From Pseudo-nitzschia pungens (lineage: Eukaryota > Bacillariophyta > Bacillariophyceae > Bacillariales > Bacillariaceae): 64,000 bases of DNA. The stretch spans positions 6,324,001 to 6,388,000 of the forward strand of contig CM074759.1 in the NCBI GenBank assembly GCA_037355855.1. The letters run 5' to 3'. Shown one piece after another: positions 1-64,000 of this stretch. The notes beneath the pieces are model-generated. The model made no database searches. It was given only the letters and a program-made list of their open reading frames with translations, and was not told the origin of the DNA. The position numbers were made by a program, and so were the translations under genes. How positions within the stretch are numbered: position 1 is the stretch's first letter; the number at the start of each line of letters is the position of its first letter.

Positions 1-963
1 CTCGTTTTGTACGTGCTGTTTGAGAGCGCAGTCTGTCTGTTCGTAAAGCGAACTGAGCCTCCGAATAAAGGTTTTCAAATCGCGGCGAAACCGTTTCATT
101 TCGGCAACATCAAAGTCAAATATGTCTTCGCTTGCGATGCAAAGCTGAACCGCTTCAAGTTCTGTGGAGTGCTTCAGTTGAAGCATACCGAGGGCATAGC
201 GACAGACACAGACACCGCAGTCGAAGGAATTGGTCTGCCGATGAACTTTTGCTTCGTAGATTTTGACTTCGCTGAATGGCCCAGTCTCATCATTCCATCT
301 ATCGTTTAGCCAATTAACAAGATTTTTGCGAACACCTTTCTTGTAATCCTCTTCGCAACCCAATGAGTCAAAAATCAACAAATAGGTGCTGTTGGCATCG
401 TCGTTTATCGCCCCGGGGTTTACAACGACAGATAGATTCCAGTGCAAGTTGTCAACGTTGGTTGGGAAAAAAAGAAGCTTCTTGTCGAAAATGTTGAAGT
501 GTACCCAGGATTTGACTTTCTCAACCCCTTCACTATTCAAATATGTGTAGAACCATGTCGGGAAGATATAAACGTCACTGCTGTAGCGTGAAATCCAATG
601 CATCCACAGGTTCAATAATGAATCATTTAGATGATTTCCATCATTAAGTCTCCGGTAATCGCTCACAAGAATTTCAATAGGCGTTTGTGTGTTTGGTTCA
701 TTTGTGGGTTCAGGGTCTCTCCAGGAAAGTTCACTTAAATTCACTGATGCATCTTCTAATGCAGCCTCAGTTGCTTCAAATGGAAATTTGACCAAAACTT
801 CATCATCACGCTCTTTGTTGGCTAAGAAGCTTTGATCTTCCTGATCTTCCTGTTTGTAGTCATCTTCTGGTTCGGCTTGACGGAACCAGCCCCGAAGAGT
901 GTCCAACTCAATTCTCTCCTCGCAGTGCTCGTCGTCATCGACGTTATTGATGGGCATCGTCAT
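1..963 (-). CDS. Ulp1/C48-type cysteine protease, partial (runs off left edge)
   Basis: The frame opens at ATG 963 and stays open for 321 codons to the window edge, so the C-terminus is missing. The second half reads as a Ulp1/SENP (peptidase C48) domain. His174 lies in NLHWNL, Asp199 in LLIFDSLG, and Gln243 and Cys249 in HRQTNSFDCG, which is the His-Asp-Gln-Cys order of this family. The first 90 or so residues are acidic and low in complexity. Family knowledge: these enzymes cut ubiquitin-like modifiers or process precursor proteins, and they are often captured by large DNA transposons and Polinton-like elements. The neighbourhood (a DDE transposase 5 kb away and several orphan genes) suggests it is element cargo; this is inference. 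Strand and frame are clear; the true substrate is unknown. Confidence 0.85.
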   Translation of the reverse strand, partial: MTMPINNVDDDEHCEERIELDTLRGWFRQAEPEDDYKQEDQEDQSFLANKERDDEVLVKFPFEATEAALEDASVNLSELSWRDPEPTNEPNTQTPIEILVSDYRRLNDGNHLNDSLLNLWMHWISRYSSDVYIFPTWFYTYLNSEGVEKVKSWVHFNIFDKKLLFFPTNVDNLHWNLSVVVNPGAINDDANSTYLLIFDSLGCEEDYKKGVRKNLVNWLNDRWNDETGPFSEVKIYEAKVHRQTNSFDCGVCVCRYALGMLQLKHSTELEAVQLCIASEDIFDFDVAEMKRFRRDLKTFIRRLSSLYEQTDCALKQHVQNE

Positions 964-1707
964 GGATTATCAGCCTTTTTTGGTACAGAAATGCTTCGAC
1001 TAAGCAATGTGAAATCATTTCCATCACTTGTTCGCGAACCATCACTTGTTCGCGAACCATCATCATCCACACGTGATCTCCGTCACTCGCCGTGATCTGC
1101 GTCGCAACATATCAGGTCTAAACGGACAACGGGCACGTTGACAACGGGCACGTTGTTTCATGGTTTCATTGGCAATAGTCTGGTTGTGGGAGATTATTAT
1201 GAGCTGTTCGCGAACGTACCGTACAGTAACTTCACAAATACGAGGACAAGTAAGGCTTGCGAGTTACCATTACCATATCGTAAGGTTTTTACGGTAAGTC
1301 GTGTAAGTTTCACCGAAGTGTTGGCGATCTGTTCGTCGTCTAGTACCGGTTGTAAATTCTTCGCATGTTCCCCCAAATGGGTCTTACCTCGTAATAGTTA
1401 ACGAACATTCTACGAACAGGTTTTGGCGATTAATGTGACTAAGAACGTAGCCGGGCACCCGTGTAACCTTACTCCTACTCGTGTCTCTTCACCTTCCGTC
1501 GTCAATGATTCATGCGTATTACCAACATATTGCCAAAGATCAAAGATGGCGAGAGCTGAGGAAACTGAACAAAACACTACACGTTACTGCAACAGTCAAA
1601 GAGACCGCGAAGATGATGCCGTCCGGGAAAATCGCTAAGAATCATCGATAATGATTCTGCTCCCTATACTTTTTATCACATAATTCGCCAAGACTGTCTG
1701 ATGCAAA
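964..1707. other. Intergenic, no gene recognised
   Basis: Only short unconvincing frames occur here. The notable content is a direct repeat around 1024-1058 (CACTTGTTCGCGAACCAT twice) and another GTTCGCGAAC-like site near 1207. It probably holds the divergent promoters of the protease (minus) and the 1708 or 1828 gene (plus). Confidence 0.5.
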
Positions 1708-2499
1708 ATGCTTTCGCCTGAGAAAACCCTCGCATTGTTTGTGATTGTCTCCATCGTGAAGTTGTTAGACATCTCTCAGACGTTCGTAATCATTTGGTCC
1801 CTCAACTTATTGTTAGACATTTTCAACATGGAGTTCGATTGGGTTTTTGTCAACATGCCGCTTTTCTACGACGCTCCGTACCGTCCTGTAGACGATGACA
1901 TCGAATTCGAAGACCTACTGCAACGCTTTCGAGAACTCGAAGACGAACAGCACATTCTCGAAGACGAACAGCACACAACACAAGCCAGATATGAACTTGA
2001 ACTGCCTACTATTCCCAAGCCTCAGCCTATGCATTTTCCCAAGACTTCCTATTGCCTCATTAGTGACAATTCCCTGTGGCGCAAACAACGTCATTCGAAT
2101 GATGACGACGATGATGCAAACTCTGTGTATGCAGACTTTCATGCGGGTTGTCAACGCGGAGTAGAAGTGATCTCTCTCCGCAATCCCAGTGCGATGAGAC
2201 CCGACCTCGCTACGGCACCAGAGTCCCTACTTCAATTTGCGAAGCTAGGCCGTATCTCCATGATCATTTGTTACAAATTTTGGTCTTACAAATACTACAA
2301 TGGCAAAGGTTCTGGTAGCAATGGTTGGGACCCATTGGAACATGGGGAAGGAAAGTACGAGTCAATCCCTCTCATTGCGAAACATATGACTCCTGAGGAG
2401 TTCTCCCTTGAAGCAAAGTCCATGGCACAGCTTGCAAGCTTTCTGTTCCTGAACGATGTCTTTCTCAACCCCCATCGTTTGCGAATGGAAGAAGACTGA
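1708..2499 (+). CDS. Hypothetical protein of the first Harbinger-like element
   Basis: The open frame has 263 codons and ends in TGA. Two starts are possible. ATG 1708 gives a 40-residue hydrophobic leader. ATG 1828 (residue 41, MEFDWVF) gives a soluble 223-residue protein, and I slightly prefer it because the leader region contains a repeated DNA word (TTGTTAGACAT). Residues about 60-95 are Glu-rich with a short repeat (LEDEQH twice), followed by an Asp run near residue 133. No known domain is recognised. It lies between the protease gene and the 139-bp repeat at 2504. Confidence 0.5.
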   Translation: MLSPEKTLALFVIVSIVKLLDISQTFVIIWSLNLLLDIFNMEFDWVFVNMPLFYDAPYRPVDDDIEFEDLLQRFRELEDEQHILEDEQHTTQARYELELPTIPKPQPMHFPKTSYCLISDNSLWRKQRHSNDDDDDANSVYADFHAGCQRGVEVISLRNPSAMRPDLATAPESLLQFAKLGRISMIICYKFWSYKYYNGKGSGSNGWDPLEHGEGKYESIPLIAKHMTPEEFSLEAKSMAQLASFLFLNDVFLNPHRLRMEED

Positions 2500-2503
2500 A
2501 CGT

Positions 2504-2772
2504 GAAACTCGTTCGCGAACATCCAAGACATCTCATCAAAAGAATCGATTGCCTTTCTGCGTTCGTGAACGAAGCCTTCGTTCGCGAACATCCATGAGAC
2601 TCAAAGCTCTAATCCCTCTGGGGGTACGAAAAATATCGTTATGAAACTCGTTCGCGAACATCCAAGACGTCTCATAAGAATCGATTGCCTTTCTGCGTTC
2701 GTGAACGAAGCCTTCGTTCGCGAACATCCATGAGACTCAAAAGCTCTAATCCCTCTGGGGGTACGAAAAATA
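2504..2772. repeat. 139-bp tandem repeat, two copies
   Basis: The segment starting GAAACTCGTTCGCGAAC at 2504 is repeated almost exactly from 2643, and each copy ends near CCCTCTGGGGGTACG. A weaker partial third copy (CCCTTTGGGG) follows to about 2850. Each copy contains two GTTCGCGAAC palindromes. It lies just after the stop of the 1708-2499 gene. Confidence 0.85.
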
Positions 2773-3041
2773 ACTCGTATAAAAAATGAAACGAAGTATA
2801 GCATCCACGAGATCCCTTTGGGGTAAGAAGTCATAACGAAGTATGCCACCCATTAAAGAAAATTATTAGGCGAATCACATTAACAAGAAACGTCTTTTTT
2901 TATTAGTCGGTCCTATGAAACATTTGAAATTCAAAAAAATTCGGTCCGGCAAAAATACATTGACAAGCGTGATACTTACGCGATGTCATGTTAGATCTTA
3001 GTTGTTACATCATGCCATAATTTTCTGTTGAATCGATAACA

Positions 3042-3713
3042 ATGCCTACCTCAACATTCATCCGCCGTTACATTGTAATCACCCGCATGAAAGGACCTGC
3101 AACTATTGCTATGGTCAATGTCCTTCGCAACGCGGAAGAGTGCGACTATGCAACTTTGCTCAAGGGTGCCACCATTACCTCTTTGAACGAAAACAGAGGT
3201 CAAATCACTCTCAGGGCACCCTGGAACATGGTGCATGAAATCGAGTTGTTGGATTCCAATATTTACATTGAACTTCACCACAAGTTTCCAGCAACAGTTA
3301 TTGAGTCGTTCTTGTCTCTTGAGGATGCCTACAAGTTTGTTGCTGATGATGCTTTCTCATGTGCGAAAATTAAAGCTGGAATTAAGCGATATCGTTATCC
3401 TGAAGACGACTACGACGAAGACGACTTCGACGAGGACGGCTTCGACGCACCTACCGATAATAAATTTGAAGCCCGCTACGCCGATGAGGCAGGGCGAGTC
3501 CACTTTTGGGTCAAGCCTTCCCCAACAAACTCTGATGGCGTTCCCGAACCAGTTCAGACTCCCAAAGAAGTCGTTCGCGAACCAGTTCAGACTCCCAAAG
3601 AAGTTCGCGAACCAGTTCAGACTCCCAAAGAAGTTCGCGAACCAGTTCAGACTCCCAAAGAAGGCGTTCGCGAACCAGTTCAAGTCTCCGGTAATTTCTT
3701 TGGCAATAATTGA
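3042..3713 (+). CDS. Hypothetical acidic protein with VREPVQTPKE repeats
   Basis: ATG 3042 to TGA 3713, 223 residues. Residues 1-120 look globular and match no family I know. Residues 120-136 are an Asp/Glu run. Residues about 168-215 are a decapeptide repeat (VREPVQTPKE and close variants, about five copies) coded by a 30-bp DNA repeat. Each DNA unit carries GTTCGCGAAC, the same palindrome found in the element's non-coding DNA. A related word, VREPTGQETTPQR, can be read in the 16.6-18.6 kb gene of the second element, in the stretch 18,162-18,203. Function unknown. Confidence 0.6.
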   Translation: MPTSTFIRRYIVITRMKGPATIAMVNVLRNAEECDYATLLKGATITSLNENRGQITLRAPWNMVHEIELLDSNIYIELHHKFPATVIESFLSLEDAYKFVADDAFSCAKIKAGIKRYRYPEDDYDEDDFDEDGFDAPTDNKFEARYADEAGRVHFWVKPSPTNSDGVPEPVQTPKEVVREPVQTPKEVREPVQTPKEVREPVQTPKEGVREPVQVSGNFFGNN

Positions 3714-3738
3714 TACAGTTATCTAATAAGTTTACACT

Positions 3739-5589
3739 TCATGACATGTCGTCAAGATCTAGTGACATGTTGTCAAGATCAAAATCTAATTCTATCTCAA
3801 AACCATCGCCGTCTTTTTCTGTCGAGCTAGCCCTGGTGCTCATGTAGTCGCGGAGCTCCAAAAGTATTGCCCCGGCCTCGTAAAAGGTGCCAATGGGGTC
3901 AAGATCGGATGATTTCAAAGATGTATCGAAAGAATTGACTGAATCACAGTCGGGGACCACATGTAGTCATTCGGGGGGAGGGTTGGAGGCCAACCATTCG
4001 ATGTAGTACTCCTGACCCTTTGTTGCAGCTTCCTGTTGCCGTTGATAAAAATTTAGTTGGTCTCCATTTTTTCGTAATTGTCTGATTTTTTCATCTTTCT
4101 TTTTCTGACGGGATGATTCTGCTGCTTTCATACCTTTTTCCTGAGCATCACTGTGAATTCTATCATTACTTCTACGCTTCGGATTTTCTTCTCCTCTGTT
4201 CTCAGAATTTTCGAGAATAGTGAATATTTTCTTCATCCGACGAGCTTTTGCGACTTGTTCGTCGATGAGGGACTGACCGGCTTGTTCGTCAACGAGGTTC
4301 CCGACGGGTTCATCAGGCTTCCTGACAAGTTCAGTTGCACCATCGTCGAAGGGTCCGAATCCTGGCGGGTCTTCTACCGGTTTTGAAAAAAGAATGCGAA
4401 GGCGACGAAAAATAATATTTTGAAGTTAGAGTTACGTTAACACTATTCTAGTTCATACCGACACACCGACACACAACAGTTTCTACTCGCCAAAATGCAA
4501 ATTTTTAAACAAGGCATCCACCGACATCGCGTCGTTATCGTATTTGAGGTTTCGGATGTTGTTTTCGGATTCAAGGGCAATTTCAAAGTAGACAGTAGCA
4601 CACACGTTTGCTTGCTTTGACGACCCCACTTGATCAACCCAAATGGAATGACGTAGTTCGAGGTCGTAAGGATTAGTAGGATGATTTCCATCGGCGTCCT
4701 TGTTGAAGAGGTCGTTCGAGCCCACCATGTCTTTGAATTTGTAAAGAACGATTATTTCATTCTTTACCTCTTTCTTTTGTATAGGTGTGACAACCTTGCT
4801 CTTGTAGAACATGAAAGTGTTTTCGCAAAGAGGCACAAACTCCTTTCCGGTGGAGGTGGTGGCGGTGTCCATCTCAGTGGTGCTGGTGGATGCATACGGA
4901 TCCCTGTGAATTGCTTCTTCCTTTGAATGCATGAAGGTGGATGTTGCAGGCAACTTCACGACAACACCATCGCCATCTTCGGTAAGTTGCGCCGCGTATA
5001 GTTTTTCCACAATGTCATTGGGATCCCAAACCGGAAAGTACAGAGTAAGTTTCTTGCTCTTCGGGTTATTCCCTTTGGAGGATCGATGAGGAAAAGTTTC
5101 CTCAGCCAACATCGTCACAAGCGCAACACATCCTTGAATATTTCCAATAGGCTTTTCGGTGTTCAGGAAGGTTTCGCAGTCTGGTCTTGTTAGGCGCAGC
5201 TGCTTTCGGAACATGGTTGAATCGTTTCTCGGTGGCTTGATAGGCGTGCGAACAATGCTTGGAGCTTTTTGTGAGGATGTTCGTGAGGATGTTCGTGAGG
5301 ATGTTCGTGAGGATGTTCGTGAAGAGGGTTGAAAACTTAAAAGTCTTTCTTGAACCTTGTTGACCAATTCTTTATCGATGTCAGAAACAAAATAGGATGG
5401 TGGTAATTTTTTCCTGCGCTTCCAATTCTTGATTGAGTTACGCCAGTACTCCCGAGTCTTACTGCCGCGGGTTCCAAACAGATCTGTGTTGAGATCTAAA
5501 TGTGGACTCAAGTTACAAAGATCGACTCTGTCGTTCGCGATCAGCCTGAACAAAGCAATGGTAGCAGCTGTGCTTTCGGGCTTGTTCAT
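3739..5589 (-). CDS. Hypothetical element protein with candidate UGA-CUA readthrough and GC-AG intron
   Basis: ATG is at 5589; an earlier frame extension uses TTG only. Exon 1 (5589-4491) ends in frame phase 1 at G|GCGAGT. The next exon starts at 4373 (after TAG) or 4361 (after CAG); both keep frame. It runs to TGA at 3969-3967 after the word SNPPPE, and is rich in Lys, Glu and Gln. The same frame continues past TGA-CTA for 75 residues, with DLDPIGTFYEAG and an acidic end, to the stop at 3739. Exon 1 contains SRTS repeats (near 5280-5325) and RTPIKPP. The 16,577-18,560 gene shares this layout, including RTP, a phase-1 intron at the same place, TGA-CTA and the acidic tail. Function unknown. 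The GC donor (GT in the relative) and the readthrough are inferences. Confidence 0.55.
3964..3969 (-). other. In-frame TGA CTA, candidate stop-codon readthrough site
   Basis: TGA (3969-3967) is followed at once by CTA (3966-3964). The frame then stays open for 75 codons. UGA-CUA is an established readthrough context in viral and animal mRNAs. The same hexamer sits at the corresponding point of the related gene at 18,402-18,407. Confidence 0.45.
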
Positions 5590-6180
5590 CAATTTTTTAT
5601 GAGATCACTACGCTCGTGCAAACCATCAAATCGCGATCGAACTTGCAAAGGTGCACATCCTTCAATAACTGGTTCAGAACTCCAACTTTTTGTTACATCG
5701 CCAATTTAATTCAAACGACTTCAAAATCAGCAACCATAGTGTTCGTTATCATTGCAGACCCACGAAAAAGTATGTGAACACAGATTATGACAATGAGGAT
5801 TAATTTGAATTAACCTTACGAGTACGGTACCGTAAGTTACGGTAAGGTAACGGTAACTTGTTACAGTAATTTTTAGATTTAGATTTTAACAGCAGAAAGG
5901 GATATTCGGTATTAAGCGTACGTACCGGTAAGGTTACCAGGAAGTTTCGAAGCGCAAGTTCATCATACGTACCGGTAGCGTACGCGGTTCTTCCTTTTTT
6001 AATAAAGCCCTATCCCGAACGGAGTCTCCCGATGAACACGAAATTTTTATTTGAACGCGGAGAGTAACCTTACGGTACGAGTATCGTACATCGTACAGAA
6101 CCAAGACGTACAAGCACCCCAACGTTCGCGAACGCAGAGCAGTACGTACAAGTAATTTTGTCATAAAAAAAATTGAAGCA
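5590..6180. other. Intergenic between divergent genes
   Basis: This is the shared promoter region of the 5589 (minus) and 6181 (plus) genes. It is rich in the short words GGTAAC, TACCGGTA and GTACGTACC, which are common in intergenic DNA across the window. One TTCGCGAA palindrome occurs near 6125. No RNA gene or further coding frame was recognised. Confidence 0.4.
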
Positions 6181-7209
6181 ATGGTAATATTATGTAAACA
6201 ACCGGGAGAGGCTACAAGTGCAAGCCCCGAAAATACCAATGAAGCAACTTCAAAGTCATCTGGCAGGGCAATTCCAAGAAATCGAAGAAAAAACCAGCCG
6301 GTCATTGCACCCAGTGAAGATGATGTTTTACTTATTGGATTAAAGTATGTCCATTTCAACAGTGTTCGTCAAAACAGTGTCAGGAAAGAACGGAACATCG
6401 AGCGATTCAGAGCAAATTATGGTGTCACTCCTCTGACTGTAATGCATTTGATCCGAGATTTGCAAACTCTAATTGACGACGAGAACCGCATCAAGAAGTT
6501 CAGTTTGAAACATCTATTCTTAACGTTGCATTGGCTCAAAGCATACCCTACTTATGCAAAGATAGAAGGACCCTGGGGTATGTGCAAGAATGTTATTATC
6601 ACGAAAACCAAAATCTACACAGAGGCGATTGAACAGCTTCAACAGTTCAAAATCAGATGGTTCGAAGAAGGAGAAATCAATGATATGGACACTTTCATTG
6701 TCTCGGTCGACGGTATCCACTGCCCGATACAGGAGGTTCGAACAGATCCAAGCAGCAAGTGGTATTCACATAAGTTTCATGGGGCGGGTCTTGCATACGA
6801 ACTGGCAATTTCTGTCAGGTCCGATCGACTTGTGTGGATCAGAGGTCCTTACCCTGCATCACGACATGATATTTCAATCTTCAGATTCGGCGATGGTGAC
6901 GAGTCTAACCCACAGCCAAGTTTGAAAAGTATGATTCCAGCGGGCAAGCGAGCTATTGCCGACAGCGCTTACTGTGGCGAAGATGGAATATCCATCTCAA
7001 TAACACGTCAAGGGGACTCGGGAGAAGTGAAAGAGTTCAAAGCAAGAGCTAAATCTCGACAAGAAACTTTCAATGCTCGCATAAAGTCTTTTACTTCTAT
7101 GGGCACAACGTTTCGCCATTCCATCCAGCGCCATGCGGCTACATTTAGAGCCGTTTGTATCTTGGTACAATACGAAATCGAAAGTGGCCACCCTTTATTC
7201 GAAGTCTAG
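6181..7209 (+). CDS. PIF/Harbinger-like transposase (DDE_4 family)
   Basis: ATG 6181 to TAG 7209, 342 residues, no intron needed. The DDE_4 endonuclease core is clear: Asp177 in VSVDGIHCP, the conserved block LVWIRGPYPASRHDISIF (218-235), Asp261 in IADSAYCGE and Glu295 in RQETFNARIKSF. The N-terminal 50 residues are basic and disordered, and residues about 65-110 could be the DNA-binding part. It would cut and rejoin element ends. The match to the second transposase (complement 24,011-24,970) covers the same blocks, so the two elements are related. All three acidic residues are present, so the enzyme may be active. Its usual Myb-like partner is not recognised nearby. Confidence 0.9.
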   Translation: MVILCKQPGEATSASPENTNEATSKSSGRAIPRNRRKNQPVIAPSEDDVLLIGLKYVHFNSVRQNSVRKERNIERFRANYGVTPLTVMHLIRDLQTLIDDENRIKKFSLKHLFLTLHWLKAYPTYAKIEGPWGMCKNVIITKTKIYTEAIEQLQQFKIRWFEEGEINDMDTFIVSVDGIHCPIQEVRTDPSSKWYSHKFHGAGLAYELAISVRSDRLVWIRGPYPASRHDISIFRFGDGDESNPQPSLKSMIPAGKRAIADSAYCGEDGISISITRQGDSGEVKEFKARAKSRQETFNARIKSFTSMGTTFRHSIQRHAATFRAVCILVQYEIESGHPLFEV

Positions 7210-7371
7210 ATATGATGGCGATCATCGTTTGGACCAACGAAAAGAATAATTTATAGACTTGTTCGTGACAGAAGTCTCAACTAATAATACATAGTTTATT
7301 GATTGAACAGACCAATTGTTCGTGACATTAGATTGCTGTTCTTGTTCGTGACATTAGATAGATACGTTCAA

Positions 7372-8487
7372 CTAACTGATCTTCATTTGACTCAAGTCAA
7401 GCTTGGATAATTCCTCCTCTGTTACCCTGTCCTTTCGCATTGCTCTGTTTCTTTTGTCTACCCAATACGGAACTTCTCTGTGAGCTCGAATCGTTCTGTA
7501 AACTCTGTCCCGAAAAACGTTGGGGGGTAGATCACTGTATTCTGGTCTCAACGCCTTCAAACCCATTGGTTTCATGCCTTGAACATCGTAAATTCCACCT
7601 TTCTTAGTGTCTTCTTCTAATAACTTCCGGTGGGGATTATCTGGATGATTCCATCGAACATATCCGACTTTCAGTATGCGTTCCTGCGGATACTTCAATC
7701 TTTCTGTTTGAAATGCCTGTTCATCGAATTCGACATTAGTCTTTTCTGTATCGATAGTTTGTTTCAAATTAAGGAAGTTGGTTTTGAAATTTTGGAAAGG
7801 GAAAGGTTGGAAGAGAGCGGAAGAAGCGTGAATCTTCTCAATTGTAATAACTGTGGTTCGGCTGCGCCTGACACCAAATGTAGGATTGTCAGCAATCATT
7901 TTGTTGACCCATGAAGTCTCATCCCTCAACAATCTAGAAAGTGCTTCCTTTGCTTTACTCTTCGCCCATGGAACTACAGTTTGACTCGTTGGAAAACTGA
8001 TCGGTAGTGAAAGGGGCGAAGACGGCTTTGACTCTATTTTAATGTGAATGCGCTTTCCGTTCTTAGCTACCAAATCTTCGTGTAGTAGGACAAGGCCTAC
8101 ATTCGTTTCCATCAAATCGACACATAGTTGATGAAGCGCATCACGCCTGGCCTGTCCGCCATAAAAGTACTTTTCATTTCCTGCGCTTGCTGTCAAAATC
8201 CACTGACAAAGTTTGCGTTTATCTGACTCAATATGTTCGTCCCGTGTCCTCCGTGTCTGCCGTGCGCATCTTGCCTCTGTCTGCCTCGTTTCGCTTGCTC
8301 CGGGAGTTGTCGGTTCCAAATCCGTGGCTACCTCGCTTGCCTCTGTCTGTCTCGTTTCATTAGTTGCTGCTAAAGTGGTAGCTACCTCCGGACATGTTCT
8401 TGCCGCAACTTGCGCGTCGATATCTTCTCCGCAATCATTGTTCCATTTAATAGGGATCACCATTTTTGATGATCGCAATATCGCCAT
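7372..8487 (-). CDS. Hypothetical protein of the first Harbinger-like element
   Basis: The first ATG in the frame is 8487 (MAILRSSKM), giving 371 residues; upstream extension relies on a GTG codon. It is convergent with the transposase, ending 163 bp from it. The N-terminal 70 residues are low in complexity, with a short repeat (NETRQTEA and SETRQTEA) whose DNA also shows a repeat near 8270-8360. The remainder is mixed and globular: LVLLHEDLVAKNGK, TSWVNKMIADNPTFG and a basic C-terminal third with RVYRTIRAHREVPYW. No known family is recognised. Coding is supported by length and balanced composition in an otherwise repeat-rich stretch. Confidence 0.6.
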   Translation of the reverse strand: MAILRSSKMVIPIKWNNDCGEDIDAQVAARTCPEVATTLAATNETRQTEASEVATDLEPTTPGASETRQTEARCARQTRRTRDEHIESDKRKLCQWILTASAGNEKYFYGGQARRDALHQLCVDLMETNVGLVLLHEDLVAKNGKRIHIKIESKPSSPLSLPISFPTSQTVVPWAKSKAKEALSRLLRDETSWVNKMIADNPTFGVRRSRTTVITIEKIHASSALFQPFPFQNFKTNFLNLKQTIDTEKTNVEFDEQAFQTERLKYPQERILKVGYVRWNHPDNPHRKLLEEDTKKGGIYDVQGMKPMGLKALRPEYSDLPPNVFRDRVYRTIRAHREVPYWVDKRNRAMRKDRVTEEELSKLDLSQMKIS

Positions 8488-8639
8488 GTGTGTACAGGGA
8501 CTAGCGATGGGCACGGAGGTTAGCGCTACTAAGTTCACGAACGAAACAAATAGTATTTAGTACCGGTACAAGACACGCCTGCCGTTTGCATCGGTCCAGT
8601 GAAAAATAGGTAGAAATAGTACAACGCGTACGTACGTTG

Positions 8640-8925
8640 TACGTTTACGAACAGACAGATAGGCAGACAGACGAGCAAGAATATAGACGAACAGACAGAC
8701 GAAATAGACAGACGAACAGACGAACAGACAGATTGACGAACATAATACGTAGTATGGTACTAGCGTACGCTCAGTAGTGTCTGTTTGTCTGTCTGTTCTT
8801 ATGTTCGTCTGTGACGTTCGTTCGGGAACAGACTGATAAGACGATCAGAGAGACAAAACAGACAAGACAAGCAAACAGACAACCAGCTAGACGACAATAG
8901 ACAGACGAACAAGTGATCTTACTCT
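8640..8925. repeat. Degenerate GACAGACGAACA-type repeats
   Basis: Many imperfect copies of CAGACGAACAGA and its reverse complement (TCTGTTCGTCTG-like) fill this stretch downstream of the 8487 start. It has no coding content. Confidence 0.7.
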
Positions 8926-8952
8926 TAGTCGTCCTGTTCGTCCTGTTCGTAA

Positions 8953-9105
8953 TGACACCAGACGACACCAGCGTTCGTCATGACACCAGTCGACACCAGT
9001 CGACACCAGTCGACACCAGTTGACACCAGTTGACACCAGTCGACACCAGTCGACACCAGTCGACACCAGACGACACCAGACGACACCAGTCGACACCAGT
9101 AGACG
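8953..9105. repeat. 10-bp tandem repeat (GACACCAGTC)
   Basis: About fifteen near-perfect 10-bp units, GACACCAG followed by TC, TT or AC, run head to tail. The open frames seen here on both strands are artefacts of the repeat. Confidence 0.9.
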
Positions 9106-9655
9106 ACACCACCTGCAAAGTGGCGACCAAGGTTTAGCGATAAGTTTTAGCGATTTTGGCGATTACGTGTTCGCGAAAAGAAAAAATAGTTTATCGAGGG
9201 GGGGGGGGGTTCAATCGGAATTTCTTCTCAAAAAAATTCTCTTGTGACAACTGAAACAAAAAGGGTCATGGGGATTTAAGAATTTACAATTTTTTTTTTT
9301 CCCTTTTTCGAAACCTCTTGTGCCTCAACCAAAAACTAAAGCGCGCGCGATTCAGGGGGTTGGAAAAATTTAATTTGAACTATTTTTTTAAAAATCAACC
9401 ATGTTCCTGGGATTTTGATTTTTTTAACGGATTTTCAGACTACCGTACCGGTACCGGTACTGTATGGGATGAAGAATGGAGAGACACCGCGGAGTACAAG
9501 GGACCTTCGTAGTACGATTAAGGTTAATTGTACTGCCGAATCTACTCTTAACTAACTTACCTACGAAACATATCTAAAATCCCATTACCAATGCCCACAA
9601 CGGTAGTCTTACTTGCACCTTGAGAGTACTTAGTCCCCACTAAGGTTTAACTGTC
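9106..9655. other. Intergenic, homopolymer-rich
   Basis: This holds runs of G (about 9200-9211) and T (about 9289-9300) and no convincing gene. A short TACCGGTACCGGTA word is near 9443. Confidence 0.4.
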
Positions 9656-9656
9656 T

Positions 9657-10215
9657 GGAGCGGTCGGAAATAGAAAAACGTGCGCACCGCGCGACAGGTT
9701 AAGTTTTTTCAAAATGATACGTATGAACTTACTGTACATACTACATATATCAATGTGTGATTTACGTATTAATACGTAGAACGAGATAAGTAATAAGTAA
9801 CGTTCATGAAAAAAATCTCCACGATTCAAATTTAAAAAGGGGGAACCGGGAAACTAAAACCGGGAAACTAAAAATAGTTGTTTTTGGTTCACGTAATTAA
9901 TTAATTACGTACGTAATTAATTAATTACGTACGTAATTAATATTACGTACAATTGGATTTAATTACGTACGATTGCAGTTAATTACGTACGATTGCAGTT
10001 AATTCCGTACGATTGAAGATTAATTACGTAACTATGTGGCTTACATAGGTAAAGTAGCCAATTTAATGACGCAATAATAATTTAAATATGCCCTATATCA
10101 ATGTAAAACATAAGCCTCTTATTAGAGCCTCCAAATTGCTTCAATTTGATGACAAAGACGATGTATGCGCCTTTTAAACTGCCGCTAACAGCCACATAAT
10201 AGATACTATAGACGT
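9657..10215. repeat. Inverted repeat arm A, left
   Basis: It begins with GGAGCGGTCGGAAATAG and continues through GTATTAATACGTAG and GATTCAAATTTAAA. It then has a run of palindromic ATTACGTACG units (9890-10,030) and a unique inner part ending near TGTATGCGCC. The same order, reverse-complemented, occupies 25,565-26,102. Confidence 0.85.
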
Positions 10216-10344
10216 ATATGCGCCATTTAAAGTGCCGCTGATAGCCACTTATTCGGTACAGGCTGTCGGCGCCACTTTAGATGGCGCCCTTACTGGTACG
10301 ATAAGCCCCTTTAAGTGGCGCTGGAGCTGAGTATTTGTAAATGG

Positions 10345-10400
10345 CTGAAGTGATGAGCCAATAAAAAAATTCGATTTTCCAGTACAAATTGTACACAGAT
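10345..10400. repeat. Short inverted repeat, left copy (paired with 28,455-28,515)
   Basis: The stretch GTGATGAGCCAATA through GTACAAATTGTAC reappears in reverse orientation near 28,455-28,515. This extends the inverted organisation beyond 28 kb. Confidence 0.6.
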
Positions 10401-10419
10401 TTATGTAGAAAAAAAATTA

Positions 10420-10603
10420 ATGCAAGGGGGACAGCAAGCAGCAAGCAGCAACGCGTCGATAATACAGCGGGGGACAGCAAGCAGCAACGCGTCGATAATA
10501 CAGGGGGACGCGTCGATAATACAGGGGGGGGGGACAGCAAGCAGCAACGCGTCGATAATACAAGGGGGACAGCAAGCAGCAAGCAGCAACGCGTCGATAA
10601 TAC
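10420..10603 (+). repeat. Minisatellite with core ACAGCAAGCAGCAACGCGTC, left flank of element
   Basis: Units of roughly 20-40 bp read GGGGGACAGCAAGCAGCAACG then CGTCGATAATACAG, about five copies. The same units in the same orientation resume at 26,258-26,400 and again at 27,045-27,140. The DNA between 10,604 and 26,255 therefore looks inserted into this array. Confidence 0.8.
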
Positions 10604-11280
10604 AGGAGCGGTCGGAAATAGAAAAACGCGCGCACCGCGCAAAAGGTTAAGTTTTTTCAAAATGGTACGTATGAACTTACCGTACATACTACATATATCA
10701 ACGTGTGATCTACGTATTACTGCGTAGAACGTGATAAGTGAATTTAAAAAGCGGTCGGAAATAGAAAAACGTGCGCACCGCGCGACAGGTTAAGTTTTTT
10801 AAAAATGATACGTATGAACTTACCGTACATTCTACATATATAAATGTGTGATTTACGTATTAATACGTAGAACGAGATAAGTAACGTTCATGAAAAAATC
10901 TCCACGATTCAAATTTAAAAAAGGGGGCACCGGGAAACTAAAAATTGGTTTTCTTTACGTAACGTACGTAATTAAAATTAAAATTACGTACGTAATTAAT
11001 TAATTACGTACGTAATTAATTAATTACGTACGTAATTAATATTACGTACGATTGGATTTAATTACGTACGATTGGATTTAATTACGTACGATTGGATTTA
11101 ATTACGCACGATTTCACAATTAAGCTCTTGAGTGGCTTATATCATAATTAAATAAGCCAAATAACATTAAAAATATACTTAAGCCTATCAATGTTGCGCG
11201 TAGGCTATTACTATAGACGTATAAGGTATACGCGCCATTCAAAGTGCCGCTGATAGCCACTTATTCGGTACGTACGTACT
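10604..11280. repeat. Left composite terminal repeat with arm B
   Basis: It contains the terminal sequence twice (10,604 and 10,751), then palindromic ATTACGTACG units (about 10,965-11,115). An inner part follows, containing CTCTTGAGTGGCTTATATC and CTATAGACGTATAAGG. The inner part is matched, inverted, at 27,415-27,600. Confidence 0.8.
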
Positions 11281-11590
11281 AATATCCCAACTGGTTTACG
11301 TACTGGGGGCTGTCGGCGCCACTTTCAATGGCGCCTTTACTGGTGAGGTAAGGTAAGTTAGGGTTTAGGGTTACAGGTAAGTCAGCGCACTTCTAGTGGC
11401 GCTAAAAGTCACTCTACGCGCCATTCAAAGTGCCGCTGATAGCCACTTATTCGGTACGTACGTACTAATATCCCAACTGGTTTACGTGCGGGGCGCTGTC
11501 GGCGCCACTTTCAATGGCGCCTTTACTGGTAAGGTAAGGTAAGTTAGGGTTTAGGGTTACAGGTAAGTCAGCGCACTTCTAAACTTACCA
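11226..11590. repeat. About 190-bp tandem duplication
   Basis: The block starting ACGCGCCATTCAAAGTGCCG at 11,226 recurs from about 11,416. Both copies run through AGGGTTTAGGGTTACAGG to GCGCACTTCTA. Each contains GTGGC/GCCAC hairpin motifs. Confidence 0.8.
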
Positions 11591-12120
11591 TGAAACGCCC
11601 CTTTAAGTGGCGCTAAAAGTCACTCTGCTGCGTAAGGTTAACTTACCGGTAACTTACGTACTAGAACCACAGATATACGGTACGGAGTACAGTCGGACTA
11701 AGATCTTACCGTACGTTACAGTGGCTGTCAGCGCCACTTCAAAGCTTGCGTTTGTAAACCCTAAGGTAACGCCCCTTTATGGCTGTCAGCGCCACTCTGT
11801 CAGCGCCACTTCTAAACTTAACCTTACCGTAAGTAAGATCTTAACGCTAAGGTTAAGGTAGAAACGCCCCTTTAAGTGGCGCTAAGACCGAAAAATCGTA
11901 GGCTGGGAGCTTAACCTTACCGAACGTACGTACCGGTAACCTTACTAAAAAGTGGCTGTCGGCGCCACTTTAAATGGCGCCTCTGGAACTGTAAGGTTAC
12001 CGCTGCCTATTAGGACTAAGATTACCGGTAAAGGTTACAGTGCTATCAGCATCTAGCTATGGTATATTTCTATCCTACTAAGGGCCCATAAAATGCAAGC
12101 AGCTCAAGAGAAAGGGAGAG
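11590..12120. other. Non-coding, GTGGC/GCCAC hairpin motifs
   Basis: No gene was recognised. The stretch is made of words such as AGTGGCTGTCAGCGCCACT (11,720-11,738) and GTAAGGTTAC-like words, forming part of the left subterminal region of the element. Confidence 0.6.
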
Positions 12121-12345
12121 GTCAACGGGTTTCGACGTGGGTATAGGCATAGTCTGAAGAAAAGGAGGCCTCGGCGGTGGTGTGCGGGGGTTAGACCCAG
12201 TAACGGGTTTCGACATGGGTATAGGGACGACGTTCGCCAGTCCGGTCTCTGGTCGGTGGTGTGCGGCGGTTAGACCCAGTAGTAACGGGTTTCGACGTGG
12301 GTATAGGGACGACGTTCGCCAGTCCGGTCTCTGGTCTGTAATCTG
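12121..12345. repeat. Imperfect tandem repeat over the 3' end of the 486-aa gene
   Basis: The word AACGGGTTTCGACGTGGGTA and its variants occur three times (about 12,125, 12,202 and 12,284). Two of the copies are followed by GGGACGACGTTCGCCAGTCC. The last copy forms the end of the 12,270-13,730 reading frame. Confidence 0.85.
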
Positions 12346-13730
12346 AAGAAAAGGTTGCTGGCGTAGTGGGCCTGGTGGAAGGGGTTTTGAAGGTATTCTT
12401 GAAGCCGTGCGCCGAGCAAATGGGCGTAGCAGGACGCGTTGAAGGCAAAAAGAAGGCCATTAAGGACAGCGAAGCGCAAATACGCGGTGCCGCGGTGAGG
12501 GAGGTTGTCCCTCGCGGTCGGCGCGAACGCGACAGTTACAAGCTGGAGCGTGGTAGGGGTTGGCTTGGGGACGTTGGGGATAGTTTCCCGGACCCCGGCG
12601 AGCGTTTCGTGGATGGGGAGGGTAGACACGGCGGAAAAGACGAGGCTATTGTGATTCCGCAGGTGATTGAGGAGGTGGTTATGGAATGTGGCAGGGCCGA
12701 TAGAAGTGCCGCTAGAACCTACAGCACCCGGAATGTTGAGGCCGTAGTCGAGTCTGGGTAGGCCAAGGATGGCTAGGATGAAGGCAGCGCCGGTGGCGGC
12801 GTTTGACTGCATCGTAGGGCGGCCCTGGCGGAGGACAGCATAGACGTTCGCAGCGCGGTCGCCAATGATGTCACGGCGCGCAAGCTCGTCAAGAACGGCC
12901 TGGGGTCGGATGAGGCGTTTGGTCATATTTCGGCGGTAGTTGAGTTGAATCAAACCGGAAGGGGGCTCGTTCGCGTGGTCGATCTCAACGTCGGGAGCCT
13001 CGACGCTCGAATCGTCCTCCTCGATTGCATCAGGCTCGCCGGGAGGCGGGACCTCGACACTCGAATCGTCCTCGGCGAAAGGGTCTCCGGCGATCAGGAG
13101 ATCAGCGTTTGCCGGGAGATCTTCATTAGCCTGGAGATCAGCGTTTGCCGGGAGATCAGCAGCATCAGGTGGGGGATTGTCATTAGCCTGGAGATCAGCG
13201 TCTTCCGGGAGATCAGCAGCATTAGGTGGGGGATTGTCATTAGCCTGGAGATCAGCGTCTTCCGGGAGATCAGCAGCATTAGGTGGGGGATTGTCATTAG
13301 CCTGGAGATCAGCGTCCGGGAGATCAGCGTCTGCCGGGAGATCAGCGTCTGCCGGGAGATCAGCGTTAGGTGCGGGATTGTCATTAGCCTGGAGATCAGC
13401 GTCTTCCGGGAGATCAGCAACATTAGGTGGGGGATTGTCGTTAGCCTGGAGATCAGCGTCTGCCGGGAGATCAGCGTTAGGTGCGGGATTGTCATTAGCC
13501 TGGAGATCAGCGTCTGCCGGGAGATCAGCGTTTGCATGGGGAGGATCATTAGTGTCATCTGAGAGGACCGCAAGGACAGCAGGAGCGGCGGATCCAATTG
13601 CGCCCTGGGTGCTGGCGATTGCCCGAGCGGCCGCTAGGCGGACACCGTTAGTTAGTTCGGGCATCGCGTTAGGGGAAATGGCCTGGACGGCATGCACGAT
13701 GCGGAGGATTTGTTCGACGTAGTTTTCCAT
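12270..13730 (-). CDS. Hypothetical protein with acidic DLPADADLQANDNP repeats
   Basis: ATG 13,730 to TAA 12,270, 486 residues. Residues 1-60 are Ala-rich and helical in character (MENYVEQILRIVHAVQ). Residues about 65-210 are an acidic repeat of 19-20 residues built on ADLPADADLQANDNPPPN, coded by a 57-60-bp DNA repeat (13,110-13,540). An acidic linker with EDDSSVE follows, then a C-terminal domain from about residue 260 (YRRNMTKRLIRPQAVLDELARR onward) that looks globular. The last 20 residues are encoded by a tandem DNA repeat, so the natural C-terminus may have been changed by repeat expansion. No family is recognised. It lies inside the second Harbinger-like element. Confidence 0.55.
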   Translation of the reverse strand: MENYVEQILRIVHAVQAISPNAMPELTNGVRLAAARAIASTQGAIGSAAPAVLAVLSDDTNDPPHANADLPADADLQANDNPAPNADLPADADLQANDNPPPNVADLPEDADLQANDNPAPNADLPADADLPADADLPDADLQANDNPPPNAADLPEDADLQANDNPPPNAADLPEDADLQANDNPPPDAADLPANADLQANEDLPANADLLIAGDPFAEDDSSVEVPPPGEPDAIEEDDSSVEAPDVEIDHANEPPSGLIQLNYRRNMTKRLIRPQAVLDELARRDIIGDRAANVYAVLRQGRPTMQSNAATGAAFILAILGLPRLDYGLNIPGAVGSSGTSIGPATFHNHLLNHLRNHNSLVFSAVSTLPIHETLAGVRETIPNVPKPTPTTLQLVTVAFAPTARDNLPHRGTAYLRFAVLNGLLFAFNASCYAHLLGARLQEYLQNPFHQAHYASNLFFRLQTRDRTGERRPYTHVETRYYWV

Positions 13731-13739
13731 GGGAGTGGT

Positions 13740-13980
13740 TTAGAAGGTACTTGTAGTTGCAGAGAGCTGGAGGAAGTTGTGAGCAAAGTGAAAACAAGTT
13801 GCAGAGAAGGAAGTTGTGAGAGAAGTGAAAACAAGTTGCAGAGAAGGAAGTTGTGAGAGAAGGAAGTGGTGAGCAAAGTAACGCGTGAGCTGTTAACGTG
13901 GAGGGGAGTGTGGATGGAGGAGCGTGGGAACTCAGCGTGGGGAACTCAGCGTGGGGAACTCAGCGTGGGGAACTCAGGTT
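13740..13980. repeat. Short tandem repeats upstream of the 486-aa gene
   Basis: Two blocks are seen. The first is a GTTGCAGAGAAGGAAGTTGT unit (13,755-13,880, about 36-bp period). The second is AACTCAGCGTGGGG, a 14-bp unit repeated four times (13,928-13,975). They lie in the 5' flank of the minus-strand gene. Confidence 0.8.
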
Positions 13981-14900
13981 TTTGAGTGACGTGAATCATG
14001 GAACGATCAAATTTTCGCTGTGGGAGTTACCGTACGGGGCACATGGCGTCCTTTTGAGGGGCTTTCCCATCCATTAAGCCCTGATATGGAATATTCGATC
14101 TTCATTACTATATATTTATATTAGCAAATTTTCAAAAAAATCGAAACTCAGCGCATAGTAATTAATTATCATAAGCCACGAGACGCCGATGAAAGTGGCG
14201 CTAACGGTCACATAGCGCCACTTTAACGGGCGATTCTACAGTACATATCGTACCGTTTGTAAAGAATTTTGTGGAAGAAGCGGCGCTAACAGCCAATTTA
14301 CGAAACCTACACCAGTACTGTAAAAGGCGGTACGAGTAGTTCCATGATTCCCGTCACTCAATCAAAAACCTGAGTTCCCACACTCCTCCATCCACAATTA
14401 TTTTCGTCACCGGCGCTTGAAACGGCGCTAACAGCCAATGTACGAAACCTACACCAGCACTGTACAAGGCGGTACAGGTTCAAGATTCAGACACCGTACC
14501 TTACAGCACCCCTTGGGTGTGTAACATGCTAGTGTAGGCTAGTAGTGTTACGAATTAATAATTAAACGAATCCCACATGGGATTCAGATATATATAAGGT
14601 ATTCAAGTACGAAAATCTGGTATGTACAAACAGGCATGCAGAAGAGAGCGATTATACGATTAAGGTTACATACAGAATATATGTTATATACAGGGATGCA
14701 CATTATATGAAGAGGTCGCGATGACCTCATCGCTCATTATTTCCTCTCTTTAATTTCAATCCCATCTCGTAAAGTGAATTAACACACAATTATTCATACT
14801 ACTCCGAATTTCTACCTTAGAGTGTTACAGGGTGATAGTACGAATGGATGGTAGTAGGGCCCTCTAGTAGGATAGATATGTACGAACCCCAACTCCTAAG
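13981..14900. other. Non-coding stretch within the element
   Basis: No gene was recognised. GTGGCGCTAAC/GCGCCAC motifs occur near 14,190-14,215 and 14,280. A 40-bp word (AACAGCCAAT, TACGAAACCTACACCAG) occurs twice, near 14,290 and 14,430. Confidence 0.5.
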
Positions 14901-15625
14901 CTCTTAGGAGCTCTTTATTACAAGATATTTAGTGTGCTAACAGATAGACGGAACTTCGCCAGGGGGGATATTGAACTGGATGCTAAACAGGATGCTAGGC
15001 CCCTTAAGTAGGATTTGTACCAGAGCTACATACCCCAGCAGCTCTTAGGAGCTCTTTATTACAAGATATTTAGTGTGCTAACAGATAGACGGAACTGATC
15101 AGGCCAGGGGGATATTGAACTGGGTGCTAAACAGGATGCTAGGCCCCTTAAGTAGGATTTGTACCAGAGCTACATACCCCAGCAGCTCTTAGGAGCTCTT
15201 TATTACAAGATATTTAGTGTGCTAACAGATAGACGGAACTGATCAGGCCAGGGGGATATTGAACTGGATGTTAGACAGGATGCTAGGCCCCTTAAGTAGG
15301 ATTTGTACCAGAGCTACATACCCCAGCAGCTCTTAGGAGCTCTTTATTACAAGATATTTAGTGTGCTAACAGATAGACGGAACTTCGCCAGGGGGGATAT
15401 TGAACTGGATGCTAAACAGGATGCTAGGCCCCTTAAGTAGGATTTGTACCAGAGCTACATACCCCAACAGCTCTTAGGAGCTCTTTATTACAAGATATTT
15501 AGTGTGCTAACAGATAGACGGAACTGATCAGGCCAGGGGAGATATTGAACTGGATGCTAAACAGGATACTAGGCCCTTCAAGTAGGATTTGTACCAGAGC
15601 TACACACCCCAGCAGCTCTTAGCAG
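14901..15625. repeat. 141-145-bp tandem repeat, five copies
   Basis: CTCTTAGGAGCTCTTTATTA starts at 14,901, 15,042, 15,186, 15,330 and 15,471, with a truncated sixth start at 15,616. Copies differ at a few places, chiefly ACTGATCAGGCCAG against ACTTCGCCAGG, which accounts for the 141 versus 144 bp periods. No open frame is conserved through it. Confidence 0.95.
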
Positions 15626-16441
15626 TACAAGGTTCACACTGTAGCATTGTTCTACAAGGTTAAGGTTGCTACGCTACTGAATATGGGATACAGTTCCAAC
15701 TACCGTGGAGTATGGTCATAGTGTACAATAAGTACTAGAACCGGATGCCCAGCCCTGCAGTGAGCACGCGAGCACTTTAGCGAGCGCCCTAGCAAGCATG
15801 GTCACTTAAAATGGCGCCGTTCATTGAGCGCCACGTTAAGGGGCGTTAATTTCATTCTTGAAGCGCCTCTCACGTTGGCGCCTGCAGCACTCGTAACCGT
15901 AACAATTCTCAAGGAGAATAAGTTCTTACCGTACCGGTAAATTACCGATAGACATACCGGTAACTTAGCGCACATAGCCACTGAACGAGAACAAGATCGG
16001 CCTTCCTACTTACGATTAGAATAGCCTTACTCGGAGAAGCTCGTCTTGATGAGGTGGCGCTAACATCCACTGAACGAGAACAAGATCGGGCATCCCACTT
16101 ACGATTAGTAATTAACCCATGCTCTTTCATAGTTCAAGTATCAACGCCCGTCTCTTCCACAGTTCGAGTATCAACGCCCGTCAAATGGACGCTTTGTTCC
16201 TCGTACGATTACGAACCGTGCTAATTACATGATGTACTTTCACTAAGTAGAAATAAGTTACTCGGAAAACGCCCCTCGAACTAACGCTCTACGCCTGTCA
16301 AATGGACGCTTTGTTCCCTGTTGGTACTGTACTGAACATTGAAGAACCAAGACCGACCTCAGAAACTTGCCTGATCATGAAGTACTAGTTTCGAAACTCT
16401 AAGCAAGTTCGCAACGGCTTGCCTCTCGGCATACTACGGAA
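15626..16441. other. Non-coding, GTGGCGC motifs and short duplications
   Basis: No gene was recognised. CACTGAACGAGAACAAGATC occurs twice (about 15,979 and 16,066), and CGCCCGTCAAATGGACGCTT-type words recur near 16,170 and 16,290. Confidence 0.5.
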
Positions 16442-16516
16442 TTCCTATCAGCTGTCCCCCGGTTTCCGTAGAAATTAGTAGTTGAGGATGTAGAACCGGG
16501 GGACAGCTGATAGGAA
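16442..16516. repeat. Perfect 23-bp inverted repeat (hairpin) upstream of gene
   Basis: The arms 16,442-16,464 and 16,494-16,516 are exact reverse complements with a 29-nt loop. The arm core is CAGCTGTCCCCCGG. It ends 60 bp before the ATG at 16,577. Confidence 0.95.
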
Positions 16517-16576
16517 CTTTGTAGTAGTGTAAAGAATCGTTCCGAACTAATAGTTCCGAACTTCTCATAATTTGTC

Positions 16577-18560
16577 ATGGGACGAACCAAAGGAGCAGCT
16601 GGGAAGAAACAGGCTTCGCCGAGAGAACAATTTGAAAGGCAAAGCTCAGTTGGTAAAGTCTGTATCTACAACTACTGGATTTACCGAGAGACAGAAGGCA
16701 AGGTTGGCTGGGATCCGGATAAAGCTGGAAGAGTAGATCAGTGGAATTCATCTGCTTCCATATCTGACAAAATCAAAAAAGGATCATTCTACCACTTTGG
16801 AAAGGTAAGACGTTTAGCGACACGCAGCATGGCGGTGAGCACTGTGAAGAAATACAAATGCCAATTGCAAGTTTCTCACGCTTCTTGTTCTCCACAAGCG
16901 AATGGCAGAAATAGCAGAACTTCTTCGAAAGCAAGGACTCAAGCTTGTTCGTCCGAACGGGGGACATCCATCTATTTTTGAACGTGAAGAGGATTCCGAC
17001 TACGAATCTGAAACATCCAAATCTGAAACATCCAAATCTGATTCTGGAGGCCAAGTAGTATTCGACCTTGAAGACAGTGACCTGAAGAAGCCTGGCAAGA
17101 TGCCGTTGAAATCAATCCTCAGAACACCCACCCCCAAGAAACGTCAAAGCTCTGGTAGCACTGACCTCGACCTCTCCCGTCGTATCGATGAGCTCCACAT
17201 TAACGGCCCCGTAATGGAGCAGTCAATCAAGGGTGCTATCGCTATGATTATGATCTCTGGTCGTTGGACCGAATTCGATCAAGTAGCCGAAGTTCAAAGA
17301 GGATATTGCTTGATGAGAATGCTCGTTCATAATGACGCCAAGTTGAGACACTTCGAGATCTCTTGGGTCAATGAGCACACTTTCAACATAAAAATGAGGT
17401 GGCCAGAGTACATGGAAAGGTGCTTGATGCTCACAACTCTCGATACATACAGGAAAGACGGGAGCAATGAGGAAATTCAGCGCTATCCTGCGAATCATCG
17501 AGTCTACGACAGTATGGGGCTGAACGTCAAGAATATGAAATCCCAATACCAAGACAACAGGATGCGAAGCGAAGGCAACTTTATCTTCGACTATCCGATG
17601 GACACCAGAAACGGAAAAGTCGTTTTGGATCTGTTTGATGTCCCAATCGAAAAGAAGAAGAAGGAGAAGAAGAATGAAGATTCTGATGATATGGATGCTT
17701 CAGATGATTCGAATGAATCGGAGTATCACCCAGACGAAGAAGCCAAGAAGTATACGACCATTCTCCAGATACTCTTTTACGAGAAGACTGAATCCGATGA
17801 AGGTCAAAAAACTGTTGCAACAGTCAGCCGTCGTCAGGGTGCTGTCAATTTTGGTGAGTTTCCTGCCCCTCGTCCTCCTCCGACGGTAAAGGCTCTACCG
17901 TCGCGCCCCGCTCCTCCGACGGTGCCTCTACCGTCGCTCCCCGCTCCTCCGACGGTGCCTCTACCGTCGCTCCCCGCTCCTCCTACGGTGCCTCTACCGT
18001 CGCTCCCCGCTCCTCCTACGGTGCCTCTACCGTCGCTCCCCGCTCCTCCGACGGTAGAGCCTTGACCATCGCTCCCGTCGCTCCCTCTTGTTCCGGTGGA
18101 TCTGTGCACTCGCGAACCGCCTGGACAAGTCATTCCCCCGTCCCCCATACGGCCGCAGGGCGTTCGCGAACCGACTGGACAAGAAACTACACCGCAAAGA
18201 GGTTGAAGCCCCACGCGACATTACTCACCACGCCGCCGGACGCCCAGTAGAAAAAGAGTGGATGACGATGAGGTTGAGGTTGGCGAGGACATTGTAGAGA
18301 CATGCCAAAAGAAACCAAAAAATGACGATGGCGACTCACATGACGACTCACATGACACAACTCACAATAATGCTTCTGTGTTCAACTCTCAGACTGATTT
18401 ATGACTATTTAGAGACCTCGATACAGGAGATGATGATTCGAGTGACGTCGATTCAGGAGATGATGTTTCGATTTCATCTTCTTCGATCGATCCCATCAAA
18501 ACCTTGGAAGAAGGTCTGGAAGAACTTGCTCTGCATTTGAGCGATTTAGGTCTTGATTAG
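16577..18560 (+). CDS. Hypothetical element protein with candidate UGA-CUA readthrough
   Basis: Proposed exons: 16,577-16,804 (donor AAG|GTAAGA), 16,899-17,853 (donor G|GTGAGT) and 18,298-18,404 (acceptor ATTGTAG|AG). Phases match and give 429 residues to TGA 18,402-18,404. The frame continues after TGA-CTA for 51 residues (DLDTGDDDSSDVDSG, then SSIDPIKTLEEG) to TAG 18,560. If the second intron is retained, the frame ends at TGA 18,065 after a Pro-rich PAPPTVPLPSL repeat. The body carries SILRTPTPKKR, an acidic linker and a KKKKEKK run. It is a distant relative of the complement 3739-5589 gene, with the same motif order, intron place and tail. Function unknown; the first acceptor (CCACAAG) is weak. 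Confidence 0.5.
17880..18060 (+). repeat. 33-bp repeat, coding PAPPTVPLPSL or intronic
   Basis: Four to five near-perfect 33-bp units read GCTCCTCCGACGGTGCCTCT and onward. By the preferred splice model they lie in an intron that starts with GTGAGT at 17,854. Confidence 0.85.
18402..18407 (+). other. In-frame TGA CTA, candidate stop-codon readthrough site
   Basis: TGA (18,402-18,404) is followed by CTA. The same frame stays open to TAG at 18,558-18,560. The position and hexamer match those in the related gene at 3964-3969. Confidence 0.45.
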
Positions 18561-18715
18561 AATAGTTCCATGTCTGCTGGTTGGTAGCGGAACTGTCGTC
18601 GATTCAGGAGATGATGATTCGATTTCATCTTCTTCGATCGATCCCATCAAAACCTTGGAAGAAGGTCTGGAAGAACTTGCTCTGCATTGAGCAATTTATG
18701 TCTTGATTAGAATAG
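18430..18715 (+). repeat. About 160-bp duplication of the 3' coding end
   Basis: The stretch GTCGATTCAGGAGATGATG through GTCTTGATTAGAATAGTTCC is present at about 18,446-18,569 and again from about 18,597. The second copy has TGA in place of the TTG that continues the first and is probably non-coding. A third piece of the flank (GTCTGCTGGTTGG) follows near 18,790. Confidence 0.85.
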
Positions 18716-18992
18716 TTCCCTGTCTGCTGGTTGGTAGCGGTGAACAGTTCATAAAAAATTAGTATACGTAGGAATAGAACGCCCGTCGTCTGCTGGTTGG
18801 CAGCGATGAGCGATTCATGAGAAAAAAAGTAATGAAAGTCAATAATACTACTATGATTTAAAAAGTTATGATACTCGTAGTCTATGTAGCAAATCGTTGG
18901 ATTCGCCACCGTTAGGGGCGCCCACGTGTTGTGAATTGTAGATTGTGGTTGAGTATCTAAAATGGGCTGTCACCGCCATTATAACGTGCAGC

Positions 18993-19349
18993 TTACTCCG
19001 TTTCGCCTTTTTCCGTGGCGTCCACCACCCTGACAGTCGACATCTGAATTGACCCACCGCCTTTCTGCATGGCGGGAACACGTGTCGCCGCGCTGCGTGG
19101 CTGCTGGAGTTCCAGTGAAGGCTGGTCTCTGACCAAGGGCGCTTCTTCTCTGCTTGAACTGAAATATTCGTCAATAATGGTGGCAACGGTATCTTCATAA
19201 GACTCGTGTTTCCTTACGACCACATCTTCTCTCTCTTCGTTGACCATTACGTAGTCGTCGTCTTTTCCTTCGTTGACCCTGGCGTCGCAATCTTCCTTGG
19301 CAAGCCTTGGTTCATTGTTTGGTGTCACGGTAGAAGGCTGGTTTCCCAT
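18993..19349 (-). CDS. Small acidic protein with N-myristoylation-type start
   Basis: ATG 19,349, 118 residues, ending in TGA 18,993. The start MGNQPST fits the N-myristoylation pattern (Gly2, small residue at 6). The remainder is acidic and charged (NEGKDDDYVMVNEERED), with no known domain. It is divergent from the 19,716 gene, whose start is 366 bp away, and lies inside the second element. Coding is plausible from composition and the clean ATG, but the small size leaves doubt. A membrane role is inference from the start motif and the membrane protein next door. Confidence 0.45.
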   Translation of the reverse strand: MGNQPSTVTPNNEPRLAKEDCDARVNEGKDDDYVMVNEEREDVVVRKHESYEDTVATIIDEYFSSSREEAPLVRDQPSLELQQPRSAATRVPAMQKGGGSIQMSTVRVVDATEKGETE

Positions 19350-19715
19350 TGTACTGTCTTTTGATTAACGATGCAATTTTTATAATTTGTGATACTTAAA
19401 ATGTGAGGCGCACCCTCATTTCGCAAGGTTATAGGTAAGGATTTTGAGAAATTTTCCGTTGTTTTCCGTTGCAACGTTGGTTTTTTGAATTTCACCCATT
19501 ACCAACTGCGAGCCAACCCTGTCTCATAGTTTTTTGAAACTGGATTGAAACTTTCTTTGGTAAAATCTTGCTTCGCATAAATCGATTGTACTTCTTCCTT
19601 CGCATCAAAATCGATCGTACTGCTTGCCTTCATAAAAATTGACTGCTCTCTTTCGCAAATCGATTGTCATCTACTTTCACGCTTTCTCTTTTCAAGTCTC
19701 TTTTCAAGTCTCGCC
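19350..19715. other. Promoter region between divergent small genes
   Basis: AT-rich, with repeated words TTTTCCGTTG (twice near 19,455) and AAATCGATTGTA/AAATCGATCGTAC (19,576-19,630). No gene was recognised. Confidence 0.4.
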
Positions 19716-20246
19716 ATGTCCAGTAACACCACTGTAATCTTGCCCAGTGTGGTTCAAACCCACCCAGTTCTCAGCACCGCCATGCTTGGGGGCGCCGCTG
19801 CTGCGTGGATGATGTACAAGGGCGCCCTTCAACGTGTCGCTCTTTCCTTGGGACTTCTTTTGATCTCGTATGTGTTCTTGAAGCTCGTCGTTGAACCTGT
19901 TGCGGCAATCTACAAGATCTCCAGGCGCATCGTCAACGCTGCTGCGAAGGAGGAGGCTGCAGAGGAAGAAGCGGCCGACGACGACGAAGATGACTGGAAT
20001 GAGGCGGACTACATCAAGTTCATGAACCAGTACATGGCTTCTTTGGAGGCAGCCGCATATGACAGAGGAGTTCGCGACGGTGCTGCTCTTATCAATGAAG
20101 TCAACAACTCGGTTTTGAAGAAGAACACCAAGAAAAAGCGCGAAACTAGGGCGGCTATGCGTTTGCGCGTTGCACGCGAGATGAAGGAAAGCGCTGAACG
20201 ACTCCGCATGATTGGTCGAATCAATCCCAATTACAAGGCTCCTTAA
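19716..20246 (+). CDS. Small two-pass membrane protein
   Basis: ATG 19,716, TAA 20,246, 176 residues. Two hydrophobic segments lie close together: about residues 20-35 (TAMLGGAAAAWMMY) and 40-62 (LSLGLLLISYVFLKLVV). An acidic Ala-rich stretch (residues 78-94), an acidic-to-basic amphipathic region and a Lys/Arg-rich C-terminus with KKNTKKKRETR follow. No signal peptide is needed. The layout suggests a small membrane-anchored protein with a charged cytosolic tail. Its presence in a transposon is unusual, but no capsid, packaging ATPase or polymerase gene was found here, so a virus-like role is not supported. Confidence 0.6.
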   Translation: MSSNTTVILPSVVQTHPVLSTAMLGGAAAAWMMYKGALQRVALSLGLLLISYVFLKLVVEPVAAIYKISRRIVNAAAKEEAAEEEAADDDEDDWNEADYIKFMNQYMASLEAAAYDRGVRDGAALINEVNNSVLKKNTKKKRETRAAMRLRVAREMKESAERLRMIGRINPNYKAP

Positions 20247-20959
20247 AATTGAAAAGAAGAACTACGAGAACTTGTATTCCGTTGCACCACGAAAGGTACA
20301 CTGGTAAGATTACCCCTACCGGTAACGATACAAGGTTGTCAGGGGTCATCCCTGGTACCAGTAAGGTTACTCGTACGTACCCTCACCAATCATAAACCGT
20401 AATTGTCAGTAGATCATCGAAATTCGATGTCAAACTAATACGGTACAGTACAGGTACCGTACCGGTAGTTAGACAAAACAAAATTATTACTACATATTCG
20501 TATCTGCATCTTTCACTTAGACACTCTTAGTGTAGGCTGGCGACTGTCTCAGTGGCGCTTGGGAGACTTAAGGAACAGCATCCACACTTTTTAGATCGGC
20601 GACTGTCTCGGTGGCGCTTGACTCTCGTAGACGAGGGATTGGAAAGGAGCGCTCGAGGGATTCATCCAGTTCTCGACACTCAAAAAGGTTGTCGCCGACC
20701 CAAATAGAGTTGGCTAACGTTCAAAATTTGAAACACACATGAAACCACGCTGGAAGGATGATACTCGTCCACGCTGGGAGGATGATGCCCGTTCACGCTT
20801 GGAGATTGCTGTGGTCCACACTGGGAGGTTGCTGCTCGTTGACGTTGGCTGCTCTCCACTACGACAAGATAAAGAGGGGGAAAGTCCTGTCATAAAGAAA
20901 ATTCAAAACTTCTTTCATAAAGAATTGAAATCAATGACTTGAATTTGTTCCGCAATTGA
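20247..20959. other. Non-coding
   Basis: No gene was recognised. GCGACTGTCTCAGTGGCGCTTG and a close variant occur near 20,541 and 20,597. CACGCTGGGAGGATG-like words repeat four times between 20,740 and 20,835. Confidence 0.5.
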
Positions 20960-23797
20960 ATGGAAACCATGGCCTGGTTTTGGCCTGCTTCGGGAAGCAA
21001 CCCTTCGAACGCACATAACGATAACTCTTCCAATTCCTCTAACGACAGCGAATTTTTTGATGCCCATGATGGCGCCCACTCAGCCTCCTACTATAATCCA
21101 ACCATTCAAGGTAGCGATCACCGTACCGAGGAAGATCTCTTTCTAGAAGCTGCGGCATCAGTCGATGATCACTGTACCCAGGAAGGTCTCTTTCCCCAAG
21201 TTGCAGCACCGGTCGATCCAACTATTCGAGGTAGCGATCACCGTACCGAGGAAGATCTCTCTCAAGAAGCTGCGGCATCAGTCGATGATCACCGTACCCA
21301 GGAAGGTCTCTCTCCACAAGTTGCAGCACCGGTCGATGATCACCGTACCCAGGAAGGTCTCTCTCCACAAGTTGCAGCACCGGTCGATGATTACCGTACC
21401 CAGGAAGGTCTCTTTCCCCAAGTTGCAGCACCGGTCGATCCAACCACTCCAGGTGGCGATCACCGTACCGAGGAAGGTCTCTCTCCACAAGTTGCAGCAC
21501 CGGTCGATGATTACCGTACCCAGGAAGGTCTCTTTCCCCAAGTTGCAGCACCGGTCGATCCAACCACTCCAGGTGGCGATCACCGTACCGAGGAAGGTCT
21601 CTCTGAAGAAACATCATCAAACGACATGCTGGCTCCCAAAGTCTCGGAAACACCAACCGGCTCGATCATTGAATCAACTCAGAAAAAAGCTGCCCGAACA
21701 CCAAGCAGGATTGTACGCCCAGATGAAAGCGCTGATCCGTTGATATTTGAGGAGGGAGGAGATATTGCAGCTCTTCACCATGGCATACAGCTCAGAAAGC
21801 GATCGAAACCAAGATTCATCTTACCAACAAAACGCAATAGGAAGCGCAAGCCAGATTCCACGAAACCATCAAAGAAAAAAAAGGTTACCCCAATAACCAC
21901 ACCCACCACCAAAGGCGCGAGCGGCAAAGGAGCTGACTCCGGGGCACCACAACCAATGGCGCTAGCACCAAAGGATCCACCGGCTACCCACAAGGCAAAG
22001 CTGACGACTCCGACGACTCCAACCCACAAGTCGCCAGCGGCAAAGGCGACAACTCAGAAGACTGAATTGGCAACCATGAAGGATCCACCGGCAAAGAAGA
22101 CTCCACCGACTCCAATGGCAACCCAGAAGGCGCCAGCGGCTAAGTCAACGACTCCGAAGACTAAGGATCCACCGGCAATGGCGACGACTCCAAAGAATGC
22201 TCCGTCAACCATGAAGGATCCACCAGTAATGGCGCCGGCTCGGAAGTCAGCGCCACTGGCAAAGGCGTCGGCTCGGAAGTTGGTGCCACAGGAAGAGGCG
22301 TCGGCTCGGAAGTCAGCGCCACTGGCAAAGGCGTCGGCTCGGAAGTTGGTGCCACAGGAAGAGGCGTCGGCTCGGAAGTCAGCGCCACTGGCAAAGGCGT
22401 CGGCTCGGAAGCCAGCGCCACAGGAAGAGGCGTCGGCTCGGAAGTCAGCGCCACTGGCAAAGGCGTCGGCTCGGAAGCCAGCGCCACAGGAAGAGGCGTC
22501 GGCTCGGAAGTCAGCGCCACTGGCAAAGGCGTCGGCTCGGAAGCTGTTGTCACAGGAAGAGGCGTCGGCTCGGAAGTCAGCGCCACTGGCAAAGGCGTCG
22601 GCTCGGAAGTTGTTGCCACAGGAAGAGGCGTCGGCTCGGAAGTCAGCGCCACAGGAAGAGGCGTCAGCTCGGAAGTCAGCGCCACAGGAAGAGGCGTCAG
22701 CTCGGAAGTCAGCGCCACTGGCAAATGCGTCGGCTCGGAAGCCGGCGCCACAGGAAATGGCGTTGCCGATAACCCGAAACGTAAGGGATCCGCCTGGAAC
22801 AACTGGTCCATCACCAGGTGGTTTCAAACAGAGTCCAGTGGTAGCCACACAAGCAATGCCCACACCCTCATCGGAAACCACACAACCACTGCTTGAGGAA
22901 CCAAATTTTTTGTCGCCATTTGCAAAGCTGGTGCGGTATTCTTCTTCACTGTGTGGAAGATCTCTACCGGACACACCTCGACCGGGCGGCATGCGGGTAT
23001 CTGTTGATGATGATACAGAAAGTGAAGAACTTTTTCCTACAGATACATCTCCTCCGATTGACTCTCTGCTGGCCGCATCTCTAACCGGCAGCTCTCTGCA
23101 GGGCACATCTCCACTTGGTGACTCTCTACTGGCCGCATCTCTAACCGGCAGCTCTCTGCCGGGCGCATCTCCACTTGGTGACTCTCTGCTGGCCTCATCT
23201 CCACCGGGCGACTCTCTGCCGGGCGCATCTCCAGCAGGCAATTCTCTGCTGGCCCCATCTCTAACCGGCAGCTCTCTGCCTGGCATCTCGCTACCGGGCG
23301 CATCTTCATCAGAAGCAGCTGCAGCTGATGATATGAAAACTGAAGGCGTTTGCCCGACTCAGCCGCTTACAAAACCCCGTAAAAAAGGTGGCAAGCGAAA
23401 AGTTGGTGACCCTCCAACCACTGTGCACAGTTGCAAAGATAGAACTGCTCGTAGGTTGTTTCGAACTTCTCAGAAGAGCATCCAAAATCTGCAGATAAGC
23501 ACTACATGGCAAAGTAAAAAAGATCGGGATTCAAAACCTTGTTCAATCCACTTCATGGGGACGTTCGACCAACTTGTCGAGCATCCGAAAACGGCGGAGA
23601 ATAATCGCTACAGTAGAAATAAACCCATCGTGATGTTTTATGTGCCGAAACATTTTGAGGAGTTCAGAGTTCCTTTTGCCAAAGCATTGGCGGAGGCTGC
23701 CGAAGCCATGTTAAAAAATACAAATGGGGAGCATCATACTGAAGATGCCGACGTGCAGGAGCTCAGAGTGTTTGGACCGATGCAGAAAAAAAAATAA
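20960..23797 (+). CDS. Long repeat-rich basic protein of the second element
   Basis: ATG 20,960, TAA 23,797, 945 residues, no intron seen. Four low-complexity zones are followed by a small conserved-looking end. Residues about 50-220 repeat DHRTQEGLSPQVAAPVD (51-bp DNA unit). Residues about 290-425 are Lys/Pro/Thr-rich, like a linker-histone tail. Residues about 425-600 repeat ASARKSAPLAKASARK (66-bp DNA unit). Residues about 695-790 repeat SLTGSSLPGASPLGDSLL. The C-terminal 150 residues, from KKGGKRKVGDPP, look globular (PIVMFYVPKHFEEF). A nucleic-acid-binding or scaffold role fits the basic repeats but is inference. The antisense frame (410 codons) is a by-product of repeat phase. Confidence 0.6.
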   Translation: METMAWFWPASGSNPSNAHNDNSSNSSNDSEFFDAHDGAHSASYYNPTIQGSDHRTEEDLFLEAAASVDDHCTQEGLFPQVAAPVDPTIRGSDHRTEEDLSQEAAASVDDHRTQEGLSPQVAAPVDDHRTQEGLSPQVAAPVDDYRTQEGLFPQVAAPVDPTTPGGDHRTEEGLSPQVAAPVDDYRTQEGLFPQVAAPVDPTTPGGDHRTEEGLSEETSSNDMLAPKVSETPTGSIIESTQKKAARTPSRIVRPDESADPLIFEEGGDIAALHHGIQLRKRSKPRFILPTKRNRKRKPDSTKPSKKKKVTPITTPTTKGASGKGADSGAPQPMALAPKDPPATHKAKLTTPTTPTHKSPAAKATTQKTELATMKDPPAKKTPPTPMATQKAPAAKSTTPKTKDPPAMATTPKNAPSTMKDPPVMAPARKSAPLAKASARKLVPQEEASARKSAPLAKASARKLVPQEEASARKSAPLAKASARKPAPQEEASARKSAPLAKASARKPAPQEEASARKSAPLAKASARKLLSQEEASARKSAPLAKASARKLLPQEEASARKSAPQEEASARKSAPQEEASARKSAPLANASARKPAPQEMALPITRNVRDPPGTTGPSPGGFKQSPVVATQAMPTPSSETTQPLLEEPNFLSPFAKLVRYSSSLCGRSLPDTPRPGGMRVSVDDDTESEELFPTDTSPPIDSLLAASLTGSSLQGTSPLGDSLLAASLTGSSLPGASPLGDSLLASSPPGDSLPGASPAGNSLLAPSLTGSSLPGISLPGASSSEAAAADDMKTEGVCPTQPLTKPRKKGGKRKVGDPPTTVHSCKDRTARRLFRTSQKSIQNLQISTTWQSKKDRDSKPCSIHFMGTFDQLVEHPKTAENNRYSRNKPIVMFYVPKHFEEFRVPFAKALAEAAEAMLKNTNGEHHTEDADVQELRVFGPMQKKK

Positions 23798-24010
23798 AGC
23801 CCTATGTCGTTCATATATAGCATGACGACTTGAGTTTCTTATTAAGCAGAGTAAAACTTGCGATCTGGAGAAGGGCGGCGGCCGACTTCTAGGTTATTCA
23901 CTAAAATAGAGCACTTAATTATACAGAAGACTTCGTTCGACCCTGAGTGTGGCGGTAAAGACTCCGGAGAAGGGCGGTTGCCGTGGGGCGTTCATGGCAA
24001 TTGCCGACTT

Positions 24011-24970
24011 CTAGAAGTAATGCGGCTTGAATTCGTCATCGTATTCCCAGTCTTCGATTTTTTCCCCTGCCTCCATTTTCAACTGCGTAATGACAGCTAC
24101 AGCTGTGAAGCAAATTTTGTGCTTCTGCATCATGGCTTCTCTTGGCTTCATATGCCGAAAGGATGTAGTAAGTACATTGAAGACTTTGAGTTTCCCATTA
24201 ACTCTTTCGTTCCTCGACCTAGCAAGTGCCTTGGATTTCCTCGCTTCTGAATCCCATCCGATATCAGGCCTCTTAAGTTGCCTCGCTGAAACAGAATCTT
24301 CTCTGATATTGTAGATCCCATCAGCTTCGACGCATTCGTCAACTGCAAGCTTCTCGCTCAATCCGTTTTTGAATATCGCCGGGTCTTGCACGCTGGCTTT
24401 GAAAGGACCATTGATCCAGACAATATGCGCAGTTCTGATACAGACTCCTACTTCATATTTCAATGCGGGCCCATTTGTTTTCTGCGAGAACCATTTCCTG
24501 TCGAATGGCCAGGGCTCAAATATAGGACAATCGACGCAGTCAACGGACATGAATGTGTTGGTCTTTACCTCGTCTCCCCTTTTGTACCCACCAAATCTAT
24601 TCTCTAACTTTATGACATCATCTTTAAGTTCGGACATTTTTTCAACGAAGAACCAAGACCACTTACGGAATGTCTTTGTTGAGGGCCAATCAAGTACTGC
24701 ACAATGGATTTCTTCTGTCGAGTATATCTTGATAAGAACGAGCCCGTAGAGAAGATGCTTGTATTGAACACCTTCTTCAATAAGCTTTTCCCTCTCTCTC
24801 TTTCTCAACTTCTCCCAGATCTTATTCCATATGTCTGCAATTAGATCGAGCGGTGCTCCGAACACAGCACGGATTCGTTTTTCCTTCTCTTTCGAGTTCC
24901 ATCTGCGATGATTTGGCCAGCAAAGAGTCTCTCTTGCTTCTTGATCAAAAATCTCTTCAGTTGCAATCAT
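24011..24970 (-). CDS. PIF/Harbinger-like transposase (DDE_4 family)
   Basis: ATG 24,970 to TAA 24,011, 319 residues, intronless. The DDE_4 core shows Asp144 in FMSVDCVDCPIF, the block IVWINGPFKASVQDPAIF, Asp217 in VEADGIY and Glu255 in RSRNERVNGKLK. All three acidic residues are present. The N-terminal 110 residues are basic and helical (EKLRKREREKL). It shares block order with the 6181-7209 transposase but is clearly diverged. For example, PASRHD is KASVQD here. It lies at the right end of the element, transcribed inward, next to the subterminal repeats, as expected for the enzyme that moves it. Confidence 0.88.
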   Translation of the reverse strand: MIATEEIFDQEARETLCWPNHRRWNSKEKEKRIRAVFGAPLDLIADIWNKIWEKLRKREREKLIEEGVQYKHLLYGLVLIKIYSTEEIHCAVLDWPSTKTFRKWSWFFVEKMSELKDDVIKLENRFGGYKRGDEVKTNTFMSVDCVDCPIFEPWPFDRKWFSQKTNGPALKYEVGVCIRTAHIVWINGPFKASVQDPAIFKNGLSEKLAVDECVEADGIYNIREDSVSARQLKRPDIGWDSEARKSKALARSRNERVNGKLKVFNVLTTSFRHMKPREAMMQKHKICFTAVAVITQLKMEAGEKIEDWEYDDEFKPHYF

Positions 24971-25564
24971 GGTTGAACGTGATGCTATTCACTATGGCGC
25001 TAGAGGCGCCCCTGGAATAGTAGAGGCGCCCCTGGAAGTGGCGCTGACAGCCACTGCATAACGTGATAACTGAAGCGACATGCAAGTGTGACAGGTTGGT
25101 CTTGGTTCTGACCGCGCTCACGGCCACTTGTTGTATTGGTAAAGGTAAGCCTTAATTACCGTAGGCACCAACATGAGAGGCGCTTCTGTGTGTGTACTGT
25201 ATCGCCTAAATCTTACCAGTAAAGGCGCCATCTAAAGTGGCGCTGACAGCCACTTATTCGTATGTACCTCACGTACATACGGTACTCAGCTCCGACAGAG
25301 TGAGGACTTCTAGCGCCACTTAAACGGGCGTTTCTGCAGTACAACGGTAAGTTTAAAGAGTGGAGATGATAGCCCCTACTTCAACTTGGGTAACCAGGCG
25401 CCATTTAAAGTGGCGCTGACAGCCACTTACTAGTGCAAGTCGTAGATTGTAAAGAGTGGAGATGATAGCCCCTACTTCAACTTGGGTAACCAGGCGCCAT
25501 TTAAAGTGGCGCTGACAGCCACTTACTAGTGCAAGTCGTAGATTGTACGTACGTAAGGTACCGA
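24971..25564. repeat. Right subterminal region with GTGGC/GCCAC hairpin motifs
   Basis: AGTGGCGCTGACAGCCACT or close forms occur at about 25,035, 25,236-25,254, 25,409-25,427 and 25,505-25,523. A 98-bp direct duplication (AAAGAGTGGAGATGATAGCC onward) spans 25,353-25,545. No gene. Confidence 0.85.
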
Positions 25565-26255
25565 ATATGTGGCTGTTAGCGGCACTTTAAAAGGCGCATA
25601 CATCGTCCTTGTCATCAAATTGAAGCAATTTGGAGGCTTTAATAAAAGGCTTATGTTTTACATTTATAAAGGACATATTTGAATTATTATAGCTTTGTTA
25701 AATTGGCTACTTTACCTATTTAAGCCACATAGTTACGTAATTAATCTTCAATCGTACGTAATTAAATCCAATCGTACGTAATTAAATCCAATCGTACGTA
25801 ATTAAATCCAATCGTACGTAATATTAATTACGTACGTAATTAATTAATTACGTACGTAATTAATTAATTACGTACGTAATTTTAATTTTAATTACGTGAA
25901 CCAAAAAAAACTATTTTTAGTTTCCCGGTTCCCCCTTTTAAATTTGAATCGTGGAGATTTTTTTCATGAACGTTACTTATCTCGTTCTACGTATTAATAC
26001 GTAAATCACACATTGATATATGTAGTATGTACGGTAGGTTCATACGTATCATTTTGAAAAACTTAACCTGTCGCGCGGTGCGCACGTTTTTCTATTTCCG
26101 ATCCCCATTAAATTTTGAATCGTGGAGTCCTACGAAGTAATACGTAGATCACACGTTGATATAATATGTAGGATATGTATGGTAAGTTCATATCATTTTG
26201 AAAAACTTAACGTGCCGCGCATTGCGCGCGTTTTTCTATTTCCGACCGCTCCTGG
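25565..26255. repeat. Right composite terminal repeat with arm A inverted
   Basis: This is the reverse complement of the unique part of left arm A (25,565-25,740), then ATTACGTACG palindromes (25,740-25,900). The terminal sequence then occurs twice, ending at about 26,101 and 26,252 with CCGACCGCTCC. Confidence 0.85.
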
Positions 26256-26257
26256 GG

Positions 26258-26400
26258 GGGGGGACAGCAAGCAGCAAGCAGCAACGCGTCAATAATACAA
26301 GGGTGACAGCAAGCAGCAAGCAGCAACGCGTCGATAATACAGCGGGGGACAGCAAGCAGCAACGCGTCGATAATACAGGGGGGGGACAGCAATCCGATAA
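26258..26400 (+). repeat. Minisatellite ACAGCAAGCAGCAACGCGTC, right flank
   Basis: Three to four units are in the same orientation as the left flank array (10,420-10,603). Confidence 0.8.
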
Positions 26401-27044
26401 CTCGTATAATAACAGAGCTCTGTAGCTCTGGTACTGTATTCTACGGGTAGCGTATCGTATCGTATCGTATCGGAGTAGCGTAGCGTAGCTCCGATTAATT
26501 AGACCGAATCGTGTGCTAGCTCACTTGGATAACTGTTTGGGCCGGGTATCCGGTCATGGTACATATTATACACCAATGACCCGACCCCGGCGGTAGCATA
26601 GTATCTTAGCATGGTATCATGGTAGGTTAGCATCTTTTAGTATCTCGTAGCATTAGCAACCCTAACCCTGTAGCATTTAGCTACACCATAACAGGTGCTT
26701 TACTCGGGGTACGTACGATTGGTACAAATCGTACGCGGCGGCCCTAGTAACTTCTGCTAGCATCCATACTAAGCAGGATATAGGTCTGTTGCTAAGCCTG
26801 CTGCTAAGCCTGCTGCTAAGCCTGCTGCTAAGCCTGCTGCTAAGCCTGCTGCTAAGCCTGCTGCTAAGCCTGTATGCTACCAATTAGCACACAGCTCAGC
26901 ACTCAGCTCAGCACCTGTTAGTCAGCTAGTACTGGATGTTGCTGTCTGTAGCCCCAGTAGCCCTTCTACACAGGAGCCTTACCAGCACAGATCATAGCAC
27001 CCTGGATATCTTCATAGTACATACGAATAAGTGGCTGTCAGCGC
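26401..27044. other. Non-coding with 12-bp CTAAGCCTGCTG tandem repeat
   Basis: No gene was recognised. CTAAGCCTGCTG is repeated about seven times at 26,793-26,876. TATCGTATCG and TAGCGTAGC words occur near 26,450-26,490. Confidence 0.7.
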
Positions 27045-27140
27045 CAGCAAGCAGCAAGCAGCAACGCGTCGATAATACAGGGGGACAGCAAGCAGCAACG
27101 GGGGGGACGGCAAGCAGCAGCAAGCAGCAACGCGTCTTCG
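27045..27140 (+). repeat. Minisatellite ACAGCAAGCAGCAACGCGTC, further copies
   Basis: Two to three further units interrupt a hairpin motif (AGTGGCTGTCAGCGCCA at 27,030). This suggests insertion or expansion of the minisatellite inside a subterminal motif. Confidence 0.7.
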
Positions 27141-27414
27141 GTCTTACCGCCACTTAAAGGGGCGTTTCTACCTTAACCTTAACCTCAGCGTTAGTTTAGA
27201 AGTGGCGCTGGCGGAGTGGTGCTGACAGCCATTTATTTGTACGTACGTACCGTACTCAGCTCTGGCAGAGTGACTTCTAGCGCACTTCAAGGGGCGTTAA
27301 TTACGAGTAAGGTTACCTTAGGGTTTGCAAACGCACGCTTTGAAGTGGCGCTGACAGCCACTGTAACGTACGGTAAGATCTTAATCCTAAGGTTTACGGT
27401 ACGGTACTCCGTAC

Positions 27415-27975
27415 CGTATATCTGTCGTTGAATGGCGCGTATACCTTGTACGTCTATAGTATCTTGGCTTAAAAAATAGCCTAAGCGCTAACTTGATAGG
27501 CTTTAGTAAATTTTTAATATGTTATTATCTAGCAGGTTTAATTATGATATAAGCCACTTAAGAGCTTTATTGTGAAATCGTGCGTAATTAAATCCAATCG
27601 TACGTAATTAAATCCAATCGTACGTAATTAAATCCAATCGTACGTAATATTAATTACGTACGTAATTAATTAATTACGTACGTAATTAATTAATTACGTA
27701 CGTGAACCAAAAACAACTATTTTTAGTTTCCCGTATCCCCCTTTAAATTTTGAATCGTGGACATTTTTTGTCATGAACGTTAAGGTTAGTTATCAAGTCC
27801 TACAAAAAAACAATTTTTAGTTTCCCGGTTCCCCCTTTTTTAAATTTGAATCGTTGAGATTTTTTCATGAACGTTACTTATCTCGTTCTACGTATTACTT
27901 CGTAATACGTAAATCACACGTTGATATATGTAGTATGTACGGTAAGTTCATACGTATCATTTTGAAAAAACTTAG
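27415..27975. repeat. Inverted repeat arm B, right
   Basis: This is the reverse complement of the unique inner part of left arm B (TATACCTTGTACGTCTATAG, TATAAGCCACTTAAGAGC). ATTACGTACG palindromes follow (27,590-27,705), then two partial terminal sequences. It stops before the CCGACCGCTCC end. Confidence 0.8.
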
Positions 27976-28079
27976 GTACCAGTTCGTTAACACACTTTTT
28001 TTAGGTCTAATTCACACTTTATACCCACACTTTTTAACTACATACAATACCCATACTACATACCAACATAGCGTTCTTC

Positions 28080-28930
28080 TTTTTCGACCGGATCGTTCTT
28101 CTTTTCAGCTGCACCTCCAGCAGCACCTCTGCACCTCTATCGCACCTCTGCACCTCGATCGCACCACTCTTAACACATCGATCGCACCACTCTTAACACA
28201 ACACCTGCACCTCCGCCGCACCACTCTTAACACTTGCACCTCCACCGCTTAACACTGCTGCGAAACAGTGATCCCCTCTTAACACTACTGTAAGTCCCTT
28301 TTTATTAATCATGGCACCTCTGTCGTGTCAACATAGGAACGTTCTGCACCTCCATCGAACGTTCCGCACCTCCATCGTGTCGATGCACCTCTATCGTCGA
28401 TCGATCGACGAGATCGATCGATCCTCGAGTCGATCGAACCATTCCTTTTTTTACGTATATTCCAGTACAAATTGTACAGAAAAAAAAACAGAATTTTTTC
28501 ATTGGCTCTAATCACTGTCTGTCTGTTCCCCCTTTTCTACGTAAATGTTATGTAAAGAATTATAGTAGGCAGTTCCATTCACCCGCAGATTGTCATAATA
28601 GTACTGTTATTCTTTACACAGTTCTACAGGAGACATTTCCACCTATATCTCCACCCTCAGGAACGATCAGCACCTCTATCGCAAACCGACCGGCACCTCT
28701 ATCGCCTCAAGAAAGGAACGTTCCGGCTCTCTTAACACTGCCACAACAGACTGTAAGACTCCCTCCTATTAGATAGTGTACCTCTCTTGCGCCACAAAGG
28801 AACGATCTGCACCTCTATCGTCAACCGACCAGCACCTCTCGTCAACCGACCATCACCTCTATCGAAAATCTTCACCTCTATCGTCAACCGACCAGCACCT
28901 CTATCGAAAATCGACACGCACCTCACCTCT
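28080..28930. repeat. Dispersed CACCTCTATCG-type repeats
   Basis: Many copies of GCACCTCTATCG, GCACCTCCATCG and GTCAACCGACC occur, with patches of ordinary sequence and a CGATCGATCGACGAGATCG palindromic patch near 28,395. No gene was recognised. Confidence 0.75.
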
Positions 28931-28962
28931 CTTTCTATTTTTTGTTTCTACATAAATTACAG

Positions 28963-29940
28963 CCCCTGTTTTCAACCAAGCAGCTTCCCCGGTCCTTAAG
29001 TGTTCGCGAGTTCCCTGCTCCCTAAGTACCTGTTTTCCACCAAGCAGCTTCCCTGGTCCCTAAGTGTTAATGAGTTTTCTGATCCCTAAGTGTATCTGCT
29101 ACGTATTACCCCCAAGTTGAACTTCAAGTTCGACACTATTTTCAAGCAACAGGATCCCAAGAGTTTCTACTACAGCCCCTGTTTTCAAGCAAGCAACACC
29201 CCTGGTCCCTAAGTGTTCGCGAGTTCCCTGCTCCCTAAGTACCTGTTTTCCAGCAAGCAGCTTCCCCGGTCCCTAAGTGTTTGAAAGTTCCCTGATCCCT
29301 AAGTGTTCTCGCTATTAAGCAATCTCAAGTTGAACTTCAACTTCGACACTATTTCCGATACACTAGCCTCCCTCTGGTCCTCACGTGTTTCTACTAAAGC
29401 CCCTGTTTTCAAGCAAGCAACACCCCTGGTCCTTAAGTGTTCGCGAGTTCCCTGCTCCCTAAGTACCTGTTTTCCACCAAGCAGCTTCCCTGGTCCCTAA
29501 GTGTTAATGAGTTTTCTGATCCCTAAGTGTATCTGCTACGTATTACCCCCAAGTTGAACTTCAAGTTCGACACTATTTTCAAGCAACAGGATCCCAAGAG
29601 TTTCTACTACAGCCCCTGTTTTCAAGCAAGCAACACCCCTGGTCCCTAAGTGTTCGCGAGTTCCCTGCTCCCTAAGTACCTGTTTTCCAGCAAGCAGCTT
29701 CCCCGGTCCCTAAGTGTTTGAAAGTTCCCTGATCCCTAAGTGTTCTCGCTATTAAGCAATCTCAAGTTGAACTTCAACTTCGACACTATTTCCAAGACAC
29801 AAGCCTTCCCCTGGTCCTCAGGTGTTTCTACTAAAGCCTCTGTTTTCAAGCAAGCAACTTCCCAGGTCCCTAAGTGTTCGCGAGTTCCCTGCCCCCTAAG
29901 TACCTGTTTTCCAGCAAGCACCTTCCCTGGTCTTTAAGTG
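28963..29940. repeat. 437-bp tandem duplication with internal GTCCCTAAGTG units
   Basis: CCCCTGTTTTCAA opens copies at 28,963 and 29,400, and a partial copy at about 29,837. Inside, words such as CCTGGTCCCTAAGTGTTCGC and AAGCAGCTTCCC recur every 60-80 bp. The first two copies are nearly identical, so the duplication is recent. Confidence 0.9.
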
Positions 29941-30309
29941 CATCATTCAAGATTCCTCTTTTCAAGCTAATTGCCCCTGGATACTGTTCCCACTTATAAG
30001 TACTCGCGAGTTTGAACTTCAAGTTCCTTCCTGAGCCTTTTAAGTGTGCCCTGTCATTGATATCCCCCTGTCCCTAAGTTCCTCTACTAAAGCCCTTGTT
30101 TTTAACTGACAGGCGACACGATAGTTCAACCAGCACCTCTTTTCTTAAGACCGGTTCAACTGATCCAATATCAACATCCACCACACTGTAAGTGTTATTT
30201 AACAGAAATGAATGTTCTTGCCCTCTCTTAATACTAACAATGGAATGTTCTTGCCGTTTCCTAATAATAATCATCCACTGATACATTTCTTTTTAATTCT
30301 CCTAATTAC

Positions 30310-31345
30310 ATTTGCACCTCCGACGACCATTCCCCGCACCTCTATCCCGCACCTCCATCGCATCCACCGACGAATATTCTTGGCACCTCCGACGACCATT
30401 CCCGCACCTCCCCTATCCCGCACCTCTATCCCGCACCTCCATCGCGTCCTCCGATGAATATTTTTCGCACCTCTATCCCGCACCTCCATCGCGTCCTCGG
30501 ACGAATATTCTTCGCACCTCTATCCGCACCTCCATCGCGTCCTCCCATGAATATTCTTCGCACCTCCGACGAACATTATTCGCACCTCTATCCCGCACCT
30601 CCATCGCGTCCTCCGACGAATATTCTTCGCACCTCTATCCGCACCTCCATCGCTTATCTCGCACCTCCGACGATCGTTCTTCGCACCTCTAGTATCTCGC
30701 ACCTCCGACGATCATTCTTCGCACCTCCATCTCGCACCTCCGTCGATCGTTCCTCGCACCTCTATCTCGGACCTCCGTCGATCGTTCTTCGCACCTCTAT
30801 CTCGGACCTCCGACGATCGTTCTTCGCACCTCTATCTCGGACCTCCGTCGATCATTCTTCGCACCTCTACCTCGCACCTCCGTCGATCGTTCTTTGCACC
30901 TCCGACGATCATTCTTCGCACCTCCATCTCGCACCTCCGTCGATCGTTCTTCGCACCTCTATCTCGGACCTCCGACGATCGTTCTTCGCACCTCTATCTC
31001 GGACCTCCGTCGATCATTCTTCGCACCTCTACCTCGCACCTCCGTCGATCGTTCTTTGCACCTCCGACGATCATTCTTCGCACCTCCATCTCGCACCTCC
31101 GTCGATCGTTCTTCGCACCTCTATCTCGGACCTCCGACGATCGTTCTTCGCACCTCTATCTCGGACCTCCGTCGATCATTCTTCGCACCTCTACCTCGCA
31201 CCTCCGTCGATCGTTCTTTGCACCTCCGACGATCATTCTTCGCACCTCCATCTCGCACCTCCGTCGATCGTTCTTCGCACCTCTATCTCGGACCTCCGTC
31301 GATCATTCTTCGCACCTCTATCTCGCACCTCCATCGTGTCCACCC
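30310..31345. repeat. Minisatellite with 162-bp higher-order unit just upstream of a gene
   Basis: Units of 27 bp (for example TCGCACCTCCGTCGATCGTT) are organised as six-unit blocks of 162 bp. The marker TTGCACCTCCGACG falls at 30,894, 31,056 and 31,218. The left part (30,310-30,660) has a related longer unit containing GAATATTCTTC. The array ends about 65 bp before the ATG at 31,411. The long plus-strand frames through it are repeat artefacts. Confidence 0.95.
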
Positions 31346-31410
31346 ATCAATTTTCTTCGCAATAAATTTCCTTCCCACCCCCGTCGCCTTCTCAAGCAAC
31401 ATCGCCTATC

Positions 31411-34400
31411 ATGTCTTCAGCCACGAAATACACACCGGTCGGCCGTGCTAAACTGGTTCACCCATCGATAGTTCTCGATACTATTCAGGAACGTCTCGCC
31501 CCCTCCACTCCGAACACGAACACCCAACCGACAATTTTGCGTGATTGTGATCTGCGACTTACCCTCTCCAAGTACTTTCCTCAGGTGTCGCCGACCTCGG
31601 AGGACTACCAAGCTATGATGAAGATCATGTGCTACCCCGAGACACTCGATGAAGATTCAATGCAAATCGCATTATTGAAAGCGCAACAAATGATGCTCTC
31701 CATTTTTCCTTCTCTGGGATTCTTCGGTATGGTTCAAAGTTGGGCCGCCCCTTCTAAACGAAAGGTCCACTTCTTCCAAGACGCTCTCAACTGTGCAATA
31801 GTATTGCAAAAGGGATCGGGTTGTGCGTCTCTGATTGAGTTTCTTCATCGTGTTCGAACCTGGAAGGTGCGTGGAGCAACCGGCAAAGGTGAATTCAACA
31901 TCCAGTATGTTTCACCAGACAGAGAAGATATGATTGATGGCCATTCGTTGGTGGGATCCCTAGAGGGCTCAGTGGTTATGCTTTACCACTATCTGGAAAA
32001 GTCCGAAGCTGGTACTCTATCTGCATTTGGTCGTCGCTCCGTCTCAACCCCAAGAGAATTTGTAATCGATGGTGTTGATGGCAGTGAAGATTTCAAACAG
32101 GTCGCTTCCAACACGGGTCACTTTACCATGCGAGGTGGAGCACTAGTTGGTTATCATCTTATGGCCAGTCTACGAAAACGGATGTGGTTATCCATTCAGC
32201 ACATACAGTTGGGATACACCTTGTTCGACATTATATTCAAGACAGATCTTCCCCAGGTTCCTGACTACGAAAAGATGGATAAGGAAAAGGTTTCGATGCA
32301 GTTTCTCATGGACAGTTGCACTGAGTTGACCGACCGATCCATGTACATTTCCCTATTGGCTGATATCTGTTTTGTTTTCCAAACCCTCGATGACATTGAG
32401 GGTTTACGTCCCGACTTCATTCGGAAAGAGTGCTTGGGTGATTCTCCGACGACTCTCCCCCTGGCAATGAAGATTCGATCGTCTGCGTTCGATGAAGATA
32501 CCAAGGCACATATTATCTCTCGGTCTTTCAAAGGTTTGGAAGACGATGTTTCTAGAAAGAGGACAGTCATCTACAACAGCACTCGCCCCAACACTTTATT
32601 TCGCTTCCAGACTGTTCGGTATAAGGTATTCAAGTTCTGGTTGGAGTTCACCTCCCAAGCGTCTATGAAGTCAAAGGTTGATAAACTGACGGCTACTTTG
32701 CTCTCTGGCAAGAAGCGAAAAGCGCAATCTACTGATCGAACAAGTGGTTCCTCACCCGTGGCATCTGATGATGAACAAAGTACTTCCGTTCATCCAAGTA
32801 TTGAATTGCCCGAGATTCCATCACCATCCGATGTTATATCTGAGGTCCCTCTTCCACCGGAGCCAAATGTATTTGTGCCACCAGACTCGAATGAGGCTAT
32901 GGACTTTTCCTTTGATGATCTTCTCTCTCCTGTCAACAATTCACGCTGGGAAGGCCTGTGTCTGGCAGCCCCATCATACTTGAAGCTCAAGCAAGTACAG
33001 TCCTCCCTTTTTATCTCTGCCAAGGATAAAATTTACCAGGTGGAATATTCCAATCCAGATTTTTACTCAGCGTGTCGCCTGGTTGACTATGATCATTGGA
33101 GAACGATCACCTGCAGCAATTCGTCTACCATCAAGTCAAGCCGGGCACACATTAGAGTTTTCTCTGAGGACGTCCAATCTATTGATGAGACCAACGTGGT
33201 GGATGTCATCCGAAGGGGATCCAGTATTTTCCATCGGTTTAAATCCTTGTACAGGGGCGATATTGTCAAGCTTTTCAAGTTCGTACTCTACTATGGTGGC
33301 AAGCCAAGGCAAGGAGATGATATCCGACGCTCAATTGACAATCGAGTGTTGGAAATTGGAATTCACTGTCAGACTGGTCAACTGTACAATATTGATTCAT
33401 TCCAGAAAGCAGGAGACGATGCAGCAATTATCAAGCAGACTGTGGCTTCTCTTATGGATTTTTTGTGGAATATTGGTCAGGAAATCCAGCGGGTTGCTAA
33501 GCGACCAGCTATGGGAGGTAATCGGCAGAGAGACAGGATGTTCGGACGTCCTTTTCGAGATGCAATGGGAGCAGAGTCGTCACTGTTTCATTGCCTCACC
33601 CTGGTGGTTCAGTGTGTCTATCCATTTCCCTGTCAGGGCAAAAAGCACAAGGATATACTGAATGACAAACTCTATCCATATTCCCAGACTGTTTGTGGCA
33701 ACTGGTACTTCACCGATGGTGAAGGATACATCTACCTGTTTCAAATTCTGTGTAATTTCAGAGGGGCAGCTTCCTCTGCCTTCCCATACATGGCTCAAGT
33801 TCGTCGAATCGTTGAACACATCAAGAAGTATAAGGTAACGCTGACGGAAAGATACAACGAAGTTTTCCAACACTACAATGGGTCTGCAGTTCGTCCGATG
33901 AGTTTTCTCAGTAACCCATTGGTTTCCGACGACTTTTTCTTGCATCCATCACTTCCTTGGGAACGTCGAGAACTAGTGAAGGGTTCTGGCTTCTTTGGTG
34001 ATGTGCTGACATTCCCTGTTGGTCCTTCCCGCATTCTGTCAATGTCAATGATGATTGATTCTATCTTCCTTGTCAGGGATCAGCTGTCTTTTGATCAAAT
34101 TTTGGAACTGACTTTCTTCTGTTCTTTCTACAACAACGGATCAATTGTGCATGCAATCATGTCCAGTATCAGAGATTCTGGCAATGATTTTTCAAGTGGT
34201 GAATGTCATCCATGGTACCCGTTTGAGGCAGGTATTGTTAATGTGTTGGGGAAGGGTTGCTGGCAGGGAGGGATTGAGCCCAGGTTCCAATGCAGCTCCA
34301 ACACCAAGTGGGAGGTATTTTGCTCCGCCGACTCTGATAAGGATTCCATCAACCGGAAGTTGTGTAAGGTATTGTACATTGGCTACGACCTTATTTGCTG

Positions 34401-35114
34401 GATGAATGCGTTGAAGCAATCAGATTTGGTGTATGCCGAGGACATCCCGTTCCATCTTGTCACAACCAAGATGGGAAGTGTGGTCCAGGATATTCAAGAT
34501 GTGGCTGCTGATGAATCTTTTGATTTTGGCCGGTTCTATCTGTCACAGTGGCTTTCCCTGATCATTGCCTTGGGATTAGCCGATTCCGGATTACATTTGC
34601 TTCAGCTTATCCCGCCTGCCAAGGGAACAGCATCTTACGAGCACTTCCTGAATCCAATACTGGGTGATATGGGTAGCGAGAAAACAGCAGTGCCTATACC
34701 TGAATCCAGACTTGATCCTGTGATGAAAATTACGTCACAGGAGCTTGGTTTCCCCATATATTTCAGGAATGTTATGGAGGTTCTTGGATGTGAGTCCATG
34801 GGTCATCGCGAGCTTGGCAAAAATGATGTTTTCTTGAAGGGTGGAACATTATTTGATGTGAACCTACAGTTTGGGAGTCCAATTCACAAGAAATATACGA
34901 AGCAGCGGTGGGAATTGATAACGCCTGTTCCACAGGTCTTTCGAATTCTTGAGGAAGGGAAATGCAAAGAAATTCGAGAGTAAGTAATCGTTTGTTTGTC
35001 AATACTAATGTACAGATTTATATATATAATTCATCTAACCCTATTCTTTTATTGTACAGACTGTATTCCAATTTCTCGATCAACATGAATCCTGTCATGG
35101 ATCAATCTATTTAG
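31411..35114 (+). CDS. Large hypothetical protein beside MULE transposase, tiny last exon
   Basis: ATG 31,411. Exon 1 runs to 34,979 (CGA GA|GTAAGT) and exon 2 is 35,060-35,114 after TTGTACAG. The phases join as GA+A and give 1207 residues. The unspliced frame would stop one codon after the donor at TAA, adding nothing. The protein is mostly globular with balanced composition. A Ser/Pro-rich linker lies near residues 435-520, after a basic KKRKAQS word. No catalytic motif or known domain is recognised. It sits just downstream of the 27-bp minisatellite and converges with the transposase. Such large orphan genes can be accessory genes of MULEs; that is inference. Confidence 0.7.
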
Positions 35115-35236
35115 AATATATGAAACTTAATTATTATAGCGTGTTAGAGTAAGTACTTAGTGAAATTGTTCATGCGCTTATGTATGTTAAACATTACTGA
35201 TTGTTGGGTGCATTATTTCAGAGTATTGTTTACGTA

Positions 35237-38200
35237 TTACTTTTTGCACAATGATTGTACACAGAATGAATATTGACGGATACTTTCTTTTCCCTGCCTG
35301 ATAAACTTTTGGTTCTGTAGCAAGGTACTGTCCGAACTCAGCCTTTCAGCAGTATTTAATATGTCCGTTGAATGTGTTAAAGCCATCTTCATCACTGGCA
35401 TGTCTCTCTCTACAACATGACGTGTCTTCCTGCGTTGCTTGAAATCATATACAATGTCGGTAATTGATTCCGCTTGGGACAGCATCCTGACTAAATCAGC
35501 ACTTCCTTCCGACCGAATGAGCTTCGAGCTGGCATTGTGGATGTTCTTCGACACCAACAACAGAATCTCAATGGCTTCGTCACTGTGATTTGTCGAACGA
35601 GAGATTTTTGAGCGCCTCGGCCTATTATTGGGGACAACAGTCTTCATGAACTTCATTTCATCGCTCTTTCTATATTGGATATATGCAGCATGGGCACAAT
35701 ATAGTTTCTCGAGGTAAGTGACGCATGATCCTTCGTATAGAGTGCTATTCTTGTCTCCTTCCCTACGTTTAACCTTGCACAGACTGTGTACTAGTTCAAT
35801 GTACTGATACCTTTTTGTGCAATCGTTTGGCAAGTTGTCCTTGCCATTTAGTGTACACTGATACTGCCGAATCCTTTCTACAGACACGCATTGACCCAAA
35901 TAGTCTTCTGTATTTACAAACCAAGCTGATTGTTTTTCTGAATACCGAACATCAATTACTGCATCCACCTTTCTACAGAACTCCGCAAATCTCTTGAAGC
36001 TTTTGGACTTCTTGTTGAATACCCTATCTTTGTTGTCCAAAGCGTACTGTCTTGAGACAACACTGCGTGTAAGTGACATCATATATATTGCTTTAGGTAA
36101 CTCATCACATAACATGGTACCCATGTTTTTTCCAACGACGCAGAGACCATCGAACTTTGATGATCCTTTCAGTTCAAGTGTTGCTCTCTCATTGGCTTGA
36201 TTTTGAGGTACGCACCCGGGTATTCCTGATGCTCCAACGTACCAAATGTTGAAGTTTGGATGGTCCACATAAGATTTGAAAAATACCCTAACCAATTCCG
36301 TTTCTCCTGCCTCTAACCACGCTTGTTTCACAAGTTCAGCGTAAGACAAGAACATCGCTTGGGACAAGCATCGATAGAGATTTCGAACATCCGTTGCTGC
36401 TACACGTTCAAACCATTTTCTATCCTTACAGTGCTTGCTGTAGTCTCCGTTACCTTTCCCGATCAGGAATTTTCGCTCTATATGTGGGAAGCACTGCGCT
36501 GCGATGGTGAATGGAAAAGCGATTAGACATGGTGTTACGAAGACCTCTGTCCGATCAGAGACAATCATTCCTTTGAAATCTATATCTTTCACCTTGAACA
36601 GTGAATTGAGGTATCGTAGAAGCATGTACAGCCCCGCCGAAAAGTATATTTCTTTCTCCGATGGGCACAGAATGAAAATCAGTGGGCGGTAAGACCTTGT
36701 TCCTTTATCGTCAACCGAAAATACACCAAAAGTAAGGACACACCAGTCGTTTGAAATTGATCCGTGAAATCCATCGACAGACGCTGTCACCCTGTATCCG
36801 AGGTTCTTGCAAGCCAGGATGTTACCAAGCAAGGTAAGTGACGAGAAACAAATGATTTTGTCCCAGACTTGATTGTCTCCTTTTAGTTTCTGGCCCTGGA
36901 GTTTCTCAATATGTTTCAATAGGTTTTTCTCGGAATTGCTAGCTTGTTCTTGGTTAGGTGGACTGCCGTCATCCAGTACAGTCATCATATTATATGCTTC
37001 GGAATGTGCTGATGTTACACCCTCAGTTGGTATAACTTGCAGGTACCCTTTTTCAAATAGAACGGAGCCCCATTTTTTCAAGTCCTTGTACGAGTTAACG
37101 TTCGCGTTTGCATTTGGTGGTATGCTGAATTTGTACTTTCTTTTTGTTTCCACAACATCTGACAGGTCTGTTATATGGATTGTTTTTGTACCTTCTGTTC
37201 TTTCTTTGCAGTGTTGCCGTTTAATGCTTCCGATTAATTTTTCTCTGGTTCGGAGACGGAGCTCGGGTGATGAAACAGAATGACTTTCTTCCGCTACTAG
37301 TTGTTTCAATGTTTCACCAGCAAGAACGGACGGTTGTAGCTTGGGTTTGTCGGTCATGATGTTGTTCAGAACTATCTTGTCCGATGCCGACAGACCACGG
37401 TCTTTTCTAGTGTAAGCACTACATTCGCATGTTCTGTCGACGTTAACCTTCAGCGCAAACCTTTCACCACGTCTGTCCTCCACATGAGCACGACATTTGC
37501 CTCTGGTCTTAGAGGTAATGTAACATTGGTACTCATAAGTAGTCCCAGGTGGTAAGTACTTTCTGTTCTTCTTAGAGGACCGTTGACATAGGGTTGGATA
37601 CTTTGTGTTCATGTAAGCAACGGCCTCTAACTTGGAATCGAATCTCGTGGCGTTCGCAGTTTTCCAGTTGAAATTCTTTCTTTTGGCGGATTTAGGTACT
37701 ATCTTCTGTTTCAACGTGTCCCTTCCGGTTGCAGATGATCCTGTGGTTGGACACGTTGCGGAAATACTGATAACTGATGTTTCTTTGGACGGGTTGCTGT
37801 CAGTAGTAGTGGAGTTGTTTGATTCTTTACACTGATTGCTCGTTTCCATTGGTACAGTTGTCGTTTCGTTCGTTCTAGTAGCCATTGGCGGAGGTTTCTT
37901 TCTGGCTTCGGAGTTGATAGATGTACTGCCGGAATGTTGAACTTCATTGATTTGGTAAGTTGTCCGTGGTGAGGTGATTGACTGGAACAAGGATGACCTT
38001 TTTCGAGGCAACAATAAACCATGACTTGATGGCAACATGTGTGCAATGTGATTAGATTTATTCTTTGACTTGATGTAGGATGCAGAAAGCTTGTTCTTCA
38101 AATTCTGTTTCTCCTGTTGGTCAACCGAAAGTTTGTCAACAACTCTGAAACGTTCTTCAAGCAGCAACTGGCCTGGCGATTTGTTGTGATTGTCTTGTCG

Positions 38201-38407
38201 ACTATTGGTTTTCTCCGAATCGACAGCTAGGGAGAGAAACATGCCAGCCGTTTGGGGCGACAAGTCACCGGTTTCCACAAACAGTGATCTGGCCGCATTC
38301 CACCCGATGGAGTTGGCAGGGGGTGATTGGTTGCTAGACAATGGGCGGTGAATTTGCTTTGTCGTTGTTGTACCCTTAGAGGAACGCTTCGGTGTGACCG
38401 GTGACAT
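35237..38407 (-). CDS. Mutator-like (MULE) transposase
   Basis: ATG 38,407 (MSPVTPKRSS) gives 1056 residues; ATG 38,560 upstream is also possible (1107 residues). The N-terminal third is disordered. Residues about 255-340 form a Cys/His-containing DNA-binding-like region (YEYQCYITSKTRGKCRAHVE). The MULE catalytic core follows: Asp near 544 in ASVDGFHG, Asp near 617 in IVSDRTEVF, the CxxH motif CFPHIERK near 640 and a candidate Glu in NERATLELKG near 742. A short SWIM-like CxH (SCVTYLEKLYCAH) lies near 930. The enzyme would perform cut-and-paste transposition. Catalytic residues appear intact, and the frame is unbroken. The exact start is uncertain. Confidence 0.82.
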   Translation of the reverse strand: MSPVTPKRSSKGTTTTKQIHRPLSSNQSPPANSIGWNAARSLFVETGDLSPQTAGMFLSLAVDSEKTNSRQDNHNKSPGQLLLEERFRVVDKLSVDQQEKQNLKNKLSASYIKSKNKSNHIAHMLPSSHGLLLPRKRSSLFQSITSPRTTYQINEVQHSGSTSINSEARKKPPPMATRTNETTTVPMETSNQCKESNNSTTTDSNPSKETSVISISATCPTTGSSATGRDTLKQKIVPKSAKRKNFNWKTANATRFDSKLEAVAYMNTKYPTLCQRSSKKNRKYLPPGTTYEYQCYITSKTRGKCRAHVEDRRGERFALKVNVDRTCECSAYTRKDRGLSASDKIVLNNIMTDKPKLQPSVLAGETLKQLVAEESHSVSSPELRLRTREKLIGSIKRQHCKERTEGTKTIHITDLSDVVETKRKYKFSIPPNANANVNSYKDLKKWGSVLFEKGYLQVIPTEGVTSAHSEAYNMMTVLDDGSPPNQEQASNSEKNLLKHIEKLQGQKLKGDNQVWDKIICFSSLTLLGNILACKNLGYRVTASVDGFHGSISNDWCVLTFGVFSVDDKGTRSYRPLIFILCPSEKEIYFSAGLYMLLRYLNSLFKVKDIDFKGMIVSDRTEVFVTPCLIAFPFTIAAQCFPHIERKFLIGKGNGDYSKHCKDRKWFERVAATDVRNLYRCLSQAMFLSYAELVKQAWLEAGETELVRVFFKSYVDHPNFNIWYVGASGIPGCVPQNQANERATLELKGSSKFDGLCVVGKNMGTMLCDELPKAIYMMSLTRSVVSRQYALDNKDRVFNKKSKSFKRFAEFCRKVDAVIDVRYSEKQSAWFVNTEDYLGQCVSVERIRQYQCTLNGKDNLPNDCTKRYQYIELVHSLCKVKRREGDKNSTLYEGSCVTYLEKLYCAHAAYIQYRKSDEMKFMKTVVPNNRPRRSKISRSTNHSDEAIEILLLVSKNIHNASSKLIRSEGSADLVRMLSQAESITDIVYDFKQRRKTRHVVERDMPVMKMALTHSTDILNTAERLSSDSTLLQNQKFIRQGKESIRQYSFCVQSLCKK

Positions 38408-38664
38408 GTTGAGGTAAGACTGTTTTTGGGAAAAGATGGTTTTATCAAAGCTGACTATTAATTTGTGATAAGAAACCAGTCCCAACAGGATGACTGGTTG
38501 CAGAATGATTGCAAATCTAACGGATATAGGCTGATCAATGTGAATCGTGTTGCAATCCATTCGGACACAGGTCCGCGTGGAACTGAAGACGAAATAGTTG
38601 ATGTGTCCCAATATTTTGACGTGCGGGCGTTGAATCAGATTGGCACCGCCATTGATGTCGATTG

Positions 38665-38815
38665 AATCTTGTTACTGGTGAGCAGTGAATCAAACTATTG
38701 GCGCGTAATCTTGTCACGGGTGAGCTATGAATGTAATTGTTGGCGCCTTTTTAGCTGAGCTAATATTGTAGCAGTGGCGCCATATTAGCTGAGCTAATAT
38801 TGTAGCAACCAGAGT
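38665..38815. promoter_or_regulatory. Repeat-bearing region between divergent MULE genes
   Basis: Two imperfect 40-bp direct repeats (AATCTTGTTACTGGTGAGC at 38,665; AATCTTGTCACGGGTGAGC at 38,706) are followed by two copies of the perfect palindrome TTAGCTGAGCTAA (about 38,749 and 38,784), each leading into TATTGTAGCA. It lies upstream of the transposase start. A role as operator or transposase-binding site is inference. Confidence 0.6.
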
Positions 38816-38871
38816 AGACGGGATCCGTTGAAAATATTGTTATGGTTCGGTAGCATACTCAACGACAATTG

Positions 38872-39093
38872 TTAATAAATGAATGAAATATCAAAACTGA
38901 CTGATTGCGGACTACATTTGGCGGTGAAAATGTTGAGGTTGAAAATTCCGTATTTCTTGTCGGAAGGGCTTACATCTGAATAGATAGCAGATGCACTGAT
39001 CTGGGAATTAATGGTATCTATCATGGATAGAGCATCATCCACACCTCCACGGTAGCTCCAAATAAGATGTTTGATAAGGTTGGATTCTGTCAT
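38872..39093 (-). CDS. Possible small protein (73 aa)
   Basis: ATG 39,093 (MTESNLIKHL) to TAA 38,872. Composition is ordinary protein-like (GGVDDALSMIDTINSQ). It lies between the transposase and the 39,216 gene. No family recognised; it could be a chance frame. Confidence 0.25.
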   Translation of the reverse strand: MTESNLIKHLIWSYRGGVDDALSMIDTINSQISASAIYSDVSPSDKKYGIFNLNIFTAKCSPQSVSFDISFIY

Positions 39094-39215
39094 TTTTTGT
39101 GAACGATATTTGTTTGAATACAATGTCTAGTGTAAGTGACTATGAACCAATTGAATGATTTATATCGAGGTGGACTTCTAGGAGTAAAAATGGAAAGTAA
39201 AACAGAATCCCAACG

Positions 39216-40142
39216 ATGTTTGCACCAATTGTTTGTCATTATTTTGAACAGATCGATGGAAGTTTAGACCATTCCCCCGTTCTGCGGAGATCATCCCGGG
39301 AGGTGAGAACTCCGGTTAACTACTCGCCTGGAATATACAAAAGCGCCAGATCGTGGATGGATACGAACAATACTCCGGTTAGTCATATTCTTGGTATAGA
39401 TTATGGAATGGAACACTACAACAGGACTTGTCGTAGAAAGGTTGAGTTTGACTCGGTAGAGAGCACTGAATCAAGATATGAGAAAAAAGACCTCCAAAAC
39501 GAACAAGAGGATGAAGGAAACGCAACCGATCATGGCCAAGAATACGACAGTGATGCCACCATTGCCATGACTGCAACTGGAACCGAAGACGATGACAACT
39601 CCACCGATGATCAAGGTACAAGGGAGGGAGGGTTGTATGTCATAGATCCTCATGCGGCGTGCCACAATTTTCCTTCGGTTTTGACTGCAGGAGAAGCACG
39701 GACGGAAGAAGTAAATGACATCATGGCACTGACCAATTGGACTCACATTGAACTAAAAACATCTTACGGTCTACTAAACAGTGGTTTCCAAGGAACAAGG
39801 AAAGAAAAGCTAGAAAGTATGAAGGAAGGAATAGTGAAATGTATCAATGCCCTTTCCGAGTGCATGCAACGGTTGGAACTGGATAAAGTTGAGACGAACG
39901 GGACAATGTCTGATGATTGCTCCGTTGGTAGAAACATTCAAGAAGCGATGTTGCAGATTGGTGCTGGTTTGACTATCTGTGGATTGTATGGTGTGTTGAT
40001 CGCTGGCAACAACCAAGGATCATTACAGGAGACGGCAGTGATGCATCACTTGACTAAAATCATCAATCAGAATGATGGGGTTCCTTGTGACAGTTGCGGT
40101 CATAAAAATTGCAGGAAACAACAAGGTGCGATGGAAAAATGA
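39216..40142 (+). CDS. Hypothetical 308-aa protein with SAP-like segment and C-terminal Cys cluster
   Basis: ATG 39,216, TGA 40,142. The first 80 residues are basic and acidic mixed. Residues about 90-140 are acidic and low in complexity. A segment near residue 175-210 (ELKTSYGLLNSGFQGTRKEK) resembles the helix-turn of SAP DNA-binding domains, but weakly. The end has CDSCGHKNC, a possible small metal site. It is divergent from the MULE transposase, with the shared promoter repeats between them. Function unknown. Confidence 0.5.
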   Translation: MFAPIVCHYFEQIDGSLDHSPVLRRSSREVRTPVNYSPGIYKSARSWMDTNNTPVSHILGIDYGMEHYNRTCRRKVEFDSVESTESRYEKKDLQNEQEDEGNATDHGQEYDSDATIAMTATGTEDDDNSTDDQGTREGGLYVIDPHAACHNFPSVLTAGEARTEEVNDIMALTNWTHIELKTSYGLLNSGFQGTRKEKLESMKEGIVKCINALSECMQRLELDKVETNGTMSDDCSVGRNIQEAMLQIGAGLTICGLYGVLIAGNNQGSLQETAVMHHLTKIINQNDGVPCDSCGHKNCRKQQGAMEK

Positions 40143-40394
40143 AGAATTATGAGAATGGTCATTCGGCTTTGGTAGGATGAGTACGTGATGTTGTACATTG
40201 AATGAAAAAATGACAAAAAACAAGATTAGATAAGGAAGGTGGGAGTGGTATTCTTCTTCAGAAAAAGAAGAATCGGATGAGGTGGATGTTTTTTTTTTTT
40301 ATAGTAGGTTCCGTATGTAGTGTAAGTAATGTAGTAACAAAGTTAAAAAAGTGTATTTTCGCACTTTTGAAAAGTGTGAATTCGTCCCATGTCC

Positions 40395-40447
40395 AAAAAC
40401 TTAACCTGTCGCGCGGTGCGCACGTTTTTCTATTTCCGACCGCTCCT
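40395..40447. repeat. Solo terminal repeat of the 10.6-26.3 kb element family
   Basis: This reads AACTTAACCTGTCGCGCGG and onward to CCGACCGCTCC, matching the inverted end found at 26,050-26,102. Only about 50 bp is present, so it may be a remnant or an independent end. Confidence 0.8.
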
Positions 40448-41219
40448 GGTACGGTAACCTTTTTTAAAAAAACCTTACAAAGCAATCTTGAAAAAAAGAA
40501 ATCCAAGTTTCTCTTTTCATCAAACAACTAAGGTACCAAGTACGTACCGTAGTAAGGTTACGACTTAATTGCGAACATTACTCATAATACTTTGGTTGTA
40601 CTTCGCGGAGCATTACTTTTGTTGAAAGGCATGTTGGTACCGACCGTAAACAACTGACACGCCTGACCGCATCACTGGTGTTTTGTTGTTGTAGTTTAAA
40701 ATCAAGGGACACCTTTCAGCCAACCACGGCTTAGTATTCAATAAAGATCCAGTGCTATGAAAACAGGAACCGGGGAGTCCCATAGCACGACGTACTATGC
40801 ATTCAATACTATTTTTTCAGCTACAGTATTATTTTCCTTCTTCATTTTCAAAGGGTGCATTGCTTTTCACACCTGAACTTAGGAGTACAGTAGAATCCTA
40901 CCCAATCGTTTGAAGCTGACAGAGAACTAAAAATATTTCTACCATTCGATACGATACCTTTTTTGCGTCCATTGTCACACAAATAGTTTGAACCCCAAAC
41001 AACAACTGGCGGTGGCATTGTTTTGGCGAGATCGCCCGGTGCCCATCGTCCTCGCGGCGCCGCTGTGATTTGCATTGTTCCGGATTCCCCGGCACATGCA
41101 TGCGTATGCAAACCTGCAGATACAACTAGGCAGCTACCAGTTGCCCCGTGCTCCGCCAAACCGCTCGGGAACGGCCGCGTCTCGCCTCGCCTCGCCTCGC
41201 CTCGCCTCGCCTTGCCACC
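40448..41219. other. Boundary region between mobile and conserved DNA
   Basis: No gene was recognised. A pentanucleotide run (CGCCT, about six units, 41,178-41,210) lies just beyond the 3' end of the RRM gene. Confidence 0.5.
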
Positions 41220-41689
41220 CTAGGCCTTTCCGTAGGTCAGCGCCAGGGCGTCCGTGGTGGTCAGTTTGAATCCGTTCAGTCGCTCCAGCGCCAGCGTGGC
41301 GTGGGGTTCGGTGTCGAATTCGATGAACGCCAACCCGGCACGCGGGATTCGGACTTCCTTGAATCCGGAATACTGCGGGGGTCGCGGCGGGATGCGAATC
41401 AATCGGGGGGGGAAGTGCACTGTGAGCAACGTGGTGTCGGTGTCATCCATTGGACAATACGGAATACAAAACCTGCAAACCCGAATGCGCGTGTCGGCAC
41501 GGTTGCAAAGCAATCCGACCATCCCCCCGGTGAAGAAACCGGGATCGTGTCGGATTGTGTTGTCGGCTGCTGCGTTGCGTTGTGTTGCCTTGTGTTGAGT
41601 TGTGTTGTGTTACGTACCTGTCGGAACAACATCGCCAGCATCATTTCGTTGCACTCCGCCGGAAGATTTTCGGCAAACAAAATGTGAGT

Positions 41690-41720
<31 letters not shown>

Positions 41721-42415
41721 TGGGGAGGCGGCGGCACGGACGCCGGCGCCGCGGGGGATCCCTCCGTGGTAGTGGTAGTGGTGGTGGTTTCCCCGTCCCC
41801 GGAGGCTGCCGCTGCCGCAGTGGCCCGCTTCCTTCGCTTGGCGCGTGGCACGTAGGTCCCGTCGCGCTTGGCGATCCGATCCGATTTCTCGTTGGCGTAG
41901 GCCAGCTTGAGGTCCTTTCCAAAAAAGGTGAATCCCTGCTCGGTCTGGAGGGCCGCGGTCGCCGCCTGGACGTCGTCAAAAACGACAAAAGCCTGTCCCC
42001 GGAGGCCGTCCTTGCGAAGCGCAATGATTTCCAGGACCTGTTGGGAGAGTGGAGTGGAGTGGAGAGGAGTAGAGCGCAGTGCAGTGCAGTTCAGTGCAAC
42101 AACAACAAAACGCCAACACAATCCATTGCACCGATTTTCAGGATGGCGACGGGAATCGAGATGGATTCAGTGAGATAACACTGATGCGGAATGGAACGAA
42201 TCGAATTGCACACGGTACCGATTTTTACATTGCAACCTCAAAGCCTTTCGGAACGGGACGGGACGGAACGCGTTGTTTGGGACGACTCGTCTACTCACCT
42301 TCCCGTGTCGCGTCATCAGCGAATAGAGTGCTCGGCGGAGCAACGGCTTTTTCACCTTCCAATCGATGTTGGATACGTAGAGCGTGTTGTTGGGTTGGGC
42401 TATAACGGATGTCAT
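41220..42415 (-). CDS. U1A/U2B''-type spliceosomal RRM protein
   Basis: Exons: 42,415-42,299, 42,037-41,618 and 41,372-41,220. All join in phase 0 and give 229 residues. RRM1 starts at residue 11, with RNP2 LYVSNI and RNP1 GQAFVVF. A linker follows with basic RAKRRKR, Thr and Pro runs and about 10 Gln (CAG repeat near 41,697-41,722). RRM2 has RNP2 HILFAENL, the diagnostic NEMMLAMLFRQYSGFKEVR across the last intron, and RNP1 GLAFIEF. This order and the motif EMML.MLF..F.GFKEVR identify the U1A/U2B''/SNF family, which binds U1 or U2 snRNA stem-loops in the nucleus. One gene may serve both roles, as in some lineages; that is inference. Confidence 0.93.
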
Positions 42416-43184
42416 CTTGTTCTTTGATTGCTTTGAATTGTGCTAGCCGATAACAATTTGTACCAAGTAGTGGATTGCGGTGTGGCGTCACGTCGCGTCG
42501 CGTCGACTAGTATCGTAGTCCTGTAATAATTTGGTACGGTATGGTAGGACTATGATCGTTTCACGCAACACGGAACTAACTGTCGCTCGTAAACGCTGGG
42601 TTCTTGTAGAGGATCTGGATGAAATCGTTGCTTCCGGGTTGATCTTCCAAAGTAAGTTCTCGTAGAGCGATGCTCGGTTTGGTTCCGTATTGTAACACCC
42701 CGGAGTTTGGAGTTGTGCGATGTGTTGTTGGTGATTGGTGATGTTCGTGTCTTGTTGCTGTACCGGTGCCGGTAATTAACCTTAAGGCTTACTCGTAACT
42801 TTACTGGTATCAATCAATGGTGGCGCAATTGGCGTGTTCGTCGTACCGTAAGATCCATACGTACTAGCACTAGCACTAGCTTCCTGCACCAAAAAGAACC
42901 GTCGACCAAACACGAGTCATACCTATTATTGCTACGATACGTATGTAATGCAAGTCGAACGAGTCATTTTTCTTCGGGCGTCTAAACGCTTCCTCGAAAT
43001 CAAACAAAAAAAGCCAAACCTTCGGAGCTTTTCCAGGTGAACTGGACAATTGATACCGTACGTTCCGCTTGGAATCCCACAGACCATGGTGGTAGACAAG
43101 GAGATCGCTAGACTAGAGTAGATACCATCCAAAGCAAAACTATATTGAAATTGAAGCAAAACATTCACACAAGAACAACACAAC
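42416..43184. other. Divergent promoter region
   Basis: No gene lies between the RRM gene and the proteasome gene. GTCGCGTCGCGTCG is near 42,489, and TACGTACTAGCACTAGCACTAGC near 42,857. Confidence 0.5.
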
Positions 43185-44055
43185 ATGTATTTAACAAGAT
43201 CAGAATACGATCGTGGTGTGAACACCTTTTCTCCGGAAGGTCGTCTCTTCCAGGTACGTGAAATGCTCGTTGGTGGTTCCCGATCCCATTTCCTCGTCGA
43301 CTCGCAGCTTGCTTCCGCGTTCCTCGGTTCGAATCTCTCACCGCTTCCGTTATCGCTTCGCAAACCACCAGGTCGAATACGCCATCGAGGCCATCAAACT
43401 CGGATCGACGGCCGTCGGGATCCAGACCAAGGAGGGCTGCATCCTGGCCGTCGAGAAGCGGCTCTCGTCCCCCCTGCTCGATCCCAACAGCGTGGAAAAA
43501 ATCGCCGAGATCGACTCCCACATCGGTGCCGCCATGTCGGGGCTGGTGGCCGACGCCAAGACCCTGGTGGATCACGCCCGGGTTGAGGCCCAGAACCACA
43601 CCTTTACGTACGACGAACCCATCGGCGTCGAGCCGCTGACGCAGGCCGTTTGCGATCTGGCGCTGAGTTTCGGGGAGGGAAGCGACGGGGATTCCTCCAA
43701 GCGCATGTCGAGACCCTTTGGCGTGGCGCTGCTGCTGGCCGGATACGACGACCTGGAGGGATCGCAGCTGTACTTTTCGGATCCGAGCGGAACCTTTGTC
43801 CGGTACAAGGCCAAGGCGATCGGGGCGGGGAGCGAGGGGGCCCAGTCCAACCTCGAGGAGTCCTACTCGGAATCCATGACCCTGATCGAGGCCGAGGAAT
43901 TGGCCCTGGGCACGCTGAAACAGGTCATGGAGGAGAAAATATCGACGGACAACATCGAGCTGGCGAGGGTCACGCCCGAGGGATTTCAGATCGTCAAGCA
44001 CGACGAAGTGGCCGTAATTCTAGAACGATTGACTACGGGGTCGTCTGCTTCCTAA
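43185..44055 (+). CDS. PSMA5: 20S proteasome subunit alpha-5
   Basis: Exon 1 is 43,185-43,253 (ending RLFQ, donor CAG|GTACGT). Exon 2 is 43,372-44,055, starting [14 protein letters not shown]. Together they give 250 residues, the usual alpha-5 length. The N-terminus has the alpha-subunit signature [20 protein letters not shown], split by the intron. Other hallmarks are [32 protein letters not shown] and [15 protein letters not shown]. The subunit is part of the outer alpha ring of the core particle and has no catalytic Thr. Exon 2 is GC-rich with strong codon bias, unlike the mobile region to the left. Confidence 0.96.
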
Positions 44056-44248
44056 TCGCCCCGATCGTGCCTCGCTCGTTGAACCAATGCAAAACGAAGC
44101 AACACAAATCGAAACGAAACCTTGCAATACAATACAATAGCACTGTAACACAACATCGTGATAGGATCCATTCTCTTGTAAACGCTGTCGAGACGAAACT
44201 AGTATCGTAGAGCAGCTAGACGCTCACAATATTCTATCTTATTGAGAT

Positions 44249-44929
44249 TCATGTTGTATGCCTGCTATTGATTGAATACCTACGCCGCGGCCCATTTCCT
44301 CCGTGCATGGAACGAGTTGCAGTCCGGAAGGGAAGATCATGCCGAACGCCATCGTCACGAGTCACGCTTGCGACGGTTCGACGTCTCCTCCTCCTCCTCC
44401 TCCGTTCCGACTTTTTTTCGTTTCGCTCCCGCGTTTTCTTCGCTTGCCCGAGCTCGTGAACGGTCGTGGTGACCACTCCTGCTGGCGGTCCCCGAAGAGT
44501 GCTCGTGACGGCCAAAAAAAGAAGCCCGGATGTCGGGGCGGTGGCGGCAGAGTCTTGTTTTCCTTGGCAGCGATGACAAGCTCTCGCATCGTTTCTGAAA
44601 GCCCCCGCACGATTTGCGCCTGTTGAGCATAATTAGCTTCCCATCCGCCACATTGCGTGTGAGTGCGGCACGGCCTTTGGGCGCTGCGGAGAGATCTTGA
44701 GCACGAAACATGCATACCAGGCCGGAGCAATCCAAAAAACTGGCCACTGTCGAGCCCCTGTATCTTCCCGCGTATCCTCCAACATCTCCTCCAAGATGTG
44801 AACGGTATTCGCTGGCCCTTCTGCGAAAGTTTGCGAACAGTCGTCGTTCTCGCTGTCGGGATGCAGCTGCCCAAAGGATCCTATTGAATGCCAATAGGGT
44901 CTGGGTCTCGAAACATTGGGGGAAGACAT
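44249..44929 (-). CDS. Doubtful small gene or 3'-untranslated region
   Basis: ATG 44,929 opens a 98-residue frame to 44,633 (YWHSIGSFGQLHPDSEND). A neighbouring frame then reads WEANYAQQAQIVRGLSETMR with protein-like composition. I found no good splice pair that joins them. The ATG is only 15 bp after the stop of the RABL6-like gene on the same strand, so this may be its 3' untranslated region. Confidence 0.2.
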
Positions 44930-44944
44930 GCTGGGTGCGCGGAC

Positions 44945-47900
44945 CTATCTGTCAGCGTCTTCGGCGCTGCTCAAAGAGTCCTCGTCCTTCTTTTTTTTCT
45001 TGGCCTTTTTTTCTTCCTTCTTTTTCTTGGACTTTTTTTCCTTGGAGGAGTCACCGACCTTCTTCTTCTTTTTCTTGGACTTTTTTTCTTTCGCCGGAAC
45101 CCCTTGGTATTGGAGTCGGTGCTGCATCATGGCTTCGGCTTCCTGTTGGGCAGCAGCAATGGCGGCGAGTGCCTCCGCGCTGATGCCACCGGAAGCGGCG
45201 GTGGGCACCACTGGCGATGCCTTTGGAAGGCTGCCCGTTTGGGGAGGCGCCGCCGGAAGCACTCGAGGTTGGTCCCGGTTGTCGCTGTGATCGATGCTTG
45301 TGGGAATCGAGCGGGAACCATTGTGCTCTGCAACTCCGTCGGTTTTGGAAGTCTCGACCGCGACGCTGGTGGCTCCAAACACGACAGCATCGGGGTCGTC
45401 GTTGTCGTTGTGGTTGTCGTCGCCGCTAGTATTTTTGTTCACCGGTGTGTAACCAATCATGAAACCATCGTCATCATCGCTATCCCCGTCGTCTCCTCCT
45501 GTATTTACAGGTATAGAACCAATCATGAAACGTTCATCATCATCGTCGTCGTCGCTATTTTTGTCAATCCCTCCTGTGTTCACAGGTATAGAAGCCATCA
45601 CGAAGCGCCCATCATCATCATCGTCGTCGTCGCTATTTTTGTCAATCCCTCCTGTGTTCACAGGTATAGAAGCCATCACGAAGCGCCCATCATCATCGTC
45701 GTCGTCGTCGCTATTTTTGTCAATCCCTCCTGTGTTGACGGGTATAGAAGCCATCACGAAGCGCCCATCGTCGTCGTCGTCGTCGTCATCGTCATCATCG
45801 TCATCGTCGCTATCGCCGTCGTCTCCCCCCGTGTTGACGGGTATAGAAGCCATCACGAAGCGCCCATCGTCGTCATCGGCGCTGTCCCCGTCTTCTCCTT
45901 CTGCATCCACGGGCACAGAACCAATCACAAAGCCGTCCTCGTCATGGTCGCTATCCCCCTCGTCCCCTCCCGTATTGGCAGGTATGGTACCAATCATGAA
46001 CTCTTCCGCGTCGCCATCGTCGTTGTCGTCGTCGTTGTCGTCATCACCATTAACGTTTTCTTTTCCTTCCTCCATTGGCTTGGAACCAGTCACCAAGTTG
46101 TCGTCGTCGTTCCTGTCTCTTCCTTCACACGCTGGCATAGAACCAATCATGTAGCCTCGATCGTCTTCGACATGGTCGTCGGCATCGTTTTTACCTTCTT
46201 CGTCTCCGACATCCTTATCGTCATCGTCGTCATCGTTCTTACTACTACCGTCTCCGTTTCCTTTGTTTGCATTACTGCATTCCTCGACGTCACCATCGGC
46301 ATCATTGTTGCCCACACCCTTTTCTTCCTCCGATGTTGTGGAATCAGCGACATTGCCTTCCTCGTTGCCATCGTCAACTTTGCCATCTTCTTCCGTTTCG
46401 TTGTGGATTGGTGCGGAACCAACCACGGATGTACCTTCGTCGTCGCCGTCATCATCGCATTCGTCTTCTTGCGTTTCATCGTTCGGAGGTGGGGCACCAA
46501 TCGCAAATTCGTTGTGGTCAGTACCATCGTTTTCCTCTCCGTCCTTGCTGGGTTCCGAAGCAACCCTTTCGGCGTCGGCGTTGTCGTCGTGGCATTCGCG
46601 TTCCCGTTCGCGTTCGGCATCGCCTTGCTCTGGTTCCAATCCGTCGTTGTTGACTGCCGAACCACTCCTGTCATTGCTTTCGCGATCCGTGTCGCGATTG
46701 CGGTAGTCTTCTTCATCATCATCATCACCATCACCATCACCATCATCGCCGGACGTCGTTGCAGTTTCGGCACCACTCCTGCGATCGAGAATGGGTTCGC
46801 TTTCGGTCTCGGTTTGGATGGGCGTTTCGTCGATTTCGGTGTCGGAGGCAACCTCGGGGTTCTCGCCGCCACGGTCACGCGCTCCGGCGGATGGACCGGC
46901 TCCGGCGGGTTCCGGGGCGGCCCCGGATTTGGTGGGTTTGCTCGCGGGTTTTGTTGCTTCGGATGGGCCACCATTGCTATTCTCCGCTGCCTCGTTGTTG
47001 GTTTGAGGGGTGTTGCGTTTCTCGGCTCCAAATGGTTGGGGTTCGTCGTTTGCCATTGGTTTCTTTGCATTGTTCTTGTTCTTGCTCTCGCTCTTGCTCT
47101 CGCTCTCCGAATCGCTGTCGATGTCGCTGTCACTGTCGCTGTCGCTGTCGCTGTATTCTCGACCCTGCGCTCGCGCTCGCCGCGTTGGATGGTTCTGTCG
47201 GCGATGGCCACGCTCGTCGTAAAAGAAATCGTCGTCGCTGTCGTCGTCGTCGTCGTCGGAAAGGGGGACCACCCCATAGGTTCTGGCGGTGGTGGTGGTG
47301 CTGGTAGTTGCGGGTGGGTGTTCGCCCTCCTCGTCGCTGCTGCTGGCCAGAAAGGCCTCCAGGGCGTCCTTGCCGATGCGCGCCGACATGCCATACCGAT
47401 CGGGGAATCGTTGCGAAGCGGACCGCGGTTGCGGGGATCGCTCGTGCCGCTCGTGCCGTTGCAGTTCGCCGCGGTCACCGGCGTTGTCGCTGTCGTTGCC
47501 GTTGTCGTTGTCGCTGTCGATGTGGTTACCGTTGTGGTTACCGTTGTGGTTGCCGCTGTGGTTGCTTTTGCCTCCCGGTGGCTCGGAGGAATGGCCCGGG
47601 GACACCGAACCCGTCCCGCGCTGGGACTCCGTAGCACCCGATGAGGGGTCCTCCGCCGCTCCTACCCGACGGACAAAGTCCTCGTAGGGTTCGCATTCGA
47701 GGAGCGGCTCCGCTTCCAGCTGGTGTTGAACGGTGGCGAGATGCGCCTCGGCGTCGGTCTGGCACCGCTGGAGGTATGCCCGGTAGATGAAGCGGTGCAG
47801 GCCGCTCAGGCCGTAACAGTTCTGGAGGCTCGTGTCGAAGGCTTCCACCACGATCTTGCGAGAGGGAACCCCCCCGGAGCGGATCACATCCGAGACCACC

Positions 47901-48741
47901 GCTCGCAGGTCCCCGGTGTCGGTGGAAGGATCGCTGCCACTGTCCCGGAGATCCCGAAAGTTGCGCAGGATCGCCACGCAGACGGCATGCTTTGTAGCGG
48001 AAGGATTGGCATCGGCTCGGACTGGTTCCTTCTTGTTGTCGTCGTCGTCGTCGTTGCTGTCGTCGTTCGTCGTCGTCGTCGTCGTCGCTATTTTTTCCGT
48101 TATTGCCGCTTTCTGGGACCTGGTATCCGGTATCCCACTCGTTTCAGGTACGTCTCCGTCACCCGCTCCAGATAGCCCCGGGTTCGCTCCTCCGCATCGC
48201 CCGGATTCACCAGGAGCACCACGAAATCCACCAAGCCGGCCGAGGCTTTTGTTTCGGTTGCCGTTTCGGTTTCGGTTGCCGTTTCGGGTTCGTCCATCTC
48301 CGGAGCGCGGCCGACCCGGAGCTGGATCTTGTCCCATGCCGGGCAGCCGGGCGGTGGCTTGTAGGGAATGGCAATCGATTCGGGAATTTCGGCGCTCGGG
48401 TCGCGGTCCTCGGCGAACGGATCGATCCCCTCGAGGCGGCCCAGCAGCGTCTTCTTTCCGGTGCGGGGGCGTCCCAGCACCAATCCCTCCAGCGCTTTGG
48501 ATTTGGCTCCGGGTTTCGGTTTCGGTTTCGGTTTGGGCTTGGGCTTGGCTCTGGCTTTGGAGTTTGTCGCGGGAGGGGGACGCCTCCGCCTCCGCTGCGG
48601 GCTCCGACCGCCCGATTCGTTTGGGGCTCGCCGTTGGGGAGAAGACGGGGGCACCTCGTAGTGGTGTGGTGCGTTGAGGGACGGCTCGAGGGCCGCGACG
48701 GGGGACTCGTCATCGTACAAGAGGGATTCCGTCGTTCCCAT
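44945..48741 (-). CDS. RABL6-like GTPase-related protein with long acidic tail
   Basis: Exon 1 is 48,741-48,120 and exon 2 is 48,021-44,945. The 98-nt GT-AG intron joins in phase 1 and gives 1232 residues. Exon 1 starts MGTTES (a possible N-myristoylation signal), then a basic Pro-Lys repeat, then a P-loop-like GRPRTGKKT (residues 90-98), where the Ser/Thr after GK is Lys. The segment LVDFVVLLVN matches the beta-strand before the nucleotide-binding region. Exon 2 gives AVCVAILRNFRDL and the family block FDTSLQNCYGLSGLHRF. About 900 residues of Asp/Ser/Asn/Glu-rich repeats follow (IGSIPVNTGG and ASIPVNTGG, 90-bp DNA units). A Lys-rich C-terminus closes it, as in animal RABL6 (Parf). Long antisense frames are repeat artefacts. 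Confidence 0.75.
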
Positions 48742-49893
48742 AATTATTGTTTGTGATTTTGTTGTTGTTGCTATTGCTGTTGCTGTTGTTGCTGTTGTTG
48801 TTGTTGTTAGGGAGAAGAATATAATCTATCGGGAAGCAAGGGATGAATCCGGTGGATTGTTCCTTTGTTCCCTTGTTCGTCGTCCGCTCTCGTGTTTCTA
48901 TGTTTGTTTCACACCGGTTTGTGTGGTGACGACCGCAGATATGAGTTGATACTAATTGTATATTGTATATCGGCATCCAATGGCGGGTCCAGAGTGCCAT
49001 CGCATCGCCGGTTGACGGTCTGCGACGAAGGTCGTTCGAGTTTCGGGAGGGATCGACCAAACGTCAAACGTTGAACGTCGAGACATCCGAGGCATCGAGA
49101 AGAAACATCGAGATCCGGGGCAACGCGAATGATTCATTCCTTCCTTCCTTCCTTCATTCGTTCATTCAACAATCGAGGCGATCCGAGATCGATGGCGAAC
49201 ATGTAACATATCATATATAATTTTTCGGTACTTCCGACGCCTTTGAAAGTAGCGTATGTACAGTTTTACGTCACACACAGTACAGAATCCAAAAAGACTT
49301 TGATTGTACCGTAATTAATTACCCTTGACAACCCACTGAACGCTGTTTACCGTTAGGTTTACCGTGCAGCACCGGACGAACAAGCTGTCCGCTCAATTGT
49401 GAAATTTCCGCTTCGCGAATTTGTCAAGTTCACGGGATACAGTGCAATACGGTGCAAGTACGGTACGAGTACTCGTAATCTTACTGCTACTTCTACGTAT
49501 CTTAGTGCACTTGTACAAATAAGGTTACGGGTAACTTACTTGTAATCTTACTTGTACTTGTACTTGTACTTGTACTTTAACAGTTGGCGCAGAAATAATG
49601 GTTTCGGTGGCATCTGCCATCTGTATTCGTATCCTGTATCCTCTCCATCCAGTCACCCAAAAATCGATTGGTGTGCGGAGTGCAGATCAGACGCGTCGAG
49701 AGTCGAGAAACCAAACAATAATACGGTAAATTACCGTACGAAGTAAGTTACGAAGTAAGATTACAACAGAACGAACTCGCAACAACTGTTTTGGAACGAA
49801 CCATCCTCCTTGCCCAAGCCAGCAGTTCCCGACGGAGCCAAACCTACCACTGCCGTACTGCGTGCCACCACTGCAGCAACGACAACAACAACG

Positions 49894-49926
<33 letters not shown>

Positions 49927-49971
49927 CACAGACAGACACACAGACAAGCGCTTCCGTAATTACACACCACC
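48742..49971. other. Intergenic, triplet-rich
   Basis: GTT/GCT triplets lie at 48,764-48,808, a TTCC run at 49,137-49,155, and CAACAA triplets (49,872-49,925) just upstream of the FAM136A-like ATG, probably in its 5' untranslated region. No gene was recognised. Confidence 0.5.
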
Positions 49972-50888
49972 ATGGCGAGCGCGGCGATCCAGGCACGGGC
50001 CAACGCCCTGAACGCCCGGATGGAGGGCGAGGCCTCCAAGATGCTCGACGCCATCGAGCGCGAGTGGATGCGCAAGGTCGCGCGCCGGTCCTTTGCCTGC
50101 GCCGTCGGCTGCTACGACAAGGCCGGGACCTCGGGGCCAGCCGAGTCCCTGGAATCCTGCACCCGCAACTGCCAGGCGCCCTACCAGCAGTCCAGCAACC
50201 TCGTCCAGCAGGAGGTCGCGCAGTTCCAGAACCGGCTCAACCGGAACATGCAGGAGTGCCAGGAAAAGGCGCGGGACATGATCTCTCCCGGGATGGAACA
50301 GGATTCGCGGGCCATGTCGAGGGTGGAAAACGCGCTGATCCAGTGCATGGAGCAACAGGTCAACGACCACGTAAAGCTGCTGGGGCCGATGAAGGACAGG
50401 TGCGTCGAACCAAATGCATTGCATCGAACCGAACCGAACCGAGACGAATTTTCGAATCGCAAACAAACCGCGGATTGCGAGAAACTGCGAACATCGGGAG
50501 TGGGATCGCGCTGGACCGCGATCCGTGGAACATTGTGACGGCGTGCGTGGTACCGGTAACCTACCCCGAACCCGGTTCCGTCCGCCCAGCATGCCTCGGA
50601 GTTTCGAGCGCATCCCAAAGGCGCGGAACTACGGGCAGCGGGCAGCCGGCCAGTTAGACACCGGGATGTCTTTCTCTCGCGGACCCTCTCGGGGATTGCG
50701 ACCGAACCGTCGCGATTTGTGACCCGGTATTCGGAACGGATTGATTCGATTCGTCTCTCACCGTTGCAATTTTTGTTTTTATGTTTTCAATGCGTTGATT
50801 TTTTATGGTTGGTTGGTTGGTTGGCCCGTGGACGCGTTGCGATTGGTTCGATTGCAGAATCACTTCGGTACTGAAACACTATCAATAA
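49972..50888 (+). CDS. FAM136A-like CX3C protein (DUF842)
   Basis: Exon 1 is 49,972-50,399 and exon 2 is 50,858-50,888 (TTGCAG|A ATC ACT), joined in phase 2 to give 152 residues. The end reads KDRITSVLKHYQ, like the helical end of animal FAM136A. Twin CX3C motifs CAVGC and CTRNC are present near residues 43-65. The downstream pair seen in animals is reduced to single Cys (QECQEKA and IQCMEQQ). The block YQQSSNLVQQEVAQFQNRL matches the family. Proteins of this kind are linked to the mitochondrial intermembrane space. Without the intron the frame runs 36 codons into non-conserved sequence. Confidence 0.88.
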
Positions 50889-53280
50889 GCCAAAATGTAA
50901 TACTACCGAAATGATGCTTGGGTCAAGCCATTGTGTACTGTACTCTATCCCAGAGTTCATTCTATCGTAAAGAAACGATTTGTTTCGACCGAGACCCAGC
51001 GGGTTTTTCCATAGCTAGATTGTTGATTGTTCTTCCAAAACAATGCTGTTCGGTGCCGTTATAACACATATCAATCAATTGTCGGAAACCATTATGGAAG
51101 GATTGCACGTAGTAGTATAGTTTGCATCTACAGCAATGGACGCCACGGAAACGGAGGCTGCCCAAAGAAAACGAATGTATCATACACCACACAATGTATT
51201 CATTGTCATAAAAACGTTTCGCATCGTTGTCGCCCATCAACCGTGATTCGTCATAATGGAACTATTATTTGCCTGCTCGGCGGACTATCAAGTCAAACAA
51301 ACCCGACGAGTTCCATCAGTTTGGTATTCGAATGGCAAACCTTCTTGAATGAACCCGAAGAAAGAAAGGACCACATTATTTCCAACTTCAAAAATCATTA
51401 TTCTTGTAAACCATGTTTTTAGTCCACCAGTGACGAGATTGATGCTCTTTGACTTCAATTTCTTTACTATATTATCACTATTGATAGTGATGCAGTCAAC
51501 AACAACAAAATACAAGTAGTAATTCGTAATAGAATAATAATGATTGTATTGTTGTGGGTAAGGCTTTAGTACCGTTCCGTATTGTAGAAGCAGTAAACTT
51601 ACTTTCAAACTTCAGATACTGAGTGTTGTGAGTTGAGAGAGTTGGGAGAGAGAAAAACTGCTGTACGGTACGGTAAGCCTCACTGTTGGGATGTACTTCG
51701 TTCTAAAAACACTCAGGGTTTAGTGGTTAAAGTCATCGTGACACCGTGAAACACAGTATATTTTCTAGATAGAGTCAGCAGACAATGATAAAACTAAAAA
51801 CACCATTTGACCCGAATCTGTCATACTGTCTGTCTGCCTACCGTAATTTCGATCGATAAAGGTACGAAATCAAAGGCATGTCTCTCTGTAACAAATAGAC
51901 CACTTTTTTTAAACTGTTAGATCGATCCGGAAATTGGAGGGGTTGTCCTTCTTTAAATACTAGAGCTGTTCGAAGCATTCCTGTTTGAATTTGTGGAGAG
52001 GGGACGGAGATATTATTTTGAACGCAGTGCTCCAATCGATTCGAAACTGGAGATCTTGTTGCTCTAATAGTGAGGATGGAGGAGCTGCACTATCAGAATT
52101 AAGCTGGCACTGGTTGTGGAGATAGGGGGGGGGGGGGGGGGTGACAGCAGCTCTTGGTGGTGTGTTTGTTGAAATGGAGTTTTTTTTGTAATTTCGAGCG
52201 AATTTTGTGGCCCGATGTAAGAAAAGGTCAGGTGCGCAATAATAAGCTTATTGGGTATCATTGGAAAGCTTACGACCTTGCCATTTCTGTCATTGGGTAT
52301 AAATTAGTGAATTAGTGTCCAAGGTGTACTCTTAGAATGATTACAGATAGATGAAACAGTGGGGCTTGCGATGTTGCTCTGGCTCATAACCTGACCCCAA
52401 AAACCAGACGACTTTAACCACTAAACCCTTACTTTTGCGGGTACAAGACGTTTTGACTTTTGACTTTTAAGGCAAGGCAAGTGCGAAAGGCAATCTAGGA
52501 TCGGTATGATCCATACCATTGACCCAAGCCTACCATTGTCCAGTGCCGTAGTGAACAGAACTGAACAGTGAGGATGAGCAGGTACCCAGTAGAATGTAGA
52601 GTAGTAGGCAAGGTTGCTAAGCAGGGGTCTTTGGTACGAATACTATTCTCATTGTTTTCACAAAGAACGAGCCTAAAAGCTGTCTACGTGAATGACCAAC
52701 AATGGCGGTCTGAGAAAAAGTTCCCACCCTTCCCACCCTGGCAATGCACCTTTGCAACTGCTTCTAGCATGGGACTAAAGCCCTGCTACATGCAATCGCA
52801 TATGTGATCACACTTTCTCTCTAGCAGCTTTGTTAGGCCACCAACCTATGTTTAACAGTTAGTATACCTATACATAGAACCGCAGGTCCCATGGCTCCTA
52901 GGAGGGTTGGTCAACTAGTAGCAACATGACACCTCAGACCGGTAGTTGCTGGCCAGACGAGACGGCGCCCGGGAATTGGGCATAGCAGATTCGATTGATT
53001 TTTTTATGAATGAACTCCCATCCGGCACAAGACCCGAACGTGCACTGCCCGATCGTGACTCACCCCATCCAAGAACTACGTCATCGTTGGCAGCATCGAA
53101 TGCATTAGATTATGCATTGATCGCAAAACGAAACAAAAAATACCAACGATTGTCCACATCTCGAAAGATTCAGCTCTCTGGTCGACAACACACCCAACGA
53201 GTAGAAGATACAAACACTCGAACTACATTACCATACAGCAACTCTGTAGCTGCTAGAATTGAATTCCATTCCATTGAACG
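50889..53280. other. Long intergenic stretch
   Basis: No convincing gene on either strand. Frames are short and lack protein-like composition. A poly-G run of about 13-14 bases is at 52,127-52,141. A phrase containing AACCACTAAACCC and its reverse complement (GGTTTAGTGGTTAAAG) occurs near 51,717 and 52,413, about 700 bp apart. This could mark a small inverted-repeat element. Confidence 0.45.
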
Positions 53281-54204
53281 ATGAAGTACCCGCAAGTTCT
53301 TTCCATTATCTGCCTGCTCACCCACCAGGCATTGGCACTGGCGTTCCTCCCGGTTCCGTCCAAGATCCCCGGGTACCGAATGCCTATTACATTGTTTGGC
53401 AGCATGGCCGAGAAGGTTCTCGAGAACCCCAAATTTCCCGACGAATGGCCCTACAGTCCCGCCGATTTCTCCCGCATGGACGAGAGCAACGATGCCATCT
53501 TTTACGACCAACCCCGACTCTGCTACCACATCGATGATGCCGCCGTCACTGCTCTGACGCAATATTATTCCGAAAACCTCAAGGAGGGCGAGGACGTTCT
53601 GGACATTTGCAGTTCGTGGGTTTCCCACTACCCAAAGGACTTCAAGGGCGGAAAGGTCATCGGATTGGGAATGAACGATTACGAACTGAGCCAAAACCCG
53701 CAGCTCACCGACTTTGTCGCCAAGGATCTCAACGAGGATCCCACCCTGCCCTTCGACGATGCTTCCTTCGACAAGGTCACCTGCGTCGTTAGCGTCGATT
53801 ACCTCAACAAACCAAAGGAAATCTTCCAGGAAATCGGTCGGGTGTTGCGACCCGGGGGTGAATGTCTGATCTCGATGAGCAACCGGTGTTTCCCCACAAA
53901 GGCGTTTCAGGTAAGCCACCAGGGTCGTTTCGTTATCACTGCGTTGCTCGGTGTCTTTGAACCCTGCAGTGAGCGGCCGCCGCCGACAATCACCGAATCA
54001 ATCGTTTCCATTTATCTTTCAACTCACAGTTTGTTTCTGTTTGTGAAGATCTGGCTGCAAACAAACGACCTCGAGCACATTTTCATCACCGGTAGTTTTT
54101 TCCACTACTCTGGCCTCTTTGATCCGCCGAGTTGCTCTGATATCTCGCCGAATCCGGGACGAAGCGACCCTCTTTACGTCGTCAAGGCCGCTCGAAAGGC
54201 ATGA
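53281..54204 (+). CDS. SAM-dependent methyltransferase-like protein, probably plastid-targeted
   Basis: ATG 53,281. Residues 1-21 form a hydrophobic signal peptide (IICLLTHQALALA), and Phe22 follows the expected cleavage site. That ALA-F layout is the bipartite plastid signal of diatoms. The class I methyltransferase fold is shown by VLDICSSWVSHYP, KVIGLGMNDYEL, LPFDDASFDKVTCVVSVDYL and RVLRPGGECLISMSNR. A likely intron of 138 nt (53,911-54,048; CAG|GTAAGCC to GTGAAG|ATCTGG) splits FPTKAFQ from IWLQTNDLEH and has no stop. Spliced, the protein has 261 residues; unspliced, 307. The TFD-type SAM loop is degenerate. Substrate unknown. Confidence 0.82.
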   Translation: MKYPQVLSIICLLTHQALALAFLPVPSKIPGYRMPITLFGSMAEKVLENPKFPDEWPYSPADFSRMDESNDAIFYDQPRLCYHIDDAAVTALTQYYSENLKEGEDVLDICSSWVSHYPKDFKGGKVIGLGMNDYELSQNPQLTDFVAKDLNEDPTLPFDDASFDKVTCVVSVDYLNKPKEIFQEIGRVLRPGGECLISMSNRCFPTKAFQVSHQGRFVITALLGVFEPCSERPPPTITESIVSIYLSTHSLFLFVKIWLQTNDLEHIFITGSFFHYSGLFDPPSCSDISPNPGRSDPLYVVKAARKA

Positions 54205-54407
54205 GCATTTTTTCCCAAAGATTGCACAATTTTTTACATTGAATGATCACACCATAGACGCTGCCTATACTCTAAGTTAGACTAAAATGTTATTTTCATT
54301 ATAGTAGTATCAGAACCATGTGTAGTGACATGAGTGACTAATCATGACGGCAACTCCTTCAAAACTTAGTGCTTGTTAAATCCTGTTATATTCAATCTAA
54401 GTTTACG

Positions 54408-57400
54408 TTAGTACTGTCCGCTTGGAAATCCCGAACAGGTAGCCATGTGCTCTATTTTCTTTCCTTGGAGGGTAAAGCTCACTTTGAGTTTCAGGACCAA
54501 ATTCTTCTCTCCCAGCCGCGTATTTGTTACCTTGATTTTCTGAGTGACAATTTTTGAGTTGTTCGCACCCGTCACTGGGACCGTGGTGGACGAAGGTGGC
54601 TCCATTTCCATTACAACGAATTTTGGAACGGCGCACTGTAGATTGAATCCATACAATGCATCGGGAGCTGCATTCTTGCATCTCGCAATAAGCTCCGAGT
54701 TCTGTTTGTTCCAAACTTCAGGTTTGGAACATTCAAAATCTATTGTTAATCCTTCGTGTGTAAATGCAGGAACAACAACCGACTGTGGTCCGGAATTAGC
54801 GGCGGGATTCATCGCTGGTGCACTGGATGCGGGAGTCGCTCCAAACAAATCGTTCATATCTGTCGAAGCTGCTGGCTGGGATGGTACTGGCGCTGGTACT
54901 GGTGGAGCACCGAAGACATCAAGAGGATTGCTGGCCACGGGTGTGGGAGTAGCAGTTGACATTGCCGGTGGTGCTCCAAATATGTCCAGGGGATTTGCAG
55001 GTGCTGCGGCTGCGGGAATACTACTCGATTGAGGGACAGGCGCAGAGAATGGATCGTATCCTCCTCCCATTCCAGAAGGAGCCGGTGCTGGAGCCGGTTG
55101 AGCTGCAAATATGTCGGTCAAAAGATCCAAATCGCTCTTCGGTGCTGCAGCACCACCGGATCCATTTTGCGTTGGTGCCGGTGCTGGTGTTCCGAACATG
55201 TCATTGAGGTCAAGCAAATCGCCACCAGCGGCTGCGGGGGCAGCAGCGTCGGCTTGGCTTTGGGATCCCACCGGAACGCTCCCAAAGCCATCGGATTGCT
55301 TGTTTCGGAGCACCTTCAAGTCAACGACAGGCATCCGTGACAAGGCTTCTTTTGCAGCCTGAATCACCGAAGCGCTGACCGAGCCATTCTCACCACCACC
55401 CGTCACACCAAACAAGTCGTCTTCTGCGGGCGGTTTTGATATGGAAGTTTTGATCCCCTTGCAAGCGTTGATTAACGAATCATATTCACATGCCCGGAGC
55501 TGCAATTCAAGCGAATGAGACATGTCGTGTTTCTTGATGAGCTTTTGGATCATTTCCAAGGCAGCTGCATCTCCCTTATCAGAGAATCGATCACTCAGTT
55601 TGGCAAAGGAGGTCAAGGCCCGTTCTTTGATGTACAGAGGGCAGGAGTGTCGATCCACGACGGCTTGGATTGCTTTGACAACCGAAGTGCAGTCGAGGGC
55701 CGCAAACGTGATGCTAACTGGAATGCTATCGGCTGCCTCACCAGGGCCCGCGGTGGGTGTGTATGTGTATGGGTTCAACAAAAGATCTCCGTATTCACCA
55801 ATGCACCAAATTCCAACTACCAAAAGCCCCCGCTGCGTACCATCATCATCCCGAATAGCCTTCACTAGCTTGTGTGTAGCATAAGCATGAATGTCCGGTG
55901 GAGATCTTGAAATGTAAATAATAGCGGCACTCTGGACGTCACGGGAAGCTTCTCGTCCGGCTATGGTCAGCATCGTAATGAGAGTGTCCACTCGCCATCT
56001 GTCGTCCGGGCTGAATTTTTCAACGACTCGCAAGATGCGAGTGCAAATATCTCGACGATGTTCCCGAGGACAGAGAACCAAATAATTTAGGAGCTCTGCG
56101 GCCAACGATTCGACATTGTCTTGGTTGACCATGTAATAGATTAGTTCGAGGGCGCGTTGTCGGATACTGATATCTGGATCTTTCAGACAATCAACGACGG
56201 TAGTTCGATGCTTTTGCAAAGCGGCCGAGGCCGTGTTTGCAGATTCCGTGGGAACGCTGCCGTCATCGGTCTGTTGCTGTTCCACGATGCATCGAGAGAG
56301 TGTGTTCAAGGCAACGTATCGAATATTGTTATCGCGATTCAACAAGAAGCGACCCAAAATGTTGACAGCGAGTACACGCAAACCATCTTCACTTTCGATT
56401 CCCATGATGGTCTGGACGCATTCGTATAAAACAGCATTTCCTGCATTCTTTGCTGATTCCGTGTTGGTAGCGACCTGAGCAAGGACATCGTTCATTTCTT
56501 CCGAAGCCTTCTCGTTCTTTGCTCCCAATAGACGAAGAAGTGTCAGCAGTTGAACCTGAAGGAAGGGATCAGAGATACCCGCGACTTCGTATTCTGGAGA
56601 GTAGCCAGAACCCAACAAATTGCGCAGCATTTTCACCAGCATGGGCACCAATCGAAGAAATGCCCTCCTGCATTCCGTATCAAAGGGGTCTTCGCCCTCT
56701 TCTTCTGCGTTTTTCAAATCGATCATAAGAACCTGCGTCATCAACTGAACCACTGTGATGAGGACACCGTGGTTCTTGTCCTTCAACAACGTCACGACGC
56801 GCTCCACAAAATCTTCCACCATGTCCGGACATTTTGTTAGACAACGAGCCATTGCGAGGTTGGCCTTCTTTCGCAGGTACGGCATGCCTGCCTTGAGATG
56901 TTTGTCTACCTCCGGAGCCAGATCTCTGGACATATCCGGCGTTGCAAGGTTACCGATGGTACAAAGAGACAATCCGGCAATGAACTTGTTTTTGGAGTTC
57001 AAGTCATTCTTTAGAGAATTGGTTGACAACATCAGCACGTCCGCTTTTTCGGACAGCAACAGCATCATTCCCAAGTAACCGATACGCTTCTCGGGGAAGT
57101 GTGGTGAAGCAATTAGTTTCAAGCATTCCAGTTGACCAAAGTGTGTTGGGTATCCTGTAAAACACACGGGTGCAACCAAAATGAGACGAAAAATTCAAAT
57201 TGGCACGTAAAAATCGCGCAGAATCGTTCAAAAAGTGTGCATTAGTTAATCTTACGACACGGTGCGTAGTCGACGGGATGGATCTTTCTTGATCAATCCT
57301 TTTCCGGCAAAATATCCCGAGATTCCAGTGCCAACTGCCACTCTTTCCGCTACGTACCCAACATGTGCATGAACAAAAGTTTAGCGACATTGCGGTGCCG

Positions 57401-57529
57401 ATATTGCTCTTGCTCCTCGCGGATCGCCGTACGGATGTGTGCCGATTCCTTTGCAATGACCGCACGCTCTTCCGCGGCGGTTTTGCAGGCCCGCACCTTG
57501 CGGATCAAATCCCGCATTTTCAATGACAT
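54408..57529 (-). CDS. AP1G: AP-1 clathrin adaptor complex gamma subunit
   Basis: ATG 57,529 ([14 protein letters not shown]). Exon 1 runs to 57,358 and exon 2 is 57,154-54,408, joined within the codon of Gly in [19 protein letters not shown] to give 972 residues. The trunk (1-600) carries [46 protein letters not shown] and [15 protein letters not shown], all hallmarks of gamma-adaptin. A Pro/Ala-rich hinge follows (about 620-840), with [19 protein letters not shown] and repeated [18 protein letters not shown] motifs, likely clathrin and accessory contacts. A C-terminal ear ends at GFPSGQY. It sorts cargo at the trans-Golgi and endosomes. The intron contains the Arg/Lys-rich but unlikely alternative frame upstream. 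Confidence 0.95.
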
Positions 57530-58511
57530 GGTGTGTGTTGTTGGTTTATCTCGACTGGCTTGCGAGAGGACCTTTGAAATAATGTGGGTGGCAGAGTTTT
57601 CCGTTGTCTTTGGTCCCTGTCGCAACTGGCTTTTTCTCTGTGACGCCAAAGACGGGCAACCGAAGCAGTGCTTTGCGAACTAGCAGACCGAGGCCGAAAC
57701 CGAAAAATAGCTAAGATGTTTGCATCGTAACTTATTTTCCGTACGGGCTTCGTGCAACCAAAACGGTGTCGCGTTTGTTGTCCTTGCGCAAGGCTCAACA
57801 GCAAAAAAATAGGCGCATAGTACGTCTAACCGTCATCCGATGAAAAGTCATAGATAACTCCAACTTTCTCGCACGAATGACCGGGATAAACGTGCGCTGG
57901 GGGACGATCCTCGGTAAGTTATCCAAAGTTTTCCTACCATACTACGGTAAGGTTACAGCATCTCGCTCCCTTGCATCAGAGAAAAGCGCTTGCTTGGTAA
58001 ATCAAAGATTGCTTTTTGATGAGAGAATGGGAAGGATGCGATTTCTACAATTTATTGTTCCTGCTCATCTTTCGTGATTTCAAGGGAAGAAATTACTTTA
58101 GTTTCTGGAAAGCTTAGACTAAGAGCACTGCACATCAAAGATCACAGCTATAATGTGAAGATGACTCTTGGCAAAAAAGTTGTAAGATGGACGAGGTGAG
58201 ACCATCCATCCAATCCACATCAACAGTTAGTACTAATGATTACTGTTCTCTCTCAACAGTAACCAATCGTAGCTAGCAAGCACCCGAAATTCTTACATTA
58301 CTTTGAAGTAATCAGAGTAATAACTACTACAAGAAATGGTGCCACGAAAATGAGTACCGATGCTACCTCTAAAGGACTTCAAATGCCTGCTCCTCTCGCG
58401 TCAGCTTTTCTAAAAAATAATATCTCAGTTTATTGGAGTTGTTGTTTTAGGGGTTCGTGCAATGTGCTGATTTGCACAGTGATAGTGTCAAAAGAAGCAG
58501 CATTCGAAATT
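57530..58511. other. Intergenic
   Basis: This is the region between the start of AP-1 gamma and the end of V-ATPase subunit d. No gene was recognised. A CTACGGTAAGGTTACAG word is near 57,942. Confidence 0.5.
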
Positions 58512-59891
58512 CTATTTGCGCCAAGCAGCATTTTGGGAGAAAACTTGGACAAACTTGTCGATTTCATCCTTCTGCTGTTGAAGAATGCACTCTGTGATCC
58601 ACACCAAGTTACGAACCTCTTGCTCCTTCAGTTTGACGTATGCATAGAAGCAGCCAAAGTGGAATTGGTTTTCGAAGGCCAACTCCAACTTCTGCACATC
58701 ACGCTCGTAAAAGGCATCATCAATCGATTTGTCGCCGGTTCCGTTGGCGTGAATCGACCAGATGGCGGAGTAGGTGGGGAAAAGCTCCAAAACACGACCC
58801 ATTTCGTCTTCGTCAGCAACATCCGTCAACATAGTGGTTCCGGCAGGGTACAAGTAACCGACAGCAGGATACAGACGTTTGCGGTCCGTGGTACGCATAC
58901 CAGGCTCGTTCAAAGGTGTACCAAACGAGTTAAGGGTGATGTTGATTGCGTTGGTGTCGGCACGAACCTTCAAAATATCGCACATGATTTCACCAGTATC
59001 CCCTCCCAAAGTTGAACAGAACTGATAGAAATCCTCGATCCAGAACTTGATCAAAGAAGACTTGATAATTTCAATTTCAACTTCTTCGAGGACGTTTCGA
59101 GAACTAGAACCACGGTGTTGAGCATTCTCCTGCAAAAATTTCGAGAAGTAAGGGCCTACCGGTGTGTCAACAAGAACAGTTGTGTAAAGATCGGAGTATC
59201 CCTTCGCGCTATTTTCGAAGGTTGGGATACTACGCATCGTGGAATCCTTGAACATTCCGAGAGGATGACACTGAGCCAAAAGTTCATTGATGTCTCGTCC
59301 ACTCAAAGCACCCTTGAGCAAAAGCATAATATTCTCAATCATGTATTCATAGGTGATAAAGTCGAGGAACGTCGACAGTGGTTCCACCGTTTGCGTTCTC
59401 AAATATTTGAATTCGGCAACGAGCTAATGAATCGTTTGAATAGAGTCCATCATTCGATTATCGAGAAAGTAAGCAACGTCGTTAGATAATTCATGTGCTT
59501 CAGGGTTGGATGTTGGTTTCAGGCATGTTGGACTGATTTGTTCAAAAACTCTACAAAGACGACTTCCTTCCGAAGGATGAGCGGGGAAATCCCGAAACGA
59601 CGTGTGAAGTTATCATTACCACTCATCAGGTTTGTCACGTACCTTATCAACAGCGGCCTTTTGGAGCATAGCGGGAGTCAGCGTGTTGAAATCGGCAATA
59701 GCATCGGCGTAATCGGTCTCAGTCAAGTTCAAACGGACATCTTCCAACGTCTCGCACTGGATCAGATGGTTGTAGTCCTGGTCCGAGAGGAAGGAAGATC
59801 TCATTCCTCTAACCAAAGCCTCGGCGAATCCATGACGGATGTTAAAGGTAGTGAAATCACTATTTCCTTGCACAGGTTTAGGTGTCGTCAT
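58512..59891 (-). CDS. ATP6V0D: V-type ATPase V0 subunit d
   Basis: ATG 59,891. Exon 1 runs to 59,643 (AAG|GTACGT). Exon 2 is 59,423-58,512 (CATTAG|CTCGTTGCC). Phase 0 joining gives 386 residues. Signatures: [33 protein letters not shown], then across the intron [57 protein letters not shown] and [20 protein letters not shown]. The subunit forms the stalk cap that couples V1 rotation to the V0 ring in acidic compartments. The C-terminal tail (QNAAWRK) is slightly extended over animal forms. Confidence 0.96.
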
Positions 59892-62583
59892 GGTGTTAGT
59901 GTGGAGCTAATGTGACTATGTTATACTACTAGTCTGATGAGAGTACCGCTGAAATCTTCACCGATGTTCTGTTCGTTCAAATTGGTAATACACGATACAA
60001 AATCGGACATAGTACCAACTGATAGTCCAATTTTAAGGTACCGGCAGCGCTTGCAGCTCCACAGCGACAGAGAGGAAGCGGATGAAAAGCATTTCCCCCA
60101 GTCGACCGTTTTGAGTCGGCAAGGCCGGTCGCCAATGAGACGTCGCTAGTGCGCGCGTGCAGATCGATGCAAAACTGAAAAGTCGAACTAAAGAAGTTTA
60201 CAGTAAGGTTAACCTTACGGCAGAAGTATCGGGCCTTTTCGGGAAAAGGTGGTCAATTGTTGACCGTGATAAATCACGGTTAAATACCGTTAAATAATGG
60301 AGTACGGTAAAACACAACACACAACCCACCAAATCAAAAGTTAACACTCGTAATTAAACCTTACCGTACGTCCGTGCATTTATTTCGACAACTCCATCAC
60401 ATCGAATCCATCCGTTCCGAGATCTGAGGGATCAGAAAATAATACAAAGTAAGGTTACGAAGCATTTCAACCAAGTAAGGTTTCTCTTTTGAGATAAGTA
60501 GTATCAATGGAAAGCATGAAAAGGTGAAGGTCAAGAGTCTTGGTCAATGGTCACTGACTATCATTGTGTCACCAGTCTTTGCAAACTGAATGGTATATTT
60601 TTGCCATCCTTTAAAGTGGATTACAGTTGAGAGTGCTGTCATTAGTACTAGCTAGTATGTCCAACAGCACCACTGTCGCTATATCAGCATTACGAGGTTG
60701 AACAGGAATTCAAACCCAACTCACATGCCATTGCTTGTGCTCAGTGTGTCATCCAAATTAAGATTGAACTGGCTGAATCATCACACCTTGAAATGGGAAC
60801 AGGATAACACCACTATTATGATCTGGGAATGAAAAATTCAATCCAAGAGCATTTTCTTTTGCTCTCTTTATGAATAAATATTCTCACTTGAATTGAAATT
60901 TTATTTATCTCACTATAGTACTTTCTTGTGAACCTTGAGATGGTGATATATTCCATTCTCCATTGCAAGAAATAAACTATGTAATGTAGTTGTATTAATG
61001 AATGTGAACATATTGGTTCAAATGCTTCTCCACCTCCAGGTGTCAAACTTTGTTGCTGATGCAGTCATACTAGCAGCATCTTGGAAAGCTGTTGCTTAAC
61101 TTGTAAAGATTGCATTAGTCATGATCATACCACAAGTTTGGATGTTTTGGATGTTCAATGATGTTCAATGAAACATGTTCAACCGCAAAAACTTCAATGA
61201 TAATCAATTTTTTTGAATTGCGACGTTGAAGTCTGGTTACAGACTGAGTAATTTAGTATCACCGTTGGTGATTAAAGTTATTTAAATACATATATTATAT
61301 TTATTTGAAGTTGTGTGCATGTTTGACATGGAAATTTGTAGAATGTTTACAAAAGAGATGGTGCTGTTCATGGATGATACATACTAGTATTATGTCTTTA
61401 TGTTACAATGAATGTTCAACAACATCAAATCCTACCATCTCAAACAGATTCAGTTTTGTTTGTTATGGTATGTGTGTAATAATTGTAGATGCTGCATGAA
61501 ATCACATGAAACCATGCCAGAATGCAGTTAGATTCAAAGTACAACACCCAAAAGATCATACTCCAATGATTAACAGAAAAGTTTGGTTTTGTTCTGTTTG
61601 AAGCAGACAGGAAGTTTTAAGTTGATAACAATATCTATTACCAACATTGCACTGGTTATTCAACATTGGGAGAAAATTAATTGTGCTCATCTGCCATTAT
61701 TTTCATGGTTGACTGTCTTTGTTATAATCTTTTCATCAGTGCATGTTGAGGTAATTCTCACAATTTGTTCTAACCTCTCAATAACTACTCTGAATAATGA
61801 AACTTGTTGTTTGATTATGTATTGATTTTCATTGACCAGAGATGATTGCTCACACTAATAGAAGGAGTGAAAAGATGGAAAGAATATCTGCAGTCAGCTG
61901 TACTTTCCAAAAAATGTGGGTATTTCATATTATTTACATGAAAAACAGAAAAAAGCAAATCTACGGTATTACGAAATGATTTGAAGCGAACAGAAGTGGC
62001 TCTATCCATCGAAACAGGCTGCCTATTTTTCACTTTCTTTTATTTACAAGATCATATTATTGTCACTCCATTTCATGCAATCAGTGCCTAAATGATAATG
62101 CTGTGCTTCACGGTTAACACAACAACATCATTTCCAACTCAGACAGCGCAGAAGTAGGAAAAGACCAACATGGTGATAAAATGTTTCTAAAATTTCTGTG
62201 CTGTTTATGTTTCGATGAACATGGTAGGTGAAGAGTCAACGGAATTTCCCGAAACATGTAGACTCTTGTTCCTGGAAAATCTACTGGAGCTATTTTATTA
62301 CCATTGTGCATCTCAGTCCCAACGTTCCCAAAGAATAACTGTTCTTCACTATTGATTGCACTCCGGAAACCACTTCACTTAATCGACACTGAAAGGCTAC
62401 TCCATCTACTACTACACTATGCTCAATCGTGATTTTCAAAGAGCCTTTAAAGATTGTTTTGGAACCTCCAGAGACTGATATCGTGTGTCTAAGGGCTCCA
62501 CCCAAAAGAACTAACCAGGTCTTTGATTTGCGTCCAGTGCAAACCATACCATGATTATTTGCATCTCTCGTTTCGTGGACTCG
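59892..62583. other. Long AT-rich intergenic stretch
   Basis: No convincing gene. The left part (60,190-60,470) has AAGGTTAACCTTACG and GGTCAATTGTTGACC palindromic words. The remainder is AT-rich with many short frames lacking protein-like composition. Confidence 0.5.
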
Positions 62584-64000
62584 TTATCCTGCACCAAGGA
62601 ACCCTGATCGTCGCAAGTTATCTGTCATTATAATAGTTCGTGTTGAGTCGAGCACAAATTCCACTATAAAATGATTTCAATTGAAAAAATGAAAGAAGTT
62701 TAGAGCCTGACCTGATCTGGCGACAAACTTCACGTTACAATACATCGTAACAACACAAGCTCGAGCCTTTTACTTACTGTTATTGGTATCGGTAGCAGTG
62801 CACGGTTGGATGAATGAGTCAGTCATTTCATCATTGATTAGGCAGTCCTTGAATTTTTCGATGAAATAAATAATACCATTGTTTAAATCGTTCGGAGGGC
62901 CATTGTAGTCTGCAAATGGTTTCTGTGCTGCAATGTCACTGTACTGAAGTTTTTCTTCGAATACATCCTTTTTGTTGAGGAAGAGCAATACAGATGTGTT
63001 GGCAAATGCTCTGTTGTTACACACTGTGCGGAAAAGCTCGAGCGCCTCCACCATTCTATTCGTTCTTTTCGATTCTGCCAGATTCTGGTCGAATTCTGAC
63101 AGGGCGGCAACGAATATAACAGCATCGACGGAATCGAAACAATCGATCCATTTACGTCTTTCTGATCTTTGCCCTCCAACATCATACATCTCAAATTCGA
63201 TTCCTTCGATATTATATCGTTCCATATTAACTTGTGTAGTTTTAACACGAGCAAGCAGAAGGTCCTGCTGCGTAGGCTTGAATGAAGGTGATGCGATGCG
63301 CTCCAGCGAATCAAGGAACTCTTTGTGGCCATCGATAATGTTTACATACGAACGCTTTAGCCATAATTCCTGCATGAATTTCGACTAAGGAGATTAAATT
63401 TGAACGAGATCATCATGAGTGATGTTGGCTATGCCGATGAACCGAAACAGATACCTCTGACCTGGAATTGGCATGAATCAGACGACGGGGTAGAAGAATA
63501 GTTGAACTTACCTCCCATAAAATTCTAATTACTTTCCATATATGCAAAAACATTTGAGCGTCGTTATTCGGTCCCAACCCAGCTGATGGCAAGTGTCCAA
63601 CCCAGTCATTTGAGAGATCAATGGGATCTAATTGTGGAGCAGAACCATCTATCAGATAAGACACTAACTTTTCAAATGCTTCAAATGGAGTCATGCCATC
63701 TTCCGCTCCGTTCGATGCTGGTTCCTCTTCGAGATCTTCTTCCAGTTCTAAAACTTTAACCAGCTGACAGAGTTTCCTTGCGACTGTGATACAATTCGAT
63801 CTAATCACCACACCGAACATCCGCAGGTCCTCGTCTGTTCTAGGTTCACCGTAAATGATTCTCATTTGTTTGAAAATCGTTGACTTTCCAGATTCTCCAG
63901 CTCCCAGTAACAGCAATTTGATCTTTAAGTCGTCAACTCTTTGCTGCATATCCATTGCATCATTGATCTTCTCATCCTCTCTTATTTGCGCCTCGGTAGG
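62584..64000 (-). CDS. Heterotrimeric G-protein alpha subunit, 5' end outside window
   Basis: Visible exons: beyond 64,000 to 63,512, then 63,384-62,778, then 62,663-62,584 (TAA at 62,586-62,584). Phases match, as do GT-AG ends. The first exon is open to the edge (QIREDEKINDAM before MDMQQRVDD), so the N-terminus is missing. G1 is LLGAGESGKSTI. Switch I is ARVKTTQ, with Gln where Gly is usual. Switch II is YDVGGQRSERRKW with the catalytic Gln. G4 is FLNKKD and G5 is CTATDT. The last exon gives EFVLDSTRTIIMTDNL and SGFLGAG. No Cys sits four from the end, so no pertussis-toxin-type site. An acidic insert (LELEEDLEEEPASNGAED) lies in the helical domain. It relays receptor signals by GTP binding at membranes. 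Confidence 0.93.

Follow-up and report, generated by a model that had tools for sequence, protein, structure and literature searches.

A single gene carried by DNA transposons of the diatom Pseudo-nitzschia pungens is likely to make two proteins by programmed UGA readthrough, and the tail added in this way probably binds a partner. The arrangement, an in-frame TGA followed by an open tail, was found in two elements of the window (the stretch of 64,000 nucleotides of contig CM074759.1 analyzed here) and, genome-wide, in 23 copies. These belong to five diverged families, named E1 to E5 (five copies of E1, six of E2, nine of E3 and E4 together, and three of E5), and all family comparisons were made within this one genome. 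The stop is conserved in every copy and in all five families, and the tail is constrained in frame between families. Readthrough rather than splicing, the ratio of tailed to untailed protein and the role of the tail are what we infer beyond this. Readthrough of stop codons is known from viruses and retroelements and from certain genes of fungi and animals. Among the open PubMed Central papers that our searches listed, none was seen to describe it for a cut-and-paste DNA transposon or for a diatom nuclear gene.

The elements are best read as multigene DNA transposons of the DDE_Tnp_4 (PIF/Harbinger-like) class. Transposases of this type were identified in E1 and E2 by Pfam matches (Table 1) and in E3 by likeness to the E1 transposase, which is 58% identical to that of E3 and 29% identical to that of E2. 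Typical Harbinger elements are described as having two genes, encoding a transposase and a Myb-like protein (PMC9179366). The E elements resemble PIF/Harbinger elements in their transposases and in the presence of further genes; however, they carry more than two genes, and no Pfam Myb domain was detected in the gene studied here. Neither the E1 first exon, the E2 gene, nor window positions 7372-8538 had any Pfam match at E ≤ 0.05; a very diverged Myb in the elements is possible. The E1 last exon matched DUF4604 alone in Pfam, below the cut-off of that family, and no reverse transcriptase domain was detected in the eight E1 and E2 proteins scanned. The Ulp1-type protease gene at the start of the window is probably part of E1, since similarity extends into it in two of the four other E1 copies, whose reading stopped at window positions 851 and 881. 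The left end of E1 was not found in the sequence read; long inverted repeats lie near the ends of E2.

Table 1. Features of the E1 and E2 elements, in window positions.
Feature	Position	Strand	Remarks
Ulp1-type (C48) protease gene, open at window start	1..963	-	Pfam PF02902, E = 6e-15
E1 candidate readthrough tail, 75 codons, acidic	3742..3966	-	Core SSDLDPIGTFYEAGAILLELRDYM; second stop TGA 3741-3739
E1 in-frame TGA, then CTA (3966-3964)	3967..3969	-	Context GAA TGA CTA CAT
E1 last exon to stop	3970..4425	-	Open stretch of 152 codons, acceptor approximate; ends ...EYYIEWLASNPPPE
E1 candidate readthrough gene, first exon	4487..5589	-	ATG at 5589, open for 368 codons; donor position approximate
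E1 transposase (DDE_Tnp_4)	6181..7209	+	Pfam PF13359, E = 2.7e-10
E1 gene with relatives in E3 and E4	7372..8538	-	Identity 44-45% (three E3 copies), 23% (E4)
E1 right end	9407		Five copies diverge here into five different flanks
E2 candidate readthrough gene, last long open stretch	16848..18401	+	Window copy
E2 in-frame TGA, then CTA (18405-18407)	18402..18404	+	Context TTA TGA CTA TTT
E2 candidate readthrough tail, 51 codons	18405..18557	+	Core SSSSIDPIKTLEEGLEELALHL; second stop TAG 18558-18560
Tandem second copy of E2 tail core, other frame, past second stop	18592..18693	+	In six of six E2 copies
E2 transposase (DDE_Tnp_4)	24011..24970	-	Pfam PF13359, E = 2e-7

A preliminary description of this DNA had pointed out that both window genes are interrupted by an in-frame TGA-CTA, past which the same frame stays open into a tail with a common core. 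Both features were confirmed at the positions listed in Table 1. The first exon of the E1 gene, present in five copies genome-wide, is probably followed by an intron, because four stops precede the next open stretch; the tail is in the frame of the ATG that opens this exon. Intact copies of E2 are open to the key TGA over 518 codons in three of five cases and over 528 and 529 codons in the other two. The window copy of the E2 gene is decayed: it carries additional in-frame TGA codons at 18063-18065 and 18204-18206, in place of the CGA of the other five E2 copies. The genes of the five families appear to be one gene, because they share the tail, because the last exons of E1 and E3 match (42.7% identity over the last 72 E1 residues before the stop, in a 75-column alignment), and because a neighboring gene is common to E1, E3, and E4. 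No homology of the upstream bodies of E2, E4, and E5 to E1 was demonstrable by BLASTP; the best indirect upstream link was that of the first part of E4 to E3 (E = 5.8e-5).

Homologs with a sense codon at the stop site were looked for, and none was found among the 23 copies, all from families of the same genome; TGA was retained in every copy. All 23 tails are open to the second stop of their own family, and the last exon contains no other stop in 19 copies. The key stop is UGA in all five families, but the second stops are TGA, TAG, TAA, TGA, and TAA. The contexts listed in Table 1 are identical in all five copies of E1 and all six of E2. The codon following TGA is CTA in E1 and E2, CTC in E3 and E4, and AAT in E5. 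CU occupies positions +4 and +5 in 20 of the 23 copies (E1-E4), with A at +6 in 11 copies (E1 and E2) and C in nine (E3 and E4); the three E5 copies have AAU. The octamer GAA-TGA-CT is shared by E1, E3, and E4 (14 of 23 copies). The E5 context, TTG-TGA-AAT, is no known strong readthrough context and counts against readthrough. The hexamer conservation proposed in the preliminary description thus holds for UGA but not for CUA, in place of which two of the five families have CUC and a third AAU; what is conserved is a UGA that is usually followed by CU. A departing stop context, named in that description as an outcome that would speak against readthrough, was therefore seen in part. RNA folding past the stop gave no stable structure (z -0.35 to -1.58); a structural stimulator is unsupported, which is consistent with readthrough of the context-driven type. 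Re-initiation at an AUG is unlikely, because none of the five tails contains a Met upstream of the core.

Between families the tail is constrained as a protein. Across the ten family pairs, 298 aligned codon pairs showed 109, 98, and 205 differences at the first, second, and third positions (0.37, 0.33, and 0.69), a count in which the pairs are non-independent and the core was selected by amino-acid likeness. Five whole-tail pairs were computed. For E1-E3, dS was 1.61 and dN 0.41 (dN/dS about 0.26); pN for this pair was 0.32 in the tail and 0.35 in the coding sequence immediately before the stop. Taken over these same-genome families, the homolog test suggested in the preliminary description (conserved stop, frame, and tail, with more synonymous than non-synonymous change) had a favorable outcome. 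Third-position excess was absent from E2-E4 (22/18/22, ratio 0.62), and synonymous sites were saturated in E1-E4, E3-E4, and E4-E5, which gave no ratio. Within families, three synonymous and 16 non-synonymous variable tail codons were counted over the 23 copies. These counts are too small for a test of selection and look like decay; the lack of synonymous excess is what copies decaying after insertion would show, and it lends no support.

Searched by themselves against the translated genome, the 44 E1 residues behind the stop recovered the E3, E4, and E5 tails (E = 1e-6 to 0.06), and all 17 matches at E ≤ 10 were tails directly behind the corresponding TGA. As a query, the 368-residue first exon of E1 matched E1 alone. 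Of the gene as found here, the stretch behind the stop appears to be preserved best, which points to occasional readthrough by ribosomes into a longer protein. The post-stop frame of this gene (E1/E3) scored 104, as good as in none of 1000 shuffles. Behind the stops of two control genes no conservation was seen: the post-stop frame of the transposase (E1/E3) scored 17, with 600 of 1000 shuffles as good, and that of a 945-aa gene (E2/E3) scored 15, with 620 of 1000 as good. The suggestion that one gene yields a short and a C-terminally extended protein is supported, at the level of sequence, by the conserved UGA and frame, the constraint on the tail, and these controls.

According to the proposed mechanism, most ribosomes would terminate at UGA and release the short protein. 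In a minority, a near-cognate tRNA would insert an amino acid at UGA, possibly aided by the CU after the stop (four of five families) and by the preceding GAA (three families), and a tail of 42-75 residues would be added. The tail is predicted to consist of an acidic, Ser-rich linker and a conserved helix (DPI-x-T/R-x-x-E-A...L-x-E-L). The sole basis of the helix assignment is an AlphaFold model of the E4 tail made with five sequences (mean pLDDT 70; helix at residues 36-56; means of 75, 89, and 81 over the last three blocks of ten residues). The model of E1 exon 1 alone had a mean pLDDT of 33 and was set aside. The helix probably binds a partner, for example the transposase or a host protein, and we propose for this reason that the element would keep the tailed form as a minor subunit.

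The main rival to readthrough is alternative splicing. One mRNA, unspliced or spliced in the usual way, would end at the TGA, while a second form would splice to an AG lying between the TGA and the core; the tail would then be a 3' exon of its own, and the TGA would never be read. We consider this improbable. Stops and a frame change point to at least one intron in each of the E1 and E2 genes, a donor-like GGTAAGA site is present at 16804 in the E2 gene, and each of the five families contains frame-keeping GT...AG pairs (at least 50 nt) whose use would take out the TGA. The sole AG between stop and core is similarly placed in E1 (28 nt) and E3 (25 nt), and these two families also share a GT (GAGTAC, 40 nt before the stop); however, the shared GT would break the frame (71 nt in E1, 68 nt in E3). 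The frame-keeping donors of E3 within 250 nt are two (GCGTCGTC and TCGTCACG), neither of which resembles the GTAAG-type site of E2. Between E1 and E3 the coding sequence is conserved up to the TGA (NPPPE) and again soon past it, and splicing requires neither a UGA in five of five families nor the CU that follows it in four.

Decay is less probable still. The TGA would then derive from CGA by a CpG-type C-to-T change in inactive copies, and the tail would be the old C terminus. Such changes do occur (two in the window copy of E2, one each in L060 and L061), but the TGA is present in all 23 copies of five families, including the 19 without another last-exon stop and near-identical recent copies, and the constraint on the tail persisted after the families diverged. 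The earlier argument that conservation of the hexamer and the module speaks against chance decay is borne out by these results for the UGA and the tail. Selenocysteine deserves hardly any credence: the codon is UGA in all 23 copies, but no SECIS match was obtained at E ≤ 5 in window positions 1-24000 (of the 3' regions of the five families, those of E1 and E2 were covered), the six matches listed being weak, below gathering scores, and to other families; moreover, the residues flanking the UGA differ among families and show no redox motif. Just as little can be said for an ordinary stop followed by a functionless open stretch: a single open tail is not unusual, having a probability of 0.03 to 0.13 by chance (75 to 42 codons), but the core common to five families, the third-position excess, and the negative controls contradict it.

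Programmed readthrough as proposed here has parallels in other systems. UGA-CU is described as sufficient for efficient readthrough in Ustilago, where CUA after the UGA is likewise given as sufficient (PMC4207609), and 0.61-2.29% readthrough is given for UGA CUA contexts in human cells (PMC4359377). With Ustilago tpi1 and human LDHB, MDH1, and AQP4, as described in these papers, the E genes share a CU after the UGA (E1-E4 of the five families) and a short extension at the C terminus, predicted here, whose sequence is itself conserved. Unlike those genes, the host is a diatom DNA transposon, the extension would be a linker-helix module rather than a peroxisomal signal, the base at +6 is either A or C, UGA-AAU occurs in one family, and the case is known from sequence alone. 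Five fission-yeast retrotransposons are reported to share GAA-TGA-CT without exception at the stop between Gag and Pol, and the Tj1 stop is cited there as essential for transposition (PMC10085805). Candida Tca2 is described as having a gag-UGA-pol arrangement whose flanking sequence alone directed no readthrough in yeast (PMC2194720). The E elements are like these Gag-UGA-Pol retrotransposons (Tj1, Tcry1, Tosmo1-3, and Tca2) in that a mobile element has an in-frame UGA and a short and a scarcer extended product, the latter being predicted here; GAA-TGA-CT(A/G) of the fission-yeast elements, as given in PMC10085805, compares with GAA-TGA-CT(A/C) in E1, E3, and E4. They differ in being DNA transposons with DDE_Tnp_4, and their extension is a tail of 42-75 residues, not a polymerase.

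Whether a diatom DNA-transposon lineage sets the ratio of tailed to untailed protein by UGA readthrough in the manner of Gag/Gag-Pol is, in our judgment, evenly balanced. Three families of such a lineage would use the GAA-UGA-CU signal of the retroelements, and a helix made only by readthrough would be the most constrained part of a gene whose remainder has diverged beyond recognition. Readthrough in these elements would offer a new handle on the self-regulation of transposition by multigene elements, and five families keeping both UGA and tail would form a natural comparative series on stop-flanking bases in diatoms. An annotation that ends at the first stop would leave out the part of this transposon protein that is conserved best.

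No relative outside this genome was found in protein and viral-contig searches. The E3 last exon with its tail gave no match at E ≤ 1 among 7995 candidates scored from a set of 5.8 billion proteins, and a region query with the E4 tail gave seven candidates, none at E ≤ 10. In viral contigs, tail profile A2 detected five pattern stretches and no relative, and the E1 transposase had no match. The tail profile had no match in PDB, nor the tails in Pfam. Weak matches in the genome were recorded at C6:5817599 (E 1.88) and C1:2403339 (E 0.5), and three further weak matches (L051, L052, and L055; E 0.4-3.5) have query ranges outside the tail.

Each of five diverged families of transposon-like elements in this genome (E1 to E5) carries a candidate readthrough gene, in which an in-frame TGA is directly followed by a further open frame (the tail) with a conserved core. 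The mechanism that we propose is programmed UGA readthrough, of which these genes would be a putative case. The preliminary description reported a TGA followed by CTA and an open tail in both genes of the window, and frame reading showed this to be right. The E1 tail is open for 75 codons in the same frame as the start codon, and the E2 tail for 51 codons up to TAG. The E2 window copy is decayed and has two extra upstream in-frame TGA codons (18063-18065 and 18204-18206), where five other copies have CGA. CGA-to-TGA changes were also observed in decayed copies elsewhere in the genome (L060, L061), and their recurrence suggests that CpG sites of the elements decay by methylation-like C-to-T change.

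Features of the two window elements and their surroundings (window positions)
Feature	Position	Strand	In-frame TGA, next codon	Second stop	Basis or remark
Ulp1-type protease gene	1-963				
E1 readthrough gene	start 5589	minus	3969-3967, CTA	TGA 3741-3739	frame reading
E1 transposase	6181-7209				DDE_Tnp_4
E2	start near 9.65 kb				long inverted repeats ~9.7-10.2 and 25.6-28 kb
E2 readthrough gene		plus	18402-18404, CTA	TAG 18558-18560	frame reading
E2 transposase	24011-24970				
AP-1 gamma protein gene	54408-57068				best match 87% identity

Copies were sought in the same genome (67 Mb, 28 contigs) using exon and tail queries. Only the best candidates were scored, so the counts are lower bounds: at least five for E1, at least six for E2, at least four for E3 (one degraded), at least five for E4 (one decayed), and at least three for E5 (one decayed). 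The stop context was identical in all copies of a family, reading GAA TGA CTA in E1, TTA TGA CTA in E2, GAA TGA CTC in both E3 and E4, and TTG TGA AAT in E5. Conservation of TGA-CTA, as originally claimed, thus holds for the TGA (23 of the 23 copies found) and largely for the CT behind it (20/23), but the full CTA is present in only 11/23; GAA TGA CT occurs in 14/23 (E1, E3, E4). The last exon is otherwise stop-free in 19/23 copies (E1 5/5, E2 5/6, E3 3/4, E4 4/5, E5 2/3), the open length at two loci (L058, L059) being taken as listed in the tail search. Second stops from E1 to E5 are TGA, TAG, TAA, TGA, and TAA, and tail length is constant within each family.

All five tails have the pattern S-x-D-x-S-...-[LI]-D-P-I-x-[TR]-...-E-[AG]-...-L-x-E-L in common. 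Synonymous change in excess of non-synonymous change behind the stop, as expected in the preliminary description, was found between families. Over the ten family pairs, which are not independent, the core (31 codons, 28 in E2 pairs, chosen by likeness) differed at codon positions 1, 2, and 3 in 109, 98, and 205 of 298 cases. E1 and E3 are the pair most alike over the gene; their whole tails, aligned over 42 codons, gave a dS of 1.61 and a dN of 0.41 (ratio 0.26). The pN of this pair was 0.32 in the tail versus 0.35 in the 72 aligned codons immediately upstream of the stop; constraint is therefore similar on both sides. The ratio for E2-E4 tails was 0.62, with no third-position excess (22/18/22), and synonymous sites were saturated in E1-E4, E3-E4, and E4-E5. 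Within families, 3 synonymous versus 16 non-synonymous variable tail codons gave no sign of selection, as expected for copies that drift after insertion.

The post-stop frames of the E1 and E3 readthrough genes aligned with a local score of 104, matched by none of 1000 shuffles, whereas the control post-stop frames scored 17 (transposase, E1 versus E3; matched by 600/1000) and 15 (945-aa gene, E2 versus E3; 620/1000). A genome-wide search with just 44 residues from the E1 tail gave 17 matches at E<=10, every one a tail behind the corresponding TGA (E1 5, E3 4, E4 5, E5 3). The six E2 copies missed by this query were found with the E4 tail, all 28 matches of which lay within E1-E5 tails, six of them in a tandem copy of the E2 core. 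Of the parts of the E1 gene, the tail is recognisable across the most families: at E<=0.001 it finds E1, E3, and E4, the last exon finds E1 and E3, and the first exon (368 residues) finds E1 only.

The tandem copy lies just 3' of the E2 second stop in another frame (window 18592-18693, plus strand) in 6/6 E2 copies; possible readings are a spare exon end and a dead duplicate. In one E5 copy (L056), NSIDPNSMFEAASDI just upstream of the stop resembles a degenerate second tail core. A repeat-bearing plus-strand ORF (3042-3713) converges on the E1 gene and ends within ~26 bases of its second stop (3739).

The remaining rival is removal of the TGA by splicing. In 5/5 families there are GT...AG pairs of at least 50 nt that would excise the TGA and keep the frame. 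The sole AG between stop and core is similarly placed in E1 and E3, which also have in common a GT lying 40 nt upstream of the stop. However, joining this GT to that AG breaks the frame in both families; in E3 the frame-keeping donors within 250 nt number only two, and neither resembles the GTAAG-type site of E2, and E1-E3 amino-acid conservation extends to the last codon ahead of the TGA. Splicing would also leave unexplained the UGA, usually followed by CU, in 5/5 families. Selenocysteine insertion is unlikely, no SECIS being among six weak Rfam matches at E<=5 in window 1-24000, as is AUG initiation inside the tail, with no Met before the core in 5/5 tails.

With UGA readthrough, most ribosomes would terminate at the UGA and a few per cent or less would continue into the tail. 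A stimulatory hairpin was not evident in the 121 nt from the stop (z -0.92, -0.35, -0.43, -1.58, and -1.28 for E1 to E5). The tail is acidic and Ser-rich (17/51 residues are D or E in E2), and a helix is predicted in it with moderate confidence (mean pLDDT 70 overall, and 75, 89, and 81 for the final three blocks); no match was found among Pfam families or PDB sequences. The tail may be a short binding helix, which we infer would be wanted on part of the protein molecules only.

UGA followed by CU is reported to suffice for efficient readthrough in Ustilago (PMC4207609), and readthrough in human cells was 2.29, 0.99, and 0.61% for UGA CUA contexts and 0.27% for a UGA CUU context (PMC4359377). 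The C after UGA and a large 5'-side effect have been emphasized (PMC12233894). UGA readthrough is already known in retroelements: an octamer, GAA-TGA-CT, is described as strictly conserved at the Gag/Pol stop of five retrotransposons from fission yeasts and taken as a readthrough signal; for transposition the Tj1 stop is cited as essential, and a preceding AA is cited as readthrough-promoting in budding yeast (PMC10085805). The same octamer is present in E1, E3, and E4. Tca2 has a gag-UGA-pol arrangement, the flanks of which are reported to give no readthrough alone in yeast (PMC2194720). No readthrough-context data on diatoms were found in the literature, and no case of readthrough in a DNA transposon appeared among the open PubMed Central papers listed on transposon, Harbinger, and diatom topics. 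The TTG-UGA-AAU of E5 is the weak point; its readthrough would be either low or driven by another feature.

The right end of E1 is at 9407, where five copies pass into five different flanks; leftward, E1 was read without reaching its end. The Ulp1-type protease gene probably belongs to E1, and it seems unusual for a multigene element to have such a gene near its PIF/Harbinger-type transposase. Transposase identity is 58% between E1 and E3 and 29% between E1 and E2, and relatives of the gene at 7372-8538 occur in E3 (44-45%, three copies) and E4 (23%); by these likenesses E1-E4 are related elements with genes in common, while E5 was taken in only over its readthrough gene. Judged by transposase only, the elements appear PIF/Harbinger-like. 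One E4 copy (L053) has, upstream of the gene, a stretch (DGGSEF...NPQSNSVLERIH) that we take to be integrase-like, perhaps a retroelement inserted there. Tandem repeats were observed within long ORFs of the region (22088-22879, 30537-31406, and 13103-13586); their starts are spaced by 33, 35 (also 22 and 57), and 54-87 nt. The AP-1 gamma protein points to a diatom of the Bacillariaceae as the probable source: among the 120 matches listed, three bear the name Bacillariaceae sp., and the protein is 81% identical to one labelled Psemu1, presumably Pseudo-nitzschia multiseries, and shares 69% identity with a Nitzschia sp. Nitz4 protein.
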